From: Shewanella sp. MTB7
GTDB taxonomy: Bacteria; Pseudomonadota; Gammaproteobacteria; Enterobacterales; Shewanellaceae
Reading direction: 5' to 3'
Assembly: GCF_027571385.1 (NCBI RefSeq)
Contig: NZ_CP085636.1
Coordinates: 1,984,001 to 2,048,000 of the forward strand
DNA: 64,000 nt
Shown: positions 1 through 64,000 of the stretch, piece by piece
Position numbering within the stretch: position 1 is the first letter of the stretch
Layout of the letters: each line of letters opens with the position of its first letter
Position numbers and translations under genes: made by a program
Notes under the pieces: model-generated
The model's input: only the letters and a program-made list of their open reading frames with translations
What the model was told of the DNA's origin: nothing
Database searches by the model: none

Positions 1-2
1 AT

Positions 3-1121
3 TATGTTAATCAACTTGTTGCTACTGGAATATTAGAAGATCTTAATGTTTCTGTGAGCATGGCAGATAATGGATCACAGGCAGTTAAGATGTTACAGGA
101 GGTGAAAACACCTCCCTTTTCTTTAATTTTAATGGATTGTCAAATGCCCGAAATGGATGGGTATGAAGCGACGCGTCAAATTCGTGAGGGAATCGCAGGT
201 GAAGGGTGTCGACAGATCCCTATCATTGCCATGACAGCCAATGCCATGATGGGTGATAAAGATAAATGCCTCGATGCTGGTATGGATGATTATCTAGCTA
301 AACCTATTGATCCTAATAAGTTGCATGCGAAATTGAATCAATGGTTAGTTGTCGATGAAGTTGAACTAGAGTCTAAGGAGAATGAGAGTATTCAATCGCC
401 ACCTCATGAAGTGAATACTCTGGATCTCTCAAAACAACACGAGACAAATTTTATCCCTGATGCTCAGCCTGCTTCTATAATTGGTAATAATATGACAGAC
501 GATAAAATGATATGGGACAAAGACAGTTTGATGAAGCGTGCTATGGGTAAAGAAACACTTTTCAACTCCATTATTCACTTGTTTATGGAAGATATACCTT
601 CGAAAGTGGAGGATCTTAAATGCGCAGTAAAAAATCAAAATATTAAAGAGGTAAGGCAAATCTCCCATACCATTAAAGGGGTTGCAGCGAACGTTAGTGG
701 TGAATTACTTCGGGAACAAGCTGGGCTTATCGAAATGGCAGCTAAAGAGGGAGATCTTGCTAAGGCGCAAAGTCATCTACCAGAGTTATGTACCGCTTTT
801 GATATTTTGAGCGCGAAGATTACTGAATACCAAAAGCTGCCTGAAATAGATCAAGATACAGATACAGGAGAATTTATGTCGCCTAAAGATGTAGAGCAAT
901 ATTTGAGTCGACTGATTAAACAGCTTGCTGATGGGAGTTATATCAATGTTGAAGATTTTAGCTCTTTGAATAAGGCATCGGATGATAAGAATGTGCAAAA
1001 TATTTTCGATCAGCTGCTTATTTATCTCAATGATTTTGATTATCTTGAAGCGAGCTCAGTGACAAATGACTTGGTGGCTATATACAGCAAATTAGCCTTA
1101 AGCAATGTAAAGGACTCTTAG
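3..1121 (+). CDS. Hybrid sensor histidine kinase, C-terminal part (REC-Hpt), cut by window edge
   Basis: The open frame runs from the first bases of the window, so the start and the sensor and kinase domains lie outside it. The visible part opens inside a receiver domain (NQLVATGILEDLNV), with the phospho-acceptor Asp in LILMDCQMPEMDG and the conserved Lys in YLAKPIDP. A linker follows, then an Hpt domain with the phosphotransfer His in ISHTIKGVAAN (about nt 666), then about 80 residues without a clear domain. The product would pass phosphate from a membrane sensor through REC and Hpt to a response regulator. The next gene starts 2 nt after the stop, so the two adjacent response regulators are the likely targets. 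Confidence 0.85.
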   Translation, partial: YVNQLVATGILEDLNVSVSMADNGSQAVKMLQEVKTPPFSLILMDCQMPEMDGYEATRQIREGIAGEGCRQIPIIAMTANAMMGDKDKCLDAGMDDYLAKPIDPNKLHAKLNQWLVVDEVELESKENESIQSPPHEVNTLDLSKQHETNFIPDAQPASIIGNNMTDDKMIWDKDSLMKRAMGKETLFNSIIHLFMEDIPSKVEDLKCAVKNQNIKEVRQISHTIKGVAANVSGELLREQAGLIEMAAKEGDLAKAQSHLPELCTAFDILSAKITEYQKLPEIDQDTDTGEFMSPKDVEQYLSRLIKQLADGSYINVEDFSSLNKASDDKNVQNIFDQLLIYLNDFDYLEASSVTNDLVAIYSKLALSNVKDS

Positions 1122-1123
1122 TT

Positions 1124-2035
1124 ATGGCTGGTAAAGCGACGATTCTCGTGGTGGATGATACTCGTACAAACATTGAGATATTGGCGGCTTGTCTTCAAAA
1201 TGACTATCACTTGAAAGTGGCTAGGAATGGTACTCGATGCTTGGAGCTTGCAGAAAAAGAACCTATTCCAGATTTGATACTGCTTGATGTGATCATGCCT
1301 GATATGGATGGTTACGAAGTGTGCCGAAAGCTAAAAGCGAACTCTTTAACTCAACATATCCCCATTATCTTTGTCACGGGCAAAGATAGCGATGAAGATG
1401 AGGAGTATGGCTTACAACTTGGGGCCGTCGACTATATCACTAAACCCATACGTCCAGCGATTGTAACGGCTAGGGTTGGGACACATGTTATTTTGAAACA
1501 ACAAAGAGATGAACTTAGAGACATGGCTTTGCATGATCAGCTTACGAGTTTATTCAATCGTCACTTTCTGATTGAAGCTGCAACAAATAAAATATCTCGC
1601 CTCTCTAGGCACGGCGGGAAACTATCTATTATGATGATAGATATTGATAATTTTAAGTTAGTTAACGATCAATTTGGACACCAGAGTGGGGATCTTGTGC
1701 TACAGGCTGTAGCGCATGTTTTGTCTGATTGTAATCGGAAAGAGGATGTCGTCGCCAGACTTGGAGGTGAAGAGTTTGTGATATTACTGGATCACTGTTC
1801 ACTTGATGATACACAAGATAAAGCTGAACAACTGCGGTTGAAAATCGAAGAGTTAGATCCCGAACAAATTCATGTCACTGCAAGTTTTGGTATTGCTGAA
1901 CTGCAATCTGATGGTGAGGAATTCGAACACCTCCTTGCTCGAGCTGATGAAGCTGTTTACTTAGCCAAGGAAAAAGGCAGGAATTGTATTGTTAAAGCCA
2001 GCAATGATCTTGAGTCTGAAATTGATATTAAGTAA
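1124..2035 (+). CDS. Response regulator with GGDEF domain (diguanylate cyclase)
   Basis: Two domains are visible. Residues about 5-120 form a receiver with the acceptor Asp in LILLDVIMPDMDG and Lys in YITKPIRP. Residues about 135-295 form a GGDEF domain (LTSLFNRHFL start, active site GGEEF). An RxxD inhibitory site (RKED) sits five residues before GGEEF, which predicts product inhibition by c-di-GMP. It starts 2 nt after the upstream hybrid kinase and is likely co-transcribed, so phosphorelay input would control c-di-GMP synthesis in the cytoplasm. Confidence 0.92.
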   Translation: MAGKATILVVDDTRTNIEILAACLQNDYHLKVARNGTRCLELAEKEPIPDLILLDVIMPDMDGYEVCRKLKANSLTQHIPIIFVTGKDSDEDEEYGLQLGAVDYITKPIRPAIVTARVGTHVILKQQRDELRDMALHDQLTSLFNRHFLIEAATNKISRLSRHGGKLSIMMIDIDNFKLVNDQFGHQSGDLVLQAVAHVLSDCNRKEDVVARLGGEEFVILLDHCSLDDTQDKAEQLRLKIEELDPEQIHVTASFGIAELQSDGEEFEHLLARADEAVYLAKEKGRNCIVKASNDLESEIDIK

Positions 2036-2118
2036 TTAGCCACATGTGTCCAGATATAGGTAACCACCCATCAACACTCAATGTAGTTTAATGGCCTTAA
2101 ATAGAGGGATTGACCGTT

Positions 2119-3267
2119 ATGAAAGAACGTCCAAAAATATTGATTGTTGATGATACTGCTGTGAGTCGAGTAATGCTTAAGGGGATTCTTGAAGATGAGT
2201 ATGAAATCTCTGAAGCTGACAGTGGTGAAACCTGTCTCGCTTCAGTAAAGGAGAGCATTCCTGATCTTTTACTGCTTGATGTTGATATGCCTGGTATCTC
2301 CGGATATGAAGTGTGTGTGCACTTAAGGAAAGAGGCGGCAACAGCTCATATTCCCATTATATTTGTATCTGGATTGGATACTGTAGAGGAGAGGCTTACA
2401 GGCTTTGAAGCCGGTGCAGATGACTATATTATTAAGCCAGCCGAGCCAGAAGAACTGCATGAGAAAGTGAATTTATGTTTAAGTCATCATAGGAAAATGA
2501 GCACAGCACAAGAATCGGCCTCAGAGGCAATGGCAATTGCCATGGAAGCCATGACTGTGAGCAGTGAGCTGGGTCAGATAGTTCAGTTTATTAAAGATGT
2601 ACAGTCAATAGAGTTAGCTGAGGATGTGGGTTTGGCAATGAATAACATCCTATTAAACTTTGGTATGCATGCGGCTTCACGCGTAGATACTGGAAGCATC
2701 TCTTTTGTGGGTTGTCAGAAAGATAGCATTGAAGCTGAATTGCTAACTCGTTTTTCTTACTATAATGAACGGATACTCAGTGTTGGGATCCGAACCATCA
2801 TTAGAGATCCTCATATTGTACTACTGATCAAAGATATGCCGTTAGGTGATGAGAAACGTTGTGGTAGGTTAAGGGATCACCTAGCAGTACTAATGGATAT
2901 TGCAGATGTACAGTTAGCAAACCTGACAGCGAGAGCAAAAATGCTTGAACAGAGGCAAGTCATTTTTACTCAAGTTATCTCTATGACAGAGAAGCAGATT
3001 AAGCAAACTTCAGAGCGGTTAATCACCCATGAAGAATACTCACAAGGTTTAATGCGAGGTATGTTAATTGATTTAGAAGGCATGTTATTTAGTTTAGGTT
3101 TAGAGGAAGATCAGGAGAAAAAATTGATGAGTTTGGCGGATGAAACATCGACCAAGTTAGAGGCGAGTCAGGGGCAAAATGAGCTCGTTAATAAAGAACT
3201 TGGTTCGATTCTAGAAGGGCTTTATAAGTTCTTTAATACACTTAATAAGCCTAGTGAACCAGTTTAA
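2119..3267 (+). CDS. Response regulator with uncharacterised C-terminal output region
   Basis: The N-terminal 120 residues are a receiver domain (IDI-type start KILIVDDTAVS, acceptor Asp in LLLLDVDMPGISG, Lys in IIKPAEPEEL). The remaining 260 residues match no output domain I recognise and look largely helical, with a heptad-like stretch near the end (QNELVNKELGSILEGLY). I prefer the ATG at 2119 over an upstream TTG at 2110 because a GAGGGA-like ribosome site precedes it. It is the third gene of the signalling cluster, 70-80 bp after the GGDEF regulator, so it may be a second output of the same kinase. Confidence 0.8.
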   Translation: MKERPKILIVDDTAVSRVMLKGILEDEYEISEADSGETCLASVKESIPDLLLLDVDMPGISGYEVCVHLRKEAATAHIPIIFVSGLDTVEERLTGFEAGADDYIIKPAEPEELHEKVNLCLSHHRKMSTAQESASEAMAIAMEAMTVSSELGQIVQFIKDVQSIELAEDVGLAMNNILLNFGMHAASRVDTGSISFVGCQKDSIEAELLTRFSYYNERILSVGIRTIIRDPHIVLLIKDMPLGDEKRCGRLRDHLAVLMDIADVQLANLTARAKMLEQRQVIFTQVISMTEKQIKQTSERLITHEEYSQGLMRGMLIDLEGMLFSLGLEEDQEKKLMSLADETSTKLEASQGQNELVNKELGSILEGLYKFFNTLNKPSEPV

Positions 3268-3762
3268 TTAATGATAAAAGTCTGATTACTCATAAGTCCG
3301 CTGTGCGTAAGCGAGCAAAAGACTTTTCTAAACTCAGCTCCCAACGTCTGATTTGATTATTTTTTCTTATATTCGATAGAGAGAAAGTCAGTTGAATTGC
3401 TTGTCTTGTCTCTTCAATTGTTAGTAAGGTAATGAAAATGCCGAAGTGTTCAAAATAACCCAGTTCAATGTGATTCCCTTTGTTTGGCCAGTGTTTTCTA
3501 CCGTTCAACTCTGTTTTTTAGCCGCCACCTCAAGATGCTTGTAGGCGTGTCACTCGCGCACGTATAAGAAAATAAACACTGTCGACATCAAATTTATATA
3601 TAAAAAATCATTTTTTCATCTGAAATAGTCTCAATACTTGATTAAAAGCAATTTAATTAAATGAATAACACACTATATTCCCTGCGCTTTCAGTATATAG
3701 CCGTTTTATTTAAAAATTGAACCCTCACAATAAAAAATCATCAAAAGAGAATTACGTAGACT
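3268..3762. other. Intergenic region before the hydrogenase operon
   Basis: AT-rich spacer. A 72-codon minus-strand frame (3290-3508) is open but matches nothing I recognise and has no good ribosome site, so I do not call it a gene. The right half holds a probable anaerobic regulator site (listed separately) and the promoter region of the hyd operon. Confidence 0.5.
3638..3651. promoter_or_regulatory. Candidate FNR/EtrA box upstream of hydA
   Basis: TTGATtaaaAGCAA matches the FNR consensus TTGAT-N4-ATCAA at 9 of 10 positions. It lies about 112 bp before the hydA start. In Shewanella the FNR homologue EtrA and CRP control anaerobic respiratory genes, so oxygen-dependent control of this hydrogenase is a reasonable inference; the site itself is untested. 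Confidence 0.45.
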
Positions 3763-4995
3763 ATGACAGCAACCACTTATCAACCTGGAGAGATCCGTGG
3801 GTTGATTGAAATTGATGCATCAAAGTGTAAAGGCTGCGATGCTTGTCAAAAATTTTGCCCGACTAACGCGATAGAAGGCTCGTCGGGAGCTCCACACAGC
3901 ATAAATATCGAAAAATGCTTAAGTTGTGGACAATGTTTAATCAACTGCCCATTTAGTGCGATAAAAGAAACTCACAGTGCGCTAGATGATGTAATTAAAA
4001 AGCTCCATGATAATAACACCACTGTGGTGGGTATCATTGCCCCTGCGGTCAGAGTAGCCATTGGTGAAGAGTTTGGTCTTGGCACTGGAGAACTAGTGAC
4101 GGGTAAACTGTATGGTGCAATGAACAAAGCAGGTTTCAAAATTTTTGACTGCAACTTTGCTGCTGACTTGACCATTATGGAAGAGGGTAGTGAGTTTATT
4201 CATCGTCTGCATGCCAATGTTAAAGGCGAACCTAATGCAGGAGCCTTACCGCAGTTTACCTCTTGCTGTCCAGGCTGGGTTCGTTATGTGGAAACTCGTT
4301 ATCCTAATCTGTTACCAAACTTATCTACAGCCAAGTCGCCACAGCAGATGGCAGGCACAGTCGCTAAAACTTATGGTGCTAAGGTTTATGACATGCAACC
4401 GGAGAAAATTTTCACCGTCGCTGTTATGCCATGTACCTCGAAAAAGCTAGAAGCCTCACGCCCAGAGTTCAACTCAGCGTGGCAATATCACCAAGAGCAA
4501 GGTGCTAATCTCCCATCATATCAGGATATTGATGCGGTATTGACGACCCGTGAAATGGCTGAACTGCTGAAAGTTCTGGATATCGATCTGGCCACCACTC
4601 CAGCATTTGAAGGCGACAGTTTGTTTTCTGAATATACTGGCGCTGGTACCATTTTTGGCACCACTGGTGGTGTCATGGAAGCGGCTTTACGTACCGCTCA
4701 TAAGGTGTTGACTGGCAACGAAATGGCCAAGTTGGAATTCAACCCTGTTCGCGGCCTTGAGGGGGTGAAAACAGCCTCGGTCACTTTGCATGACACGGAA
4801 CTAAGTCAAGATGTCACCATTAACGTGGCCGTTGTTCACGATATGGGCAATAACATCGAACCGATTTTGCGTGACATTATGGCCGGTACCTCCCCTTATC
4901 ATTTCATCGAAGTCATGAATTGTGCCGGTGGTTGTGTGAACGGTGGCGGCCAACCAATTGACGGTAGTGGTTCATCATGGCTTGGTAATATCTAA
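3763..4995 (+). CDS. hydA: Periplasmic [FeFe] hydrogenase large subunit
   Basis: The 410-residue protein catalyses reversible H2 oxidation / proton reduction. Two ferredoxin-type CxxCxxCxxxC clusters lie near the N-terminus (CKGCDACQKFC and CLSCGQCLINC). All three H-cluster signatures are present: TSCCPGW (about residue 166), MPCTSKKLEASRPE (about 222) and MNCAGGCVNGGGQP (about 385). It has no signal peptide. The following small subunit carries a Tat signal, as in Desulfovibrio-type heterodimeric enzymes, so the dimer is probably exported together. First gene of an operon that also contains the complete hydEFG maturation set. Confidence 0.97.
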   Translation: MTATTYQPGEIRGLIEIDASKCKGCDACQKFCPTNAIEGSSGAPHSINIEKCLSCGQCLINCPFSAIKETHSALDDVIKKLHDNNTTVVGIIAPAVRVAIGEEFGLGTGELVTGKLYGAMNKAGFKIFDCNFAADLTIMEEGSEFIHRLHANVKGEPNAGALPQFTSCCPGWVRYVETRYPNLLPNLSTAKSPQQMAGTVAKTYGAKVYDMQPEKIFTVAVMPCTSKKLEASRPEFNSAWQYHQEQGANLPSYQDIDAVLTTREMAELLKVLDIDLATTPAFEGDSLFSEYTGAGTIFGTTGGVMEAALRTAHKVLTGNEMAKLEFNPVRGLEGVKTASVTLHDTELSQDVTINVAVVHDMGNNIEPILRDIMAGTSPYHFIEVMNCAGGCVNGGGQPIDGSGSSWLGNI

Positions 4996-5008
4996 GGAGT
5001 ATGTAGCA

Positions 5009-5329
5009 ATGACTAAGAAAAAATATGAATTTGCGGAAGACAGTTTTTTCCTCTCCCGTCGTAAGTTCATGACTATCGGTGCCGCTTTTGTTGCCGTAAT
5101 GGCCATACCTGTTGGTTGGTTCAGTAGTACGTTGGCTAAGCGTAATGATTACATTAAGGCGCGCAGTGCTGGCTTGTACAAAGATGACACCATTGCCAAA
5201 GTGCGCGTTAGCCACGGTAATCCTGCGGTTACTAAATACTACGAAGAGTTCGGTGGTAAACCCCTAGGGCACCTGTCTCACGATCTATTACATACCCACT
5301 TTGTTGACCGCACTAAGCTGAACTCTTAA
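5009..5329 (+). CDS. hydB: [FeFe] hydrogenase small subunit with Tat signal
   Basis: 106 residues starting at the ATG at 5009, preceded by AAGGAG; an earlier in-frame ATG inside hydA is less likely. A twin-arginine motif SRRKFM is followed by a hydrophobic segment (GAAFVAVMAIPVGW), typical of the small subunit of periplasmic [FeFe] hydrogenases. The C-terminal 60 residues (KVRVSHGNPAVTKYYEEFGG) wrap the large subunit in known structures. Its Tat signal is expected to carry the folded heterodimer to the periplasm. Confidence 0.92.
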   Translation: MTKKKYEFAEDSFFLSRRKFMTIGAAFVAVMAIPVGWFSSTLAKRNDYIKARSAGLYKDDTIAKVRVSHGNPAVTKYYEEFGGKPLGHLSHDLLHTHFVDRTKLNS

Positions 5330-5337
5330 TGGAGAAA

Positions 5338-6030
5338 ATGACGATGAATCATGCTCAGCACGACATGAGACCTGTTTTGAAACACCCTCTTAATGTTCGA
5401 GTGTTTCACTACATTTTACTATTGAGCTTTTTGCCATTGGCAGCAACCGGCTTACTGTTATTTTTCAAACCATTGTCACAGGAAAGCATGCAGCTGACCT
5501 ATGATATTCATATCATAGCTGGTGTAGTACTGACATTGGATGCTGTTGCCTTCACCCTAATGGCCTTCGATCGCGTCGTGCTATTTATTGCCCGCTTGTT
5601 CAGCTTTTCTATGCGCGATGTAAAATGGTTTATGGTGCTAGGTGGCTATCCACAAAAGTTCCTACTGGGCAAGAAAGTCCCTGTTCCTCCAATGAACAAG
5701 TATAACTCTGGCCAGAAATTGTTCGGCATTTGCGTACTGATTGGCGGCACAGTACTGATCCTGTCAGGTTTAGTCTTGTGGTTGATCCCACACGTTGCAC
5801 CACGTGATTTGGTCTGGGCACTCGGTATGGGACATCTGTTATTTGGTTTGCTATTGACCGCGTTCCTACCAATTCACTTATTTCTAGCGGTATATCGCTT
5901 CGATGATTTCAAAGCAATGATGCTACATGGAAATGTGCCTTATCACGATGCGGCTGAATACACCCCGTTTTGGGTACAAGAGGAGATATCTCCTGCTACC
6001 ACTAGCGGTGACCAACTGATTAATAAGTAG
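5338..6030 (+). CDS. Cytochrome b subunit (FdhC/FdnI-type) of the hydrogenase
   Basis: A four-helix integral membrane protein of the formate dehydrogenase gamma / hydrogenase cytochrome b type. Hydrophobic segments are clear (for example FHYILLLSFLPLAATGLLLF and LLFGLLLTAFLPIHLFLAVY), with His residues in several of them suited to haem b ligation. The frame opens at 5329, overlapping the small subunit stop, but GGAG precedes the ATG at 5338, which I prefer. It would link periplasmic H2 oxidation to the quinone pool. Confidence 0.88.
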   Translation: MTMNHAQHDMRPVLKHPLNVRVFHYILLLSFLPLAATGLLLFFKPLSQESMQLTYDIHIIAGVVLTLDAVAFTLMAFDRVVLFIARLFSFSMRDVKWFMVLGGYPQKFLLGKKVPVPPMNKYNSGQKLFGICVLIGGTVLILSGLVLWLIPHVAPRDLVWALGMGHLLFGLLLTAFLPIHLFLAVYRFDDFKAMMLHGNVPYHDAAEYTPFWVQEEISPATTSGDQLINK

Positions 6031-6055
6031 TTACTTGCTTACGTCCAGTGAATCC

Positions 6056-6088
6056 AGCAGCAGTCATCACTTCGGCGACTGCTGCTTT
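6056..6088 (+). terminator. Hairpin between cytochrome b and hydG
   Basis: A 10-bp stem (AGCAGCAGTC / GACTGCTGCT) with an 11-nt loop followed by a short TTT. It may be a weak terminator or processing site that separates structural genes from maturases. Confidence 0.5.
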
Positions 6089-6113
6089 CTGTATATATTA
6101 AGTAGAGATTTAA

Positions 6114-7559
6114 ATGGTTATGACCTCAGCACAGCATTCTCCCCTGTTAAAGCCAACGTATGATCCAAGCGTAAACTTCATTGATGATAGTGCTATTTGG
6201 AGTGCTATCGAAAACGCGGAAAATTCAAGCGAAATAGAAATTCGCGTGATTTTGGAAAAAGCCCGTCAATGCAAAGGACTCAGCATCGCTGACACAGCAG
6301 TGCTATTGCAGAATCAACACAAGGAACTGGATGAAGAGATTTTTGCTGTTGCTCGTGAGATTAAAAATAAGATTTACGGTAACCGTATAGTGCTATTTGC
6401 CCCACTTTATGTCTCAAACCACTGTGCAAACAGTTGTAGCTACTGCGGTTTCAATGCAGACAACCATGAACTGAAACGTAAAACCCTCAAGCAAGCTGAG
6501 ATCCGCAAAGAAGTGAAAGTGTTGGAAGCCATGGGACACAAGCGTATTCTGGCGGTTTATGGCGAGCATCCCCGTAATAACGTCAACGCTATCGTTGAAA
6601 GCATCCAGACCATGTACGACGTAAAAGATGGTAAAGGGGGCGAGATCCGCCGTATTAATGTCAACTGTGCACCAATGAGCGTGGAAGATTTTAAAATTCT
6701 GAAGACAGCCGCTATAGGCACTTACCAGTGTTTCCAGGAAACTTATCACCAGCCAACCTATGAAAGCGTCCACCTGAAAGGCAAGAAGAAAGATTACTTA
6801 TATCGCTTATATGCCATGCACCGAGCCATGGAAGCAGGTATTGACGATGTGGGTATTGGCGCTCTGTTCGGACTTTATGATCATCGGTTCGAACTACTGG
6901 CTATGTTGACCCATGTTGAGCAGATGGAAAAGGAGTGTGGCATAGGCCCACATACTATCTCGTTCCCACGTATCGAACCCGCTCACGGATCAGCGATCAG
7001 TGAAAAACCGCCCTATGAGGTCGACGATGAATGCTTCAAGCGCATAGTGGCCATTACTCGTTTAGCCGTACCTTACACAGGTTTAATCATGAGTACCCGA
7101 GAAGGCGCAGTGCTACGCAAAGAGCTGCTTGATCTGGGCGTATCCCAAATAAGTGCAGGATCCCGTACCTCTCCTGGTGGCTATCAAGAAACCACATCGA
7201 ATCAGCATGATGCCGAACAATTTAGTTTGGGCGATCACCGCGCGATGGATGATGTTATCTATGAATTAGTCACTGAGTCTAAATCAGTGCCCTCATTCTG
7301 CACCGGTTGCTATCGCAAAGGTCGCACTGGCGATCATTTTATTGGATTGGCAAAACAGCAATTCATCGGTAAATTTTGCCAACCCAATGCGCTGATCACT
7401 TTTAAAGAATATCTAAACGATTACGCCAGCGAGAAAACTCGCGAAGCAGGCAATGCACTTATTGAGCGGGAGTTAGACAGATTAAGTCCGAGTCGACGTA
7501 AGAATGTCATCGCTTATCTGGATAAAACAGACGAAGGTCAGCGTGACTTGTATCTATAA
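6114..7559 (+). CDS. hydG: [FeFe] hydrogenase H-cluster maturase HydG (radical SAM tyrosine lyase)
   Basis: HydG cleaves tyrosine with SAM to make the CO and CN ligands of the H-cluster. The radical SAM motif CANSCSYC (CX3CX2C, Cys at about 104, 108, 111) is present. The C-terminal auxiliary cluster motif CTGCYRKGRTGDHF (Cys at about 396 and 399) separates HydG from ThiH. Length 481 fits the family. The start could be the ATG at 6114 or two codons later. It is followed 3 nt later by an uncharacterised gene and then hydE and hydF. Confidence 0.96.
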   Translation: MVMTSAQHSPLLKPTYDPSVNFIDDSAIWSAIENAENSSEIEIRVILEKARQCKGLSIADTAVLLQNQHKELDEEIFAVAREIKNKIYGNRIVLFAPLYVSNHCANSCSYCGFNADNHELKRKTLKQAEIRKEVKVLEAMGHKRILAVYGEHPRNNVNAIVESIQTMYDVKDGKGGEIRRINVNCAPMSVEDFKILKTAAIGTYQCFQETYHQPTYESVHLKGKKKDYLYRLYAMHRAMEAGIDDVGIGALFGLYDHRFELLAMLTHVEQMEKECGIGPHTISFPRIEPAHGSAISEKPPYEVDDECFKRIVAITRLAVPYTGLIMSTREGAVLRKELLDLGVSQISAGSRTSPGGYQETTSNQHDAEQFSLGDHRAMDDVIYELVTESKSVPSFCTGCYRKGRTGDHFIGLAKQQFIGKFCQPNALITFKEYLNDYASEKTREAGNALIERELDRLSPSRRKNVIAYLDKTDEGQRDLYL

Positions 7560-7562
7560 CTT

Positions 7563-8210
7563 ATGATTGCACAAGCAACATCAGTGACACCAGGGCTCGA
7601 TATTGATGCCCTGTGTCAATTGATCCCACAGAGTCAATGTGTGGTTTTTCATGCTGCGCTTTATAGTAACTTTGCTCGTTCCAAGGTTGAGCAAAGTCTA
7701 CATTTCGCCTTAGCAAGCAACCCAAAGATACAGGTTTATCTTATTGAGCAGGCGTTTGAGCTAACGAATCCTTGGCACGGTGAGTTTGGCCGTATATTAC
7801 GAGAGCAGATCTGCGTTGATGAAATGCATGATTTATTTTTGCAGTCCCATATATGGTGCCAACTTCTGCTGCAGAAGTACCCCAATCAAGTGCATCATCT
7901 TGTGAGTAATCTACTGCCTTGCCAGCCCATTTTACTCATAGATAATCATGTTTTTACAGGTCAATATGCTCATTGTGAAATCGCAGCTCCTCAAGGTGTT
8001 TGGTTACACATTGATGGCGGGCTACTTGGCATTAATGTGGCAATGTTCCGTGATTGGTTACAACAAGGCATCGGGGTCAAACGATTAGCTGAACAAATAA
8101 AGCCACCACTGGCACAACAACGAACATCAGAACTAACATCCGCTCAAATAGCTGTTTATCGCTATGTGGCGGAGTGTGGGCATGCAATTGAAAATGCAAC
8201 TAAATTTTAA
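7563..8210 (+). CDS. Uncharacterised protein encoded between hydG and hydE
   Basis: 215 residues, no domain recognised. The sequence looks soluble, with no signal peptide or membrane helix. The N-terminal third (CVVFHAALYSNFARSKVEQ) is alpha/beta-like, and the C-terminal part (QIAVYRYVAECGHAIENATK) is helical. It starts 3 nt after hydG and overlaps hydE, so it is translationally embedded among the maturases. I recall an uncharacterised gene in this position in the Shewanella oneidensis operon, sometimes called hydX; this is memory, not verified. A role in assembly or export of the hydrogenase is inference from position only. Confidence 0.75.
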   Translation: MIAQATSVTPGLDIDALCQLIPQSQCVVFHAALYSNFARSKVEQSLHFALASNPKIQVYLIEQAFELTNPWHGEFGRILREQICVDEMHDLFLQSHIWCQLLLQKYPNQVHHLVSNLLPCQPILLIDNHVFTGQYAHCEIAAPQGVWLHIDGGLLGINVAMFRDWLQQGIGVKRLAEQIKPPLAQQRTSELTSAQIAVYRYVAECGHAIENATKF

Positions 8211-9228
8211 ATCTGAAAAATTAACTCATCATGACATTCTGGCATTATTACAAGGTTGCGATGATGACAGCTTATTTAAACAAGCTCATCAAGCCACGCT
8301 TGAGCAATTTGAAGGCCAAGTGTATATGCGTGGCATTATTGAGTTTTCCAATCAATGTCGGAACGATTGCCACTACTGTGGTTTAAGAACCAGTAACCGT
8401 CAGGTGAAGCGCTATCGACTGACTCATGGACAAATTATGGCGGCTGCTGAGTCCGCTTATCAAGAGGGAATGGGCACCATTGTTTTACAATCTGGTGATG
8501 ATTACCGTTATCGAATGAAGGATATCGAGCAGATTATTGTTGAGATAAAGCAGCAATTTGGCTTAGCTATCACCTTATCTCTGGGCGATAGAACATTCGA
8601 TGAACTTAGTTGCTGGAAACAAGCAGGGGCCGACCGCTACCTGTTAAAAATGGAAACTTTCAACGAGGGCTTATTTAGGCAGTGCCGGCCTAAAAAGTTA
8701 TTTCAACAACGACTAAAAAAAATCAAATTATTACAAAAGCTAGGCTATCAAACGGGGTCTGGTGTGATTGTAAATTTGCCCGGTATGACGTTAGCAATGT
8801 TAGCCGATGACATCATTAAACTCAGTCAATTGAAGCTGGACATGATTGCTTGCGGACCCTTTGTTGCGCATCCGCAGACCCCCTATGCATCGTATCCTGA
8901 TGGAAGTGTTATTGTCAGTCATAGAGTCAGTGCCATCTTAAGGCTACTCAACCCTGGGGCTAATATTCCGGCCACAAGCGCCCTTGATGCCATACAAGCA
9001 GGTGCTAGAGAAGCTGCGCTGCTTCGTGGTGCTAATATAATCATGCCCTCTTTTACTCCTGAGCAAGCCTTTGCCGATTACAATATCTATCCTGGCAAAA
9101 ACGCCAGCAAGGTAAAACTCATTGAACGTATTAGCGCGATAAAATTAGCCATTTCAACTATTGGATTAACTGCAACCTCGGCCAGAGGTGATGCGCTTAG
9201 GAAACATAATGTCAACAATCATAACTAA
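8182..9228 (+). CDS. hydE: [FeFe] hydrogenase H-cluster maturase HydE (radical SAM)
   Basis: HydE is a radical SAM enzyme acting in assembly of the di-iron subcluster. The motif CRNDCHYC (CX3CX2C) lies near residue 55, with a BioB-like fold pattern downstream (GMGTIVLQSGDD, SLGDRTFDELSCWKQAGADRYLLK). The frame opens at 8164; I prefer the ATG at 8182 or 8194, inside the end of the upstream gene, because the first residues are not conserved in character. Overlaps on both sides indicate a tightly coupled operon with hydF. Confidence 0.94.
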   Translation: MQLKMQLNFKSEKLTHHDILALLQGCDDDSLFKQAHQATLEQFEGQVYMRGIIEFSNQCRNDCHYCGLRTSNRQVKRYRLTHGQIMAAAESAYQEGMGTIVLQSGDDYRYRMKDIEQIIVEIKQQFGLAITLSLGDRTFDELSCWKQAGADRYLLKMETFNEGLFRQCRPKKLFQQRLKKIKLLQKLGYQTGSGVIVNLPGMTLAMLADDIIKLSQLKLDMIACGPFVAHPQTPYASYPDGSVIVSHRVSAILRLLNPGANIPATSALDAIQAGAREAALLRGANIIMPSFTPEQAFADYNIYPGKNASKVKLIERISAIKLAISTIGLTATSARGDALRKHNVNNHN

Positions 9229-10420
9229 TAGTACGCCTCGCGGGGTACGCTATCAAATTGCCATCATAGGACGTCGCAACACGGGCAAATCTTCATTATT
9301 TAATCTAATTACAGGTCAAGATATTGCGATTGTCTCAGATACTGCAGGCACCACGACGGACGCGATTGCCAAGCCCTATGAGTTATTGCCTTTAGGTCCA
9401 GTGACTTTCTATGATACTGCCGGGCTTGATGATGAGGGGGAACTAGGATTACTGCGTGTTAAAGCCAGCCGAAAAATAGTGTACCGAGCTGATATCTGTT
9501 TATTGGTAACCGATGAGCACGGCTTGAAGGATAAAGAGCTGCAACTTATTGCTGAATTAACCCAGTTGACTATCCCATTTATTATTATCTTTAATAAGGC
9601 CGATATTGCTGATATTGCCGCGGATGATGTTAACTTTTGTCAGGAACGGGCATTAATCTACTTATCGGCATCAAGTACTCTGCAAACGGGAGCTGATGAA
9701 ATTAAGCAAGCCATCTATGACATAGCGCCTGCTGAGCTTAAGCGTGAACCAGTGTTAGCCAGCGACTTGTATCAAGCTGGAGATACCGTGCTATGCGTCG
9801 TGCCTATCGATATGTCGGCACCAAAGGGGCGCTTAATTCTGCCTCAGGTGCAGGTATTGCGTGAAGCTCTAGACATGGATGCTATTGCCACGGTAGTAAA
9901 AGAAACTCAGCTTCAAGCAGCGCTAAATCAACTGGCCAAACCACCAAAACTTGTTATTGCCGACTCTCAAGTGATAAAGCAAGTGGTACAAATTGTCCCT
10001 GACAATGTTCCTCTAACCACCTTCTCAACCCTATTTGCGCGTTTTAAGGGCGATCTTGATGTGTTAGCACAAGGGGCTGATGCGCTAGATAGCCTACAAG
10101 ATGGTGATAAAGTGTTGATGGCTGAGGCTTGCAGTCATCACTCCCAAGACGATGATATTGGCAGAGTCAAATTGCCCAATATGATCAGGCAATACAGCCA
10201 GAGGCAACTCACTTTTGAGATCAAATCCGGACACGATTTCCCCGACAACTTAGAGGACTATGCTTTGGTGGTACACTGCGGCGCCTGCATGCTTAATCGC
10301 ACCGAGATGTTAAGAAGGGTCAGAGAGTGCCAACGACGAGGTGTGCCGGTGACTAATTACGGTATCGCAATATCAAAAATACAAGGCGTGTTATCTAGGG
10401 TGATGCAACCTTTTATGTAG
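9209..10420 (+). CDS. hydF: [FeFe] hydrogenase maturation GTPase HydF
   Basis: HydF is the scaffold GTPase on which the di-iron subcluster is completed before transfer to HydA. The P-loop GRRNTGKSS (residues about 21-29), DTAG switch motifs (SDTAGTTTD, YDTAGLDDEG) and NKAD (IIFNKADI) are visible. C-terminal cluster ligands appear in EACSHH and HCGACML. The start at 9209 has AGGAAA in front of it and overlaps the end of hydE; the longer frame from 9188 is less likely. Last gene of the operon, convergent with the lpxR-like gene. Confidence 0.95.
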   Translation: MSTIITNSTPRGVRYQIAIIGRRNTGKSSLFNLITGQDIAIVSDTAGTTTDAIAKPYELLPLGPVTFYDTAGLDDEGELGLLRVKASRKIVYRADICLLVTDEHGLKDKELQLIAELTQLTIPFIIIFNKADIADIAADDVNFCQERALIYLSASSTLQTGADEIKQAIYDIAPAELKREPVLASDLYQAGDTVLCVVPIDMSAPKGRLILPQVQVLREALDMDAIATVVKETQLQAALNQLAKPPKLVIADSQVIKQVVQIVPDNVPLTTFSTLFARFKGDLDVLAQGADALDSLQDGDKVLMAEACSHHSQDDDIGRVKLPNMIRQYSQRQLTFEIKSGHDFPDNLEDYALVVHCGACMLNRTEMLRRVRECQRRGVPVTNYGIAISKIQGVLSRVMQPFM

Positions 10421-10447
10421 AGGGGGAACAGTTGGAGAGGGAATTTA

Positions 10448-11445
10448 TTAAAGGTACCAGCTAAATAGAAGTGAACCATAGCCATGCCACTTGGCTGAGT
10501 CAGCCTGATGTTCTTTTGTATAGGTATTAAAGCTCCAGCCAACCGACCACGTTGGCTGAGACCAAATGATACCTGTGGTAAATCCAGCCTGCTTATTTTC
10601 CAGCTTAAGATCTGACTCATAGGGCAGGGAGCCCGCTAAGCTCAAATCGTTGAACCTATAGCCAACAAAGGCTCTACTATAAAGGATGAATGTGTTCCTG
10701 TTAGATGTGGAGGTTAGATTTCCCATATGTCCGCGGTGTTGACTTAAACGGCCAAACGAGTCTTCTAAATTGTTGCCCCAACGCAAAGTGAGCCCCAGAT
10801 CGGTTTCAGTTCGAAAATTACCAGCTTGAGTATGGCTAAAACCACTTAGCTCCCACTGTGTTTGCCCAACAAAAGCATTGTTAAATGCATCGCGTCTCAG
10901 TAATAGCCCATCTAACTCATAGGCAAGTTGAAGCGTTACTTGATTCTCTATCTGGTATTGCCAACCTAAAGGAGGCGAGGAGCCTGTGATCTTGTGAACA
11001 AACTCCTGTACTTGCTGAGCACCTGATGCGGGGCCTATTACGCCAAGGGAGAACCAGTTTTTTAGTGCCCACTTGTTACCGTAATGGACTGTATGGCTCT
11101 CAATAGCTAAATACCCTGCGTAAGGGCGATCTGTACTCTGAGGTGCTTCAAGTTCTATCTCTGCTGGCGTCCACATCTGTTGAGAAAGTTTTAGCCCCAA
11201 GCCCGTTCGCCATCGCCTAAATCAAAGGTGAAATACTCTTGCCACTGTAAAGGCCGAGCAAGTTCACTGGGATGGGTCTTAGCTGCGCTTTCCCAGCTCA
11301 ACATCATGCCATTGGTGTAATTGCCATCGTCGCCAAAGATAATGTCATTATCGAGTTGCAGATGCCACTGACCACTGTATGCCGAGGTTGAAAAGAGCAG
11401 AGAACCCAGCGTGCAAAGATACCCTAAGATGAGTTTATATTTCAA
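10448..11445 (-). pseudogene. LpxR-like lipid A deacylase (DUF2219), frameshifted
   Basis: Two minus-strand frames together give one outer-membrane protein. The first (11191-11445) has a signal peptide and the typical start WHLQLDNDIIFGDDGNYTNG. The second (10448-11200) continues with STDRPYAGYLA, a hallmark of the LpxR/DUF2219 family, and ends with an aromatic-rich barrel strand. The frame breaks near 11200 after GDGERAWG, consistent with one lost or gained base. LpxR removes the 3' acyl chains of lipid A at the outer membrane. This copy is either inactive or affected by a sequencing error. Confidence 0.8.
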
Positions 11446-11656
11446 AGGCGACTCCGTGAATGTGGGTATAAAAGTTTACAACAGCTTATCGAAAAGAGTT
11501 ACAGGGAAACAAGCAGTTAAATGTGACGTTTTGTACCCAAGAGGATTATCTATCGATGGAAAATAAATCATGATTAGACTCTCATCGTTGGTGTTATTTA
11601 TGTTTCGACGTAAATGCATTGCGCACAACTTATCTAGAGTGTACTCTGTGGTTAAA

Positions 11657-11676
11657 TTAAATTGCGCGCAAGTTAA
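11657..11676. promoter_or_regulatory. Candidate operator palindrome upstream of ohr-like gene
   Basis: TTAAATTGCGCGCAAGTTAA is a 20-bp near-perfect palindrome (one mismatched pair) about 37 bp before the Ohr start. AT-rich AATT-N-AATT-type palindromes are typical of OhrR/MarR operators. No ohrR gene is seen in the window. Confidence 0.35.
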
Positions 11677-11712
11677 TTGTGCTGTCACATTATTCATAAA
11701 CGCTGGAGATAA

Positions 11713-12138
11713 ATGATGAAGCCGTTATATAAAACAAGTGCAACAGCGAGTGCAGGACGAAATGGTAAGGTATCAACTGATGATGGGTTACTATCGCTTT
11801 CATTAAGTTACCCAAAAGAGATGGGAGGAACTGGCGAGGCGACGAATCCTGAGCAGCTATTTGCAGCTGGGTACAGTGCGTGTTTTTCAAATGCGATATT
11901 ACATGTGGCTCGTGAAGCTAAATTGATATTAAAACAAGCCCCAGTAACCGCAAGTGTCGCTATAGGGGCAAGAGAGGAGGGAGGGTTTGCTTTAACTGTT
12001 GCGTTATCTGTATCACTGGATCTGCCTCAAGAGCAAGCTGTTAACTTGGTGACACTGGCCCACCAAATATGCCCGTATTCTAACGCCGTTAGAAACAATA
12101 TAGATGTTGCATTAACAGTGAATGGTCAAGCCATTTAA
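11713..12138 (+). CDS. ohr: Organic hydroperoxide resistance protein, Ohr/OsmC family
   Basis: A 141-residue thiol peroxidase that reduces organic hydroperoxides. Both redox cysteines sit in family motifs: FAAGYSACFSNA and HQICPYSNAVRNN. The N-terminal YKTSATASAGRNGKV is typical of Ohr rather than OsmC. A GGAGA ribosome site precedes the start; the second Met at 11716 is an alternative. Followed 22 bp later by a DoxX-like gene, probably co-transcribed. Confidence 0.93.
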   Translation: MMKPLYKTSATASAGRNGKVSTDDGLLSLSLSYPKEMGGTGEATNPEQLFAAGYSACFSNAILHVAREAKLILKQAPVTASVAIGAREEGGFALTVALSVSLDLPQEQAVNLVTLAHQICPYSNAVRNNIDVALTVNGQAI

Positions 12139-12160
12139 TATCATAAATAGGGATTGTTAA

Positions 12161-12565
12161 ATGCGCAATGAGATAACCATGAATACCCTATTGTTGACGA
12201 GTGGCAGAGTGTTATTGGCACTCTACTTCTTACTGCCAGGTATTATGAAGTTTGTTAGTTGGGATATGCATATAGCCTTAATGGAAAAGCATCATATGTT
12301 GATGGTCCCGGTTTTACTTGCCACTGCTGGGGTATTCCAAATTGGTGCAGCTATAGCACTTATTTTAAATCGATATACCTATATTGTCTCTTTGTTACTT
12401 GCAGTGTTAGTACTCACTATTAATTTTAATTTGCATGATTTCTGGAACTATACAGGTGTCGAAGGGGCACACGAAATGCAAAACTTTGTGAAAAACCTAG
12501 GCATTTTAGCTGGGTTGCTTGTGTTAGCAGGACACGCAAGAATGGAGTTAGATAGAAAGGGATAA
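12161..12565 (+). CDS. DoxX family membrane protein
   Basis: 134 residues with four hydrophobic segments (for example LLALYFLLPGIMKFVSW and IGAAIALILNRYTYIVSLLLAV). The early sequence GRVLLALYFLLPGIMKF is the usual DoxX start. Function in bacteria is mostly unknown; some members act in oxidative or thiol stress, which would fit its place behind ohr. The start may be the ATG at 12161 or the one at 12179. Confidence 0.85.
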   Translation: MRNEITMNTLLLTSGRVLLALYFLLPGIMKFVSWDMHIALMEKHHMLMVPVLLATAGVFQIGAAIALILNRYTYIVSLLLAVLVLTINFNLHDFWNYTGVEGAHEMQNFVKNLGILAGLLVLAGHARMELDRKG

Positions 12566-12591
12566 ATATCTGAGTTTATTTACGCTAAAAC

Positions 12592-12618
12592 AAAAACCAC
12601 AATTAAGTGGTTTTTTTG
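12592..12618. terminator. Bidirectional terminator between convergent genes
   Basis: A 9-bp stem AAAAACCAC / GTGGTTTTT with a 6-nt loop, followed by a T-run on the plus strand and by As upstream that give a T-run on the minus strand. It sits between the DoxX gene and the convergent CBS gene. Confidence 0.8.
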
Positions 12619-12628
12619 TTTGTTAAAT

Positions 12629-13210
12629 CTAAAACAAACGTGCATTTTTAGCTAAATTGGTCTTGAAGATATGCATGAACGAAGGGGGTTGTTCGATATT
12701 AATTGGCACTTTTAGTTTGCGTGCTACATCATTGGCTGCGATCAAGCCTCTGATATGATGCTGCTGATGATCGATAACTAAAATATGATGTAAACCATTT
12801 TCTTGTAGCGAGCGAACCACATCACTCACTGTAGCAGACGTAAGCTGCTCATAGTCCAATGACATTAACTCCTCTCTCGGGATCATCATATCGGTGACCA
12901 ATAACTCATCTAAGTTGCTATTAAATTTGTTGGTCATTTTAAGCATTTTACTATTTGACAGCTGATGCTTAGTGATCACTCCTAGAAACTTATTCTTTTT
13001 GTCGACGACTAGACGCATAAAGGAATGGGTTTTCTCCATTATCTCTAAGGTTTTCACGGCGCCGGTATTCGAATCTACCACCATAGGTTGGGAGTGATCA
13101 AAATCAGTGAATATAGATAAGGCGGGAGAGTTTAGTTGAGTGATCTCACTATTGGTTGACCAAAGCAGATGATCAACCGAGGCTGTGCTGAAAAGTGCTA
13201 AATTTCTCAT
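12629..13210 (-). CDS. CBS-domain protein
   Basis: 193 residues with a pair of CBS motifs: about residues 40-85 (PMVVDSNTGAVKTLEIMEK, LVVDKKNKFLGVITKHQL) and about 105-170 (VTDMMIPREEL, HHILVIDHQQHHIRGLIAAND). No catalytic or transport domain is attached, so it is probably a small adenine-nucleotide-sensing regulator. It lies just outside the presumed left edge of the accessory region. Confidence 0.8.
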   Translation of the reverse strand: MRNLALFSTASVDHLLWSTNSEITQLNSPALSIFTDFDHSQPMVVDSNTGAVKTLEIMEKTHSFMRLVVDKKNKFLGVITKHQLSNSKMLKMTNKFNSNLDELLVTDMMIPREELMSLDYEQLTSATVSDVVRSLQENGLHHILVIDHQQHHIRGLIAANDVARKLKVPINIEQPPSFMHIFKTNLAKNARLF

Positions 13211-13506
13211 TCATGGGTTTCCTTAAACTGTGAAGGTTAGGTATAGATCGGTCGTGGGATCTATCACTTCTGTGGCGATATTGATGGTTAAGTTGATGGC
13301 TAAATGGATAGTCATGGAAATCAACAGTTAGGCGAAAGGGCCATCAAGTACTGAGCTACAGGAGTTGCTTGAACGACTATCAAGTTAGTTTATATAAAGC
13401 AAGCGAGTCAATCACATTAATGACAATTAATTTATGTATAAGTAATTGATGCAGTTGTTGTTTATTTGTAACTAATGGCCTTTCTTAGTAAAATTTAGGC
13501 ATAAAA

Positions 13507-13536
13507 AAAGCCCCGATACTTTCATATCGGGGCTTT
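13507..13536 (-). terminator. Intrinsic terminator, probably the original ssrA terminator
   Basis: A perfect 12-bp stem AAAGCCCCGATA / TATCGGGGCTTT with a 6-nt loop. The A-run at 13503-13509 gives a T-run on the minus strand. It stands just downstream, in minus-strand sense, of the ssrA 3' end fragment at 13546-13562. Confidence 0.8.
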
Positions 13537-13545
13537 CTTAGTAAT

Positions 13546-13562
13546 TGGTGGAGGCGGCGGGG
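13546..13562 (-). other. Putative attachment site: 3' end of ssrA (tmRNA)
   Basis: Read on the minus strand this is CCCCGCCGCCTCCACCA. It matches what I recall as the 3' end of Shewanella tmRNA: the acceptor strand CGCCTCC pairs with 5' GGGGGCG, followed by ACCA. The rest of tmRNA is absent, because the adjoining sequence is unrelated. This is the pattern left by integration into the ssrA 3' end, with the intact gene restored at the far end of the insert. The partner site was not found in the window. Confidence 0.6.
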
Positions 13563-13853
13563 CTCTGGCTTCTGTCTTATGGTATTGTTTTGATTGACAT
13601 TTAACATTCCCACTCTCTTTTGGTGTTACTTTAGGTGTTACATTTGTTCGATGGCGCAAACACTATTTGTGTAACCAACCCAAATTATTTTCCTAAATGA
13701 GGAAGTAGTGCTCTGGGATGTATATTTTATTTCGTTTTAAAACGTCAAATAAAGTATTTTGGTTGAAAAGTGAATGAGTCTAAAATATAAGTAAGTATTT
13801 CGATCATCCCATCTCGCTCTAGGGAGATTCTATCTTGAAATATTCTAATAAAT
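13563..13853. other. Left end of accessory region, no gene seen
   Basis: The stretch between the att-like fragment and the WYL regulator has no convincing frame. It holds short repeats such as TTTTGGTGTTACTTTAGGTG, which could be recombinase arm sites; that is a guess. Confidence 0.4.
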
Positions 13854-14711
13854 TCATGACAAGTAAAGATCTTGAGCAGAGTATGCTGTCAATTGGTGAA
13901 CTTTGGGTTGATCTTTCAGTAATTGTTCATCCAGAGTAACGCCCATGCGGCGTAGATAATAATGCAGCAAAGCCTTACGAGTAGTGATTGTTAGCTTACG
14001 ATAATCCATCGCATAGTCTTCTGCAACGACACATTGTTGTTTATCCGAAAGGTTAGGGTTAGGTATAATATTTACCGAAACTTGATTGTTCCAGTTATCA
14101 TCATGTTCCCGCGTATTGGGGGATCTATCCATTAAGTCAGGTTCGTTTCTGAAGCGACTAAGCACGAAGTCGCGGAAAGCTGTTTTTTCTTCACAATAGG
14201 CCCTCACATGCCATCTAATACCGTCATAGACGAGACTATGAGGGGCGATTATTCGTCCTCGGATTTCAGGTGTAGAGAGCGAAACGTAATCGATATCTAT
14301 GCGAAGGTTTGCTCTTGCTGCAGCAATTAACCCGCGAACGATTTTCGAAGAAACGACCCTGTCAGGAACATTTAATACTGTTGACTGGGCTTCTCCCCAA
14401 CTGAAGAATTCGAATGTTTCTTCGTGGTTGTACTGCTGATGAAGCATTGTCAGGTATTCATGAGCAGTGCCTTCAGTAAAGAAAGGTTTAAAATCATCAG
14501 CTGGTCTATAGCCTTTAATAGTCCTATCTAGTACTAACTGTTCTCGATCAGTAAGGCTTAGGTATTTGTTGATATCCCTTGAAGCCTGTTGGCGTCCTAT
14601 ACGAAAAGCATCGCATAGGTGGTTTGTCGTAAGGCGTCCTTCCCACTGAGCGATGATTTCGATTAGTCGAAATCTCACTTGCTGATCCCACTTGATATCT
14701 TTCTGATTCAT
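13854..14711 (-). CDS. BrxR/CapW-like WYL-domain transcriptional regulator
   Basis: 285 residues. The N-terminal 80 form a winged helix (LIEIIAQWEGRLTTNHLCDA, IGRQQASRDINKYLSL). The middle is a WYL domain (RIDIDYVSLSTPEIRGRII, HSLVYDGIRWHVRAYCEE, FVLSRF), followed by a C-terminal WCX-like segment. This layout is that of BrxR/CapW regulators, which sit beside phage-defence operons and repress them. It is divergent from the condensin-like operon with a shared 227-bp control region that holds a matching palindrome. Confidence 0.85.
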   Translation of the reverse strand: MNQKDIKWDQQVRFRLIEIIAQWEGRLTTNHLCDAFRIGRQQASRDINKYLSLTDREQLVLDRTIKGYRPADDFKPFFTEGTAHEYLTMLHQQYNHEETFEFFSWGEAQSTVLNVPDRVVSSKIVRGLIAAARANLRIDIDYVSLSTPEIRGRIIAPHSLVYDGIRWHVRAYCEEKTAFRDFVLSRFRNEPDLMDRSPNTREHDDNWNNQVSVNIIPNPNLSDKQQCVVAEDYAMDYRKLTITTRKALLHYYLRRMGVTLDEQLLKDQPKVHQLTAYSAQDLYLS

Positions 14712-14740
14712 AGCTGATGCTCAAAAATGTTACATGTTTA

Positions 14741-14765
14741 TGTATACAGTATATACATGTATACA
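14741..14765. promoter_or_regulatory. Candidate operator for the WYL regulator
   Basis: TGTATAC-N11-GTATACA, an inverted repeat just upstream of the regulator start and between it and the divergent condensin-like operon. BrxR-type regulators bind inverted repeats in such positions, so autoregulation and control of the operon are plausible. Confidence 0.45.
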
Positions 14766-14938
14766 CAAAGTACATATATTAACGGTGGAAATTGACCAAT
14801 CATTTTTCGAATATGGAAGTATAGATGAGACATAGTTATCAATAGCTTTACGGATAGCAACCCGATTTAGCTTCCATTAGACCCTAATTATTCTGGTAAG
14901 ATTTCAACCAGGAAAATAATATAAATAGAGAAAAAACA

Positions 14939-17900
14939 ATGATGTATGCTGGATTGAAAAGAGTCGTCACAATAAACTCATACCAGAAAAAAAAGATGTT
15001 TTCAGAGTATGATTTCGATTCAGCTACTCAGTTAACAGGTGATAACGGCGCTGGTAAAACATCATTACTGAGGCTTATTCCTTTCTTCTATGGTGCCACA
15101 GGGACTCAGATTGTTAGGAAGTCTAACGTTAATAAGCCATTCGCTGAGTGGTATTTACCCAATAACAACAGCTACCTTGTTTTTGAGTTTACAACCGCAC
15201 GTGGTCAAACTGCTCATGTAATCTGTTGCCGCAACCTAAGCACGAAAGGCGGTATTATGTACCAGTTCGTCAAAGGTGAGTTTGACCAATCCGTGATAAT
15301 CAAACAAGACCACGAAGAAAAGCCATACGCCATTGCCTGTACCAAATTGGCTGCTGAACTGACAGGTAAAGGTTTCGATTACGAATCTCGTATCACTAGT
15401 GTTAAAGAGTACCGCGAAATCATCCAAAACATTAATGCTGGTACTCGAAACAACAAATTCCTTAGTTACTCTCTGTGTTCTGGCCGTAATGACGTTCGCC
15501 ACATCGAAAAAATCACCGCTGCATTGATTCAGGGGGAGTTTAACATGGTCGACACTAAGGCGCTTTTCCTTGATATTCTTGAGCAAGGTAATAGCAATCT
15601 TGAATTCGGTGTTGATGCTAATAAGATTGAACAATGGTGTGATGATTACAGCGGTCTAACAGCTTTCCTTGGCAAAAAAGATGCCTTTACAGAGGCTATT
15701 GCCAACAATAAACAGATTGCCTATCTAACTAGCCGACTAGCCAATGCTTTGTGGGTTATTCGTGAAGCATCTGACGAGCTTGCTGAGTCACTTTCAAAAG
15801 CGCATCGTGAGCGAGCAGAATACATCGAGACTAGTAACAAACAGATTGAAGACGTCAACACCCAAAAACTCGACAAAGAGATCAGCCACAACTCACTTCA
15901 AAACGGCATCCGTAGCCTTGATTCTGAAATTGAAGCACACCACCTAGTGCTGTTGAAATATGAAGATAACGATTACCCAGAGCTATCCATCAAACTTAAA
16001 CAGCTTCCTGATATGGAAGACAAGTTAGCTTATCAAAGAGATAGTTACGTAGAGCTTGAAGTTAAGGTGATTGACGCAAAAGACAAGCGCGATCGTGATT
16101 TTCAAAACCTTGAAAGCAAGTTCAATAATGAAAAGTCCAAGCTCACAGATCTAAAGCTAAAAGCCCAACAAGAGACCAAAGCGAAACAGGCTAAAGTAGA
16201 TGAGACTTTTCAGCAGCAGTTAAACGAACTGACTAAGCAGCACAACAGCTTCACCAAAGATAAAGTTACTGTGCTCACAGAGTGTAAGGCTAAACTGGCC
16301 ACTCAAGAACAGCGCCTGAAGAACCCTGATATTGATGAGCTTCTTATCGAGCAGCGCGAGCGGCTTGAATCAGAAAAAGACAAACTTCAAGACCAAGCCA
16401 ATGAATTCAATAGAGCTGTCAACTTGGCTGAAAAAGAAGACGGTAAACTACATAAAAAACGTGAAAATCTGCTTTCTGATTTAGAGATAGCCTGTAACAA
16501 TAAGCGTAATGCTGAAGAAAAATTGAAGCTGGTTAACGCTCGACTTGACCCTGAGTCCGGGACACTGTTTTCGTTCCTTGAGAACCACAAGGAGGGGTGG
16601 CAAAGCTCTCCACTCGGTAGCATTCTCACAGAAAACCTTTTGATGGATACCACACTTGCGCCATCGATGACCGAAGATTCTGGCAGCTTGTTTGATTTGA
16701 GCATCGACACGAGCAATTTACCTGACTGCACGGTGACTAACCAATCGGATGTCGAGGAGCAAGCCAATTTAATGGACTTTATCGATACGCTTGAGGACTC
16801 TGAGGCAGATCTGAACAAGCAGATCAAGAAAAACGATGGCGCCATTAAAGACTCAAAGATTGAATTATCACGAATTCGCAGTGAACTTCGAAACACAGAT
16901 AACGACTTAGCTCAAACTAAGAGCAACCTTGATAATAAAAAAATTGAGATTGCCCGAGCTAAGGAGACTCTGATTGAGCAAGTTAGCTCAAGCATTAAAT
17001 CGATCCGCCTAAGTATCTCTTTAATTAAAAAAGAGATATTAGAGTCAGAGGAGCGCTTTGAAGAAGCTAGAACGAAGCTGAATGATGATAGGCTTACTCA
17101 GAACGGCAATATCGAAACCGCGCTCGCAATCAGTATCGATACCATCGACAAAACGATAAAAAAGAACCATCAGGTGCTAGGTGAGAACAAAGAACGCATC
17201 AACATGGAGTACGAACAGCGTCTAAGCGAACAAGGTATTTCCTGTGAAATCTACCAGCGCTACAAGGAAGAGATTGAGCAGCTTGACGACGAGATCAAGA
17301 ACCTAAAAGCGAAGTCTCAGATAATTAATGCATATGAGACTTGGTTGTCTATCTATGAAATTGACGATCCGAAGCGTCGCCAATCGCGCAACGACAAGCA
17401 AAAAGAGCTTGAATCGGTTAATCATGAAATCAAGTCATTTGAAACCAAGCTAAGAGAGCTACGAAGCGAAGATCACCGTATCAGGCAACAGTTCAAAGAA
17501 ACCACCGATACATTGGAGAAGCGTAAGAGTCGTGCTGATAGTGCCATCTATCGCCTATCCAATTACGAAGCGTTTGAGAGCCAAGAAGAAATTGAAGAGG
17601 GCTTTAGTTATAGCGGAGACTTAAACTCACTGCTTAATGAGGTTGAGAGCAAGCTACCTGAACTAGAGAAGCTATCGAAGAAGCGCAAGAAAGACATTCA
17701 GCTGATGGAGGCCATCACGCTTAGCCTTGGTGACGGGGAACTTTACCGTTTCTGGAATGAAACCAGTCGAAACACCATTAGTGAAGATATTGTTGCTAGC
17801 GACTCTAAGCGCATAGACATCCTTGAGAAAATAATGAATGACATCATCCCACAGGTGATGAGAATAACAATTGATAGTGCCGTCAACATGGGTCGCATGT

Positions 17901-18601
17901 TAGTAGACTTCAAGGACCGACTACTTAGCTTTGACCGCGACATTAAGAAACTCGGTCGAAATGTTTCTGAAAAAGTAAAGGCAAACAACACTTTCTCGGT
18001 GGTAGGTTCTATTGATATCAACGTTGAGAGTTCGCTCTCCAAGCTACAAGGCTGGCAAGACATCATTAACTTCTCTGAGATTTACGAAGACTGGGACCGA
18101 ACAGGGGCTGCTGAACTGCCGACTAAAGAGTTCTACAACGCCCTAGATACACTGACTTACCATATCAGTGCCGACAAGCTGAAGAAGCCAACCGAGCTCT
18201 TTGACATCAAATTCGAAGTGATTGAAAACAACCAGCGTAAGATCGCTAAAACAGATAAAGATATGCGCGACTTGGCCAGTAACGGCACCAACTTGCTTAT
18301 CCAATCCATGTTGTATCTTGCACTACTCACGCAGCAACGCGGGGCAAGCCTGCTGTCAATCACTTACCCAACCGATGAGATTGGTAAGTTGACCGCGGAG
18401 AACCAAGCGAAGCTACTCAAGATGATGGATGCTCACAACTTCAAGGTTGTAGCCGCTCAACCTGATGGCAACAACCGTACAGCCAACCTGTTTAAGAATC
18501 TGTACCACATAACGCCTGACAAGAACATTTTCAACAAACCTAAGGTAAGCAAGCTTGCCTTAGCAAAAGTAGCTGAAGCGACCGTAGGAGAAGAAGCATG
18601 A
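14939..18601 (+). CDS. SMC/MukB-like ATPase of a Wadjet-like system (JetC/MksB role)
   Basis: 1220 residues. Walker A GDNGAGKT lies at residues 34-41. Two long coiled-coil arms (about 270-540 and 620-900) flank a central hinge-like region rich in Ser, Asp and Leu. The C-terminal head has a signature-like ASNGTNLLIQSMLYLALL and a Walker B region with D1146-E1147 (SITYPTDEIGKL). This is the architecture of condensin ATPases used for loop extrusion. The signature differs from the classical SGGQ. Overlap by 4 nt (ATGA) with the next gene and three further coupled genes, the last a toprim protein, point to a divergent Jet/MksBEFG system rather than a DNA repair ATPase. Confidence 0.85.
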   Translation: MMYAGLKRVVTINSYQKKKMFSEYDFDSATQLTGDNGAGKTSLLRLIPFFYGATGTQIVRKSNVNKPFAEWYLPNNNSYLVFEFTTARGQTAHVICCRNLSTKGGIMYQFVKGEFDQSVIIKQDHEEKPYAIACTKLAAELTGKGFDYESRITSVKEYREIIQNINAGTRNNKFLSYSLCSGRNDVRHIEKITAALIQGEFNMVDTKALFLDILEQGNSNLEFGVDANKIEQWCDDYSGLTAFLGKKDAFTEAIANNKQIAYLTSRLANALWVIREASDELAESLSKAHRERAEYIETSNKQIEDVNTQKLDKEISHNSLQNGIRSLDSEIEAHHLVLLKYEDNDYPELSIKLKQLPDMEDKLAYQRDSYVELEVKVIDAKDKRDRDFQNLESKFNNEKSKLTDLKLKAQQETKAKQAKVDETFQQQLNELTKQHNSFTKDKVTVLTECKAKLATQEQRLKNPDIDELLIEQRERLESEKDKLQDQANEFNRAVNLAEKEDGKLHKKRENLLSDLEIACNNKRNAEEKLKLVNARLDPESGTLFSFLENHKEGWQSSPLGSILTENLLMDTTLAPSMTEDSGSLFDLSIDTSNLPDCTVTNQSDVEEQANLMDFIDTLEDSEADLNKQIKKNDGAIKDSKIELSRIRSELRNTDNDLAQTKSNLDNKKIEIARAKETLIEQVSSSIKSIRLSISLIKKEILESEERFEEARTKLNDDRLTQNGNIETALAISIDTIDKTIKKNHQVLGENKERINMEYEQRLSEQGISCEIYQRYKEEIEQLDDEIKNLKAKSQIINAYETWLSIYEIDDPKRRQSRNDKQKELESVNHEIKSFETKLRELRSEDHRIRQQFKETTDTLEKRKSRADSAIYRLSNYEAFESQEEIEEGFSYSGDLNSLLNEVESKLPELEKLSKKRKKDIQLMEAITLSLGDGELYRFWNETSRNTISEDIVASDSKRIDILEKIMNDIIPQVMRITIDSAVNMGRMLVDFKDRLLSFDRDIKKLGRNVSEKVKANNTFSVVGSIDINVESSLSKLQGWQDIINFSEIYEDWDRTGAAELPTKEFYNALDTLTYHISADKLKKPTELFDIKFEVIENNQRKIAKTDKDMRDLASNGTNLLIQSMLYLALLTQQRGASLLSITYPTDEIGKLTAENQAKLLKMMDAHNFKVVAAQPDGNNRTANLFKNLYHITPDKNIFNKPKVSKLALAKVAEATVGEEA

Positions 18602-19236
18602 AGCGAGTATCACAAGTCTTAGAGTCTTTACTGAGTGGTAGTTTCATCTGTCCAGCGACCGATCGCGAAGCCTACAAGACCATTAAAGACGACCGTACGC
18701 GCCGTGAAATCAATCAAGCCTTGACCCTTATGGGGCGAGAGCTTCAATGCACGAGCCGAACCAGCGCCTATTATGTTACTCACAAGGCAATCGACGACCA
18801 CAATCGCCGTCAGGTAACAACTTTGATGAGTAACGTACACGGTATCATTAGACCTGTAGTTAAGTTCATTGCAACAGTCAGTGAAGCGGCTCAAGTGGAA
18901 ACTGTGATGATCGGTGGTGATGAGTTAAACGTACCTGTGCTTGCTGTGCAAATCCAATCATCACCAAGCTTAATGGAGAAGCTCGATAGCATTTACCGAC
19001 TCCCAAAAGTTAGCCGCAAGAAGGTTCGTGAGACAGCCAGCGAAAAACTTGATGTAGTAGTCGAATTTTTGGTTAAAGAGGGGATTGCGCATCTAGTAAA
19101 TAAAGAACGCCAACTTTATGTGATGACAGGCAAATTAGACTTTGTGTACGAGCTGCTCGACTTCATCGATACGCATGAGAAGATTGTTGAGACCGTCAAT
19201 AAAGCGAACGAGGAACAAGGGGAGTTCGACTTGTGA
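18598..19236 (+). CDS. MukE/JetB-like subunit
   Basis: 212 residues, predicted soluble and mixed helix-strand with a wing-like C-terminal part (SEKLDVVVEFLVKEGIAHLVNKERQLYVMTGKLDFVY). Size and position fit the MukE/MksE/JetB component that bridges the kleisin and the ATPase heads. The identification is from context; I see no diagnostic motif. It overlaps both neighbours by 4 nt. Confidence 0.65.
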   Translation: MKRVSQVLESLLSGSFICPATDREAYKTIKDDRTRREINQALTLMGRELQCTSRTSAYYVTHKAIDDHNRRQVTTLMSNVHGIIRPVVKFIATVSEAAQVETVMIGGDELNVPVLAVQIQSSPSLMEKLDSIYRLPKVSRKKVRETASEKLDVVVEFLVKEGIAHLVNKERQLYVMTGKLDFVYELLDFIDTHEKIVETVNKANEEQGEFDL

Positions 19237-20531
19237 TTAGTTCTCAAAGCAACGGCAAACATGGTGGCGTCGGCCATATGCTTCTATTAATAAGCCAAGC
19301 AAAGAACACCCTGACTCAGGTCTTTGAGAATGGCACGATCCGCGAAACTCATGAGAACGCCAACGACCTGCGCAAGCTAAAAGAAGCCCGTGTTGTTATC
19401 GTTACAAGCCGCGGCTACCGTGTTCACCCGAAGATGGAGGCGCTGATGAACTACTTCCTTGAGACAGAAGCAAGTTGGTTCCTTGGAACCCAGCACGCAG
19501 AGCGTATTCCAGAAATACAAGATCTAGTCCAAGAATACCTAGAAGCCAAACTTAATGGCAAAAGGGAGCAAGAAGCCGATCGGTTCAACAATCTTGAGGG
19601 TGTGGCCTATGAAATTACGTTGGACTTACAAGAATCCTGTCGACGTCTACGCAACCGTATCAGTTATGACTTTGGTTACGGCAATACACTTGTTCAGAAG
19701 CACAAAGAGAACCAAGTCGCTATAGAACAGGCTGAAAAGCTCGTTAGCGGCATGAAAGCTTTCTCGTTTAAGCTACTAAGCGACATGGCAGGGGACAACT
19801 CTGAGCTAAACACATTGTTCTGTGTTGAAATGCATCATGCTATTCGTAGCTGTCAGCAAGAGCTTGGTTCTATCCTAATCCAACTTCGCGCCCTCATGAT
19901 GAGGTATCGTAACCGAGAGCGTGATAAAGACCTTATCAATGCTTTTGACCGATTCATAGACGAAGAGCCACACTGGACCCCAGATGAAGAAGTGATTTTG
20001 CCCGATGGAATGGCAAAGCATGGAGGCATACCTGAATTCTGGCTATCTGAACCGATTGAGTTTGCACATCATCCAAACCCTGATGACATGGACCAGGAGC
20101 CTGAGTTGGCCGACATTGTCGAGAAAATTACGGTACAACCAGTCGAGCAAGAAGATCAACCAGTTATAGTAGAAGCCGAACGTCGAGAGTTTACACTCGA
20201 TGTTGAGATACAAGAGCTTATCGAAGCTGATATCGATTCCCACTGCGATACTTTTTTTACTAAAGCCTTTATGACTCAGGGGAAATCAAAGGTTTCTGCA
20301 CTGGATTACTATGAGCATATCCATGATGAACGACCTGAAGATCTTGAGCCACTTACTTGCGCCAAAGATGTATGGTTGTTCAGCCTACTTAACTACCATA
20401 GTTCAATGCTCCCCCAAGATCGTAAAGACTTTGTTATTGAGCCTATTGGGACGCATACCTATTATGCTGAGGGCAGCAAAATAGGCTATGGTAACCTTCA
20501 CCTAGAAGATGTATCTATATCGAGGAAATAG
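19233..20531 (+). CDS. MukF/JetA-like kleisin subunit
   Basis: 432 residues starting at a GTG that overlaps the upstream stop. The N-terminal 90 residues look like a winged helix (GHMLLLISQAKNTLTQVFEN, DLRKLKEARVVIVTSRGYRV). The middle is helical (RNRISYDFGYGNTLVQKHKENQ). An acidic region near residues 280-330 is followed by a C-terminal domain. This layout fits a bacterial kleisin of the MukF/MksF/JetA type. Function is inferred mainly from the operon. Confidence 0.65.
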   Translation: MISSQSNGKHGGVGHMLLLISQAKNTLTQVFENGTIRETHENANDLRKLKEARVVIVTSRGYRVHPKMEALMNYFLETEASWFLGTQHAERIPEIQDLVQEYLEAKLNGKREQEADRFNNLEGVAYEITLDLQESCRRLRNRISYDFGYGNTLVQKHKENQVAIEQAEKLVSGMKAFSFKLLSDMAGDNSELNTLFCVEMHHAIRSCQQELGSILIQLRALMMRYRNRERDKDLINAFDRFIDEEPHWTPDEEVILPDGMAKHGGIPEFWLSEPIEFAHHPNPDDMDQEPELADIVEKITVQPVEQEDQPVIVEAERREFTLDVEIQELIEADIDSHCDTFFTKAFMTQGKSKVSALDYYEHIHDERPEDLEPLTCAKDVWLFSLLNYHSSMLPQDRKDFVIEPIGTHTYYAEGSKIGYGNLHLEDVSISRK

Positions 20532-21379
20532 TGAGTAAGATTATTGAAAGTATTACGGGTGGAGATCTACCCCGACTAAAAAAAATCTTCGCTCCAGCCA
20601 AAATTCAACATGGGGCCTCCGTAGTTTTGTCGGGAATATTTAAGGTCTTTCACCAAGACTATGGTATGGGTAAAATTGCAGCTGGAAAATTGCAACTAAC
20701 ACCCAAAGATATACGCCAAGTCAGAAAGTTAATTAAAGAGCAGTCAGGATTTGATCTCTTAACTGATCCGATACCGAGTTCTCGAACAGAAATGGCTAAG
20801 TACTTCTCGAACGAGAAGTTAAGCAGCACTCCTGTCAAGGACAAGGTGATCAAAGTTTATGGAGTGTTGTCAACTAATATAAATGGTAAGAAATATGAAC
20901 TAGAAGACGGTATGAACATAGAAATCCCGCTTAACAGTCTAAGGAGTATCGAGCACAGTCAAATTGTGATTATTGAGAACTATGAGGCATTTGCGAAATT
21001 TAGAGCCGTTCAATCAGATTTAGATTCTAACCCACTTGTTATATACCGTGGAGATAAAGAGGTAAGTGTTATCTCAAAAGAGATTGCGTTAAGCTTTCCA
21101 AATATTGAGCTTGTTGCATGGTTTGACACTGACCCTTCAGGCATATCTTTTGCCTTAGCATCCGTGGCAAGCATGATGCTTGTGCCTGATTTATCAAGTG
21201 AAGCACTTTCTAGACACGGTAGAACCCAGCTTTTTGATGACCAATATGAGCTTTGGGAGCGAGCATCAGATAAAATCCCACCAGAATTAAAATTGACTAT
21301 GTCTGAAACAGGTAAGGGATTAACTCAAGAGTCCATAATTGGCAATAGTATTCCGCTGGTTTTACACCGTCTCAAATAG
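20531..21379 (+). CDS. Toprim-domain nuclease, JetD/MksG-like
   Basis: 282 residues, GTG start overlapping the upstream stop by 1 nt. The toprim catalytic pattern is clear in the C-terminal half: the conserved Glu in VIIENYEAF (E149) and the DxD motif in WFDTDPSG (D199, D201). The N-terminal 120 residues include a helical segment (KDIRQVRKLIKEQSGF) that could bind DNA. In Wadjet systems JetD cleaves plasmid DNA after loop extrusion by JetABC. This protein is shorter than the usual JetD, about 400 residues as I recall. Last gene of the operon. Confidence 0.8.
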   Translation: MSKIIESITGGDLPRLKKIFAPAKIQHGASVVLSGIFKVFHQDYGMGKIAAGKLQLTPKDIRQVRKLIKEQSGFDLLTDPIPSSRTEMAKYFSNEKLSSTPVKDKVIKVYGVLSTNINGKKYELEDGMNIEIPLNSLRSIEHSQIVIIENYEAFAKFRAVQSDLDSNPLVIYRGDKEVSVISKEIALSFPNIELVAWFDTDPSGISFALASVASMMLVPDLSSEALSRHGRTQLFDDQYELWERASDKIPPELKLTMSETGKGLTQESIIGNSIPLVLHRLK

Positions 21380-21600
21380 AGTACAATGTTTGTCAAACCA
21401 GAGTTAATCAGTTTTACTCTAAGCGTGTAAAGTCGATAACTCTGAAGTGACTAGGTGTAGGTTGGTAGATTGTATGTAAGCTCCAACTCTTCCATCCCAC
21501 AACAGACCAGGTATTGATATGTCTCTTGGTCATTGCACTTAACCACCAATCCAGTGCGACCACGGCTTAACAAAACTCGACAGCTTGTTTTAAACCTCGG

Positions 21601-22302
21601 TTATATATTTATGCTGTTATGGAAAATAGTTATGGCATCATCATACTCATTAAATTTGATCGGTGTATCTTTTCTATGCGACCATTTAATGGTTTCGATT
21701 AATAAACTTATATTTTCTTTTAGTAACTCTATGTCTGAATCTTTATTGGATATGATGTTCTCTAGCGATTTGTTCTTATCGTTTTCCATTTTTGATTTGT
21801 TTGTTAATACATCTAGCCTTTGTTTGTCTCTAATTATTTTTAGTGTTGTTTCATTCTGTTTTTTTTCAGATTTCAATTTGTATATATAATCTGCTTGTTG
21901 GGAAATTGAACCCTCAATCATCATTTCAATTACTTTGTTTTTTTGTTTGTCTTGATATTTGCAAATATCTTCTAGGTTATGCATATGCTTAGGGGTAATA
22001 GTGACATTAAGCATTTTTCTTGCCCCTTGTTTCTTACGATAAAGGCGAGCCTTATAAGATTTGTACATTTTTTCCGCAAGTCTTTTGTAAAAAAAAGTTC
22101 CTTCGCTACTTGAACCTGTCTGCTTATATTGCAGGTAAACTTGCTCTTTTATGTCAAAAAGAGTCGGGTTTTCGCCAAGTATCATCACTGTACATTTTGA
22201 TAAGTACCTCTTAATCCAAGTTAACTCAGCAGGCGTTTCAGAGCTTAAAAAGCTGAAGAGCCTGTAAATATCTCCCCTAGTTAATACTACTACCGTCATC
22301 AT
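21601..22302 (-). CDS. Hypothetical protein with RHH-like segment and coiled coil
   Basis: 233 residues, family not recognised. Around residues 97-130 the pattern MLNVTITPKHMHNLEDIC then KNKVIEMMIEG resembles a ribbon-helix-helix DNA-binding fold (strand, helix, helix). The following 80 residues are strongly charged and heptad-like (coiled coil), a design seen in island-encoded DNA-binding proteins. It lies divergent from the next gene over a region with CAACTAGT palindromes. Confidence 0.65.
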   Translation of the reverse strand: MMTVVVLTRGDIYRLFSFLSSETPAELTWIKRYLSKCTVMILGENPTLFDIKEQVYLQYKQTGSSSEGTFFYKRLAEKMYKSYKARLYRKKQGARKMLNVTITPKHMHNLEDICKYQDKQKNKVIEMMIEGSISQQADYIYKLKSEKKQNETTLKIIRDKQRLDVLTNKSKMENDKNKSLENIISNKDSDIELLKENISLLIETIKWSHRKDTPIKFNEYDDAITIFHNSINI

Positions 22303-22366
22303 TATCCTCCTGCTTGGCTTACTATTTTCACTTCATTAACTTTAGGTGGTAAGTCGATGCCTGAAT

Positions 22367-22390
22367 TCAACTAGTAGATAAACTAGTTGA
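22367..22390. promoter_or_regulatory. CAACTAGT inverted repeat, candidate operator or iteron
   Basis: TCAACTAGT-agataa-ACTAGTTGA is a perfect 9-bp inverted repeat. A third copy, TCAACTAGTT, lies at 22471-22480 just before the likely start of the next gene. It may be an operator for either divergent gene or part of a replication origin. Confidence 0.5.
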
Positions 22391-22494
22391 GTTTTGCATC
22401 AGTTTCAACGAGTATCAATGGGGTTATGGCAATAAACTGTGCTATCTATGCTTTTTTGGTATTTCAGTTTTCAACTAGTTACAGGTGGGCGTGT

Positions 22495-23985
22495 ATGAAG
22501 TTACTGAAAAGCATGACTGGAGCATCGCCCGAAACTAGGATGATCTTATTGCTATGGATAGCCATGAGGCGAGAGCTTTACGTGGCCTTGCCTTCGGAAT
22601 ATGCCAAGTATCTTGGTGTGAGTAAAAGAAGCCTAATGAAGGCCATTGAATATTTGCTATCAGAAGGATACATAGAAGAAGTGCCAGGCCTAGCAAAGGG
22701 GACGGGCAAAAAGGGAGGAAGTGGGTATGATATTTCTTCTACATCATCACAGTGGTTCGAGGAATCAAGAGCTGAGATATCCTTAAAGGATTATTTTGAT
22801 AGCGCTTTATATTTGAATATGAATGGGGGTAGTAAAAAGTTAACCTTAGAGTCCCATGTTTTACTTTTAGTACTAATATTTTTATCCGATCAATTTTCAA
22901 GAATTTACAATGTTGATTATGAGTATGTTAGTCAATTAACAGGGCTTGAGGTTAAAGTTATAAAGGACAATATATCTACCCTTGTTAATGAAGGCTTTTT
23001 GCTTCCGTTAGTCGTCGATTTTAAACCAAAAGGACGTTTTTCGGTTGTTGAGCCCATATACAAACTAATTACACCTCCATGTTTCAATAGTAGATTTAAT
23101 TTTGAACCTTCATTATTAGGTTGTGACTATGAAAGTAGTTATTTTTACTTTGATGTAATGCTAAGGGACTTGTCAGTTATTTATGATTGTTTAACAAAAG
23201 AAGGGGGAGTATCTGTTTTATCGGAAAGTAACTGTGAATATATTTCTAGAAAAATAATGAACATTAATGATCAACATCGTCATATTGATTTTGTAGGTTT
23301 CTTGCATTGTAGCTCTAAAATTGGGCATATAATTTTCAATGAAAAAAAACTTAAAGAACACATGTTTATTTGCCAGGATATTTGTATAGAAAAGCATGTT
23401 TCACTAGAACTGACTGATGAGGAATTGACTGATAATATCGTATCATTTCTTAAGAGCATATTTCCTTATGATGGAAGCAGTGACTTTAAACCAGATATGC
23501 TTAGAAATATGGTCAGTATTTATAGCGTTTATGAAAATAAGCTTGAATTTATCAAACAATGTAAAGACGTTAATGGTTTATCAAACATGGGGCTTTTTTA
23601 TCACTTGTGGGCAGACTCAATGTTGCCATTTATCAAGAGCCTTTCGTCTCAATTAAAAGTGCTGTCTGAATCAAAGTCCTTGAAGATGGAGGCAATAAGA
23701 CTGTTACCAAAGTCCAATGCAACGATTACTCAAAGGCCCGTTATCGAGAGTGATGCAGTAGTGATGGGAAATGCTATAGATGAAAAAGGAACAGTGCATC
23801 AATTAGTTGTTAAAGATGCTGTTGAGTTTTTTTACAGCAACATAGGTTCAAGTAAAAGTGAGTATTGTGTATTGTGGAAGGATGTTTATGAAAATAACTC
23901 CAGAGTATTTATTGGTGAACAGGAGTACGAGATTGCTATTAAATATAACTCACAAATATTTTATTGCCGGGATCGCTTAGTCTAG
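22495..23985 (+). CDS. Island-encoded winged-helix protein, possible replication initiator or regulator
   Basis: About 496 residues from the ATG at 22495, which has AGGTGG six bases upstream. The frame is open from 22387, but that start lies inside the palindrome. Residues about 15-60 form a winged helix (ETRMILLLWIAMRRELYVAL, YLGVSKRSLMKAIEYLLSEGYI). A second such pattern follows (SDQFSRIYNVDYEYVSQLTG, VIKDNISTLVNEGFLLPLV). The C-terminal half is not recognised. Nearby CAACTAGT repeats and the inovirus-type replication gene make a replication or copy-control role possible, but this is inference. Confidence 0.65.
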   Translation: MKLLKSMTGASPETRMILLLWIAMRRELYVALPSEYAKYLGVSKRSLMKAIEYLLSEGYIEEVPGLAKGTGKKGGSGYDISSTSSQWFEESRAEISLKDYFDSALYLNMNGGSKKLTLESHVLLLVLIFLSDQFSRIYNVDYEYVSQLTGLEVKVIKDNISTLVNEGFLLPLVVDFKPKGRFSVVEPIYKLITPPCFNSRFNFEPSLLGCDYESSYFYFDVMLRDLSVIYDCLTKEGGVSVLSESNCEYISRKIMNINDQHRHIDFVGFLHCSSKIGHIIFNEKKLKEHMFICQDICIEKHVSLELTDEELTDNIVSFLKSIFPYDGSSDFKPDMLRNMVSIYSVYENKLEFIKQCKDVNGLSNMGLFYHLWADSMLPFIKSLSSQLKVLSESKSLKMEAIRLLPKSNATITQRPVIESDAVVMGNAIDEKGTVHQLVVKDAVEFFYSNIGSSKSEYCVLWKDVYENNSRVFIGEQEYEIAIKYNSQIFYCRDRLV

Positions 23986-24115
23986 TGTCAGTCGGTGTTT
24001 TTCGGTAATAGTATTATATAGTTAGTTTTTTAACCAGTAACTGTTGCGACTAATTATCATGTAAAATATTACATTGATGCATAACTCTATGTAACTATTC
24101 ATAGAGGTATCAATC

Positions 24116-24742
24116 ATGTTTCAATTCGAGTCATATCATCAATTAAACACACCATCTCAATATCAGCATATCGACAGTTACTTATCCACTTTTGAGAGGG
24201 TACTTCAACAACAGTTTGCATGTAATAATCGCGTAACCTGTATAAGGTTAGATTTAAGGCTTCCTAATAATATCCACTATGAAGACCCAAAAGTAATCTC
24301 ACGTTTCATCGATGCATTTAAGGAGAGGCTTAGTGCTTGGAGGAACCACCGTATTAAGTTGGGTAAACATCCTCATCCACTTAGATTCGGGTATGTATGG
24401 GTTAGGGAGCGCAAAAAATCCCATAATTGGCATTATCATCTAGTATTATTTTTCAATAAAGATACATTTGCTCACCTAGGAACTTTCGACCTTAATCGAG
24501 ATAATATGTATTCACGTATTGTAGGGGCCTGGTCTAGCGCATTAGGCATGCTTGACATAGAAGTTAAGGCATCAGTTCATATCCCTCAGAATGCTGTTAG
24601 CTACCTAGATTTAAACTCAGCAGAGTTTTATGACCAGTTAAATCGCTTTTGGCAGCAGTATACCTATTTGGCAAAAGTGGCTACCAAAGATATAAATGAC
24701 GGTAACCGTAACATTGGTTATAGCCGAATAGTGTTCAATTAA
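24116..24742 (+). CDS. Inovirus Gp2 / YagK-YfjJ family protein
   Basis: 208 residues. The segment FGYVWVRERKKSHNWHYHLVLFFNKD is characteristic of the inovirus-type Gp2 / YagK-YfjJ family found in satellites and genomic islands. The H-x-H within it recalls the metal-binding HUH motif of rolling-circle replication proteins, and Tyr residues that could act as nucleophiles follow. A role in island replication is inferred. It ends 55 bp from the convergent integrase, with a shared hairpin between. Confidence 0.8.
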   Translation: MFQFESYHQLNTPSQYQHIDSYLSTFERVLQQQFACNNRVTCIRLDLRLPNNIHYEDPKVISRFIDAFKERLSAWRNHRIKLGKHPHPLRFGYVWVRERKKSHNWHYHLVLFFNKDTFAHLGTFDLNRDNMYSRIVGAWSSALGMLDIEVKASVHIPQNAVSYLDLNSAEFYDQLNRFWQQYTYLAKVATKDINDGNRNIGYSRIVFN

Positions 24743-24754
24743 ACAAAAAAGAAA

Positions 24755-24775
24755 GGAGGACGTTAAAGGTCCTCC
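24755..24775. terminator. Hairpin between convergent gp2-like gene and integrase
   Basis: Stem GGAGGAC / GTCCTCC with a 7-nt loop between two convergent stop codons; an A-run on the left provides Ts for the minus strand. Probably terminates the integrase transcript. Confidence 0.6.
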
Positions 24776-24796
24776 GATAACAAAAACAACAAGAGC

Positions 24797-25357
24797 TCAT
24801 ATCTCTAGGTTAATAAAGTCGTTATCAACATCCTCTTGCTCAATCCCTATGTACCTTAATGTCACGCCTTCAGAACCATGCCTGAGCATCTTCATTACTC
24901 TACCAATGTCTTTGGTCTTTTGATAAAGATGATAACCTCTTGTTTTGCGCATGGAGTGTGTGCCTAAGGCTACCTTTAGTTCTTCACCAACGATACGAAA
25001 GGCTTTGGTCACTGCGCGTCTTGTTAGTGGTTTAGCCTTAGAGTATTTGGCCTGGGGATTTCGATAAGATTGAAATAGGTAGATATGGTCGGGATGGTTT
25101 ACTTGAATATCCTGAATAGCTTTTATCACTTTTGCATTCAACTTGATATTGGCTAGCTTGCCAGTTTTAGTTTCTTGGATAACCAATCTATCTTGCTGAA
25201 GGTCGCTAAACTTGATGGATAGCAGATCAGAAATACGTAAAGCGAGGTTTAACCCTATGTTCCAAATATCTGCCATCTGCTTACTATATCGAACCTCAAG
25301 TAGGTGGCTAATGAGATTTATAGTGTCTAACTTCTTGATTGCTTGGACTTCTACCAT
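24797..25357 (-). CDS. Tyrosine recombinase consisting of the catalytic domain only
   Basis: 186 residues with the full catalytic set: Arg41 in ALRISDLLSI, a Lys in ETKTGK (about 65), H134 and R137 in THSMRKTRGYH, H160 in LRHGSEG and the nucleophile Y169 in TLRYIGI. The arm-binding and core-binding domains of typical phage integrases are missing. This small type is known from Fim-like invertases and some genomic islands. It is the only integrase seen in the accessory region, so it is the candidate for ssrA-targeted insertion. Confidence 0.9.
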   Translation of the reverse strand: MVEVQAIKKLDTINLISHLLEVRYSKQMADIWNIGLNLALRISDLLSIKFSDLQQDRLVIQETKTGKLANIKLNAKVIKAIQDIQVNHPDHIYLFQSYRNPQAKYSKAKPLTRRAVTKAFRIVGEELKVALGTHSMRKTRGYHLYQKTKDIGRVMKMLRHGSEGVTLRYIGIEQEDVDNDFINLEI

Positions 25358-25490
25358 GATAGATTCCTTTTTTGATGTATATCGTTTAATTGGGCCCCTA
25401 AGAGGCTCAGGGATAGCGGACCCCGCATGTAGCCTAGGTTTGCAGGTTCCCGTTTTGGTAAAACGGGAACCTAACGCATTGACTGCAGTA

Positions 25491-25904
25491 CTAATCTAAT
25501 TGGATGTAAACGGTATAAGCGCCCATCTCTTGATAAGCGATAAAATTTTCGCTAAACATCGAGACCAACTCTCGAGATTCTAGTTCACCAATCCAACCAC
25601 TGAACAAGCTATACACTTGCTTGGAGTTAAAGCAGATATCAATGTCCTTAACTAGCTCTGGATAGGGATGGCCGTGATAAGCAAAATCGGTGACGTACAC
25701 GAGTCGCCAAAGATCTTGCTGTTTCTCTAATCTCACCTCTACCGGATGATAGCCGCCGTTTTCGGCGCTGTAGTCGGGATCGCGAAAGTTCAGCATGATC
25801 GCATTAGCCTCTTTGGTCGCGAGGCTTTGAAGTTGTTGTTCAAGCAATTGATAGAATGCGCGAGACATTTTGGGTACTTGAGCTTTGTCGAGTTGAATAG
25901 ACAT
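25491..25904 (-). CDS. DUF2787-family protein
   Basis: 137 residues. The segments MLNFRDPDYSAENGGYHPVE, WRLVYVTDFAYHGHPYPELV and SGWIGELESRELVSMFSENF fit the DUF2787 family as I remember it, a family common in Vibrio and Shewanella genomic islands. Function unknown. It lies directly downstream of the CbeA-like gene on the same strand, where the CbtA toxin gene is usually found. Confidence 0.8.
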   Translation of the reverse strand: MSIQLDKAQVPKMSRAFYQLLEQQLQSLATKEANAIMLNFRDPDYSAENGGYHPVEVRLEKQQDLWRLVYVTDFAYHGHPYPELVKDIDICFNSKQVYSLFSGWIGELESRELVSMFSENFIAYQEMGAYTVYIQLD

Positions 25905-26080
25905 GAGTTATTCCTTAAAGAATTAGATAGTAAGGGGCTGCCACCAGCACAAGGCTTGGTGATATTGAAGCGGTTACGGATGTCGTTAAAGGGCTAGCAG
26001 TGTTGAATGTTTCCGCTAAAGTTAGCGTGCGATGACGAGTCTTGAGGGGGAGGGCCGTTGTCAGCGTAGCGTTGATTGCC

Positions 26081-26422
26081 TTAATGTTTAGCTGTGGTTG
26101 GATAGATCGCAATATAGAGATATCCGTGACTACCGAGTGTATCGGCCTCACAGGTAAAGCCAGCGTGCTGTAAGGTTATGCTGCGTTGCTGACGCGCATC
26201 GAGGTGACCCAGTGATACTTGGTTCTCAAGTTGCTTAATGATCTCTGAGAAGGCGTCGTTGAGTAGCTGACCTTGCTCTGGGGGAAAGCTGCCGACAAAG
26301 CCTGAGCGATCCCACAGGAAGTCTAAGCGACTGCCTTGCAGAATAAGCCGCGCACCAAATCGCGGCGTAATATTACGCTGTAAACCCCATTGATAGGGCA
26401 TAGATGATTGAATCGTTGTCAT
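26081..26422 (-). CDS. cbeA: CbeA/YeeU-like antitoxin
   Basis: 113 residues closely following the E. coli YeeU pattern: YQWGLQRNITPRFGARLI, LDFLWDRSGFVGSF, and the C-terminal GFTCEADTLGSHGYLYIAIY. In E. coli this antitoxin stabilises MreB and FtsZ polymers and opposes the CbtA (YeeV) toxin, a type IV toxin-antitoxin pair. No cbtA follows here; the next minus-strand gene is DUF2787. Confidence 0.9.
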   Translation of the reverse strand: MTTIQSSMPYQWGLQRNITPRFGARLILQGSRLDFLWDRSGFVGSFPPEQGQLLNDAFSEIIKQLENQVSLGHLDARQQRSITLQHAGFTCEADTLGSHGYLYIAIYPTTAKH

Positions 26423-26535
26423 GCTGAAACTCCTTTGAATATTTGCTTGAGTTGATGTGTTGCTGGTGGATGCAAGGTAACGCTATAGAACAACAGATAA
26501 GTGCTGATGGCAGCTATTTACTTAGAGTCATGCAC

Positions 26536-26887
26536 TTAGGTATGTGCGCTCCAATTGGGTTGCTGATTACTGCCATGGTTGTAATAGACACCGTTGATAG
26601 TGCGCTGCCAAACATCGGTAGGTTGACCGTGCTCATTGCAGGTACAGTGATAGCGGCAAAAACCAATCTCTTTTGGTAAATGCTCAACCAGATCCCTTGG
26701 AGAGACAAACAACAATGTCTTATGCAAGGTGGGGCTGGGTTTGATGATGGGTTGACCTGTTGTCTCACCTCTCTCATTAAGCGGTCTTGCAGATCAATTC
26801 AACCATTAATCTTCTACGCAAGTCTGGAAATGCGGCGCAGGCTTCTGCCACACAGGCTTGAGAAAAACTGTCAGTAAATTCAATCAT
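26536..26887 (-). pseudogene. Small frameshifted gene between radC-like and cbeA-like genes
   Basis: An ATG at 26887 with an AAGGAG ribosome site begins MIEFTDSFSQACVAEACAAF and stops after 37 codons. Another frame continues with HKTLLFVSPRDLVEHLPKEI and ends at 26536 with GVYYNHGSNQQPNW. Together they look like one gene of about 115 codons broken by a frameshift around 26780. Family not recognised. It occupies the place of small yeeT-like genes in E. coli islands. Confidence 0.5.
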
Positions 26888-26946
26888 GGTGTACTCCTTA
26901 TTGGTTTGGCAATCAGTTGATATTTGTCAGTGGTGAGTACGCCGCG

Positions 26947-27414
26947 CTATAGCAAGCCACGTTCAGCAAATGACACTGGTGTTTTACCTACCACGATATG
27001 ATCGAGTACTCGTACATCTATCAGCGCCAATGCATCCGTTAAACGTTTGGTGATCAATTTATCAGCTTGAGAGGGCTCTGCTTCACCGGATGGATGGTTG
27101 TGGGCAAAGATCACCGCAGCAGCATTAACGGCTAATACGGCTTTAACCACTTCTCTTGGGTACACATTTGCAGCGTCTATCGTGCCGTAAAACAGCTCAT
27201 TGAACTCAATGAGCTGATGCTGGTTATCAAGCATCATTACAGCGAAGACTTCCCGCTCATATCCACCTAGCTTGTAGGTTAGAAATTGCTTTGTTGCTTC
27301 AGGATTACAAAATGCGTCTTTATTGACATACCTCTCAGCAATGATATTTGCTGCGCTTGCCAATATTTCATCTGTGTTTGGTGGACAATGCTTTAATTGA
27401 CTATTTGTTTGCAT
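26947..27414 (-). CDS. RadC-like JAB/MPN-domain protein (YeeS type)
   Basis: 155 residues containing the JAMM metal motif [14 protein letters not shown], which fits the H-x-H-P-S-G-x7-D of RadC proteins. The helix-hairpin-helix N-terminal part of chromosomal RadC is absent, as in the short YeeS/YkfG proteins of islands. Biochemical role unresolved. It heads the yeeS-cbeA module and ends with the usual SFAERGLL. Confidence 0.92.
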
Positions 27415-27615
27415 GACTTGGTTCCTTAAAGTGTTTTGTAGGTTTATTCACTGTATTGATATAGGTCTAAGAACTTTTCTAGATGCTGGCTATGTAGCAG
27501 GAAGGTTTTGTATTTGCAGGTTTTGAAGGGCGGGAATAAAGAGTTAAGTACTCCGTTACAGGTTAAAAATTACTAGTTCTGGTTATTGAATGAGATTAAC
27601 TATCAGGACCTCATC

Positions 27616-27819
27616 ATGAAACTAATCAGACTCAAAGATGTAATCGCATGCACAGGCTTAGCACGTTCAACAATCTATAAGTACATAGAAGAAGGGGTTT
27701 TCCCTAAGTCAGTATCATTAGGTGACCGTGCTGTCGCGTGGGTAGAAAATGAAGTGCAAGAATGGATATTAGAGCGGATTGAAGAACGAGACTTACGGAA
27801 TGGAAAGGTTAGAGATTGA
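27616..27819 (+). CDS. AlpA-family transcriptional regulator
   Basis: About 67 residues from the ATG at 27616 (AGGACC upstream); a longer frame opens at 27586. The pattern LIRLKDVIACTGLARSTIYKYI-EEGVFPKSV-GDRAVAW is the AlpA/excisionase-like winged helix found in prophages and islands. AlpA in E. coli activates the excisive integrase of CP4-57, so control of island excision is plausible. Confidence 0.9.
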   Translation: MKLIRLKDVIACTGLARSTIYKYIEEGVFPKSVSLGDRAVAWVENEVQEWILERIEERDLRNGKVRD

Positions 27820-27874
27820 GGTATGGCATAAATGGAGAGCTTTTTGGCTCTCCATGACGTTAAGCTAAAATGTT

Positions 27875-27967
27875 TTAGCTATCCGATTCAACCGCCCACT
27901 TATAACCAGCAATAACACCAAGCAAAAATAATTCAACTATTGGCTTATGCATTATGAAGTTAAACAT
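27875..27967 (-). CDS. Tiny hydrophobic peptide 2 (30 aa), coupled
   Basis: An ATG at 27967 preceded by AAAGGAG gives MFNFIMHKPIVELFLLGVIA plus a polar tail ending in ESDS. One short membrane segment. Its start codon overlaps the last codons of the upstream tiny frame, which implies translational coupling. Family unknown. Confidence 0.5.
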   Translation of the reverse strand: MFNFIMHKPIVELFLLGVIAGYKWAVESDS

Positions 27968-28037
27968 AGTTCTGCTCCTTTAATACTTGATAAATACTCA
28001 CACCAACAGCAAATCCAGCAATAAACGCTATAGGCAT
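27960..28037 (-). CDS. Tiny hydrophobic peptide 1 (25 aa), coupled
   Basis: An ATG at 28037 with a near-perfect ribosome site (TAAGGAGG) starts MPIAFIAGFAVGVSIYQVLK, one membrane-like helix and a short polar tail. It shares bases with the start of tiny peptide 2. Two strong ribosome sites in a row argue that both are translated. Function unknown; island-encoded membrane peptides are often toxins or regulators. Confidence 0.55.
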   Translation of the reverse strand: MPIAFIAGFAVGVSIYQVLKEQNYV

Positions 28038-28068
28038 AAAGCCTCCTTAATGAATCAGTAAAAAGTAA

Positions 28069-28105
28069 AAAGCAGCTGGTGGACAATAAATCCACCAGCT
28101 GCTTT
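28069..28105 (-). terminator. Strong intrinsic terminator upstream of the tiny peptides
   Basis: A perfect 15-bp stem AAAGCAGCTGGTGGA / TCCACCAGCTGCTTT with a 7-nt loop; on the minus strand it is followed by TTTTTACTTTTTACTG. It would end transcription of the minus-strand gene at 28201-28392, leaving only about 30 bp for the promoter of the tiny peptides unless they depend on readthrough. Confidence 0.7.
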
Positions 28106-28200
28106 ACTGTCCGTTATTGGTTACAGCATAAAGATGATATATAGGTGAAAATGTTTTTAGTTCTGAAAGGAAAGAGTCTTAAATGACACCATGGCGTAAA

Positions 28201-28392
28201 TTACGATTCTGTATTTTGAGTGCCTTTAATTTTAATATAAACAGTTATTGAATAACCAATCCCGTACATAGCTGCAAACATTCCCCAACCTGCGGCAGCT
28301 TCTAGATCCGTCTCAGCAAATGCTATCGTTAACACTAGGCATAATGAGAAAAAGACCATCCCTACAATTGACATAGTTTTGATGACTGACAT
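28201..28392 (-). CDS. Small membrane protein
   Basis: 63 residues with two hydrophobic segments (IVGMVFFSLCLVLTIAFA and AAGWGMFAAMYGIGYSITVYI), preceded by AAAGGAG. No family recognised. It lies between AlpA and an XRE regulator in the accessory region. Confidence 0.65.
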   Translation of the reverse strand: MSVIKTMSIVGMVFFSLCLVLTIAFAETDLEAAAGWGMFAAMYGIGYSITVYIKIKGTQNTES

Positions 28393-28585
28393 GTATTACT
28401 CCTTTTAACATTGTTTTTGAGTACAACTGGTAAAGAAACCATAGCCATGACTCAGAATTTGATGAACTCATTAATAGGCTAAACTCAAATAACCTCTATA
28501 GAGGTCATATGGTAGTTCTTAGTGCGTGGTTAGTCTATCTGAATCTACGTGAAAATCATCAGATATTTATATTCTGGAGATCTCT

Positions 28586-28843
28586 GTGGATAATGATGAA
28601 GTGTTAAAGGTTGGTTTAGCATTCGGTAAAGCGGTAAAACTTCGTCGAATTGAGTTAGGACTTAATCAAGAGGAGCTGGCTGATCAAGCAGATCTTGCAC
28701 GTTCCTTTATATCAGGTATCGAGCGAGGGGTGGCTAAAGCTACTGTTACTTCTGTATGGAAACTAGCTACTGCTCTTGATTGTAAACCTTCTGATATTTG
28801 GGTAGTTGCAGAACGTATATATCAGTCTTCGAGAATATATTAA
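28586..28843 (+). CDS. XRE-family HTH regulator
   Basis: 85 residues starting at a GTG with GGAGA upstream. A classic HTH_3 domain covers residues about 14-70: AVKLRRIELGLNQEELADQ, LARSFISGIERG, VWKLATALDCKPSD. Likely an autoregulating repressor of neighbouring island genes. Confidence 0.88.
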   Translation: MDNDEVLKVGLAFGKAVKLRRIELGLNQEELADQADLARSFISGIERGVAKATVTSVWKLATALDCKPSDIWVVAERIYQSSRIY

Positions 28844-28978
28844 TGCGAGTGCTAAATGGAAATAAATAGTGGGCTATTAGGTTTCATATTGAACTAGAAC
28901 GTTTGACTTTGGTTCATGAGTAGACATCTATTACTGAACGAATGATAAACCAACCTATCACCTAGTGACGGTATCGAT

Positions 28979-29035
28979 AAATGTAAACCCCAATTTAAGT
29001 GATAAAAATTATCACTTAAATTGGGGTTTACATTT
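28979..29035. repeat. 57-bp near-continuous palindrome (27-bp perfect arms)
   Basis: Two perfectly complementary 27-bp arms separated by AAA, beginning AAATGTAAACCCCAATTTAA. No T-run follows, so it is not a typical terminator. It may be a cruciform, a recombination or replication site, or an island border. Nothing else fills 28844-29165. Confidence 0.85.
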
Positions 29036-29168
29036 GAGTGCTTAATGTTTTTAAATTGATAATTTTGTGATTAACTTATGAAAGATTTGAGTTTTTAGCA
29101 ATAACTTAAGGCGAAAGTCGTCATAGGGTAATAAAAGAGGGTAACAAAGTGCTTGACCTGTAAATGCA

Positions 29169-29187
29169 AATGATAATAAATATCATT
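29169..29187. promoter_or_regulatory. Fur box
   Basis: AATGATAATAAATATCATT closely matches the 19-bp Fur palindrome GATAATGATAATCATTATC. It stands just before the gene at 29216 and the TonB receptor gene, so both are probably repressed by Fe-Fur. Confidence 0.85.
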
Positions 29188-29215
29188 CAGGTGCTGGTTG
29201 GATGTGTATACTCTT

Positions 29216-29872
29216 ATGCTTTGCGAAAATTTACTCAGTTCTCAACTGCTTATACAAGCAGCTGTTTTTGGTATTCAAAACTCGTTTTTCTCACCAGCTA
29301 CCCATGAAATATTTGTTTATGCTGGGTTTGACTTTCCCATTCTGGATACTGAACATCTTTTAATTTCAGATAAGACTTTTACCCACTACACCGGAGCCGC
29401 CTTCTGCTCTGTATTTCTCCTTTTAAACCGGTTAACTAATGATAATCCAGCGAGAACAGGAACAGTTTTAGACTCCAGTTCTGCAGATATTGCGGTCTCG
29501 ATATTCTCCTACCGAGAGATAGCAAAAAATATTATTTTGGCAAGGAAATATCGCCCTGTTGGCCATCAATGGATCATTTATGGACGAATTAGCAAATTCT
29601 GCACATTATATTTACGACACTATATCGATTTAGCAAAACGGGAAACCTTAGTTTGCCTTATGAACGAATGCCCAGATGGGTTCTCGACACTGCCTGATAT
29701 TGTTGAATTAGCGCATATCTATATGGTTATCGAAAGTGCATTAGACCAGAGCTTATCCCTAAGTTATGGGACACAAGTTACCTACCAAAATGTCCAAACC
29801 CTGATTCACAAAATGGCGACTTGCCAAGCAAAAACTCCCATTCTTATAACACCTGAACACCTGAACACCTGA
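29216..29872 (+). CDS. Uncharacterised protein in Fur-controlled operon
   Basis: About 218 residues from the ATG at 29216; the frame is open from a TTG at 29198. No family recognised and no signal peptide. Hydrophobic patches (FTHYTGAAFCSVFLLLNRL) and a Cys-containing segment (LVCLMNECPDGF) are visible. Directly behind a Fur box and 106 bp before a TonB receptor, so a role in iron or siderophore handling is likely by context. Three 8-bp repeats overlap its stop codon. Confidence 0.65.
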   Translation: MLCENLLSSQLLIQAAVFGIQNSFFSPATHEIFVYAGFDFPILDTEHLLISDKTFTHYTGAAFCSVFLLLNRLTNDNPARTGTVLDSSSADIAVSIFSYREIAKNIILARKYRPVGHQWIIYGRISKFCTLYLRHYIDLAKRETLVCLMNECPDGFSTLPDIVELAHIYMVIESALDQSLSLSYGTQVTYQNVQTLIHKMATCQAKTPILITPEHLNT

Positions 29873-29873
29873 A
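29850..29873 (+). repeat. Three tandem copies of an 8-bp unit at a stop codon
   Basis: CACCTGAA is repeated three times and includes the TGA stop of the preceding gene. Because 8 is not a multiple of 3, slippage would change the C-terminus by a few residues. Confidence 0.9.
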
Positions 29874-29978
29874 CAGCAGAACTGCTGGCACTAGGGGCTT
29901 AAAACCGTCGAATGATTTAAAGACGTTAAAACATCAACTCTAAATACAAAAAGACCAAATGAAACTTAGGAAATACGT

Positions 29979-32111
29979 ATGTTAAACAATAGAAATCTAT
30001 TCACTTTGAACATGTTAGCACTTGCAGTGTCTAGCAGCTTGAGTAGTTCAACCGTTGTTGCTGAAACCCAAGAGATAGATCCAAAACCGGAAGTGATTGT
30101 TGTCACTGGTAGCCTATTAGGAAACTCTGAAGTTGCTGATCTTAAACATTACACAGGTAACCGCTCAATTATCACCTCAGATCAGATTGAACGAACTGCA
30201 GCCCGCTCTATCGATACTGCCTTACAACAGGTCCCAGGCATCAAGATTAAAGATGAAACTGGCACAGGCATTTTACCCAATATCTCGGTCCGTGGTTTAG
30301 ATAGCAGTCGAAGTGGCTATGCACAAATATTACTGGATGGTATCCCGATGACGCTAGCTCCATACGGGCATACGGGGCAATCACTCTTTCCCGCCACCCT
30401 CTTTATGATCGATAGAATTGATGTCGCACGCGGTGGTGCATCGGTTCAGTATGGCCCCAACAACGTCGGCGGTGTGATCAACCTTATCTCTAAGCCCATC
30501 CCAGCAGATTGGGAAACCAGCTTCAATGAACGTATTACCTTCTTTGGTGACGGCCATAATCTATTTGATACAAATATTAGTACTGGCGGTGCAGTTAATG
30601 AAGATTTTTCTATGCGCTTAGATGGCAATATCACCCAGGGCGAGTCCTTTCGCGAGCACTCAGATACAGATATTAGAAATATAATGTTGAAGACAGTTTG
30701 GTATATCGACCAACAGAACAGTTTGGACACGACACTTCAATATTATAATGCCTTTTCAGAACTACCAGGGGCACTCAATACGTCTGCTTATAAAGCTGAT
30801 AGAGCACAATCTCTTCGCCCTAATGATGAGTTTAAAGCCGAGACTAAAAGAGTGTCTATCAAATATAACCATGTACTAGATGACTCCACATTTATCGATT
30901 ATGGCGAGTTTGATCTCATCACATTTGGTAATAAAAGTTCGCGCAATTTTCAATGGGACTTCTACGATAAGAACAAAGACGTAGATGGTGATTTAGGCAA
31001 TCATTGGAGTGATACCACCCAAGACGCAACTCATTTGCGCAATTCCCCGCGAGAGTTCACAGTATTCGGAATGGAGCCTAAAGTTAGCTTACTTATCGAC
31101 GGAGATATTAGTCAACATATCATCGCTGGCGTTCGTTATGTAAACGAAGATATCAGCTACCAACTCAATCATATAGATAAGTCGACGCAGGTGGTGGTCC
31201 GACCTCGTGACTGGCAGATGGATACCAATGCAATGGCCTATTACATCAGTAACAAGATTGGTTTCTTCGATGACACGTTATCGGTCACACCAGGCTTAAG
31301 ATATGAAGATGTCCGCATGACCTTTACTAATATAGGACAAAATTACAGCCAAGATAACCATGTTAAAGAGTGGCTTCCTGGTATCACCTTAGGTTATGAG
31401 TTCTCCGACAACTGGTTTGGTTATGCCAATGCACAACGCTCTCTGCGGACGCCGCAAATTTCGCAGTTATGGCCAAAAGGTCAAACACTTGAGTCTGAGC
31501 TCTCCTGGAATTATGAAGCGGGTATACGCTTTACCCCCACTGAACGTAGTAACCTGAACCTGGCGTTATATCGCATCGACTTTAAAAACAAAGCTGAATA
31601 TGACAGAAATATCAGCATGTTCGTTAATATCGGAAAAACCCGGAATCAAGGTGTCGAGTTAGAAGGAACCTATTCTCCTAAATCACTACCGGACCTCATC
31701 TTGACTGGCGCCTATAATTACTTGGACACAGAGCAACTGGATGGTCAGTTTGCAGGAAATCAGTTACCTTTTGTCTCTAAGCATCAACTTTCAGCCAGTG
31801 TACTCTATAGCATTCATGAAATAGATCTAGGTCTTCTGGCTTATTACTACAGCAAGTCATTTTCCGACCTGGCTAACACAGTCGAAGAGAATGTCTCTGG
31901 CACAGCAGGAGAGATCCCTGACTACACAGTGGTGAACTTTAATATAAGTACTGAGTTTTTCAAACAAAACAGCTATGGGCTAAAAGTGGGCTTATCAGTT
32001 AATAATCTATTTGATAATGAGTATTACTTTAGAGGATTGGACGTGTCACCAGCTGGTCGTGTACCGTCCCCTGGACGTTCATTTAGTCTAGATTTAGGCT
32101 ATACATTCTAA
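29979..32111 (+). CDS. TonB-dependent receptor, FecA/siderophore type
   Basis: 710 residues. A signal peptide ends near residue 28 (SSSTVVAE). The TonB box-like EVIVVTGS is followed by the plug domain (SIDTALQQVPGIKI, NISVRGLDSSRSGYAQILLDG, VQYGPNNVGGVINLISK). The 22-strand barrel ends with SLDLGYTF, a C-terminal Phe as needed for Bam recognition. The plug sequence resembles FecA-like ferric citrate / siderophore receptors; the ligand cannot be told. Expression is expected under iron limitation from the Fur box upstream. Confidence 0.93.
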   Translation: MLNNRNLFTLNMLALAVSSSLSSSTVVAETQEIDPKPEVIVVTGSLLGNSEVADLKHYTGNRSIITSDQIERTAARSIDTALQQVPGIKIKDETGTGILPNISVRGLDSSRSGYAQILLDGIPMTLAPYGHTGQSLFPATLFMIDRIDVARGGASVQYGPNNVGGVINLISKPIPADWETSFNERITFFGDGHNLFDTNISTGGAVNEDFSMRLDGNITQGESFREHSDTDIRNIMLKTVWYIDQQNSLDTTLQYYNAFSELPGALNTSAYKADRAQSLRPNDEFKAETKRVSIKYNHVLDDSTFIDYGEFDLITFGNKSSRNFQWDFYDKNKDVDGDLGNHWSDTTQDATHLRNSPREFTVFGMEPKVSLLIDGDISQHIIAGVRYVNEDISYQLNHIDKSTQVVVRPRDWQMDTNAMAYYISNKIGFFDDTLSVTPGLRYEDVRMTFTNIGQNYSQDNHVKEWLPGITLGYEFSDNWFGYANAQRSLRTPQISQLWPKGQTLESELSWNYEAGIRFTPTERSNLNLALYRIDFKNKAEYDRNISMFVNIGKTRNQGVELEGTYSPKSLPDLILTGAYNYLDTEQLDGQFAGNQLPFVSKHQLSASVLYSIHEIDLGLLAYYYSKSFSDLANTVEENVSGTAGEIPDYTVVNFNISTEFFKQNSYGLKVGLSVNNLFDNEYYFRGLDVSPAGRVPSPGRSFSLDLGYTF

Positions 32112-32251
32112 AGATAATCATTCGGATGAAAGGCAAGGAAACGGAGGTAGCTCTACAAAAGTGAAGCTACCTCTCTAATATTTTAACAATAAAACTTTCG
32201 ATTAAACTCTGAAATACTGATTTATAACTATATGTTTTATATTGTGAAAAG

Positions 32252-32488
32252 TTAGTCTCCGTTAAAGACCTTCAAAAACTCATGTGCGGTTGTTCCGCAA
32301 ACAATACAGACTTGTTCTAACTCTAAAATTCTAAGTTGTCGTTCACCACTTTCGTATTTAGATACGAAGCTTTGTGGTTTGTCTAACTTTTGAGCAAGTT
32401 GGCTTTGGCTTAAGCCCGCACTTTTACGCATCACTTTTAAAGTATTGCGAAGAGATTCCTCTCTTTCAGACCATTTATTATTTTTCAT
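32252..32488 (-). CDS. XRE-family HTH regulator
   Basis: 78 residues with a full HTH_3 domain (LRNTLKVMRKSAGLSQSQLA, LDKPQSFVSKYESGERQL, LEQVCIVCGTTAHEFL). Single-domain, cytoplasmic. No partner gene is adjacent, so its target is unknown. Confidence 0.88.
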   Translation of the reverse strand: MKNNKWSEREESLRNTLKVMRKSAGLSQSQLAQKLDKPQSFVSKYESGERQLRILELEQVCIVCGTTAHEFLKVFNGD

Positions 32489-33071
32489 GGTCTGATGATA
32501 TTTTAGATTGCAACATATCCCGTATTGGGATATATTTTGTGTGTTGCACTTGTAATTAGCTCCATGCTTAAGGAATATAGTTATAAATTTTAGGTGGTTA
32601 TCTATAAGTGTAGAAGCTAAATGTTCTGATTGCGGCTTTTTAGACGATATTATTCGTTGGGGATGACTCCTGTTTTCGTTATTCGAAGTGTTATATTTTA
32701 TAAGAAGGCCTCAGAGGTCTTCTTTGCTATCTAGTAGAACTTTATTCTATTTATTTAAATTTCTACTCTATTATCAAGTATAGAAGCTCTAAATATGTTG
32801 CTTTACATTTCAAATGATAAATTTCACAAGGTTGATGTCAAATGCTTAACAGTGTGAGTTGTTCTATAACAAATATGGTTTGTTTGTTACAGAATCTTAT
32901 ATTTACATTACTGATATATATACAATAGTTTGGTTGTATGTATAATGCGCACCCTGCTTATATGAGTAAGGTAAAAATCGTAGTTCAACTTTATTATGAA
33001 TGTTTCTATCTTTTATTTATTGAGTGATAGCTTGATTAGGCTATGCTTAACTATGTGGTGCGTAATTGTAA
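32489..33071. other. AT-rich intergenic region
   Basis: No convincing gene in 583 bp. A short hairpin GAAGGCCTC / GAGGTCTTC lies at about 32704-32724. The remainder is the promoter region of the diguanylate cyclase gene. Confidence 0.5.
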
Positions 33072-34397
33072 ATGTTAAATAAAGTATTTGCGTTTATCTT
33101 TGTAATGATACTTATTTTCATTTCTTATTTTATAACCAGCTCATTAGGTAAAGTGAAAGATGAGGAACGTTTATCTAATACTATTACTGATTTAAATAAA
33201 GCAGCAGAGATCATTTTTAATGGTGCATTGATTTCATCTGAAGTATTAAAGGAAATGATTGAACTTTCTGAGGATGAAAATTTCACATTAAAAAAATTCA
33301 ATCGAGCAGCTAAAAAACTACTTGAAGGCTATAGTCATGTAGATTCAATACTCCTGCTGCCAAATGGCGTAGTGTCTTATGTTTATCCTTATGATGATAA
33401 TAAAAATGCAATTGGACATGATATTCTAAGTGATGAAAACAGAAAGTTAGGCAGCATGGAGGCAATATCAAAAAAAGATGTCATCATTATCGGCCCAGTC
33501 AAATTAGTTCAGAATGGAAAGCAAGCTTTTATTGTTAGAAGAACGGTTCGAACGGATAATGGATTTTGGGGATTTATATCTTCAATAGTGTATTTAGAAT
33601 CAATAATTGATGTTGTGGATAATGTACTATCAAAACATGGTGTTGATAGCTATTTAGTCTTAGGTTACAACCCTGATTGTAAGGGGGGGAATGAAAAGCT
33701 GATAACTTCAAAAGGAAGCTTGGAAGGTTTACCATTAAAAGGTGTGGTTCGTGTTTTCAACACTAGGTGGGAGTTAACTGTATCTAAAAGTAATTCAGAT
33801 ATCTATTTTAAAACTTTAGTATATATCTCACTGTTAACCCTGTTTTTATTAGTACTTTTACCTATAAGGTACTTTAAAAAATATCAAGCTAGTGAGAAGC
33901 AAAAAATTATATTTGAGAGCGAGGCTCATACTGATTTTTTAACCGGTTTGCTGAATAGACGCGGGTTTGAACACAGAATTAAAACTTTCCATAACGTAGT
34001 GGATTATGGTTCTGTTGCTATCTTAGATATCGATTTTTTTAAGAAAATCAACGATACGTATGGCCACGATGTTGGTGATGAAATTTTGGTAGGCTTTGTT
34101 AACTTTTGTAGAGAGCAAGTTTCAGATAAGTACGCCTTATGTAGAAGTGGAGGGGAAGAGTTTATACTGCTAATGCCCGCAACAAAAACTGAACAAGCTA
34201 AAGAGGTATGCGATCAATTAAGATTAATGGTTTCAAGGGGCAACTTTGTAGTTGAGAACTTGAGTGTAGAGGTGAGAATAAGTGTTGGTATTGCAGGTTA
34301 CCGAGATACTAACGAGATAAAGAGTGCTCTGACTTTAGCTGACAAGGCTTTGTATAGAGCTAAGCAAGAGGGAAGGGATCGTGTTTATGTTAGCTAG
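33072..34397 (+). CDS. Membrane diguanylate cyclase with CHASE-like sensor
   Basis: 441 residues. One membrane helix at residues 4-25, a periplasmic region to about 245 and a second helix (TLVYISLLTLFLLVLLPI), then GGDEF from about 285 to 440. The periplasmic part has the CHASE-like pattern LPNGVVSYVYPYDDNKNAIG. Active site GGEEF in CRSGGEEFILLMP. No RxxD inhibitory site precedes it, unlike the GGDEF protein at 1124-2035. It would make c-di-GMP in response to an extracellular signal. Confidence 0.92.
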   Translation: MLNKVFAFIFVMILIFISYFITSSLGKVKDEERLSNTITDLNKAAEIIFNGALISSEVLKEMIELSEDENFTLKKFNRAAKKLLEGYSHVDSILLLPNGVVSYVYPYDDNKNAIGHDILSDENRKLGSMEAISKKDVIIIGPVKLVQNGKQAFIVRRTVRTDNGFWGFISSIVYLESIIDVVDNVLSKHGVDSYLVLGYNPDCKGGNEKLITSKGSLEGLPLKGVVRVFNTRWELTVSKSNSDIYFKTLVYISLLTLFLLVLLPIRYFKKYQASEKQKIIFESEAHTDFLTGLLNRRGFEHRIKTFHNVVDYGSVAILDIDFFKKINDTYGHDVGDEILVGFVNFCREQVSDKYALCRSGGEEFILLMPATKTEQAKEVCDQLRLMVSRGNFVVENLSVEVRISVGIAGYRDTNEIKSALTLADKALYRAKQEGRDRVYVS

Positions 34398-34489
34398 TTT
34401 TCACTACGCTATCTAGATAAATTGAAAGGTACATTTACCTAGATAGTTTGAACAAGTTTTTCTACTGATAGTATTCGAGGCTGGCTTGA

Positions 34490-35389
34490 TTAAGCGTTGT
34501 GCTTACAGTTTTTCAAGATCGTATAGTACATTTTGGCGGTAGACTCATGCTGCATTTTTTCATAAGTCGTCACTAAGTGATAAGACGGAGATTTATGATC
34601 CGGTATCTCTATATTGAAAGGTTTTATTAACCGTCCATTATTCAATTCTGTCTGTACCAGAATGCTATTTACGTAGGCTATTCCTCCGCCTTGCATTGCT
34701 GCTTCAATGGATTGGATAGAGTTCTGAAAAGTTAGTTTTTGCTGTGTTAAGTTGTTACTTAATAGATTCAGCCTTTGTAATACAATATCCCATTGCACTA
34801 GTCGATTATTGGTATAGATCAGTGTACTTTTATCGATAGTTTCTTGATCAAAGTGATGTCCTTTGTCCTTCAGGTAATCTGGGTGACAAACGGGAATCAT
34901 GGTCTCATCAAATAAATGAACCGAGTACATATTTTCCCAAGTATCGTAACCATATCGAATAGCTAAATCTAAGTCTGATTTTGAAAAATCTAAGTAGTCT
35001 AGTGTATCAACAAACTCGATGTTGCTGTTGATGTTTGACTTTGCGTCATTCATTAATACTGCCAATAACCAATTCTTAAGTAGAGATGGCGGTACAGCAA
35101 TCCTAATTTTTGGTCTTTTACCTTCAATTCCAAGATCAATAGTAGCTTCTTCGATATTCTTGAGGATTATAGAGATCCTTGAGTAATACCTAAGGCCATA
35201 ATTCGTTAACTGTATCTGTCTATTTCCTCTAATGAAAAGAGATTTCCCTATAAACTCTTCTAGTTTATTTATTTGATGACTTACTGCACCGGGTGTAATA
35301 TTTTGCTCGGCTGCCGCTAATTTAAAACTCTGAAAACGTGCAACAGATTCAAAGTAAATGATAGATTTTATTGGTGGGAGTGTTCTCAT
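34490..35389 (-). CDS. LysR-type regulator divergent from flavocytochrome c
   Basis: About 299 residues from the ATG at 35389 (start MRTLPPIKSIIYFESVARFQ); a longer frame opens at 35422. The N-terminal HTH is GcvA-like (AAAEQNITPGAVSHQINKLE) and is followed by a substrate-binding domain (IRIAVPPSLLKNWL, DLDLAIRYGY). The divergent position and the inverted repeats between the two genes suggest it activates the flavocytochrome gene in response to its substrate. Confidence 0.9.
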   Translation of the reverse strand: MRTLPPIKSIIYFESVARFQSFKLAAAEQNITPGAVSHQINKLEEFIGKSLFIRGNRQIQLTNYGLRYYSRISIILKNIEEATIDLGIEGKRPKIRIAVPPSLLKNWLLAVLMNDAKSNINSNIEFVDTLDYLDFSKSDLDLAIRYGYDTWENMYSVHLFDETMIPVCHPDYLKDKGHHFDQETIDKSTLIYTNNRLVQWDIVLQRLNLLSNNLTQQKLTFQNSIQSIEAAMQGGGIAYVNSILVQTELNNGRLIKPFNIEIPDHKSPSYHLVTTYEKMQHESTAKMYYTILKNCKHNA

Positions 35390-35433
35390 TTTATTCGATT
35401 CTTCTGAAAGTAATAATGTCAATTAAAATCAAC

Positions 35434-35552
35434 TGTCAGTTCATTTTAATTACTTATGTTTATTGCCTTGTCAGTTTAGTTTTTCTATTTTTAATCAAAA
35501 TAACTAAACTGACAGGATAATTAAAATAAACCGTTTATTTGTCAGTTTAATT
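35434..35552. promoter_or_regulatory. TGTCAGTT repeat cluster, candidate LysR operators
   Basis: A perfect 13-bp inverted repeat TGTCAGTTTAGTT (35469-35481) / AACTAAACTGACA (35502-35514). A third near-identical half-site lies at 35540-35552, and a shorter TGTCAGTT occurs at 35434. Cluster and spacing fit regulator binding in the LysR-flavocytochrome gap. The rest of 35423-35858 is AT-rich with nothing else recognised. Confidence 0.6.
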
Positions 35553-35858
35553 TAATTACTTTGATGTATGTTAATGTTTAACTGTGTGCCGTAAATGTTA
35601 TTTAGATCTCATTATAAAATTCTTTTTAATTTATTATCTTTCAAGCGTTCTAACTAGAAAGTAGTAGTTGGTAATGAGTGCTTTACGTTTTAATTGTATA
35701 CATTTTTACGTGCTTTACTCTTTTTTGCCTTTTCATTTATCAATGGGAAGGAGGATCTGACGACAATAATGGTTTCTTAATTATTGAGTTACTACTTTTT
35801 CTAAGAACAACAATAAGTTTTTTAGCTCTATTTATAAAAATACTATTTAAAAGGTAAG

Positions 35859-37640
35859 TTGATGAAACTAATAGCATTATTGTCATTAGTTATTTGTGCA
35901 AGCTTTTCTGCTCATGCTGCAGATAATCTTGTCAAATTTCATAATGAGTCGGGCATTGAGTGTAAAGATTGTCACACAACAGGAGTAGATAACATTCAAG
36001 ATAGTCAGCTTGAACAAGATCAAGCATGTGTTTCTTGTCACGGAGATCTAAATGCCATGGCTACGCAGGAGTTAAAGGAGAAAGATTTATCCGTTCATCA
36101 TAATCATTTAGTTGATATTGGCTGTACTTCTTGCCATTCAGGTCATACAGAACCTGTGATGAACTGTATCACTTGTCATCAGAGCTTCTCTGAAAAGTTC
36201 GAAATGCCTTTCTTGCATGGCAAGTTAGAAGCGTCTAATAAATTTGATGAGGTCGTTCAAGTGCAATTAACTGAAGCGATCATGGCAGGACCTGTTGAAA
36301 CACATCAGATGATTATCATTGGTGCTGGTTCCGCAGGATACTCTGCTGCGGTTCAGGCAAAGATGTCTGGTTTAGATGATATTGTGATTTATGAGAAACA
36401 ACCATACATAGGTGGTAACTCTCAACTATCAGCAGGTGGTTACTCTGCAGCTGAAACAATAACTCAGGCACGTTTAGGATATAAGGATGGTGTAGAGCAG
36501 TTTTATAACGACACAATGAAAGGTGGTCACAATATTAATGATCCTAAGCTAGTAAAGAAGCTGACAGGAGATAGTGCCGATGGGATTAGCTGGTTGGTAG
36601 CATTAGGAGGAGACTTTTCAGCTGCTAGACGTGGAGGTGGGCATACAGCTGACAGGCTTCATAGACCAGCAGGAGGTAAGAAAAATGGGCCTGAATTGAT
36701 ATCAGTACTTCAACGTAATTCAGATGCATTAGGTGTGAAAGTAGAAACCAATAACAAGGTATTGAAGATAGTTCGTGCTAAGAGTGGTGAAATTGCAGGA
36801 GTTGTCGTACAAGGCAAGCACTCAGGACTTCGTTTCATAGCTGCTCCAACAGTTGTATTGGCTACAGGTGGCTTTGGTTGGAATAATAAGTTAGTTGCAC
36901 AATACAGGCCTGACTTGCTTGGCACACCTTCTACCAATGCTCCAGGGAATACTGGTGATGGTATTGGTCTAGCTAAGGAGATAGGCGCGAAGATGGTTGA
37001 CCTTAAAGAGATCCAAACGTTCCCAACTGCTGGTAATGGAGTGCTAGTAATTACAGGGACAATACGTGGAGCAGGAGCTATTTTGCTAAATCACCAAGGA
37101 AAACGTTTCTGCGATGAGATGGGACCTAGGGATAAAGTTTCTGAATGTATTTGGAAGTTAAAAGAAAAAAGTGCTTGGTTAGTTTGGGATGACACGATAA
37201 TGAATGAAGTCGGTCAAGTTAAAGGGCTTGAACCTTTAGGTATGCTCACCAAAATTGAAAACTATGATGATTTTAAGAAGGTCAATATCGATCCTTCTGT
37301 TGCAAAAGAATCTATTGAGCAATACAACATGTACCAAAAAGATGGAACAGATCCAGATTTTGGGCGTGAGTTTATGGCACGTTCACTTAAGTTCCCATTA
37401 TATTTTGTTGATACAGCTCCTGCTATTCACCACACTATGGGAGGCGTGGGAATAACGCCAGAAGCTCAGGTTAGAGATGAAAATGACCAGGTTATTCCTG
37501 GTATGTTCGCAGCTGGTGAGGTTACAGGCGGGGTTCATGGCGCAAACCGCTTAGGCGGAAATGCGATTGCTGATACTGTTGTCTTTGGCCGCCAAGCTGG
37601 TAAGTCAGCTGCACATTACATTATTAATAAAAGCAACTAA
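35859..37640 (+). CDS. Periplasmic tetrahaem flavocytochrome c, fumarate-reductase-like, altered active site
   Basis: 593 residues with a signal peptide (cleavage near AHA-ADN). Four CxxCH haem sites (CKDCH, CVSCH, CTSCH, CITCH) are followed by an FAD-binding domain (IIIGAGSAGYSAAVQA, GGNSQLSAGG) and ending AGEVTGGVHGANRLGGNAIAD. Compared from memory with FccA, substrate Arg and His are kept (R403, R424, H525 in IHHTMGG, Arg in NRLGG). The position of FccA His365 is Phe (F388 in IQTFPTAG), and that of Glu378 is Gly (G400 in TGTIRG). It is therefore probably a reductase for another unsaturated organic acid. It would take electrons from CymA-type quinol dehydrogenases in anaerobic respiration. 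Confidence 0.93.
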   Translation: MMKLIALLSLVICASFSAHAADNLVKFHNESGIECKDCHTTGVDNIQDSQLEQDQACVSCHGDLNAMATQELKEKDLSVHHNHLVDIGCTSCHSGHTEPVMNCITCHQSFSEKFEMPFLHGKLEASNKFDEVVQVQLTEAIMAGPVETHQMIIIGAGSAGYSAAVQAKMSGLDDIVIYEKQPYIGGNSQLSAGGYSAAETITQARLGYKDGVEQFYNDTMKGGHNINDPKLVKKLTGDSADGISWLVALGGDFSAARRGGGHTADRLHRPAGGKKNGPELISVLQRNSDALGVKVETNNKVLKIVRAKSGEIAGVVVQGKHSGLRFIAAPTVVLATGGFGWNNKLVAQYRPDLLGTPSTNAPGNTGDGIGLAKEIGAKMVDLKEIQTFPTAGNGVLVITGTIRGAGAILLNHQGKRFCDEMGPRDKVSECIWKLKEKSAWLVWDDTIMNEVGQVKGLEPLGMLTKIENYDDFKKVNIDPSVAKESIEQYNMYQKDGTDPDFGREFMARSLKFPLYFVDTAPAIHHTMGGVGITPEAQVRDENDQVIPGMFAAGEVTGGVHGANRLGGNAIADTVVFGRQAGKSAAHYIINKSN

Positions 37641-37655
37641 TTAGTAATCGGTTCA

Positions 37656-37687
37656 AATAGAGCAAGCTTTATGCTTGCTCTATTTTT
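37656..37687 (+). terminator. Intrinsic terminator of the flavocytochrome gene
   Basis: A perfect 12-bp stem AATAGAGCAAGC / GCTTGCTCTATT with a 5-nt loop and a TTTT tail, 16 bp after the stop codon. Confidence 0.9.
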
Positions 37688-37742
37688 TACCGTCATACAC
37701 CTAGAACTTTAAGCTCAGTTATTAACCTAATTGAATTAATTA

Positions 37743-38297
37743 TTATAAAGCTGGTGTTAATTGGTAATGTTTTTCAATAACATTAAAGAAGTTTTTAAGC
37801 GAAGGGGACTCAACAAAAGCTGCATTCAGATCGCCCCAAGGTTTCAACTCCGATTTATCAGCTTTGCCATTCTTTATTGCATGATAAAAATAGACCATGG
37901 CTGATGCTCGCCAATTAACCGCACAATGGACTAGCACATCTTGCTCGGCAACAGATAACCTATCCATCACAGCAATAAAGTGTTCCATTGTGGCAACAGG
38001 TGCAGTCGACTCAAATGCAACGGTGTAATGAATTAAGCCACTCGCACGCGCACTTTTGGGGTCGGCAATAAATCCATTTTTCTGATCCCACTCACTATCA
38101 TGTGGAATAAGATTAATAACCGTATCCACCCCTGCCACCTTTAACTGCGCGTAATCACTCGACTTAGGTAAACCAGCGCTAATGAGATGATCATTGTGGC
38201 TATACATATTGCTCATTTGCGGTAACTTTGCCTGTTCGATATTTGCCAAACTATTTACGCTGAAAAGGCTCAAACTTATTGCGAATAGATATTTCAT
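37743..38297 (-). CDS. Secreted phosphatase-like protein (PTP/DUF442 type)
   Basis: 184 residues with a signal peptide (FAISLSLFSVNSLANI). The signature VHCAVNWRAS (C125, R130) gives a C-X4-R loop, one residue shorter than the C-X5-R of tyrosine phosphatases but similar to DUF442-type proteins. An N-terminal SAGLPKSSDYAQLKVAGVDTVINL fits the same family. Periplasmic location is predicted; the substrate is unknown. Divergent from the TetR regulator gene. Confidence 0.8.
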   Translation of the reverse strand: MKYLFAISLSLFSVNSLANIEQAKLPQMSNMYSHNDHLISAGLPKSSDYAQLKVAGVDTVINLIPHDSEWDQKNGFIADPKSARASGLIHYTVAFESTAPVATMEHFIAVMDRLSVAEQDVLVHCAVNWRASAMVYFYHAIKNGKADKSELKPWGDLNAAFVESPSLKNFFNVIEKHYQLTPAL

Positions 38298-38466
38298 GTT
38301 AATTCCACTTGGTTGATAGTGGCGTTAGGATATATCCCTCAAGCATATGCCAAGGAGAGACAACTACGGTGATCTGTCCCAAATAAATTAAATTTATTCC
38401 GCTGAAGAGAAACTAAATTGCCTCCTACTTATCTATATTCTATAACGAATTAATAGAGATCAAAGT

Positions 38467-39060
38467 GTGATGCAGCAAGGTGAAGTCGGGCAGGGTGATC
38501 AGACAAAACAGAATATCGTAGCTGCATTAATGCAAAGCTTACGTTCGGTAACCTATCAACAAGTTAAAGTGGGCGACTTAATGCGGCGCGCAGCCATTGC
38601 TCGAAGCACATTTTATCGCCATTTCAGTTCAAAGTTGGATGTTTTACTCTTGCTCCACTCGGGCCGATTTGAACAAATGTTGATTGACTATCAAACCGAG
38701 TCCGATTGGTTAGCTGAACAGGCTGGTGATAGCTTGAGGGTATTTATCAAACAGGTGAAAACCAATAGTCAATTACGCCGCTCACTGGGCTATACCTTAG
38801 GGGCAGACCGTGAAATGGCCACCAATAAAATCACCCTGCTAATTGAAAAGAAAATAGAAGCTAGCCTGCGCAAAGCGTTTGGTTCAAAAGCACTTACAAT
38901 CCCATTTTCTATACTTAGTTTGGCCATTGCAGCAAATATTCATAGCCAAGTTAAAGCACTAAAGGAACAGGTTTCAGCAAATGATATTGATCAGTTTATT
39001 GATCAATTACACAGGCTAAATCGCGGCCTAATCACAGCGGCTTTACCACAAGATTTGTGA
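38467..39060 (+). CDS. TetR-family regulator
   Basis: 197 residues. The N-terminal HTH is clear: NIVAALMQSLRSVTYQQVKV, LMRRAAIARSTFYRHFSSK, LDVLLLLHSG. The C-terminal ligand domain is not assignable. It starts at 38467 or at the second Met, 170 bp from the divergent phosphatase-like gene, which may be a target. Confidence 0.88.
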   Translation: MMQQGEVGQGDQTKQNIVAALMQSLRSVTYQQVKVGDLMRRAAIARSTFYRHFSSKLDVLLLLHSGRFEQMLIDYQTESDWLAEQAGDSLRVFIKQVKTNSQLRRSLGYTLGADREMATNKITLLIEKKIEASLRKAFGSKALTIPFSILSLAIAANIHSQVKALKEQVSANDIDQFIDQLHRLNRGLITAALPQDL

Positions 39061-39339
39061 ATCGTCACAGATAATCGCGGGACTATACATAAATACTAAC
39101 TCAATGAATGGTTATGAGATTTATAAGTTGAAAGTTGCTCTAAAGGAGCCATCTGATTCTATAAGGATAAACAGGCTTTTTTGAAGGGCCTTAGTCGTAC
39201 TAGCTTAAGATGACTAGAGTATTATTGATTGGTGTTGATTCTACATATTCCCATGTATATCTAAAGTCATATTAGGCAAAGCTTTACTACGCAGGTATCA
39301 ACAAACATTCGTATATTGATACCTGTTTTCTATATCAAA

Positions 39340-39790
39340 GTGTGGTATCAAATGATGATGACCGTACTATCAGTGAAACGGTTTCAGGATCTGTTGAAGT
39401 GATGAAGCGCAAAAAGTTCAAGTTGTTAAAAAATCACCAGATGGAAAGTGACGATATGTTGGTTGTCTTAAAGCTAGATCATTTAGGACGAGATAACATA
39501 GGCGTACAAAACACAATTTAAATGCTTACAGTTAAAGGCATCAAGGTTGCCAGTCTTGATCTCCCCGTAGCAGATCTTTCAAGCGCTTAGGTAAGTTGAT
39601 GCTGCTGATCTTTTCAGCCTTTGCGGAGTTCGAGCGAAACAGGATTAGAGAGCGAACAAAAGAAGGTCTTGAGCGAGCTAAAGCTCAAGGCAAGAAGCTG
39701 GGTAGGCCATAAGCCCGCGCCACAACTCTTTCAGTTCAAGCAAAGAAAGCAGAGGGCTTGTTTCAATCTAAAGCAGTAGAAGCTTAGGTT
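39340..39790 (+). pseudogene. Serine recombinase (resolvase/invertase) remnant
   Basis: Translated in several frames, this stretch gives DRTISETVSGSVEVMKRK, then MLVVLKLDHLGRD, then FAEFERNRIRERTKEGLERA and AQGKKLGRP, all in resolvase order. In-frame stops (for example near 39520 and 39590) and frame changes separate them. It is clearly a dead Tn3-type resolvase gene. The rest of 39061-40293 holds only short decayed frames and the group II intron-like fragment listed next. Confidence 0.8.
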
Positions 39791-39880
39791 TGGGAATTGC
39801 CTCCGTAAAAAGGCACTGGAACAAGTAAAGCTCAATATATAATTTTCTGCTGTTTGACATATTATGGCAGTACCTTGCGA

Positions 39881-39950
39881 GGTTACTGAGCATCGTAATG
39901 AGGCTTGAACCGTGTGTGGTGAAAGTAGCCACATAGGTTCTTAGGAAAGC
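39881..39950 (+). ncRNA. Group II intron domain V-like remnant
   Basis: The sequence GCTTGAACCGTGTGTGGTGA followed by AAGTAGCCACATAGGTTCTT has the look of the 3' part of a group II intron: paired GAACC/GGTTC and GTGTGG/CCACAT around GTGAAAGT. The preceding ATCGTAATGAGG is also familiar from such introns. No reverse transcriptase gene is present, so it is a decayed fragment. Confidence 0.5.
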
Positions 39951-40293
39951 AGCACTTGGTAACAGGGATCAATCCTTGTTAGAAAAAATACTGCTATGTA
40001 AGCTCCCATACGAGTTTATAGATACTAAAGCTTATGAGAACTCTCGACGCTTGATTTCGTTCTACAACATTCCCTTCTATGCAAGAATATGGGAATGCAG
40101 ATTTATATCGAGCAGTTTTAAGTGATATCCATAGAAAAATCTTAAATGTTCTTTTAAAGCAATGGGGTGAAAGTGATAATTCAGCTAGATAATCAAGCAG
40201 ACAAGAGCCTTATAGTGCTGCTATTGAATAAGACGTTAGCTACTTATAAAATATCTCAAGTAAGGTGAACAATGAAGGATTTAGTTGACCACT

Positions 40294-40476
40294 TCATGCC
40301 ATATATAATAAGAAAGAGAAAAAACCAACAAAAAAAACCATCCCAACTTCGACCATACATAATAATAGTTTTGAAGCGCATAATGACTCCGCCATACCAT
40401 ATTCTACCGGAAGAATCTGCTCTACAACATTGTCCTTAACTTTATCGCTCACCCTATTACACTTGTCTTCTTTCAT
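40294..40476 (-). CDS. Small single-helix membrane protein near microcin locus
   Basis: 60 residues from the ATG at 40476, which has GAGGTG upstream; a longer frame starts 9 nt earlier. A charged N-terminus (MKEDKCNRVSDKVKDN) is followed by one C-terminal membrane helix (VEVGMVFFVGFFSFLLY). Such proteins often give immunity in microcin clusters, but it lies 670 bp from the nearest peptide gene. Confidence 0.5.
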   Translation of the reverse strand: MKEDKCNRVSDKVKDNVVEQILPVEYGMAESLCASKLLLCMVEVGMVFFVGFFSFLLYMA

Positions 40477-40710
40477 AATATACACCTCATTATTTATAAG
40501 TAATATTCATTAACCAAGCATATTTTTTCTTTACACATTCTATGCCTAACCACAGCTCTACAATAAAAAATTCAAAGTGTAAGTTTCTTATACCAGTTTT
40601 CATAGAGTTACAATAACAAGGTACTCAAGTGTTACAAATATGTGATTAATAGATAAGCGAAGTTCTGAAACAAACCACTCCCACAAAATGGCATGTGTCA
40701 AGTTTTAATA

Positions 40711-41043
40711 TTAGCTAAACGTTAATGCCAACATAATCGCGCCCTTCTTAATAGTACTTAAAGTAAATGATATTATTGTATATCTTTTTAGTTTTGGGAA
40801 TAAGTCGGAGCAAATTATTCTATCACCTTTGGTAAGTGATATTTTATTTATGGGAAATAAAAATGTCTTTAACTCATATTCTTCTTTACCTATAACAAGT
40901 TTTATTTTTTTGTACGGTAACCAAAGAAACTGTTTGAAGATGAGCTTGTTATCTTTCTTACAGGAAAGTTCCCCACTAACGATCTTATATCTAAATACAA
41001 TAATGTCCTCTTTCACGTTCAATTTTTTCTCATAAGTAAACAT
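40711..41043 (-). CDS. Hypothetical protein downstream of the 40-aa GG-leader peptide
   Basis: 110 residues, rich in Lys and Ile, with strand-like segments (EDIIVFRYKIVSGEL, KKIKLVIGKEEYELKTFLF) and a C-terminal hydrophobic stretch (ISFTLSTIKKGAIMLALTF). No family recognised. It follows the peptide gene by 102 bp on the same strand, so it is a candidate immunity or accessory protein. Confidence 0.55.
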   Translation of the reverse strand: MFTYEKKLNVKEDIIVFRYKIVSGELSCKKDNKLIFKQFLWLPYKKIKLVIGKEEYELKTFLFPINKISLTKGDRIICSDLFPKLKRYTIISFTLSTIKKGAIMLALTFS

Positions 41044-41144
41044 AGAGTCTTTCTGCCGTAAATGTATAAACTACATATATCAAAGAAGTCGATACAAGTA
41101 GGGCTGGAAATTTATCAGCCCTATAATTCAACTATACGCTATTG

Positions 41145-41267
41145 TTACCAAGCGTCATTATAAAGTGTTGAGCTAGCCCAGCCTAATGCTACACGGCCAG
41201 CAAATATTGCTACGGGAATCCACCCACCATTCACTTGCTCTATTTCATTCATTGTTAACTCTTGCAT
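41145..41267 (-). CDS. Double-glycine-leader peptide 1 (putative microcin/bacteriocin, 40 aa)
   Basis: The leader MQELTMNEIEQVNGG fits the double-glycine consensus recognised by C39 peptidases (LxxEL/I pattern, GG at -2/-1). The 25-residue core starts WIPVAIFAGRVALGW and is small, aromatic and amphipathic. It lies 108 bp downstream of the exporter remnant end on the same strand. The leader is nearly the same as that of peptide 2 at 45312, so both are substrates of the same exporter. Activity is inferred. Confidence 0.75.
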   Translation of the reverse strand: MQELTMNEIEQVNGGWIPVAIFAGRVALGWASSTLYNDAW

Positions 41268-41489
41268 AATATCTTTCTTAATTTAAACTCTTTAACGTTA
41301 TGTTTGCCTAAGTACTTAGCTTCTCGATTAGAGCAACCAGACCTTAAGCGACAGACCAAGGGGGCGGTTTCCCGCTAAAGATGCCGCGCCCTTGCTTTTA
41401 ACTGATGAAATACTTCGTATTTTTTGCTAGATACTTCACCAATTAAAATTCTTTGCATTTTTAAATTTGCTACTGTCCACCCTCCACCC

Positions 41490-43643
41490 TCAACTAATTG
41501 TTGCATCTCCTCCTGCGTAAAGACCTTTCCTTGATGCATCACCAGCACTCGCTTGGCTTGTTTTATGGTCTCTGGCCTCTGGCCTATGAGCAATAATTAC
41601 TCGAGTCATTTTCAAATGTTTTATCTGCTCACTGATTTTGGCTTCATTTTCAATGTCCAGATGACTGGTCGCTTCATCCATAAACAGTAAACTAGGTTGT
41701 TGGTACAGTGCTCTTGCCAACAAGAGTCGTTGAACTTGCCCACCTGAGAATTGACTGCCCATATCCCCCACAAGGGTGTTGTACCCCATGGTCATTTTAC
41801 TGATATCACCATCAATGGCTGCCACTTGAGCGCACTGTTGCATCCGCAGATAATTAGGCTCAGGGTCAAAAAAAGTCAGGTTATCCGCAATAGAGCCTGA
41901 TAATAGGGTGTCATCTTGCATCACTGCCGCAATTTGCTGGCGATACTGGGTTAAGCCGATTTGAGTAATATCTTGCCCATCAAGTAATATGCGCCCCTTA
42001 CTTGGCATGAGTAGGCCCAGCATCAATTTAACTAATGTCGTTTTTCCACAGCCAGACTCACCAACAATAGCGACCGACTCATTAGAATTAATGATAAATG
42101 ACACGTTATCAATGATATTAGGTTCATTCTCACCATAGTTGTAACTCACCCCCTCCATTCTGAGCTGACCTTTAACATGAGTTAAAAGCGTTAACCCTTC
42201 ACGATTGACTTCTTGTTTATGTAAAGCGATATCTGAGATACGATCTAAATGAAGCCGCAACATACGAAATAGAATTAACTGTTCAATTAGGCTCGCTACA
42301 CGCTCTGTTAACTGATTTTTATATGCAATAAAAGCTAACACCATGCCTATAGTAAGCCCACCACTCATTACCACCGTGGCAGCTAAGTAAATGACAATAA
42401 TATTCTCTAAACCAAATAAAAGTTTATTCATCGCATCAAAGCTGATGTTTAACTTACCTAGCCGAATATCTGCATTAATCACTTCACTGTATCGGTTTTG
42501 CCATAAACTCTGTCTTTGTGGCTCACAGGCAAATAGCTTTATGGTCTGAATACCGCGTATATTTTCAAGGAAATTAGTTTGTTCCTTCGCGTTGGCCTGT
42601 ATTGATTCTTCTGTCGCACGATGAAGAGGGCGATACAGTGCAAAACGCAGTAAAGCGTAAATAGCGATAGCGGCAACCACAACCAGAGTCAATTTAACGC
42701 TATAAATTAACATCATCACTAAAACGGCTATTGACATCACACCATCAACAACGGTTTCAACAAGCCCAGTGGTAAGTCTCTCTCGCACTTGAGCAAGGGA
42801 TCCAAAACGTGACACTAGAGCACCTATATGACGTTTTTCAAAATAACTCATCGGTAGTCTAAGTAAGTGCCGAAGCAAATTAACGCCCATTTGCATATTG
42901 AGTAAACTAGAAATCCTCAATACCAACCAACTACGTACCCCCGTTGTGACAACGTTGATGATGGCGAGTATGCTAAAGCCTAATGCCAATACGATAAGCA
43001 GTGGTTTATCTTGACTAATAAGGACTTCATCAACAACCCATTGCATGTAATAGGGGGTAACGAGTGCAAATACTTGTAATAGAACAGATAAAACAAATAG
43101 GGCTGATAGTGTTTTACCAATCCCCGTCATTTTGTTCCACAACTGCGATAAGTGCATCTGTTGGCGTTCATCTTTCTGTTCAAACGCTTTAGTGACGGTG
43201 AGCTCTAATGCGATCCCGGTAAAGTGTTGTGCAAAATCCTTAAAGGGTAATTTCTTTTTACCTAATGCGGGATCGTTAATGCTGGCTCCAGATTTAGTCA
43301 CTCCAGTAAGCACAACAAAATGATTCATGTCCCAGTGCAATACGCAAGGCAATGCAAGCCTTCCAACATCTTCGAGTGGGCATTTCAATGCGCGACTGGC
43401 TAATCCTAAGTTATCCGCAAGAGCGATTAACTGTTGTAAGCTCATCCCTTTTAAATCAGCAGTAAATCGTTTTCTAAGGGCAGCCATATCAAGTTTATGG
43501 CCGTGATAACTCGCGACCATAGCCACGCATGCAAGACCGCATTCAGCCATTTCAGCTTGTAAAATAAGTGGGACTCGTTTTTTACCTGAAAATTCTAATA
43601 ACTCTAAAGGATCGCTAGGTTGATTAAGTGAGGTATCGTTCAT
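41490..43643 (-). CDS. C39-peptidase ABC exporter (CvaB/LagD type), frameshifted near the end
   Basis: 717 residues as read. A C39 peptidase occupies residues about 25-150 (oxyanion Gln29, catalytic Cys35 in QAEMAECGLAC, His in MNHFVVLTGV, Asp in INDPALG), followed by a six-helix ABC membrane domain and an ATPase (Walker A GESGCGKTTL, signature FSGGQVQRLLLARA, Walker B LLFMDEATSHLD, H-loop IIAHRPE). After IIAHRPE the frame is wrong. The expected continuation ETIKQAKRVLVMHQGKVFTQ lies in another frame down to 41375. The cause is a 7-bp tandem duplication at 41571-41584. It trims leaders and exports the GG peptides. Start overlaps the HlyD gene stop. Confidence 0.9.
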   Translation of the reverse strand: MNDTSLNQPSDPLELLEFSGKKRVPLILQAEMAECGLACVAMVASYHGHKLDMAALRKRFTADLKGMSLQQLIALADNLGLASRALKCPLEDVGRLALPCVLHWDMNHFVVLTGVTKSGASINDPALGKKKLPFKDFAQHFTGIALELTVTKAFEQKDERQQMHLSQLWNKMTGIGKTLSALFVLSVLLQVFALVTPYYMQWVVDEVLISQDKPLLIVLALGFSILAIINVVTTGVRSWLVLRISSLLNMQMGVNLLRHLLRLPMSYFEKRHIGALVSRFGSLAQVRERLTTGLVETVVDGVMSIAVLVMMLIYSVKLTLVVVAAIAIYALLRFALYRPLHRATEESIQANAKEQTNFLENIRGIQTIKLFACEPQRQSLWQNRYSEVINADIRLGKLNISFDAMNKLLFGLENIIVIYLAATVVMSGGLTIGMVLAFIAYKNQLTERVASLIEQLILFRMLRLHLDRISDIALHKQEVNREGLTLLTHVKGQLRMEGVSYNYGENEPNIIDNVSFIINSNESVAIVGESGCGKTTLVKLMLGLLMPSKGRILLDGQDITQIGLTQYRQQIAAVMQDDTLLSGSIADNLTFFDPEPNYLRMQQCAQVAAIDGDISKMTMGYNTLVGDMGSQFSGGQVQRLLLARALYQQPSLLFMDEATSHLDIENEAKISEQIKHLKMTRVIIAHRPEARDHKTSQASAGDASRKGLYAGGDATIS
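41571..41584. repeat. 7-bp tandem duplication (TCTGGCC twice) in exporter gene
   Basis: TCTGGCC occurs twice back to back. Removing one copy restores the reading frame AHRPETIKQAKRVLV on the minus strand. Such a repeat can revert by slippage, so the defect may be reversible. Confidence 0.9.
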
Positions 43644-44890
43644 TAGCCAACTCGTCCTTGTAAGCTGTAAATAGGATCAAGTAACCTATCAAGTAAACTT
43701 CGTCTATCGAGTACGATATCAGCCTCAAGTAACATGCCACTTTTTAATGGGAATTGATCGCCATAAGCCAGCATACTTTGCATTGATAATAGTGTTCTTA
43801 TTCGATAAACAGGCTCTGACAATGTAACGGGGACACTTGCTTCGCCATCAAGTAACAAGGCTTTATCAATCCGAGATACACGGCTACTCAAAAAACCAAA
43901 GCGCTGATAAGGAAAGGCATCAAGTCGAAGCCTAGCTTCATCACCTGATTTAACAAAACCAGCACTACGAGAGGGTAAAAGCAACTCTGCCACCAATTGA
44001 GCCCCTTCAGGGATCAAGCTCATTAAGGGGCGATTAGTGACGATAAACTCACCCTCTACAACTTGAATTGAAGTGACAGTTCCTGCATCCGTTGCACGAA
44101 TAACATATCTATAGTTGTTTTCAGTTTCATTAATTTGACGCTGAAGTTCCGATCGTTGTCTTGCTCTATCACTGTCCTTAAGTGCATATTGGCTTGGTAA
44201 TAGCGTTAACGCGGCACGAGCAGTGTTGAGCTGGCTTTGTATTTGTACTTGATTCGATTTTAAGCTTTCAATTTCTTGTCTAATATTAATTAGTTTTTCT
44301 TGTTGGGTCTGATAATCAAGCGTGGATAAAAAGCCCTCGTTATAGAGTTTTTCATGTTGAGTTTGTTGTGAAAATTGAAGCTGTAACTTATCAACAAGCA
44401 ACATATCTAAATTGTCTAATACTGAAAGCGCAGCATAATGATCTGTTATTTCCATATTAAGGCGTTCAGTATCATTTGACTGCATGGTTTTATTAACAGC
44501 TTCTTCAGTATTGAGTAGCTTAAGCTGTTGGTTCAACTCATCCATTAAGGATTCTCTTAGCTCTTCTCCTGATAGCATGCTTCGTCTTAATACAATCGTT
44601 GCAAGAATAGCCCCCTCTTCAACGTTATCACCTTCAGAGACATGTAACTTTTCAATGTTTCCACTACGATCAGCATAAGTTTTAATCAATCCCTTATCTG
44701 GAACTAAATAACCACGGACGGTCTCTTTACGGGCGTAGTGAGAAAAAGAAAGGAATAGGACAATAACCACGATAATGATTAACAAAATGGAAGTTGAAAA
44801 ATAAATGGAGATAGGTTGCGCTAAAGAAATATCACCATGCAACTTTTGTTTCTGTGCATCAACAGCTTGTCGACGAAAGAATGCAGACAT
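43643..44890 (-). CDS. HlyD/CvaA-type membrane fusion protein
   Basis: 415 residues. One N-terminal membrane helix (ISIYFSTSILLIIIVVIVLF), a lipoyl/barrel segment (RGYLVPDKGLIKTYADRSGN), a long helical hairpin (about 105-235) and a C-terminal barrel (ATDAGTVTSIQVVEGEFI). This is the periplasmic adaptor linking the ABC exporter to a TolC-like outer membrane channel. Operon with the exporter (1-nt overlap); the TolC partner is not in the window. Confidence 0.93.
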   Translation of the reverse strand: MSAFFRRQAVDAQKQKLHGDISLAQPISIYFSTSILLIIIVVIVLFLSFSHYARKETVRGYLVPDKGLIKTYADRSGNIEKLHVSEGDNVEEGAILATIVLRRSMLSGEELRESLMDELNQQLKLLNTEEAVNKTMQSNDTERLNMEITDHYAALSVLDNLDMLLVDKLQLQFSQQTQHEKLYNEGFLSTLDYQTQQEKLINIRQEIESLKSNQVQIQSQLNTARAALTLLPSQYALKDSDRARQRSELQRQINETENNYRYVIRATDAGTVTSIQVVEGEFIVTNRPLMSLIPEGAQLVAELLLPSRSAGFVKSGDEARLRLDAFPYQRFGFLSSRVSRIDKALLLDGEASVPVTLSEPVYRIRTLLSMQSMLAYGDQFPLKSGMLLEADIVLDRRSLLDRLLDPIYSLQGRVG

Positions 44891-45219
44891 ACAACATCCT
44901 TATTCTCAAAAACATATCATGGACTTGATAAATGAGTTATTACATTCAATTTACTGACAATACAAAGTAGGCAGTTATGCATTTAAAACATGTGATTAAA
45001 TTTTAGTCAACAACTTATTCCACATTACGAATAACGACACTCATAACCTGACAACCTCGTTACATATTTAGATGTTTTCTTGCATTTATAAATATATAAA
45101 ACAAGTTGCATTTAGTAATCCAAAGAGCAGTGATATGATATAAACCATAGAAAACAATTAGATGGGTTGGGTTAGGTTCTTCAAGTTAAGTAAATACCCT
45201 TAATACTCATATTTTTATT

Positions 45220-45260
45220 GTGGTTAATGTTCAAACTGTGGTTAATGTTCAAACTGTGGT
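45220..45260 (+). repeat. 18-bp tandem repeat upstream of GG peptide 2
   Basis: GTGGTTAATGTTCAAACT occurs twice in direct succession (45220-45237, 45238-45255), followed by a partial third (GTGGT). It lies 50-90 bp before the peptide start, so it is within the likely promoter or 5' leader. The remaining sequence between 44891 and 45219 is AT-rich, without a gene. Confidence 0.85.
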
Positions 45261-45311
45261 ATTAGTGAAATCACAAGGGAATTACTGGTAAAAACAATCA
45301 GGAGTAAGACA

Positions 45312-45506
45312 ATGCAAGAATTAAAAGATATTAAAATAGAACAAGTGAACGGTGGGTTTTGGCCATTTGTCGGTGGAGTAGCTGGAGGAATAGTCGGGAA
45401 TTATATTTATGAAAGTATAGGAGGCTCTTCTGGTATTAACTCTGGGTTTTCAGCGTGGGGAAATTGGTCCACAAATAGAGCTCGGCTGATGCAAGATAGA
45501 CGTTAA
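45312..45506 (+). CDS. Double-glycine-leader peptide 2 (putative microcin/bacteriocin, 64 aa)
   Basis: The leader MQELKDIKIEQVNGG ends in GG, followed by a 49-residue core starting FWPFVGGVAGGIVGNYIYES. The core has glycine-zipper GxxxG spacing typical of membrane-inserting class II bacteriocins, then a Ser/Gly/Asn/Trp region and a basic end. A good ribosome site CAGGAG stands 8 nt before the ATG. It is divergent from the exporter operon by 420 bp. It resembles class IIa-like microcins such as colicin V in design; activity is inferred. Confidence 0.8.
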   Translation: MQELKDIKIEQVNGGFWPFVGGVAGGIVGNYIYESIGGSSGINSGFSAWGNWSTNRARLMQDRR

Positions 45507-45513
45507 CAAGTAA

Positions 45514-45545
45514 ACCTACACCTTGTTTATACTAAAAAACAAGGT
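45514..45545 (+). terminator. Hairpin after GG peptide 2
   Basis: ACACCTTGTTT / AAACAAGGTGT, 11-bp arms around a short loop, between the peptide gene and the next small gene. Without a T-run it is more likely a stabilising or attenuating structure than a full terminator. Confidence 0.5.
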
Positions 45546-45567
45546 GTACTGACATAAAGGTAATTAT

Positions 45568-45741
45568 ATGGGTAAAAAACATTTAATATCTAGCTTAGGG
45601 GTTAGAGTTGGCGTTATTTTTTACCAATTAATAATAAATAACAGTATCGTTGTAATTGATTTGTTTTTTATTGGCTTTTTATCCTTCTTGGTTTCTTATA
45701 TATTATTATTTATTAAAGATCTTTTAACAGGAAAGTCCTAA
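45568..45741 (+). CDS. 57-aa membrane protein, candidate immunity protein
   Basis: An ATG at 45568 preceded by AAAGG starts MGKKHLISSLGVRVGVIFYQ. Two hydrophobic stretches follow (about residues 12-30 and 31-50) and the protein ends KDLLTGKS. It lies 61 bp after the second GG-leader peptide in the same direction. Small two-helix proteins in this position usually confer self-immunity to class II microcins. No family recognised. Confidence 0.6.
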   Translation: MGKKHLISSLGVRVGVIFYQLIINNSIVVIDLFFIGFLSFLVSYILLFIKDLLTGKS

Positions 45742-45785
45742 ACAGGTAATGAAATACTTTATTTTATCAGCTGTTTTTGCCAACA

Positions 45786-46494
45786 GTTATGTCGCAAACT
45801 CACATCGAGCAGCTATAAATTGAGGAGAATGGATCTCTCTGATACGGTTAGGCCACTAAAGAATTAACTTGTTCCCATGAAGTCATATTTTCAATGGTGT
45901 CCATTTGTCCTTGCTTAATCATGGACCAAAGCTCAACTCCAACGAGTGTCCATTCGGCGCCTTCCCAAGATTTCCATCCTAAACATTGATGCATTTTACC
46001 TTTCACTTTTCGATAACTCTGCTCAACAATATTCTCCAAATATTTAACGGCAAGAACCTCAATGATGAATAGCATGTGGCCAGATAATCAAAGACGAGTA
46101 TTGATGGCTTCTAATGCTACAGCATTCACACCACTTTTATCAATGACGACCTTAATCAGGTAAACCATGTTGGTTGATAGCTTTATTGAAAAACGCCCGT
46201 GCCGCTGGCTCATCGCGGGTTTCACTCAAATAGAAATCGATAATAGCGCCGTATTTTTTCATGGCATGATAATCGTAAACCCAGCGACCTTTAACTTTTA
46301 CGTATGCCTGATCCATTCGCCAAGAGTCTGATACCCGGTATTTTTTTCTGAATATCACTTCGAGTTGCGGTGAATATTTGTTAACCCAACGGCTTAGCGT
46401 TGAGTGGTCAAAATGGATATTTCGCTTAGCAAACATCTCCTCTATTTCAAGATAACTGAGTTTATAAGCCAACTCATCAGTTTGCGACAGAGCC
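45786..46494 (-). mobile_element. IS6-family element, decayed copy 1
   Basis: The right end is a typical IS6 terminal repeat (GGCTCTGTCGCAAACTGATG read from 46494 inward); the left end near 45786 has TGTCGCAAACTCA. The transposase is split: 46152-46472 encodes the N-terminal HTH and the first catalytic Asp (DSWRMDQAYVKVKGRWVYDY), and 45848-46075 encodes the C-terminal part. An extra T near 46155 shifts the frame, and a TGA (for the usual TGG) near 46090 adds a stop. The same two lesions occur in copy 2. Confidence 0.85.
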
Positions 46495-46520
46495 TATCGC
46501 TTGGACGCTGCCAAACAAAA

Positions 46521-46549
46521 AATGCCAGTAAGCTTAGCTTACCGGCATT
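46521..46549 (-). terminator. Terminator of the large lipoprotein gene
   Basis: A 13-bp stem AATGCCAGTAAGC / GCTTACCGGCATT with one mismatch, and As at 46515-46522 giving a T-run on the minus strand, 29 bp after the stop of the gene at 46578. Confidence 0.75.
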
Positions 46550-46577
46550 ATAACCATGACTAGATTAGTAAAGATGA

Positions 46578-49500
46578 TTATATTAATTGTGCTCTAATTA
46601 ATATTAGACTAGGCTCTAATTTATTCGCCTCATTGGTACCGATAATTCCTCCATTATTCGATCCCCATGCAACTACCGAACCGTCTACTTTAACTGCAGC
46701 GAAAGATCCGCCAGTTGAATGAATAATCTTCACATTTGAATTTTCGGCAGTGACGGAAGCAGGTGCATTGGTCCCTCCATTATATTTGCTCCCCCACGCT
46801 ATCACTGAACCGTCAGTTTTAACTGCAGCAAAGGCTCGGGTGGTTAAGTAAATAGCCTTTATGTCAGAACCCGAGGCCGTGATGGATTCAGGAGCACAGG
46901 TGTAGGAGCTGCTATCAGATACTCCCATACAGCCACCAGCCTGACTATCTCCCCAGGCAACTAACGTTCCATCGCTTTTAACTGCTAAGAAAGCATTGTC
47001 GTTTGAATATATTTTCTGTACGTCTGAGCCTGGAGCTGTGACGGATGTTGGTGCACAGTTGCTAGTTTCGCCCATGCAGCCACCAGAATCGTTATCTCCC
47101 CATGCTACTACCGAACCATCGGTTTTAACTGCTGAGAAAGTATATCTGGTTGAATAAATCGCCTGTACATTTGAGTTAGGAGCTGTGACGGATGCTGGTG
47201 CACAGTTGTTATTTGTGCCCATGCAGCCACCATAATTTTGGTTTCCCCACGTTACCACCGAACCGTCAGATTTAACTGCTGCGAAGGCTCCATTATTTGA
47301 ATAAATCGCTTGCACATTTGAGTTAGGAGCAGTGACGGATGTTGGCGCACAATAGCTAAAGCCTCCCGTCGTGCAGCCACCATTGGACTGACTCCCCCAC
47401 ACTCCTACCGAATTGTTATATTTAAGTGCTGCAAAAGAATCATTAGTTGAATAAATCGCCTTTACGCTAGAGATGTCAGTATCTTCTGGTATGTTGCCCC
47501 CGTTGGTATTATGTCCCCATGCTATCACTGAGCCATCAATTTTAACTGCCACAAAGGCAAAGTCATTTGAATAAATAGTCTGCAGGTTGGAGATAGATAT
47601 TGGTGCGCCAGAGCCACCAGCCGTTTCTGACCCCCATGCTATCACTGAGTTGTCGGTTTTAACTGCCACAAAAGCAGTGCCATTTGAATAAATTTTATCT
47701 ACATTAGAATCAGGCTCAGTAACGGATGTCGGTGCTTCGCCCCCGCTATTTGTACGTCCCCATGCTATCACTGAACCATCAGTTTTAACTGCCGCAAAGG
47801 CAACGGAATTTGAATAAATATCCCGCAGGTTGGGGATAGATGTTGGCTCGTTATCGCCGCCATCCCAATTTCCCCATGCTATCACGGAGTTGCCGTCTTT
47901 AACTGCTGCAAAAGCTCCTTTGGTTGAATAAATACTCTCTACGTGCGAGATAGTATATTCAACAACATTTTCTGGGGTCTGTTGTCCTACTTTATCGATT
48001 CCTGTTACAGTTAGTGTCACATTGTGAAGACTATTAAAAGGCTGATAATCATAGCTTGATAAAGTTGAGACAGGGAGTCCGTTAATGTTCCATTTATATT
48101 GGTATTCAGTACACAAGTCACAAGTCACCTTAGCAGTAAGTGTGCTGCCGATAGTCGGTGTGCCCTCAATTGCTAACGCTGTTATCTCAGGAGCGGGTGG
48201 TTTGAGAATAGTTATAGTTATAACACCCATTGCATAATTCACTGGGTCGTGATCGTCCTTTACCACATACACCAGTTTGTCTTCGCCATATTTTCCAGTC
48301 GTTGGCGTGTATGTCAGTTGACCTTCCTCAACCTTTACAGTGCCAAGCACTCCACCCTCCACCTTGAACAACGTAGCTGTTTTGCTGATTTGAGACTGCC
48401 AATCAAGAATAACTGGAGTGTCATATTCTATTTGCATAGTGAAATCAGCGGCATTCAGGGCGTCAGAGGGGGTAACTGTAATGACGACAACACCTTGAGT
48501 ACTTAATTCACTATCAGATACTGTGTATGTCAGAACATCAACTCCAGTAAAATTTTTTGGTGTGTATGTAATAGTGTGATTGGTCAATGTAGCTGTTGCG
48601 GATGAACCTGGTGCAGATAGATTTGATACAGCCAACTTAGTTGAGGCAGTTTCTGCATCATAAATCACATCATCGAGATTGATAATTACGGCTTCGTTAC
48701 TTAGCGTAGTCGCATTCTTTATGGATGCGGTGGGTGCACTATTACTGACTACAGCATTGAAGTTAACAGTGATGGTGCTCATGGCATACCCACCTTTGTT
48801 ATCTGTAACCACATAGCTGAATTTATCAATCAGTCCTTGACTGGGTGATGGTGGGGTATAGTTGACCGTTAGTGGGGCTTCCGGGCTGATACTTACTGTC
48901 CCCTTAGCACTGAGTACACGGATAATATGAAGTGTATCTCCATCATCATCATGTACATAATTCGCGACATCAATCACAAGAGGATTCTCATCGCCTTCCA
49001 ATTCACCAGACACTTTGATTTCAGTGGCCGTGGGCACTTTATTTGCCGGTGTCTTGTCGCTCACTGTAACCGTTACAGTTCCGGCGGCGTAGCCTTGTCT
49101 GTTATCAGTCACCACATAGGTAAACTGGTCAACCCCAATGAAACTGCCAGATGTATAGCGAATGAGCGTATCATCATATTCAACTGCTCGACCATTGCCA
49201 TCAAAAACGTGGCTGATCCTCAGTGAGTCACCGTTTTCATCACTAATCAACGGTTTGTCTAGTAAATCAAGCGTCCAAACCGGCATAGTGTTGTCAATGC
49301 TCATTAAAAAGTTACTGGCTTCAGGTGCAATGTTTGGCATTTCAGGGTCAATATCCTCTGAACTTATCACTACATAGGCAATAGCGTAACCACCATTGCC
49401 ATCCTCGACACTGAACATCGCTTGGTCAACACCTATATAACCCGCTGGCTTAAAGGTTAAGGAGTATCTGTTTTCTGCCAGTGAAAAACGCCCAGAGGTA

Positions 49501-50027
49501 CTAATTAACTGCTCAATCGTTAACGCGTCACCATCAGCATCGAAAATATACTTTTGTAAATTAATGTTGATGTTTTGAGTGCTTCCCGTTTTCAGTGTGA
49601 TATTCTCAGCTGTCGGAACGGTGTTGTCTTTGGGCTTCGCATTAACAGCCACCAAAACATGAGAGGTGGCTACTTTACTGCCGCCCTGCACCTCATAATC
49701 CAGTGACGTGACACCCGCCATCTGAGCTAAATAGTTAAATGTGCTGTTAGTTTCATTAGATATATATCCCAACCCATTGGTATCAAGTACCTCCTTCAAT
49801 GACCAAGTTGCAATGCCCACAGATTCAACAGAGTGAGTCAGGTCAACTTGTCGGTTCTCACCTTCCACTAGTATCATAGCTTGCGGAAATGCACGTAGAT
49901 ATTCAACCACTGGAGGTGGCTCTGGCGGGGAAGGCTTGTCTATCAAGCCTTCATTATCACCGCAACCTATTAATGCCACATTCAGTGAGGCAGCCATAAG
50001 ACAGAAATAAAATTTATTGTTCTTCAT
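46578..50027 (-). CDS. Large lipoprotein with cadherin-like and RCC1-like repeats
   Basis: 1149 residues. A lipobox at residues 19-22 (LIGC, lipidated Cys22) predicts an outer-membrane lipoprotein, possibly surface-exposed. Residues about 100-610 hold five cadherin/VCBS-type Ig-like repeats (for example DGDALTIEQL, FIGVDQFTYVVTDNRQGYAA). One further Ig-like domain follows (PTIGSTLTAKV, CDLCTEYQYKWNI). Residues about 700-1149 hold ten RCC1/ATS1-like repeats, each with IYSN..AF.AVK.DGSV.AWG. Some repeats carry an inserted Cys pair (GGCMG...NCAP). Adhesion or binding of a ligand is plausible. The upstream ompA-like gene is broken. Confidence 0.85.
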   Translation of the reverse strand: MKNNKFYFCLMAASLNVALIGCGDNEGLIDKPSPPEPPPVVEYLRAFPQAMILVEGENRQVDLTHSVESVGIATWSLKEVLDTNGLGYISNETNSTFNYLAQMAGVTSLDYEVQGGSKVATSHVLVAVNAKPKDNTVPTAENITLKTGSTQNININLQKYIFDADGDALTIEQLISTSGRFSLAENRYSLTFKPAGYIGVDQAMFSVEDGNGGYAIAYVVISSEDIDPEMPNIAPEASNFLMSIDNTMPVWTLDLLDKPLISDENGDSLRISHVFDGNGRAVEYDDTLIRYTSGSFIGVDQFTYVVTDNRQGYAAGTVTVTVSDKTPANKVPTATEIKVSGELEGDENPLVIDVANYVHDDDGDTLHIIRVLSAKGTVSISPEAPLTVNYTPPSPSQGLIDKFSYVVTDNKGGYAMSTITVNFNAVVSNSAPTASIKNATTLSNEAVIINLDDVIYDAETASTKLAVSNLSAPGSSATATLTNHTITYTPKNFTGVDVLTYTVSDSELSTQGVVVITVTPSDALNAADFTMQIEYDTPVILDWQSQISKTATLFKVEGGVLGTVKVEEGQLTYTPTTGKYGEDKLVYVVKDDHDPVNYAMGVITITILKPPAPEITALAIEGTPTIGSTLTAKVTCDLCTEYQYKWNINGLPVSTLSSYDYQPFNSLHNVTLTVTGIDKVGQQTPENVVEYTISHVESIYSTKGAFAAVKDGNSVIAWGNWDGGDNEPTSIPNLRDIYSNSVAFAAVKTDGSVIAWGRTNSGGEAPTSVTEPDSNVDKIYSNGTAFVAVKTDNSVIAWGSETAGGSGAPISISNLQTIYSNDFAFVAVKIDGSVIAWGHNTNGGNIPEDTDISSVKAIYSTNDSFAALKYNNSVGVWGSQSNGGCTTGGFSYCAPTSVTAPNSNVQAIYSNNGAFAAVKSDGSVVTWGNQNYGGCMGTNNNCAPASVTAPNSNVQAIYSTRYTFSAVKTDGSVVAWGDNDSGGCMGETSNCAPTSVTAPGSDVQKIYSNDNAFLAVKSDGTLVAWGDSQAGGCMGVSDSSSYTCAPESITASGSDIKAIYLTTRAFAAVKTDGSVIAWGSKYNGGTNAPASVTAENSNVKIIHSTGGSFAAVKVDGSVVAWGSNNGGIIGTNEANKLEPSLILIRAQLI

Positions 50028-50083
50028 ATATAATACTCGCTTATTACGGGGGTATAATCACCGCTCTGGGGAAAAGATTGAAT

Positions 50084-50786
50084 TTATTTTTGAATGGTTG
50101 GAATCATCTCAAAAGATCGCACTTGCATGTCGACTCGGCGATTCATAGCCCGACCCGCTTTAGTGGCATTATCTGCAATGGGTAGGCTTTCACCTGCGCC
50201 ATTCATCTTAATGTGGAATGAACTCACCCCTTGTCGGTAACCGCGCCAGTGCGGCGTTCAGAAAGCCACTGATTATATTCTTCCGCTTCAGTGTTGTCGG
50301 TGTGACCCATCACTGTTATGCCGGTCTGTGGATATTGCAGTACTTGGGTATTAATTAGTGTGCTGGCATCATGGGCGAACAAGGTGTCCGCATCATAACC
50401 GGACACAATAAAAGTCTGCGTGATAATAGGCTTCTCAACGAGCACTTCGACAATGTGCTCTTGAATAACAGGCATAGCTTTATGTGTATGACCATCACTT
50501 AGCTCACACCCTCGGTCGCTAAGTGATGGTCGGCATCGCCCGTTGTTATCTCACTCAATGATTGGGTAAATTGATATTCAACTTCGGTTATTAAATAAGG
50601 ATTAAATTGATAGCCTAGATGCAGGCCATCAACAATGACATTCAGATCCGTTAATTGAGTATTGTTATTATCCGTCTCATTATAGCCATTGTGAGCAACA
50701 CTGACACACGCATACCAAAATTGTAGAGGTTCTAAAGTTTCTACTTGCGCAAAAGAAAATGAAGGTGTACGCATTATGATATCCAT
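50084..50786 (-). pseudogene. ompA-like gene, broken by frameshifts
   Basis: 50499-50786 encodes a short barrel-like part (GYQFNPYLITEVEYQFTQSL). 50224-50475 encodes the start of an OmpA peptidoglycan-binding domain (TGITVMGHTDNTEAEEYNQW, LSERR). The end of that domain (GAGESLPIADN, NRRVDMQV) reads in a further frame down to 50084. At least two frame changes or stops separate them, so no complete OmpA is made. Confidence 0.75.
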
Positions 50787-51267
50787 GACTAATTAAACAA
50801 GTAAGTTTAATTTAAAACTAAAAACTAAAAACCGTATTCTAAAAAGACACATTGATAACAAAGGAATATAAATAATGGTTAGTGAAAAAATAAATAATTC
50901 TAGAGCTAGAACATAATTAATAACGTTAACTATAAGACTCTAGATTGCAGTGATGGTAATTGATAGGAGGCGTAAAGTAAATGATGATTTCCCTTGTGTT
51001 AATTAGTGGGATAATCTATCTAGTAAACATACTAGTATAGTAGTTTTTTCTCATACTCTTGATTTGAAAGTTAATATGTGCACCTATATCCAAGCGCGAC
51101 AATATTTATTTACCTTTTTGTTCGCTCATCAATTCAGCACTTACTTGTTATTTTATTACGAACTGAAAAAAGTATTTCGACACCGTAAACTTTTAATATA
51201 TTATAATTTAAACTTAATGTTGCATATACTTATCCGTTATTGTATGAGGAATCAATGCAACTTGTGA
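50787..51267. other. AT-rich spacer before the EAL operon
   Basis: About 480 bp without a convincing gene; a 67-codon open frame at 51064 has no ribosome site and no recognisable sequence. Presumably contains the promoter of the EAL-ibrA-ibrB operon. Confidence 0.5.
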
Positions 51268-51282
51268 ATGGGAGATTTTATT

Positions 51283-52017
51283 ATGAGTTGTTACTTCATT
51301 GGTAAATGCCGACATGTCTCAGAAAAGTGTTTAAATGCTATTCCAGACATCAAACTTAACTGCAGCCATTCACATGTCGGCCAACATATTGTTGATAGAT
51401 ATGGTGCTCTTTATGGCGTGGAAATTTTAAGTCGACCATTAGAAGATTTAAGAGTATTATCGACTATGGATCATTACTTTTCATTAATGACACCATCGAA
51501 ACATAATTTCATTTTAATGGAAATTGCAAACAAATTGACTTTTTTCAACGGGAGGAAAAAAGCAAAAAATAATCACTATTTTATCAATGTTGAAAGATTT
51601 TCATTACTCGATAACCATGTTGTTAAAAGTCTTTGTCGCTTGAGTCAGTCCTTTCAACGCACAGGATCAACATTGGTTGTGGAGATAACTGAAAGGCATA
51701 TTGCCTTATCCCCTTACACGATCGAAGCAGAGTATAAGCTAAAAGAAGCAAACATATTGATTGCATTAGATGATTTTACTTACGATGTGCATTCTGAATT
51801 GAATGCTGCCAGACATGACTACGTTAAGTTTGATTTAAGGTATATTAGAGATAATCGGTATTTTAATACTTTTGTAGATTGGGCTTTTGAAATAAAAGAA
51901 TTAGGTGTGAAAATTATTGTTGAATGTGTAGAAACTGAACATGATGCTTTATTAGCACATTCACTGCCATTTGATTATTTTCAAGGATATTATTACGATA
52001 ATTTCGATGACTTATGA
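51283..52017 (+). CDS. EAL-domain protein, probable c-di-GMP phosphodiesterase
   Basis: About 244 residues from the ATG at 51283 (GGGAG upstream); the frame opens at 51268. EAL motifs in order: VEILSR (EAL variant EIL), INVE (Asn), LVVEITER (Glu), IALDDF (DD pair), VKFDLRYI (Lys, Asp), IIVECVET (Glu), FDYFQGYYY. Most metal and catalytic residues are kept, so activity is plausible although the domain is shorter than usual. No sensor domain. The stop overlaps the start of the IbrA-like gene (ATGA). Confidence 0.85.
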   Translation: MSCYFIGKCRHVSEKCLNAIPDIKLNCSHSHVGQHIVDRYGALYGVEILSRPLEDLRVLSTMDHYFSLMTPSKHNFILMEIANKLTFFNGRKKAKNNHYFINVERFSLLDNHVVKSLCRLSQSFQRTGSTLVVEITERHIALSPYTIEAEYKLKEANILIALDDFTYDVHSELNAARHDYVKFDLRYIRDNRYFNTFVDWAFEIKELGVKIIVECVETEHDALLAHSLPFDYFQGYYYDNFDDL

Positions 52018-53246
52018 AAATAAAACTGCATATTGATGTCTATGAAGCATCACGTAAAAGGATCAGAACAATATTAGTCGATTGCCCTCATTTCTATGTA
52101 GCATTTTCTGGCGGAAAAGATTCAGGGGTATTGTTAAATCTAATTATTGAAGAAGCAAGAGCGTGTGGTCGTTTGCCTGTTGACGTGTTAATCGTTGATC
52201 TCGAAGCACAATATCAACATACCATTGACTACATCACTCGAGTTGTAGAACGTAAAGAAATTAATGCTTATTGGGTATGTCTGCCTTTAAGCTTAAGAAA
52301 TGCTGTATCTCAATTTCAACCCAAATGGATCTGTTGGGATCATCGTATTACCGAACAATGGATCAGGTCCATCCCCCTTCATTCCTCGGTGATCAGTAAG
52401 CATGATTATTTTCCTTTTTATTACTTTGGTATGGAATTTGAAGAATTTGTGAATGAATTTGCAATCTGGTACCAAAAACAAAAAAATGCACGTTGTACCT
52501 GTTTTATTGCCATTCGTTCCGATGAATCTCTTAATCGTTTTTTGACCATTAAAAATAAACGTAAACAGACACTTTATGATTATAAATGGACAACAAAAGT
52601 CAGTGAGCAAGTCTACAATGCTTACCCTATATATGATTGGCATGTAACCGATATTTGGACTGCTAATGGTAGATTTGGTTGGGACTACAATATAATTTAT
52701 AACTTAATGGCGCTGGCCGGAGTCTCTCTGTCTCAACAACGATTATGTCAACCATTTGGTGACGATCAACGTAAAGGATTATGGCTCTATCAAATACTTG
52801 AACCACACACCTGGCAAAAACTTGTCGCACGTGTTGAGGGGTGTAACTTTGGGGCACGTTATAGTAAGACCCAAGGCCGAATCTTGGGCTATTATAAATT
52901 TGAACTACCTCATGGATATACCTATAAACAATACAGTAAATATTTACTCAACAGTATGCCACCGCATTTAGCATTGCATTATCGTTCCCGTATTTTTAAA
53001 TTTCTTATATGGTGGAAACATGCAGCAAAAAAAAATGGCATCAGATCGATCCCTGATTTTGCCGACAAGAAATTAGAATCACAAAAGAAAGTGCCCAGTT
53101 GGAGACGTATTTGTAAAGTGCTTATTAAGAATGATTATTGGTGTCGAGGATTATCGTTTGGACAGAACAAAAAAATAACTAACTACAACATCGAGCTCTA
53201 TAATCATTTTTTTAAGGAACAACATGAATTTAACAGAAAACATTGA
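52014..53246 (+). CDS. IbrA/YbdN-like PAPS-reductase-family protein
   Basis: 410 residues, almost the same length as E. coli IbrA. The PP-loop SGGKDSGVLLNL (near residue 33) is typical of the adenosine nucleotide alpha hydrolase / PAPS reductase superfamily. The C-terminal part (KVPSWRRICKVLIKNDYWCRGLSF) fits DUF3440. In pathogenic E. coli IbrA with IbrB activates expression of immunoglobulin-binding proteins; the biochemical activity is not known. It overlaps the EAL gene by 4 nt and the IbrB-like gene by 23 nt. Confidence 0.88.
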   Translation: MKIKLHIDVYEASRKRIRTILVDCPHFYVAFSGGKDSGVLLNLIIEEARACGRLPVDVLIVDLEAQYQHTIDYITRVVERKEINAYWVCLPLSLRNAVSQFQPKWICWDHRITEQWIRSIPLHSSVISKHDYFPFYYFGMEFEEFVNEFAIWYQKQKNARCTCFIAIRSDESLNRFLTIKNKRKQTLYDYKWTTKVSEQVYNAYPIYDWHVTDIWTANGRFGWDYNIIYNLMALAGVSLSQQRLCQPFGDDQRKGLWLYQILEPHTWQKLVARVEGCNFGARYSKTQGRILGYYKFELPHGYTYKQYSKYLLNSMPPHLALHYRSRIFKFLIWWKHAAKKNGIRSIPDFADKKLESQKKVPSWRRICKVLIKNDYWCRGLSFGQNKKITNYNIELYNHFFKEQHEFNRKH

Positions 53247-53853
53247 AAATTTGTTAGACCAACTGTCTTCGATAAAGACTTCCTTGTTATCAGTTCATGA
53301 GAAAGTATATATATTCAATCGGTTATCGGATATTTCGGCGAGTATCGTCAAATTTAACCACCCGGTACTAAATGTTAAATTAATTAGTAGTTCACTTGTT
53401 AAGGACAATGATTACAATCCTAATCAAGTTGCTCCTCCAGAGTTTAAACTGCTCAAACATTCAATTCAAAAAGACGGCTTAACCATGCCTATCGTTGTGG
53501 GGAAACAACAGGGAGTAAATGAAGTGGTGATCATTGATGGTTACCATCGAAGTCGGTTGTTAAAACATAATCTTGAGTTCAAGAGCTCATTGGCAAGTTA
53601 TATTCCTGTTGTTATTTTGGATAAAAATATCGACGACAGAATGTCATCCTCCATACGTCACAACATGGCTCGAGGTACTCATCAAGTAGAATTAACTGCC
53701 CAGTTAGTGATAAAACTTCGTGACATGGATTGGAGTAATGATGATATTGGACGTGAGCTAGGGATGGACAGTGATGAAGTATTACGGATGCAACAAGTTA
53801 CTGGGTTAGCAGCTGCATTTAGCCATAATGCATTTTCAATAGCATGGGAATAA
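53224..53853 (+). CDS. IbrB/YbdM-like ParB-domain protein
   Basis: 209 residues, matching IbrB in size. A ParB/sulfiredoxin-like N-terminal domain (NQVAPPEFKLLKHSIQKDGL, MPIVVGKQQG, IDGYHRSRLL) and a helix-turn-helix segment (WSNDDIGRELGMDSDEVLRM) are visible. The start ATG at 53224 has AAGGAAC before it and lies inside the end of the IbrA-like gene. Likely DNA-binding partner of IbrA. Confidence 0.87.
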   Translation: MNLTENIENLLDQLSSIKTSLLSVHEKVYIFNRLSDISASIVKFNHPVLNVKLISSSLVKDNDYNPNQVAPPEFKLLKHSIQKDGLTMPIVVGKQQGVNEVVIIDGYHRSRLLKHNLEFKSSLASYIPVVILDKNIDDRMSSSIRHNMARGTHQVELTAQLVIKLRDMDWSNDDIGRELGMDSDEVLRMQQVTGLAAAFSHNAFSIAWE

Positions 53854-53887
53854 ATATAACGAGATTTTCGTTTTTCTTATACAGCAC

Positions 53888-53928
53888 GGATTCTATCGCA
53901 AACTGGTGAGGTAGTTTGCGATAGAACC
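53888..53928. repeat. Hairpin formed by two IS6-like terminal repeats
   Basis: TTCTATCGCAAACT (53891-53904) pairs perfectly with AGTTTGCGATAGAA (53913-53926). Read inward, each arm resembles the IS6 end GGCTCTGTCGCAAACT seen at 46494. It may be the remnant of an internally deleted IS6 element now acting as a terminator between convergent genes. Confidence 0.6.
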
Positions 53929-54411
53929 TTAAGTAAATCGTTTATCTGAGAGAACAGTAAGAGGATCTAGGCCTCGCTCATACCAGCCATCTCTGGTGTT
54001 TTTAATATTATCAAAAGACTGTATATAAGGTTTGATGTCTAGAATTGGTGTTCCATTCAATAGATCTATGCCTCGAACAAAGATACGATTAGCTTCAATT
54101 CTCTCAATTCTCTCAATTTCAATAATCGATAATCCGATGGCATTAGGCCGTCTAGGTGAGCGAGTGGCGAAAATCCCTTTATGTTCGTTATCCAGAAAGG
54201 GTTTCATCTTAAGCTCATACCCCTCGGATTTATGTATATGAAACACTATGTAAATATGAGAAAAGCCGTTGAGGTCGTCTAAGCCCAACATATATTTCTC
54301 ATTGAGTATCAGCTCACCTATATCTTTGGATATCCCAGCCCCTTGTACTGGGACATTATCTATCTGTTCGAAGGGGTTTTTTGCATATTCTATGGGGAGA
54401 AATTCGATCAT
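53929..54411 (-). CDS. TrmO/TsaA-like tRNA methyltransferase
   Basis: 160 residues. The family signatures FATRSPRRPNAIGLSIIEIE and LDIKPYI are clear. TrmO methylates N6 of t6A37 in tRNA-Thr. This is the short, single-domain form. It is placed behind modC on the same strand; TsaA-like genes next to molybdate transport have been seen elsewhere, but the link is unclear. Confidence 0.88.
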   Translation of the reverse strand: MIEFLPIEYAKNPFEQIDNVPVQGAGISKDIGELILNEKYMLGLDDLNGFSHIYIVFHIHKSEGYELKMKPFLDNEHKGIFATRSPRRPNAIGLSIIEIERIERIEANRIFVRGIDLLNGTPILDIKPYIQSFDNIKNTRDGWYERGLDPLTVLSDKRFT

Positions 54412-54452
54412 TGTTCTCTCTTTTCAAATTGTATTATGATTCTTTCTGTAGA

Positions 54453-55580
54453 TTAGTGAGATTGGGCCAAGTCTGATGTCGTCATACTAACACCTTTTAT
54501 TTGGGCAAAAAGAGATAAGCCTGGACTTATTCCTAGGTCATCACAGGCCCAGCGTGTGACATTTGCCCATAAATAATGGTCTACAATATCAAGCTTTACC
54601 TGAACATTATTCTCACCTTGTGGCTCTAGTACTTGAACAACCTTTACTGGGATAATGTTACGAATGCTGGTTTGTTGAGGAGGAACTAGACACAATGAGA
54701 TATGGTTAGCGTGAATGCGTACCCTTAACTTAGCCCCCTGATCAGGTAAGATACTGTTTACCCAAAGGCTGATTTCATTATTTAATTTCACTCGTGTCAT
54801 CGAATAATGACTGTGGACCTCTGCAACGGTGACATCCAGCAATGAACTCTGTTCACTAGCAGGTAACCAGGGCCGCATTTGCTCACTGTCCCACACCTGT
54901 TGTAGTGGTCCAATTGCAATAACCCTACCTTGATCTAGTACTAACATATATTCAGCTAACTGGAGAATCTCGTCTAAGCTATGGCTGACGTAGATGATTG
55001 GGATCGTTAAGTTGCGAGCCAGATTAGATAAATAGGAAATAAGTTCACGTTTACGCGGTAGATCTAATGAGGCTAATGGTTCATCCATTAACAGCATCTT
55101 TGGTCTTGTCAGTAGTGCTCTGCCTATGGCAACTCGTTGTCTCTCACCACCAGAGAGACTGATGGGGTATCGCTTTAAAAGATGTTCTAACCCTAAGAGT
55201 TTGACTACCTTATCAAAGTGAACAGGGTCTTTATCTTTGTTGCCATAATTCAGGTTCCCACGCACACGATAATGAGGGAAGAGTCTCGCCTCCTGAAAAA
55301 CATAGCCTATGCTGCGTTTTTCAGGTGGTAAGTTGATGTGACGAGCGTGGTCATAGAGCGACTCTTCCCCTAGTGTCAACTCGCCTTGGTCTGGCGTCGA
55401 TAACCCGCCCAAAATATTGATAAGAGAAGTTTTACCAGCTCCACTTCGACCAAAAATGGCACTGATACCATGCATAGGAAGCTGGGCATCAATCGATAAT
55501 GCGAGATCACCCAATTGTTTGCTTATCTTGATATTTAACATGCTGTCGATACCCGTTGTTGGGCTTTTTGTGTCAGCCAT
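54453..55580 (-). CDS. modC: Molybdate ABC transporter ATPase
   Basis: 375 residues. Walker A GRSGAGKTSL, signature LSGGERQRVAIGRALL, Walker B LLMDEPLASLD and switch His in VSHSLDEIL are all present. A C-terminal TOBE/MOP domain follows (RVRIHANHISLCL, LEPQGENNVQVKLD). The frame starts at 55580, overlapping modB by 46 nt; the internal ATG at 55541 (MLNIKISKQL) is the likelier true start. Energises molybdate uptake with ModAB. Confidence 0.95.
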   Translation of the reverse strand: MADTKSPTTGIDSMLNIKISKQLGDLALSIDAQLPMHGISAIFGRSGAGKTSLINILGGLSTPDQGELTLGEESLYDHARHINLPPEKRSIGYVFQEARLFPHYRVRGNLNYGNKDKDPVHFDKVVKLLGLEHLLKRYPISLSGGERQRVAIGRALLTRPKMLLMDEPLASLDLPRKRELISYLSNLARNLTIPIIYVSHSLDEILQLAEYMLVLDQGRVIAIGPLQQVWDSEQMRPWLPASEQSSLLDVTVAEVHSHYSMTRVKLNNEISLWVNSILPDQGAKLRVRIHANHISLCLVPPQQTSIRNIIPVKVVQVLEPQGENNVQVKLDIVDHYLWANVTRWACDDLGISPGLSLFAQIKGVSMTTSDLAQSH

Positions 55581-56230
55581 TGAGATATCCCCAGGGACAC
55601 TAGCGCGATGATAATAGAGATGATGCAGAGTCTGCCTGCTTGGCTTTCTGCACCAGGTGTCTCAATAAAAGAGTACATTGCTAATGGAATGGTTCGGGTT
55701 TCTCCAGGAATATTAGAGACGAAGGTGATGGTGGAACCAAACTCACCTAAGCTGCGAGCGAAAGCCAATACCATGCCTGAAATAATACCGGGGGCTGTCA
55801 AAGGGAGGGTTATGGTCAAAAAGACCTTCAAAGGACTACTGCCGAGGGTTCTTGCCGCCTGTTCCAGGCGAATATCTACATGCTCGAAAGATTGGCGAAT
55901 GGCCCGGACCATCAAAGGGAAAGAGACGATAGCAGCCGCGAGAGCCGCACCGTGCCAGTTGAAACTGAAACTGATCCCAAACCAATCATATAGACGTTCG
56001 CCGAGAAAGCCTTTTCGGCCCATAGATATTAACAACAGATAACCGATGACAACAGGGGGCAACACGAGTGGCAAGTGGATCACACTGTCTAGCAGTGCTT
56101 TGCCTGGAAAATGCAATCGTGCTAAAACCCAGGCGCAGGCTATGCCTGCTGGAAGGCTGAATAATACAGCCACCCCGGAAACCTTAAGGCTTAATAACAA
56201 CGCCGTGACTTCATAATCTGTGAGCATCAT
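55535..56230 (-). CDS. modB: Molybdate ABC transporter permease
   Basis: 231 residues with five or six membrane helices. The EAA loop EQAARTLGSSPLKVFLTITL and the ModB-typical SLGEFGSTITFVSNIPGETR are visible. Overlaps modA by 4 nt at its start and modC at its end. Imports molybdate through the inner membrane. Confidence 0.95.
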   Translation of the reverse strand: MMLTDYEVTALLLSLKVSGVAVLFSLPAGIACAWVLARLHFPGKALLDSVIHLPLVLPPVVIGYLLLISMGRKGFLGERLYDWFGISFSFNWHGAALAAAIVSFPLMVRAIRQSFEHVDIRLEQAARTLGSSPLKVFLTITLPLTAPGIISGMVLAFARSLGEFGSTITFVSNIPGETRTIPLAMYSFIETPGAESQAGRLCIISIIIALVSLGISQWLTQKAQQRVSTAC

Positions 56231-57012
56231 GGTTTTATTTTGAAGCCATATTTGCTGAAAATAGCTTTAGCATCTTGTGTTTGTAGATATTGATAGAAAG
56301 CTTTGGCCCCCTCAGTTGGCTGATTGTTGACGAGTGCCAGTGGGTATTCAATCGGGTTGTGACTATTTTCTGGAAAGGTATCAACCAGAACCACTGCTTT
56401 GGAAAGCTGAGCATCGGTGGAATAAACAATACCTAAGGGAGCCTCTCCTCGTTCAACTAGAGCCAATGCACTGCGAACACTGCTGGCGCGAGCAAGCAGT
56501 GGTTCAGCTTGTTGCCATAGATTCAGGTTGCTTAATGCCTGTTTGGCATAGCGTCCTGCAGGTACATGATCTGGATCGCCCACGGCCAGCCTGCCATTCG
56601 CCAGATTTTTATTGAGATCCCAATCTTTACTGATAGTGATATCTAATGGCGAAGCTAAATTTGGTGCTATCAGAACTAAGCTGTTCTTCAGCAAAGTGAC
56701 CTTTGAGTCACGAGAGACCGCATCATTATCGATAAGATAATCCATCCATTTTTGATTTGCAGATAAAAATACTTGCGCCGGAGCCCCTTGAGCGATTTGT
56801 CGCGCCAATGTCGAAGATGAAGCAAAGGAAAAAACGGTTTCACTATGATGCAGTTGATCGAATTTTTGCCCAATTTCTGTTAGCGCATTGGTGAGTGATG
56901 CGGCGGCAAATACAATGACTTTCTCTTCGGCAAAACTAGGTAGGCTAACGGTGACTAACAGCATACTTGTTGCTAGATGCTTTAAGCGAGAGCAATACTT
57001 CTTTAACTTCAT
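56227..57012 (-). CDS. modA: Periplasmic molybdate-binding protein
   Basis: 261 residues with a signal peptide (SMLLVTVSLPSFAEEK). ModA motifs are present: VFAAASLTNALTEIG (oxyanion-binding Ser), SSSTLARQI, VGDPDHVPAGRYAKQAL and GEAPLGIVYSTDA. First gene of modABC; the promoter faces divergent modE with two Mo-boxes in between. Confidence 0.96.
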   Translation of the reverse strand: MKLKKYCSRLKHLATSMLLVTVSLPSFAEEKVIVFAAASLTNALTEIGQKFDQLHHSETVFSFASSSTLARQIAQGAPAQVFLSANQKWMDYLIDNDAVSRDSKVTLLKNSLVLIAPNLASPLDITISKDWDLNKNLANGRLAVGDPDHVPAGRYAKQALSNLNLWQQAEPLLARASSVRSALALVERGEAPLGIVYSTDAQLSKAVVLVDTFPENSHNPIEYPLALVNNQPTEGAKAFYQYLQTQDAKAIFSKYGFKIKP

Positions 57013-57039
57013 GGAATACTCCTGATGTAAAATAAAATG

Positions 57040-57063
57040 CGTTATATACTTGTTTATATAGCG
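57040..57063. promoter_or_regulatory. Mo-box 1 (ModE operator)
   Basis: CGTTATATA-N6-TATATAGCG is a near-perfect palindrome that fits the ModE consensus CGTTATATA-N6-TATATAACG. It is the nearer of two boxes to modA. Confidence 0.8.
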
Positions 57064-57066
57064 ATT

Positions 57067-57090
57067 CGATATATACTTAACTATATAACG
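57067..57090. promoter_or_regulatory. Mo-box 2 (ModE operator)
   Basis: CGATATATA-N6-TATATAACG, 3 bp from Mo-box 1. Two boxes close together suggest cooperative ModE binding that shuts off modABC and possibly modE when molybdate is plentiful. Confidence 0.8.
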
Positions 57091-57185
57091 AGTAGCAAGT
57101 TATTTAGACATAAATCGTGAGCTAAGTAGTCTTTTGCTAACGAATAAGCGACAATTGAGCTATAGAAACTCTATGATGATACCTA

Positions 57186-57971
57186 ATGGATTTAAATGCG
57201 CTGCTTACTCTTTCAATTGCCGATAAGGTCGTTGTAAACCCGAAAAGGATCGCTCTGCTAGAACAGATCCGAGTGACGGGCTCAATCAGTCAAGGGGCTA
57301 AGTTAGCCGGACTTAGTTATAAGACAGCATGGGATGCGGTTAACGACATGAATCGTCGCCTGTCTGATGCTGTTGTGGTGAGTGAAAAGGGCGGGAAAGG
57401 GGGCGGAGGTGCTCAATTAACAGATTTTGGTGAGCGATTGGTGCAGGTTTATGCATTAACCGAGCAAATGCAAGAGATGGTACTGCAGACACTGTTAGAT
57501 CAAAAAGTACCTATGCAGAGCCTGTTAGATGTGATGGCACATTTCTCATTAAAAACTAGTGCTAGAAATCAACTAACAGCAAATATCAAATCGATTGAGA
57601 ATTATGGGCTAAACGATCGAATTGTGCTAGAAACTGCTGGTGACAAAGAAATGTTTTCTGTCGTCACCCATAGCAGTACTTGTAAGCTCAGACTCTTAAA
57701 TAAAACACCTGTGCTACTACTGATTAAGGCTCCCTTGGTTCATTTGTCTGTGAATTTTGTGCCCGACAGTGGTGATAATCAGCTTGATGGTGAAGTGGTA
57801 GATATTAAGGTAAATGGTAATTCGGTTGAAGTGAGTCTAAATATTGGCAATACAGAGCCACTTTATGCTTCGATAACATGCCAGCAAGCCAATGAAATAG
57901 ATCTGAGTTTAGGCCAACGCCTCTATGGAGTCTTTAAGCCTGAGCAGGTTATTATCGCCAGCATGAACTAA
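57186..57971 (+). CDS. modE: Molybdate-responsive regulator ModE
   Basis: 261 residues. The N-terminal winged helix has the classical LEQIRVTGSISQGAKLAGLSY and KTAWDAVNDMNR; two MOP/TOBE domains follow (about 125-190 and 200-261: SARNQLTANIKSI, DIKVNGNSVEVSLNIG). ModE dimers with molybdate bound repress modABC. Divergent from modA. Confidence 0.95.
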   Translation: MDLNALLTLSIADKVVVNPKRIALLEQIRVTGSISQGAKLAGLSYKTAWDAVNDMNRRLSDAVVVSEKGGKGGGGAQLTDFGERLVQVYALTEQMQEMVLQTLLDQKVPMQSLLDVMAHFSLKTSARNQLTANIKSIENYGLNDRIVLETAGDKEMFSVVTHSSTCKLRLLNKTPVLLLIKAPLVHLSVNFVPDSGDNQLDGEVVDIKVNGNSVEVSLNIGNTEPLYASITCQQANEIDLSLGQRLYGVFKPEQVIIASMN

Positions 57972-58183
57972 TTAACCCCAGATCGGTTTAACTTATCACT
58001 GCAATAGCGTTGAATTCAGCCGTTGTAATATTAAGTTGCGGCTTACGCTCTTTGAGTCGTTCTGTCGCAAACGGAGATCTTGGCGCTAAAATTTGAGGCC
58101 GCAGGATCTCTCTGATACAGTTATACCAATCGGTATAAAGATGTGATCTAATATGAACAGTTAATTTTAATGATTAGGTTACA

Positions 58184-59530
58184 GGCTCTTCTCCGCTTAG
58201 GTGAGTCTATTCATATCAAAGATCATAAATAACATTATTATTTACAACACTTTCTTATTTGTGAATAAGCGAATATACCTTGCCATCATTATCATCCACC
58301 CTATTTGGCTTTAAAGGCCAATGTGTACAGTCCTTTTCTATCGAAAAAGATTCTCAGGCGGTTCTTGTACAATGTCGCCGAGATAGGCGGTTTAAGGTTG
58401 AAGAGCCAAGAACTGAAAGCCAATGTACCGTCGATCACTACGTAAGAAGACGGGTACATGACTTACCTGTTAGTGGACGTCCTTGTAGCATCGAAGTTGA
58501 ACTCGCTCAGACCAGAAATAAAGACGGCATAAGGTTAATTGAAGCGACTGAATTCGTTGCCAAAGGAGCGAGATATACAACTCGCTTCTGTAAGTTCATC
58601 AGTGGATTATGCCGGTACATGAGTATTCACGCAGTCTCTCAACATTTAGTATTCGTTGGGAGACGGTAAAAAACATTGATAAGGAATATCTACATTCAAC
58701 TCTGCCAGGCTTGGAGCCAGCGAAGCTTAACAACTTAATCCATATTGGCGTTGATGAAGTAGCCAGAGCCAAAAGGCATGACTACATGACCGTTGTATAC
58801 GATTTGGTTTCTGGTCATTTAATTTGGGTCGAACACGGTAGAAAAGCAGCAATCCTTATTTCGTTCTTCGAGCAACTCTCAACAACTACAAGAGACGGTA
58901 TTAAAGCGGTTTCAATGGATATGGGTCAGCCTTATCAATCGGCAGTAAGGAAAATGCTCCCTAACGCAGATATCGTTTTCGACCGATTTCATGTGATGCA
59001 AAACTACTGCTTACTCATCAAAAAAGAACGCGCCAAAGCCTTTCGAAATGGTTCTCATGAAGATAAAAAGATGCTCAAAGGAACGTTGTTTCTCTTGCTA
59101 AAAAACGCCCATAAGTTGGATGAAAGGCAGTCAGATAGGCTTGGTGATTTACTCGAGAGTAACAAGACTCTCTGCATTGTTTATATGCTGAAAGAGCAGT
59201 TACAAGCGATATGGGATGAACCGTGTTACACGTCGATGGTTAAGGCACTTGAAGCTTGGTGCGGTCTTGCTAGGTCAACGAGGATATTGTCCTTGTGTAA
59301 TTATGCAGACGCACTATTGGATAAAAAAATTGGTGTCTGCAATTACGCAAAATATAGATTAACCAACGCTCGAGTTGAAGCGGGGAATGTCTCTATTGGT
59401 TTACTCAGGCGAAGAGCTAGAGGGATACGAGACATTGAATACTTCAAACTCAAGATCAGACAAACATCAGTCCCTGATACCCATTCAACCTTTTATCCAA
59501 ATATCAAGCTCACCTAAGCGGAGAAGAGCC
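58184..59530 (+). mobile_element. ISL3-family element inside IS630
   Basis: Perfect 22-bp inverted ends, starting GGCTCTTCTCCGCTTAGGTG (58184-58205 and 59509-59530). A direct repeat GGTTACA flanks the element (58177-58183, 59531-59537), one base short of the usual 8-bp duplication. It separates the IS630 left end from the IS630 transposase gene. Confidence 0.9.
58280..59517 (+). pseudogene. ISL3 transposase, frameshifted
   Basis: 58280-58669 encodes the N-terminal zinc-finger/HTH part (VLVQCRRDRRFKVEE). 58609-59517 encodes the catalytic part (IGVDEVARAKRHDYMTVVYD, VSMDMGQPYQSAVRKMLPNA, VFDRFHVMQNYC). The frame changes near 58650, where VSQHL should continue into SIRWETVKNID. Total about 413 residues if joined. 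Confidence 0.85.
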
Positions 59531-59538
59531 GGTTACAT

Positions 59539-60574
59539 ATGGAAAAGCTTAATACCACTGACTTTCGCTCTCTGGCACGACGAGAGAAAAATGCACAAAA
59601 GCGGATCCGTCTTTTGGCATTAGCACATTTCAGTGAAGGGCATAACCGCATTGAGATCACGAGTATTCTTAAGGTGAGTCGTACCAGTGTAAACAAATGG
59701 GTAAGTGATTTCTTAACCGACGGTTTAGCGGGCCTTGAGCACAAAACATCACCTGGCCGACCTCCATCTTTAAACAAGACTCAATCTAAACAACTCGCAA
59801 CATTCATTGAGCAGCAAAGTTTATCTGAAGAAGGTGGCAGACTATCGGGTGCTGATATTAATGAATATATTTTTCAGCACTTTGGTATCAATTATGAACC
59901 ATCAAGTGTCTATAGAGTATTAAAGCGGCTAGGTTTTTCTTGGATAACGAGTAGGTCAAAACATCCTAAACAATCCCAAAAAGCACAAGAAGCTTTTAAA
60001 AAACTTCCGCTTGGAAACGATCCTTAACATCCCCGGTCATATTGCCCTGGCTCAAGTTGATGTTTGGTTTCAAGATGAAGCTCGTATAGGGCAACAAAAC
60101 ACGACGACACGCTTATGGGCAAAAAAAGGAAGTCGTCCAAGAGTCGTTCGACAACAACAGTTTGAGTACGCTTATGTTTTTGGGGCGGTATGTCCGTCGA
60201 ATGGAAATACCGAAGCGTTGATCACTCCATGGGTAGATAAAAGGTTCATGCGGCAACACCTAAAGTTAATTTCTGAAGCAACTCTTCCAGATCGCCACGC
60301 TGTCGTGATCATGGATGGTGCCGGTTGGCATACAAAAGATCTAGATGATGAATTCGATAATCTAACCATGATTAAACTACCTCCCTATTCACCAGAGCTT
60401 AATCCTATCGAACAAGTTTGGGGATGGATGAGACAGCGCCATTTAGCCAATAGGTGTTTTGCCAATTATGAGGACATTGTCGAGCAATGCACGCAAGCTT
60501 GGAATAGCTTTATTAGTGACATTGATACTGTAAAGAATCTATGCAATCGTTCATGGATAAATCTGACCAGATGA
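59539..60574 (+). CDS. IS630 transposase, two overlapping frames
   Basis: The first frame (59539-60027) carries the HTH (GHNRIEITSILKVSRTSVNK, GRPPSLNKTQS). The second (60011-60574) carries the DDE catalytic part (VDVWFQDEARIGQQ, AVVIMDGAGWH, LPPYSPELNPIEQVWGWMR). They join in sense by a +1 shift at an A6 run (59998-60003, TTTTAAAAAACTT). That could be programmed frameshifting, known for this family, or a lesion. Confidence 0.85.
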
Positions 60575-60589
60575 TTATACCGATTGGTA

Positions 60590-60985
60590 TTAGACCACTA
60601 AAGAATTAACTTGTTCCCATGAAGTCATATTTTCAATGGTGTCCATTTGTCCTTGCTTAATCATGGACCAAAGCTCAACTCCAACGAGTGTCCATTCGGC
60701 GCCTTCCCAAGATTTCCATCCTAAACATTGATGCATTTTACCTTTCACTTTTCGATAACTCTGCTCAACAATATTCTCCAAATATTTAACGGCAAGAACC
60801 TCAATGATGAATAGCATGTGGCCAGATAATCAAAGACGAGTATTGATGGCTTCTAATGCTACAGCATTCACACCACTTTTATCAATGACGACCTTAATCA
60901 GGTAAACCATGTTGGTTGATGGCTTTATTGAAAAACGCCCGTGCCGCTGGCTCATCGCGGGTTTCACTCAAATAGAAATCGATAA
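60590..60985 (-). mobile_element. IS6-family element, copy 2, truncated
   Basis: About 395 bp nearly identical to copy 1 (45853-46248), including the extra T and the TGA lesion. It ends abruptly at 60985, where copy 1 continues, so the N-terminal part of the transposase is lost. Its left end, with TTCTGTCGCAAAC near 58066 and GGATCTCTCTGATAC at 58104, lies on the other side of the IS630 insert. Confidence 0.85.
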
Positions 60986-61028
60986 TGCTCGCGATCTCGC
61001 TCTGGGTATCCGATCCCACTTATTCGAT

Positions 61029-61913
61029 TTAAGGCTTTAAGGCTTCAACTAAGAACTCTCTTAGTGCGACTAAGTTGTTGTCAAAACTTTTTCGATGTGC
61101 CACGACCATATTTAACGGTGACTTTTCTTTGCGGTAATCTGGCAATAGCGATACTAAACGCCCCGCGGCAATATCCTCACGTACATCTAAGCAGGTTTTA
61201 TAGACGATACCCATTCCCTTAACGGCCAATAAACGAAGATAATCGCCATCGTCTGATAAATGATTACCACTTACTTTCACCGAAACAGTACTCGTATCTT
61301 TAAAAAATCGCCAATGACTGTTTAACATGTCGTCACTGTAAAAGTGTAAACAGTTATGTTTTACCAAGTCTTCCGGCGTTTTCGGCGTGCCATAGCGGGT
61401 TAAATAATCAGGTGAGGCGCATAATTCCCGGACAGCATTACGCAGTATGGGTAAACACACTAAGGCCGAATCTTCGGGCTCACCATAACGTAACCCCACA
61501 TCTACCGTTTGAGAATAAAAGTCTGCGTATTTATCACTTAACTTAACCTTTAAATTGATGTCTGGATGGTATAGTTGGAAATCCATCAAACAGCTAAGCA
61601 AAGTGTTTCTACCCAGGTCGGAAGGCACTGATAAGGTAATACTGCCTTTAAGCTTATCCCCTAAAACAGCCCTCTTTCCAATATCTAGGTTTTTCAATGC
61701 CTTAAGTGCATAAGGTAAAAAGTTACGACCACTTTGGGTTAATGTTAAACTGCGTGTAGATCGCTGTAATAACCGAGTGTTCAATTCAGCTTCCAGCCGC
61801 TTTACGGCGGCACTAGTAGCGGCAGGAGTAATTGACAATTCACGGGCTACGGCAGAAAGATTCTTAAGTTCGCATGCAAGCACGAATATTCTGACGTCAA
61901 AAAATTTCATCAT
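61029..61913 (-). CDS. LysR-type regulator
   Basis: About 294 residues from the ATG at 61913 (MMKFFDVRIFVLACELKNLS); the frame is open to 62015. HTH: LSAVARELSITPAATSAAVK, RLEAELNTRLL. The substrate-binding domain has VDVGLRYGEPEDS, of the CrgA/AaeR-like subgroup. Divergent from the thioredoxin-CcdA-HAD operon, which it probably controls. Confidence 0.92.
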   Translation of the reverse strand: MMKFFDVRIFVLACELKNLSAVARELSITPAATSAAVKRLEAELNTRLLQRSTRSLTLTQSGRNFLPYALKALKNLDIGKRAVLGDKLKGSITLSVPSDLGRNTLLSCLMDFQLYHPDINLKVKLSDKYADFYSQTVDVGLRYGEPEDSALVCLPILRNAVRELCASPDYLTRYGTPKTPEDLVKHNCLHFYSDDMLNSHWRFFKDTSTVSVKVSGNHLSDDGDYLRLLAVKGMGIVYKTCLDVREDIAAGRLVSLLPDYRKEKSPLNMVVAHRKSFDNNLVALREFLVEALKP

Positions 61914-62013
61914 GATTTTCAATTTCTCGTTGAAAGTGTTTTCGATTTTAAAGATATTATAAGAAAAAACAATAACCTTTATGCTGTTTGAAATCACCAA
62001 AGGAGAGTTACAC

Positions 62014-62421
62014 ATGACACTATTTCGTTCCCTAAAACTGGCTACTGTTACCCTGGCTACTTCGTTAATATTAAGCTTGTCGGCTCACGCCAGCAATTTC
62101 GAAAAGTTCCCATTTGAAAAAACACTATTTGACCAACTTCAAGCCCAAGGCGATACAGTTCTAATTGATGTATTTGCTCCTTGGTGTCCAACGTGTAAGA
62201 AACAACAAGAGGTTATAGGCGACTATTTTGCTGCCCACCCCGATAGCGAGATAAAGGTGCTTGTCGTTAACTTTGATGATCAGCCTCAATGGGTAAAGTT
62301 CTTTAAGGCGCCACGCCAATCAAGCCTGTATCTATACAAAAATGGCGAGCAGCTTTGGTTCAGTGTGGCTGAAACCCGTGAGCAAAAGATCTTTTCCGCT
62401 TTGAATTCAGTGAGCATGTAA
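62014..62421 (+). CDS. Periplasmic thioredoxin-fold protein
   Basis: 135 residues from the ATG at 62014 (AAAGGAG upstream) with a signal peptide (ATLATSLILSLSAHASN region). The active site FAPWCPTCKKQQ is a reducing-type CPTC. Likely reduced by the adjacent CcdA/DsbD-like membrane protein and acting on periplasmic disulfides. First gene of a three-gene operon. Confidence 0.9.
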   Translation: MTLFRSLKLATVTLATSLILSLSAHASNFEKFPFEKTLFDQLQAQGDTVLIDVFAPWCPTCKKQQEVIGDYFAAHPDSEIKVLVVNFDDQPQWVKFFKAPRQSSLYLYKNGEQLWFSVAETREQKIFSALNSVSM

Positions 62422-62422
62422 T

Positions 62423-63115
62423 ATGGATACCTTTGCCATACCACTAGCGTTTGCCGCTGGCATACTAAGCCTGTTATCGCCCTGTGTATTACCAATGATA
62501 CCAGTTGTCGCAAGCTCTGCAATGCGCAGTTCTCGCAAGGGTATAATTACCTTAGCGTTAGGGCTGAGTCTATCCTTTGCGTTTGCTGGAACCGTGCTCA
62601 CTTTCGCGCTGATTAGTTTAGGGCTATCGCCAGAGGTATTGCGTTACTTCTCGGCGACTTTGCTGCTGATTATTGCCGTTGCCATTTTAATCCCAAAAGC
62701 TGGAGACTGGCTCACAATAAAACTGTCAATGCTCACTAGTCGACTGCCAAATCATCAAGTTGATGGCGAAGGTGTAATGACACAGTTTGCCGTTGGCGCA
62801 TCGTTAGGTTTTGTGTGGCTGCCCTGCGTTGGCCCAACGTTAGGGGCAGCTATTGCCCTTGCATCAACAGGTCAAAGTATGGGCTCTGCATTCATCATTA
62901 TGCTGGCTTTTGGTATCGGTACTGCAATTCCTTTGATTGGTTTCAGCCTGTTAATGAAAAACTCACTGGGAAAATGGATCAGTGGTGGCGCGGCAGCCAA
63001 AAAAGTAATGGGGTTATCTTTAATCATTTTGTCATTGACCATTTTCACAGGATTTGATCGCAAATTAGAAGCGTTAGCACTTGAAATTATGCCAGAGTGG
63101 CTCTACAACATATAA
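62423..63115 (+). CDS. CcdA/DsbD-type membrane thiol transporter
   Basis: 230 residues with six membrane helices. The two conserved Cys motifs of the family are visible: LSLLSPCVLPMIPVVAS and LGFVWLPCVGPTLGAA. It moves electrons from cytoplasmic thioredoxin to periplasmic thioredoxin-like proteins. It starts 1 nt after the upstream stop, so the pair forms a split DsbD-like system. Confidence 0.92.
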   Translation: MDTFAIPLAFAAGILSLLSPCVLPMIPVVASSAMRSSRKGIITLALGLSLSFAFAGTVLTFALISLGLSPEVLRYFSATLLLIIAVAILIPKAGDWLTIKLSMLTSRLPNHQVDGEGVMTQFAVGASLGFVWLPCVGPTLGAAIALASTGQSMGSAFIIMLAFGIGTAIPLIGFSLLMKNSLGKWISGGAAAKKVMGLSLIILSLTIFTGFDRKLEALALEIMPEWLYNI

Positions 63116-63126
63116 GAGAATATGAT

Positions 63127-63900
63127 ATGAAACTTACTCATTCCGTCATCATACTTGTCGGCTTAACCGCACTCGCCTCATTGGCAAGTGCAACAGATAA
63201 CCCTGTTAATACGCCTCAAGTTTTACCCAAAGTTATTTTCTTTGACGTTAATGAAACACTGTTGGATTTAGGCAATGTGGCCCAGTCTGTCACTCAAGCA
63301 TTAGATGGTCGTGACGACTTGGTGAATAGCTGGTTCACTACCATGCTGCATTACTCCTTGGTGAGTAACGCTATTGGTGAATATCATCACTTCGGCGATA
63401 TTGGCGTAGCAGCGCTGCAATTAGTCGCTAAACAAAATGGTATAGCCATATCTGAGGCTGAAGCAAATCAAGCTATTCAAGCGCCATTTCGTGACTTACA
63501 ACCTCATCTTGATGTCATTACGGGCCTTAAAAAGCTACAAGCCTCAGGCATTAAACTGGTCACATTGACTAACTCCTCAGATGCAGGCATAGAGAGTCAG
63601 TTGAAAAATGCCAATTTAATCCAGTACTTTGACGATTCATTAACCGTTCAACACCTGCAAGTGTTTAAGCCTGATTTACGCGTATATCGGTGGGCGCTTG
63701 AACAGATGCAGGTCGAAGCAGATGAAGCTATGCTTATCGCCGCCCATACATGGGACATTGCCGGGGCAGCCAAAGCTGGCATGCAAACGGGCTTTATTCA
63801 GCGCTCCGGTCAATATCAGTTTGCGCTAACAAAAAAGGCGGATTATGTGGCGGTTGACCTGATTCAGTTGTCAGAGCAAGTGTTAACCAAGCAGCCATAA
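63127..63900 (+). CDS. Secreted HAD-superfamily hydrolase (haloacid dehalogenase type II-like)
   Basis: 257 residues from the ATG at 63127, with a signal peptide (SVIILVGLTALASLASATDN). HAD motif I FFDVNETLLDL (nucleophile Asp), motif II KLVTLTNSSD, motif III Lys in QVFKPDLRVYRWAL and motif IV AAHTWDIAGAAKAGM are those of type II 2-haloacid dehalogenases. Most family members are cytoplasmic, so export is unusual. The frame opens at 63097, overlapping the upstream gene. Confidence 0.88.
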   Translation: MKLTHSVIILVGLTALASLASATDNPVNTPQVLPKVIFFDVNETLLDLGNVAQSVTQALDGRDDLVNSWFTTMLHYSLVSNAIGEYHHFGDIGVAALQLVAKQNGIAISEAEANQAIQAPFRDLQPHLDVITGLKKLQASGIKLVTLTNSSDAGIESQLKNANLIQYFDDSLTVQHLQVFKPDLRVYRWALEQMQVEADEAMLIAAHTWDIAGAAKAGMQTGFIQRSGQYQFALTKKADYVAVDLIQLSEQVLTKQP

Positions 63901-63926
63901 CGTAGATAGATATTCAGTTACGCAAT

Positions 63927-63953
63927 ATCAACGTCTCAGAGTGGGACGTTGAT
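63927..63953 (+). terminator. Possible terminator after the HAD gene
   Basis: A 9-bp stem ATCAACGTC / GACGTTGAT with a 9-nt loop, about 27 bp after the stop. No T-run, so only weak evidence. Confidence 0.45.
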
Positions 63954-64000
63954 CCCTTGCTCTGTGTAATAAATACAGGAGGCATAACAGGTCTATACAC

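Follow-up and report, generated by a model that had tools for sequence, protein, structure and literature searches.

What kind of system is encoded where an SMC-like ATPase gene heads an operon that ends in a short Toprim gene, and is such an operon directed against foreign DNA? The window (the whole stretch of 64,000 nucleotides analysed here) carries one at 14939-21379 on the plus strand. The preliminary description had reported four coupled reading frames overlapping by 1-4 nt in the order C-B-A-D. The coordinates proved to be exactly so (overlaps of 4, 4 and 1 nt), and the gene order was confirmed from the reading frames and their families; it recurs in a second, resident operon of the host genome. 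When the window was compared with an Enterobacter plasmid copy, the operon genes gave dN/dS values of 0.06-0.21, indicating reading frames kept by selection rather than open by chance, and the neighbouring regulator gave 0.085. Within the mobile clade, selection is purifying on the regulator and on each of the four operon genes.

The four gene products

The first gene (14939..18601, +; position C) encodes a JetC-like SMC ATPase of 1220 aa, which scored 440 bits against Pfam PF12128 (DUF3584; cut-off 31). Both Walker motifs were confirmed (A, GDNGAGKT; B, D1146-E1147), and G34, N36, G39, K40, T41, D1146 and E1147 were invariant in 16/16 aligned SMC proteins. The signature region, described earlier as unusual, reads SNG or SSxG in most of the family members listed, whereas the seven JetC-type references have SGGE, SGGQ or SGAE. 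In hhalign comparisons the SMC profile gave 97% with JetC_I and 94% with a second JetC, as against 75% with SbcC, 26% with MukB, 21% with RecN and 5% with the host SMC, a ranking that is indicative only, as the last four references were single sequences; the host SMC was moreover a 1074-aa fragment, N-terminally cut at the locus border, so that its value is no fair control. Among the references tried, the ATPase thus appears nearest to JetC, and on the same indicative ranking an assignment to the SbcC/RecN-type repair proteins was rejected. In a tree without bootstrap, with long branches and with Wadjet type III unsampled, 76 family members were split from nine references with an SH-aLRT value of 98. 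Searches of PDB sequences yielded no SMC-complex match, either with the SMC profile or with the single sequence.

The second gene (18598..19236, +; position B) encodes a KITE-like protein of 212 aa. Its likeness to MukE is tentative: the match to PF21980 (MksE) was marginal (27.1 bits, cut-off 27) and that to PADLOC JetB1 weak (8.7e-6), and hhalign of the KITE profile against JetB and MukE was negative. The 432-aa product of the third gene (19233..20531, +; position A) matched nothing in Pfam, in PADLOC or among PDB sequences, and aligning the kleisin profile with JetA and MukF gave nothing either; neither the KITE nor the kleisin profile matched an SMC complex among PDB sequences. The predicted model of this protein is in line with the earlier claim of a MukF-like subunit, as it aligned with chains of MukBEF and MukEF entries over the winged-helix part and the bundle, the N-terminal part included (VIA structure list). 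No JetA or MksF chain stood among those shown in that list, which excludes nothing. The structure prediction supports a MukF-shaped, putatively kleisin-like subunit at the level of the model, with no match at the level of sequence.

The last gene (20531..21379, +; position D) encodes a short Toprim protein of 282 aa, with 78 bits against PF23947 (DUF7281; cut-off 27). The residues put forward as its Toprim motif (E149 and D199xD201) were, together with N150, invariant in 25/25 aligned Toprim sequences, and the EN and DxDPxG motifs aligned with JetD and with the Spo11 Toprim motif, which supports a JetD/Spo11-type Toprim protein and putative nuclease. The JetD_C family stayed below its cut-off (16.3 of 22 bits), and no N-terminal JetD family was found by Pfam. 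The single sequence had no PDB match of note; the best PDB match of the profile was 2oeq (DUF964; E 5e-5) over profile positions 12-107 in the N-terminal part, which we leave uninterpreted. In the dN/dS comparisons the Toprim gene was the fastest evolving of the set, as expected for an effector in conflict.

Regulator, candidate operator and mobility

Divergent from the operon lies a gene (13854..14711, -) for a WYL regulator of 285 aa (WYL Pfam, 44.4 bits). Its assignment to the BrxR/CapW type was confirmed by near full-length phmmer matches to both BrxR 7t8k (E 5.6e-55, residues 9-260) and CapW 7tb6 (E 2.8e-40, residues 5-279). In a passage of PMC9122601, BrxR homologues are described as co-localising with Wadjet and other defence systems. 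Between the regulator and the operon, a palindromic stretch at 14739-14776 consists of two overlapping 21-nt arms that are 76% complementary, and when the 231-nt intergenic sequence was used as query, just 74 nt matched a plasmid record (87.8%), a segment that contains the palindrome. The complementary arms and their conservation make this stretch a candidate operator.

The operon had been placed on an ssrA-type island, and the flanking DNA bears this out. An intact tmRNA gene (ssrA) lies on the same contig at C1:2062190-2062544, and 21 bp at its 3' end (C1:2062189-2062209) are repeated exactly at window positions 13545-13565, about 64.6 kb away, as the left attachment repeat of the island. 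The similarity to the left flank of a relative ends at 13553, and the window itself holds no tRNA, tmRNA or Rfam match. Some 160 bp separate the ssrA copy from the end of a 398-aa reading frame, possibly a tyrosine integrase.

Relatives of the operon are found on conjugative plasmids, with Tn7-like genes and an adjoining SAVED/nucleotidyltransferase cluster, and a plasmid of 40 kb bears an intact four-gene set with the catalytic motifs. In the plasmid records examined, the operon proteins are labelled 'ATP-binding protein' and 'hypothetical protein', and two plasmids out of three show no regulator in the annotated neighbourhood. A search of plasmids with the Toprim protein of a relative gave no match and must have been insensitive, since the annotated plasmid operons do hold a Toprim protein. 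In a single scan of viral contigs, the kleisin-like protein had no confirmed relative, and phage records gave a single, partial and weak match. The operon of the window is a mobile copy, armed with the nuclease gene and accompanied by a regulator, with relatives on conjugative plasmids.

Armed and nuclease-less members of the family

The C-B-A-D order was present in 20/20 fetched DUF7281 neighbourhoods; the seven fetched JetC1-type loci all had the order A-B-C, with a D gene following in two. The features behind the earlier suggestion of a distinct subtype, namely gene order and short nuclease, were upheld, but they are common to the whole family, so that the locus of the window is one mobile representative of that family rather than an isolated exception. 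The family is sparse across the class (7/274). Within the genus, a resident DUF3584 SMC gene occurred in 36/36 genomes and a DUF7281 nuclease gene in 17; the other 19 retain the three core genes. Hidden nuclease genes in these 19 loci were sought by six-frame searches, in which a 42-aa remnant in one genome was all that appeared, and whole-genome searches of the 19 found no DUF7281. The operon belongs to an unnamed relative of Wadjet, the chromosomal versions of which often have no cutter. Literature titles and the beginnings of abstracts held no description of a DUF3584/DUF7281 or C-B-A-D system, with the proviso that a 2011 paper on MksBEF may name the family, and the term DUF7281 did not occur in the literature text searched.

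The nuclease-less SMC cores are intact and under strong selection, suggesting that defence need not be the main task of the core. We considered that the complex may mainly fold or segregate the chromosome or its own element, with the Toprim protein in a secondary role, resolving or trimming DNA rather than serving as a weapon. The 36/36 presence of the resident SMC gene against 17/36 for the nuclease, the strong conservation of the nuclease-less cores and the host's lack of MukB by Pfam (PF04310, the MukB N-terminal family, matched nowhere in the host genome, the operon included) all favour such a role. For the copy in the window we consider it unlikely, as this copy is a second, mobile one that comes on top of the host's resident operon and canonical SMC, its nuclease gene is intact, and both the BrxR-type control and the gene neighbourhood on the Enterobacter plasmid are in keeping with defence.

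Proposed function and comparison with known systems

The best explanation, and in our judgement a probable one, is that the operon encodes a Wadjet-like SMC-Toprim complex, mobile and repressed by a BrxR-family protein, which defends against foreign or competing DNA. The similarity of the SMC protein to JetC, the EN/DxDPxG Toprim motifs, the MukF-like kleisin model, the selection, the mobility and the regulator family support this reading, whereas the weak PADLOC Jet matches, the failure of profiles to detect the KITE- and kleisin-like subunits and the missing regulator on two of three plasmids speak against it. We infer that the four gene products would form one complex, in which an SMC dimer, together with its KITE and kleisin partners, binds DNA and, by analogy with Wadjet, the SMC motor translocates or loops DNA with ATP. 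The attached Toprim dimer might then cut when the motor encounters a hallmark of foreign DNA, which may be circular. The repressor would hold expression low through the palindrome before the operon until invasion relieves it, and the operon, as cargo of the ssrA island moving between bacteria, may protect its host or its own element from competing DNA. That a 40-kb plasmid bears all four genes intact argues against simple restriction of small plasmids and, taken with the many nuclease-free relatives, means that plasmid restriction is not to be assumed for the whole family.

A wider reading, which we put forward tentatively, is that the DUF3584-DUF7281 systems form a separate SMC lineage with two roles: a resident condensin that may organise the chromosome and, when armed with a fast-evolving Toprim protein, a means of attacking foreign DNA. 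The natural series in the genus (the SMC gene in all 36 genomes, the nuclease in 17 and a remnant in one) illustrates it, with the operon of the window as the mobile, repressor-controlled form. With closely related armed and unarmed SMC cores in one genus, the transition between a chromosome organiser and a defence nuclease can be tested directly.

The nuclease-armed complex might instead act against phages or a specific DNA state rather than plasmids, with another trigger, similar to the mode of action of Lamassu. The intact plasmid-borne copies, one of them on 40 kb, the BrxR-family regulator and a weak PADLOC match of the SMC protein to LmuB (6.3e-5, mostly over coiled coil) are consistent with this, but the KITE- and kleisin-like subunits and the JetD/Spo11-type Toprim protein are parts of Wadjet, and we regard it as rather improbable. 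That the operon is plain Wadjet of type I, II or III with rearranged genes is very improbable despite the same four types of part, the hhalign values with JetC and the weak PADLOC matches to JetB1, JetC and JetD in family members, as the best Jet matches stayed low (in the window JetB1 as above and JetC3 at 0.38, with none for the kleisin and Toprim proteins; in a set of ten proteins from relatives, JetC3 at 1.2e-7 along the coiled coil), the tree splits the family from the references sampled, and gene order and nuclease length differ. Systems of the kind found here thus far give PADLOC 2.0.0 only weak matches.

Like Wadjet/MksBEFG (JetABCD), of which type I is best described, the operon brings together genes for an SMC ATPase, for a Toprim protein of the Topo VI-A/Spo11 type and for two further subunits, one KITE-like and one kleisin-like. 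It differs in its order (C-B-A-D versus A-B-C-D), in its 282-aa Toprim protein (389 and 415 aa in two JetD references) and in an SMC protein with another signature segment, which the Jet models match weakly. The marginal MksE match and the MukF-like predicted fold recall MksBEF/MukBEF, and the nuclease-less relatives have three subunits as MksBEF does; unlike these, the operon has its SMC gene first and a Toprim gene, and the similarity of its SMC profile to MukB was low (26%, single sequence). Lamassu also has an SMC-like ATPase of mobile defence systems in LmuB, which the SMC protein weakly matches, whereas here a Toprim effector comes with subunits resembling KITE and kleisin proteins. The regulator agrees with the BrxR/CapW WYL proteins over nearly its whole length, with divergent orientation and an intervening palindrome, and differs in standing beside an SMC-Toprim operon.

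Components of the operon and its regulator

The five genes at 13854–21379 of the window (C1:1984001–2048000 of the 6.37-Mb host genome) agreed in coordinates, lengths and overlaps with the preliminary description. In the four-gene operon (14939–21379), the SMC protein matched Pfam DUF3584 (440 bits), the second, KITE-like protein (position B) matched MksE (27.1 bits against a cut-off of 27), and the fourth, Toprim protein (position D) matched DUF7281 (78 bits). The Pfam scan matched no family to the third, kleisin-like protein (position A). This is the set of components of an SMC complex joined to a Topo VI-A-type nuclease.

The Walker A and Walker B residues of the SMC protein were invariant in all 16 aligned relatives. 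Profile comparison gave JetC_I 97%, JetC_II 94%, SbcC 75%, MukB 26%, RecN 21%, and host SMC 5%, a ranking that is indicative, as SbcC, MukB, RecN and host SMC were each represented by one sequence, the last of these a fragment cut N-terminally. The preliminary description had named a structure search placing the ATPase among SbcC/RecN-type repair proteins as one result that would speak against its reading; in the profile comparison, JetC_I and JetC_II were nearest. In the signature segment, the window protein has SNG, most of the relatives inspected have SSxG, and JetC-type references have SGGE, SGGQ or SGAE. A quick tree was built from 76 family members plus nine references, namely seven JetC-type proteins, MukB, and SbcC; its branches were long, it carried no bootstrap values, and type III was not among the references. 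All references fell on one side of one branch (SH-aLRT 98), and the row closest to the window protein was a Vibrio breoganii plasmid protein (44% identity over head columns). The genus is taken to be Shewanella because two genomes assigned to the host's genus have SMC heads identical to those of S. salipaludis and an uncultured Shewanella.

The Toprim residues E149, N150, D199, and D201 were invariant in 25 of 25 aligned sequences. The Toprim profile matched both JetD (E 1.6e-4, probability 51%) and Spo11 (E 0.0022 for the sequence and 0.032 for the stretch). The EN and DxDP motifs line up in the JetD comparison, and the VIVE and DxDPxGI motifs in that with Spo11; control comparisons with other proteins gave E 0.47 or more. 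The window protein has 282 residues, whereas two JetD references, assigned by position, have 389 and 415.

The divergent regulator (13854–14711, minus strand; Pfam WYL) belongs to the BrxR family (7t8k, BrxR, 5.6e-55; 7tb6, CapW, 2.8e-40), and a palindrome at 14739–14776 is a candidate operator. In a search with a 231-nt intergenic query, only 74 nt, palindrome included, matched any plasmid record, that of the Enterobacter plasmid (87.8%). The regulator looks like an optional partner, since its gene adjoins the operon on that plasmid and none is annotated near the operon on the plasmids of V. campbellii and V. breoganii.

Gene order, distribution and the detachable nuclease

The C-B-A-D order is a trait of the whole family. 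DUF7281 was found at 23 places in the 60 related genomes, and in 20 of the 20 neighbourhoods fetched (omitted were the window, a further genome and a match below the cut-off) the SMC, KITE and kleisin genes were followed by the Toprim gene, which in three cases is known from the DUF7281 match alone. The order reported in the preliminary description stands, as a feature shared by the family rather than peculiar to this locus. Among four more class-wide DUF3584 loci, three had all four genes and one had SMC, kleisin and Toprim genes, its KITE frame being masked by the overlap rule of the script; a fifth lacked the Toprim gene. An SMC-profile search yielded 31 named loci, two of them cut by contig ends; the remaining 29 showed SMC-KITE-kleisin order, with the Toprim gene present in 15 and absent in 14. 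JetC1-type loci occurred in 11 of 249 genomes, and the seven fetched all showed A-B-C order, with a D gene behind in two (position and size served to assign A, B and D).

DUF3584 scored above cut-off in 44 of the 60 relatives but in only seven of 274 genomes sampled across the class, a first look in which no more than two candidates were scored for each genome; thus, the family is common near this genus and sparse farther out. Within the genus, DUF3584 was present in 36/36 genomes and DUF7281 in 17/36. The loci of all 19 DUF7281-free genomes had open SMC, KITE and kleisin frames, and 18 of these showed no trace of a Toprim gene. The other (L165) carries a 42-residue Toprim remnant at 7675–7800 behind the three intact genes and seems to have lost its nuclease recently. 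The three core genes gave dN/dS of at most 0.083 in seven chosen nuclease-less pairs and 0.012–0.035 in four pairs with the nuclease, where the Toprim gene gave 0.118–0.200; these values are meaningful as orders of magnitude only, as several dS exceeded 1 and five were infinite (given as dN/dS 0). The Toprim label requires nine changes among family members on the tree, a count blind to gain versus loss.

The host also carries a canonical SMC, and no MukB was found in it by Pfam. The host has a further operon of the family, resident and likewise in C-B-A-D order, at 8611–15084 of locus L021 (C1 about 5060600–5067100), and its SMC is about 22% identical to that of the window. The adjoining transporter gene recurs beside most of the Shewanella loci fetched. 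Depending on the species, this resident place holds one or the other of two clearly distinct SMC types (L021, L030, L032, and L034 versus L024 and others), as if one allele had replaced another.

The ssrA island and plasmid relatives

The 64-kb window contains no tRNA or tmRNA gene, both of which were looked for; the tmRNA gene lies outside, at C1:2062190–2062544, and a 21-bp segment of its 3′ end is repeated at 13545–13565, which upholds the proposed ssrA-type island. The left flank of one relative aligns at 89% as far as 13553, where similarity ends. At the end distal to ssrA, the operon comes first among the cargo, some 290 bp in. In a relative (L136), the site at which the island begins in the window holds a degraded stretch (about 4120–4180) that resembles an ssrA 3′ end by eye. 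Behind the operon, 24116–27414 encodes a YagK/YfjJ-type protein, a 186-residue integrase-like protein, DUF2787, a CbeA antitoxin, and RadC; parts of this stretch recur at 65–83% identity in two further genomes from the genus. Farther into the island, at 41490–44890, a peptidase C39 domain-containing ABC transporter adjoins a 415-residue ORF, a pair that we take to resemble a bacteriocin exporter.

The named near relatives of the window kleisin are from Vibrio species. The V. breoganii plasmid record annotates all four genes as whole; that of V. campbellii gives both the SMC gene and the kleisin gene in two pieces each. On the Enterobacter IncC plasmid an insertion sequence splits the SMC gene, and the operon adjoins Tn7-like transposition genes as well as a segment carrying nucleotidyltransferase, ThiF, Mov34, and SAVED genes; dN/dS against this copy was 0.085 for the regulator, 0.062 for KITE, 0.082 for kleisin, 0.206 for Toprim, and 0.171 for the first part of SMC. 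Acinetobacter (40 kb) and Marinobacter plasmids carry four genes in C-B-A-D layout; one is annotated as an ATP-binding protein and three as hypothetical, and the Toprim and Walker motifs are intact. The Acinetobacter set (L178, 1073–7547) is flanked by insertion sequences. An Enterobacter IncHI2A plasmid (L179, 6980–7669) retains only an N-terminal SMC fragment of the family beside insertion sequences, and the same 196-residue match occurs in ten other plasmid records.

Relation to Wadjet

No paper describing the DUF3584/DUF7281 C-B-A-D family was found in our literature search, and we claim no priority, since key subscription papers were beyond its reach. The parts are of known kinds; new to us are the lineage, its order, the short nuclease, and the gain-loss series. 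One account describes Wadjet as cleaving circular DNA following loop extrusion, with a range below 50–100 kb (PMC10586767), and another gives the order mksFEBG with MksG as the nuclease (PMC10123090). By analogy, the window complex would extrude loops and then cleave circular DNA, and this principle most likely applies here; the finding of an intact operon on a plasmid of 40 kb and the nuclease-free relatives pull against it. When the operon was tested for gene order and model recognition, neither the Wadjet order nor recognition by the models was found, and it is therefore filed as a Wadjet-like variant rather than as Wadjet proper.
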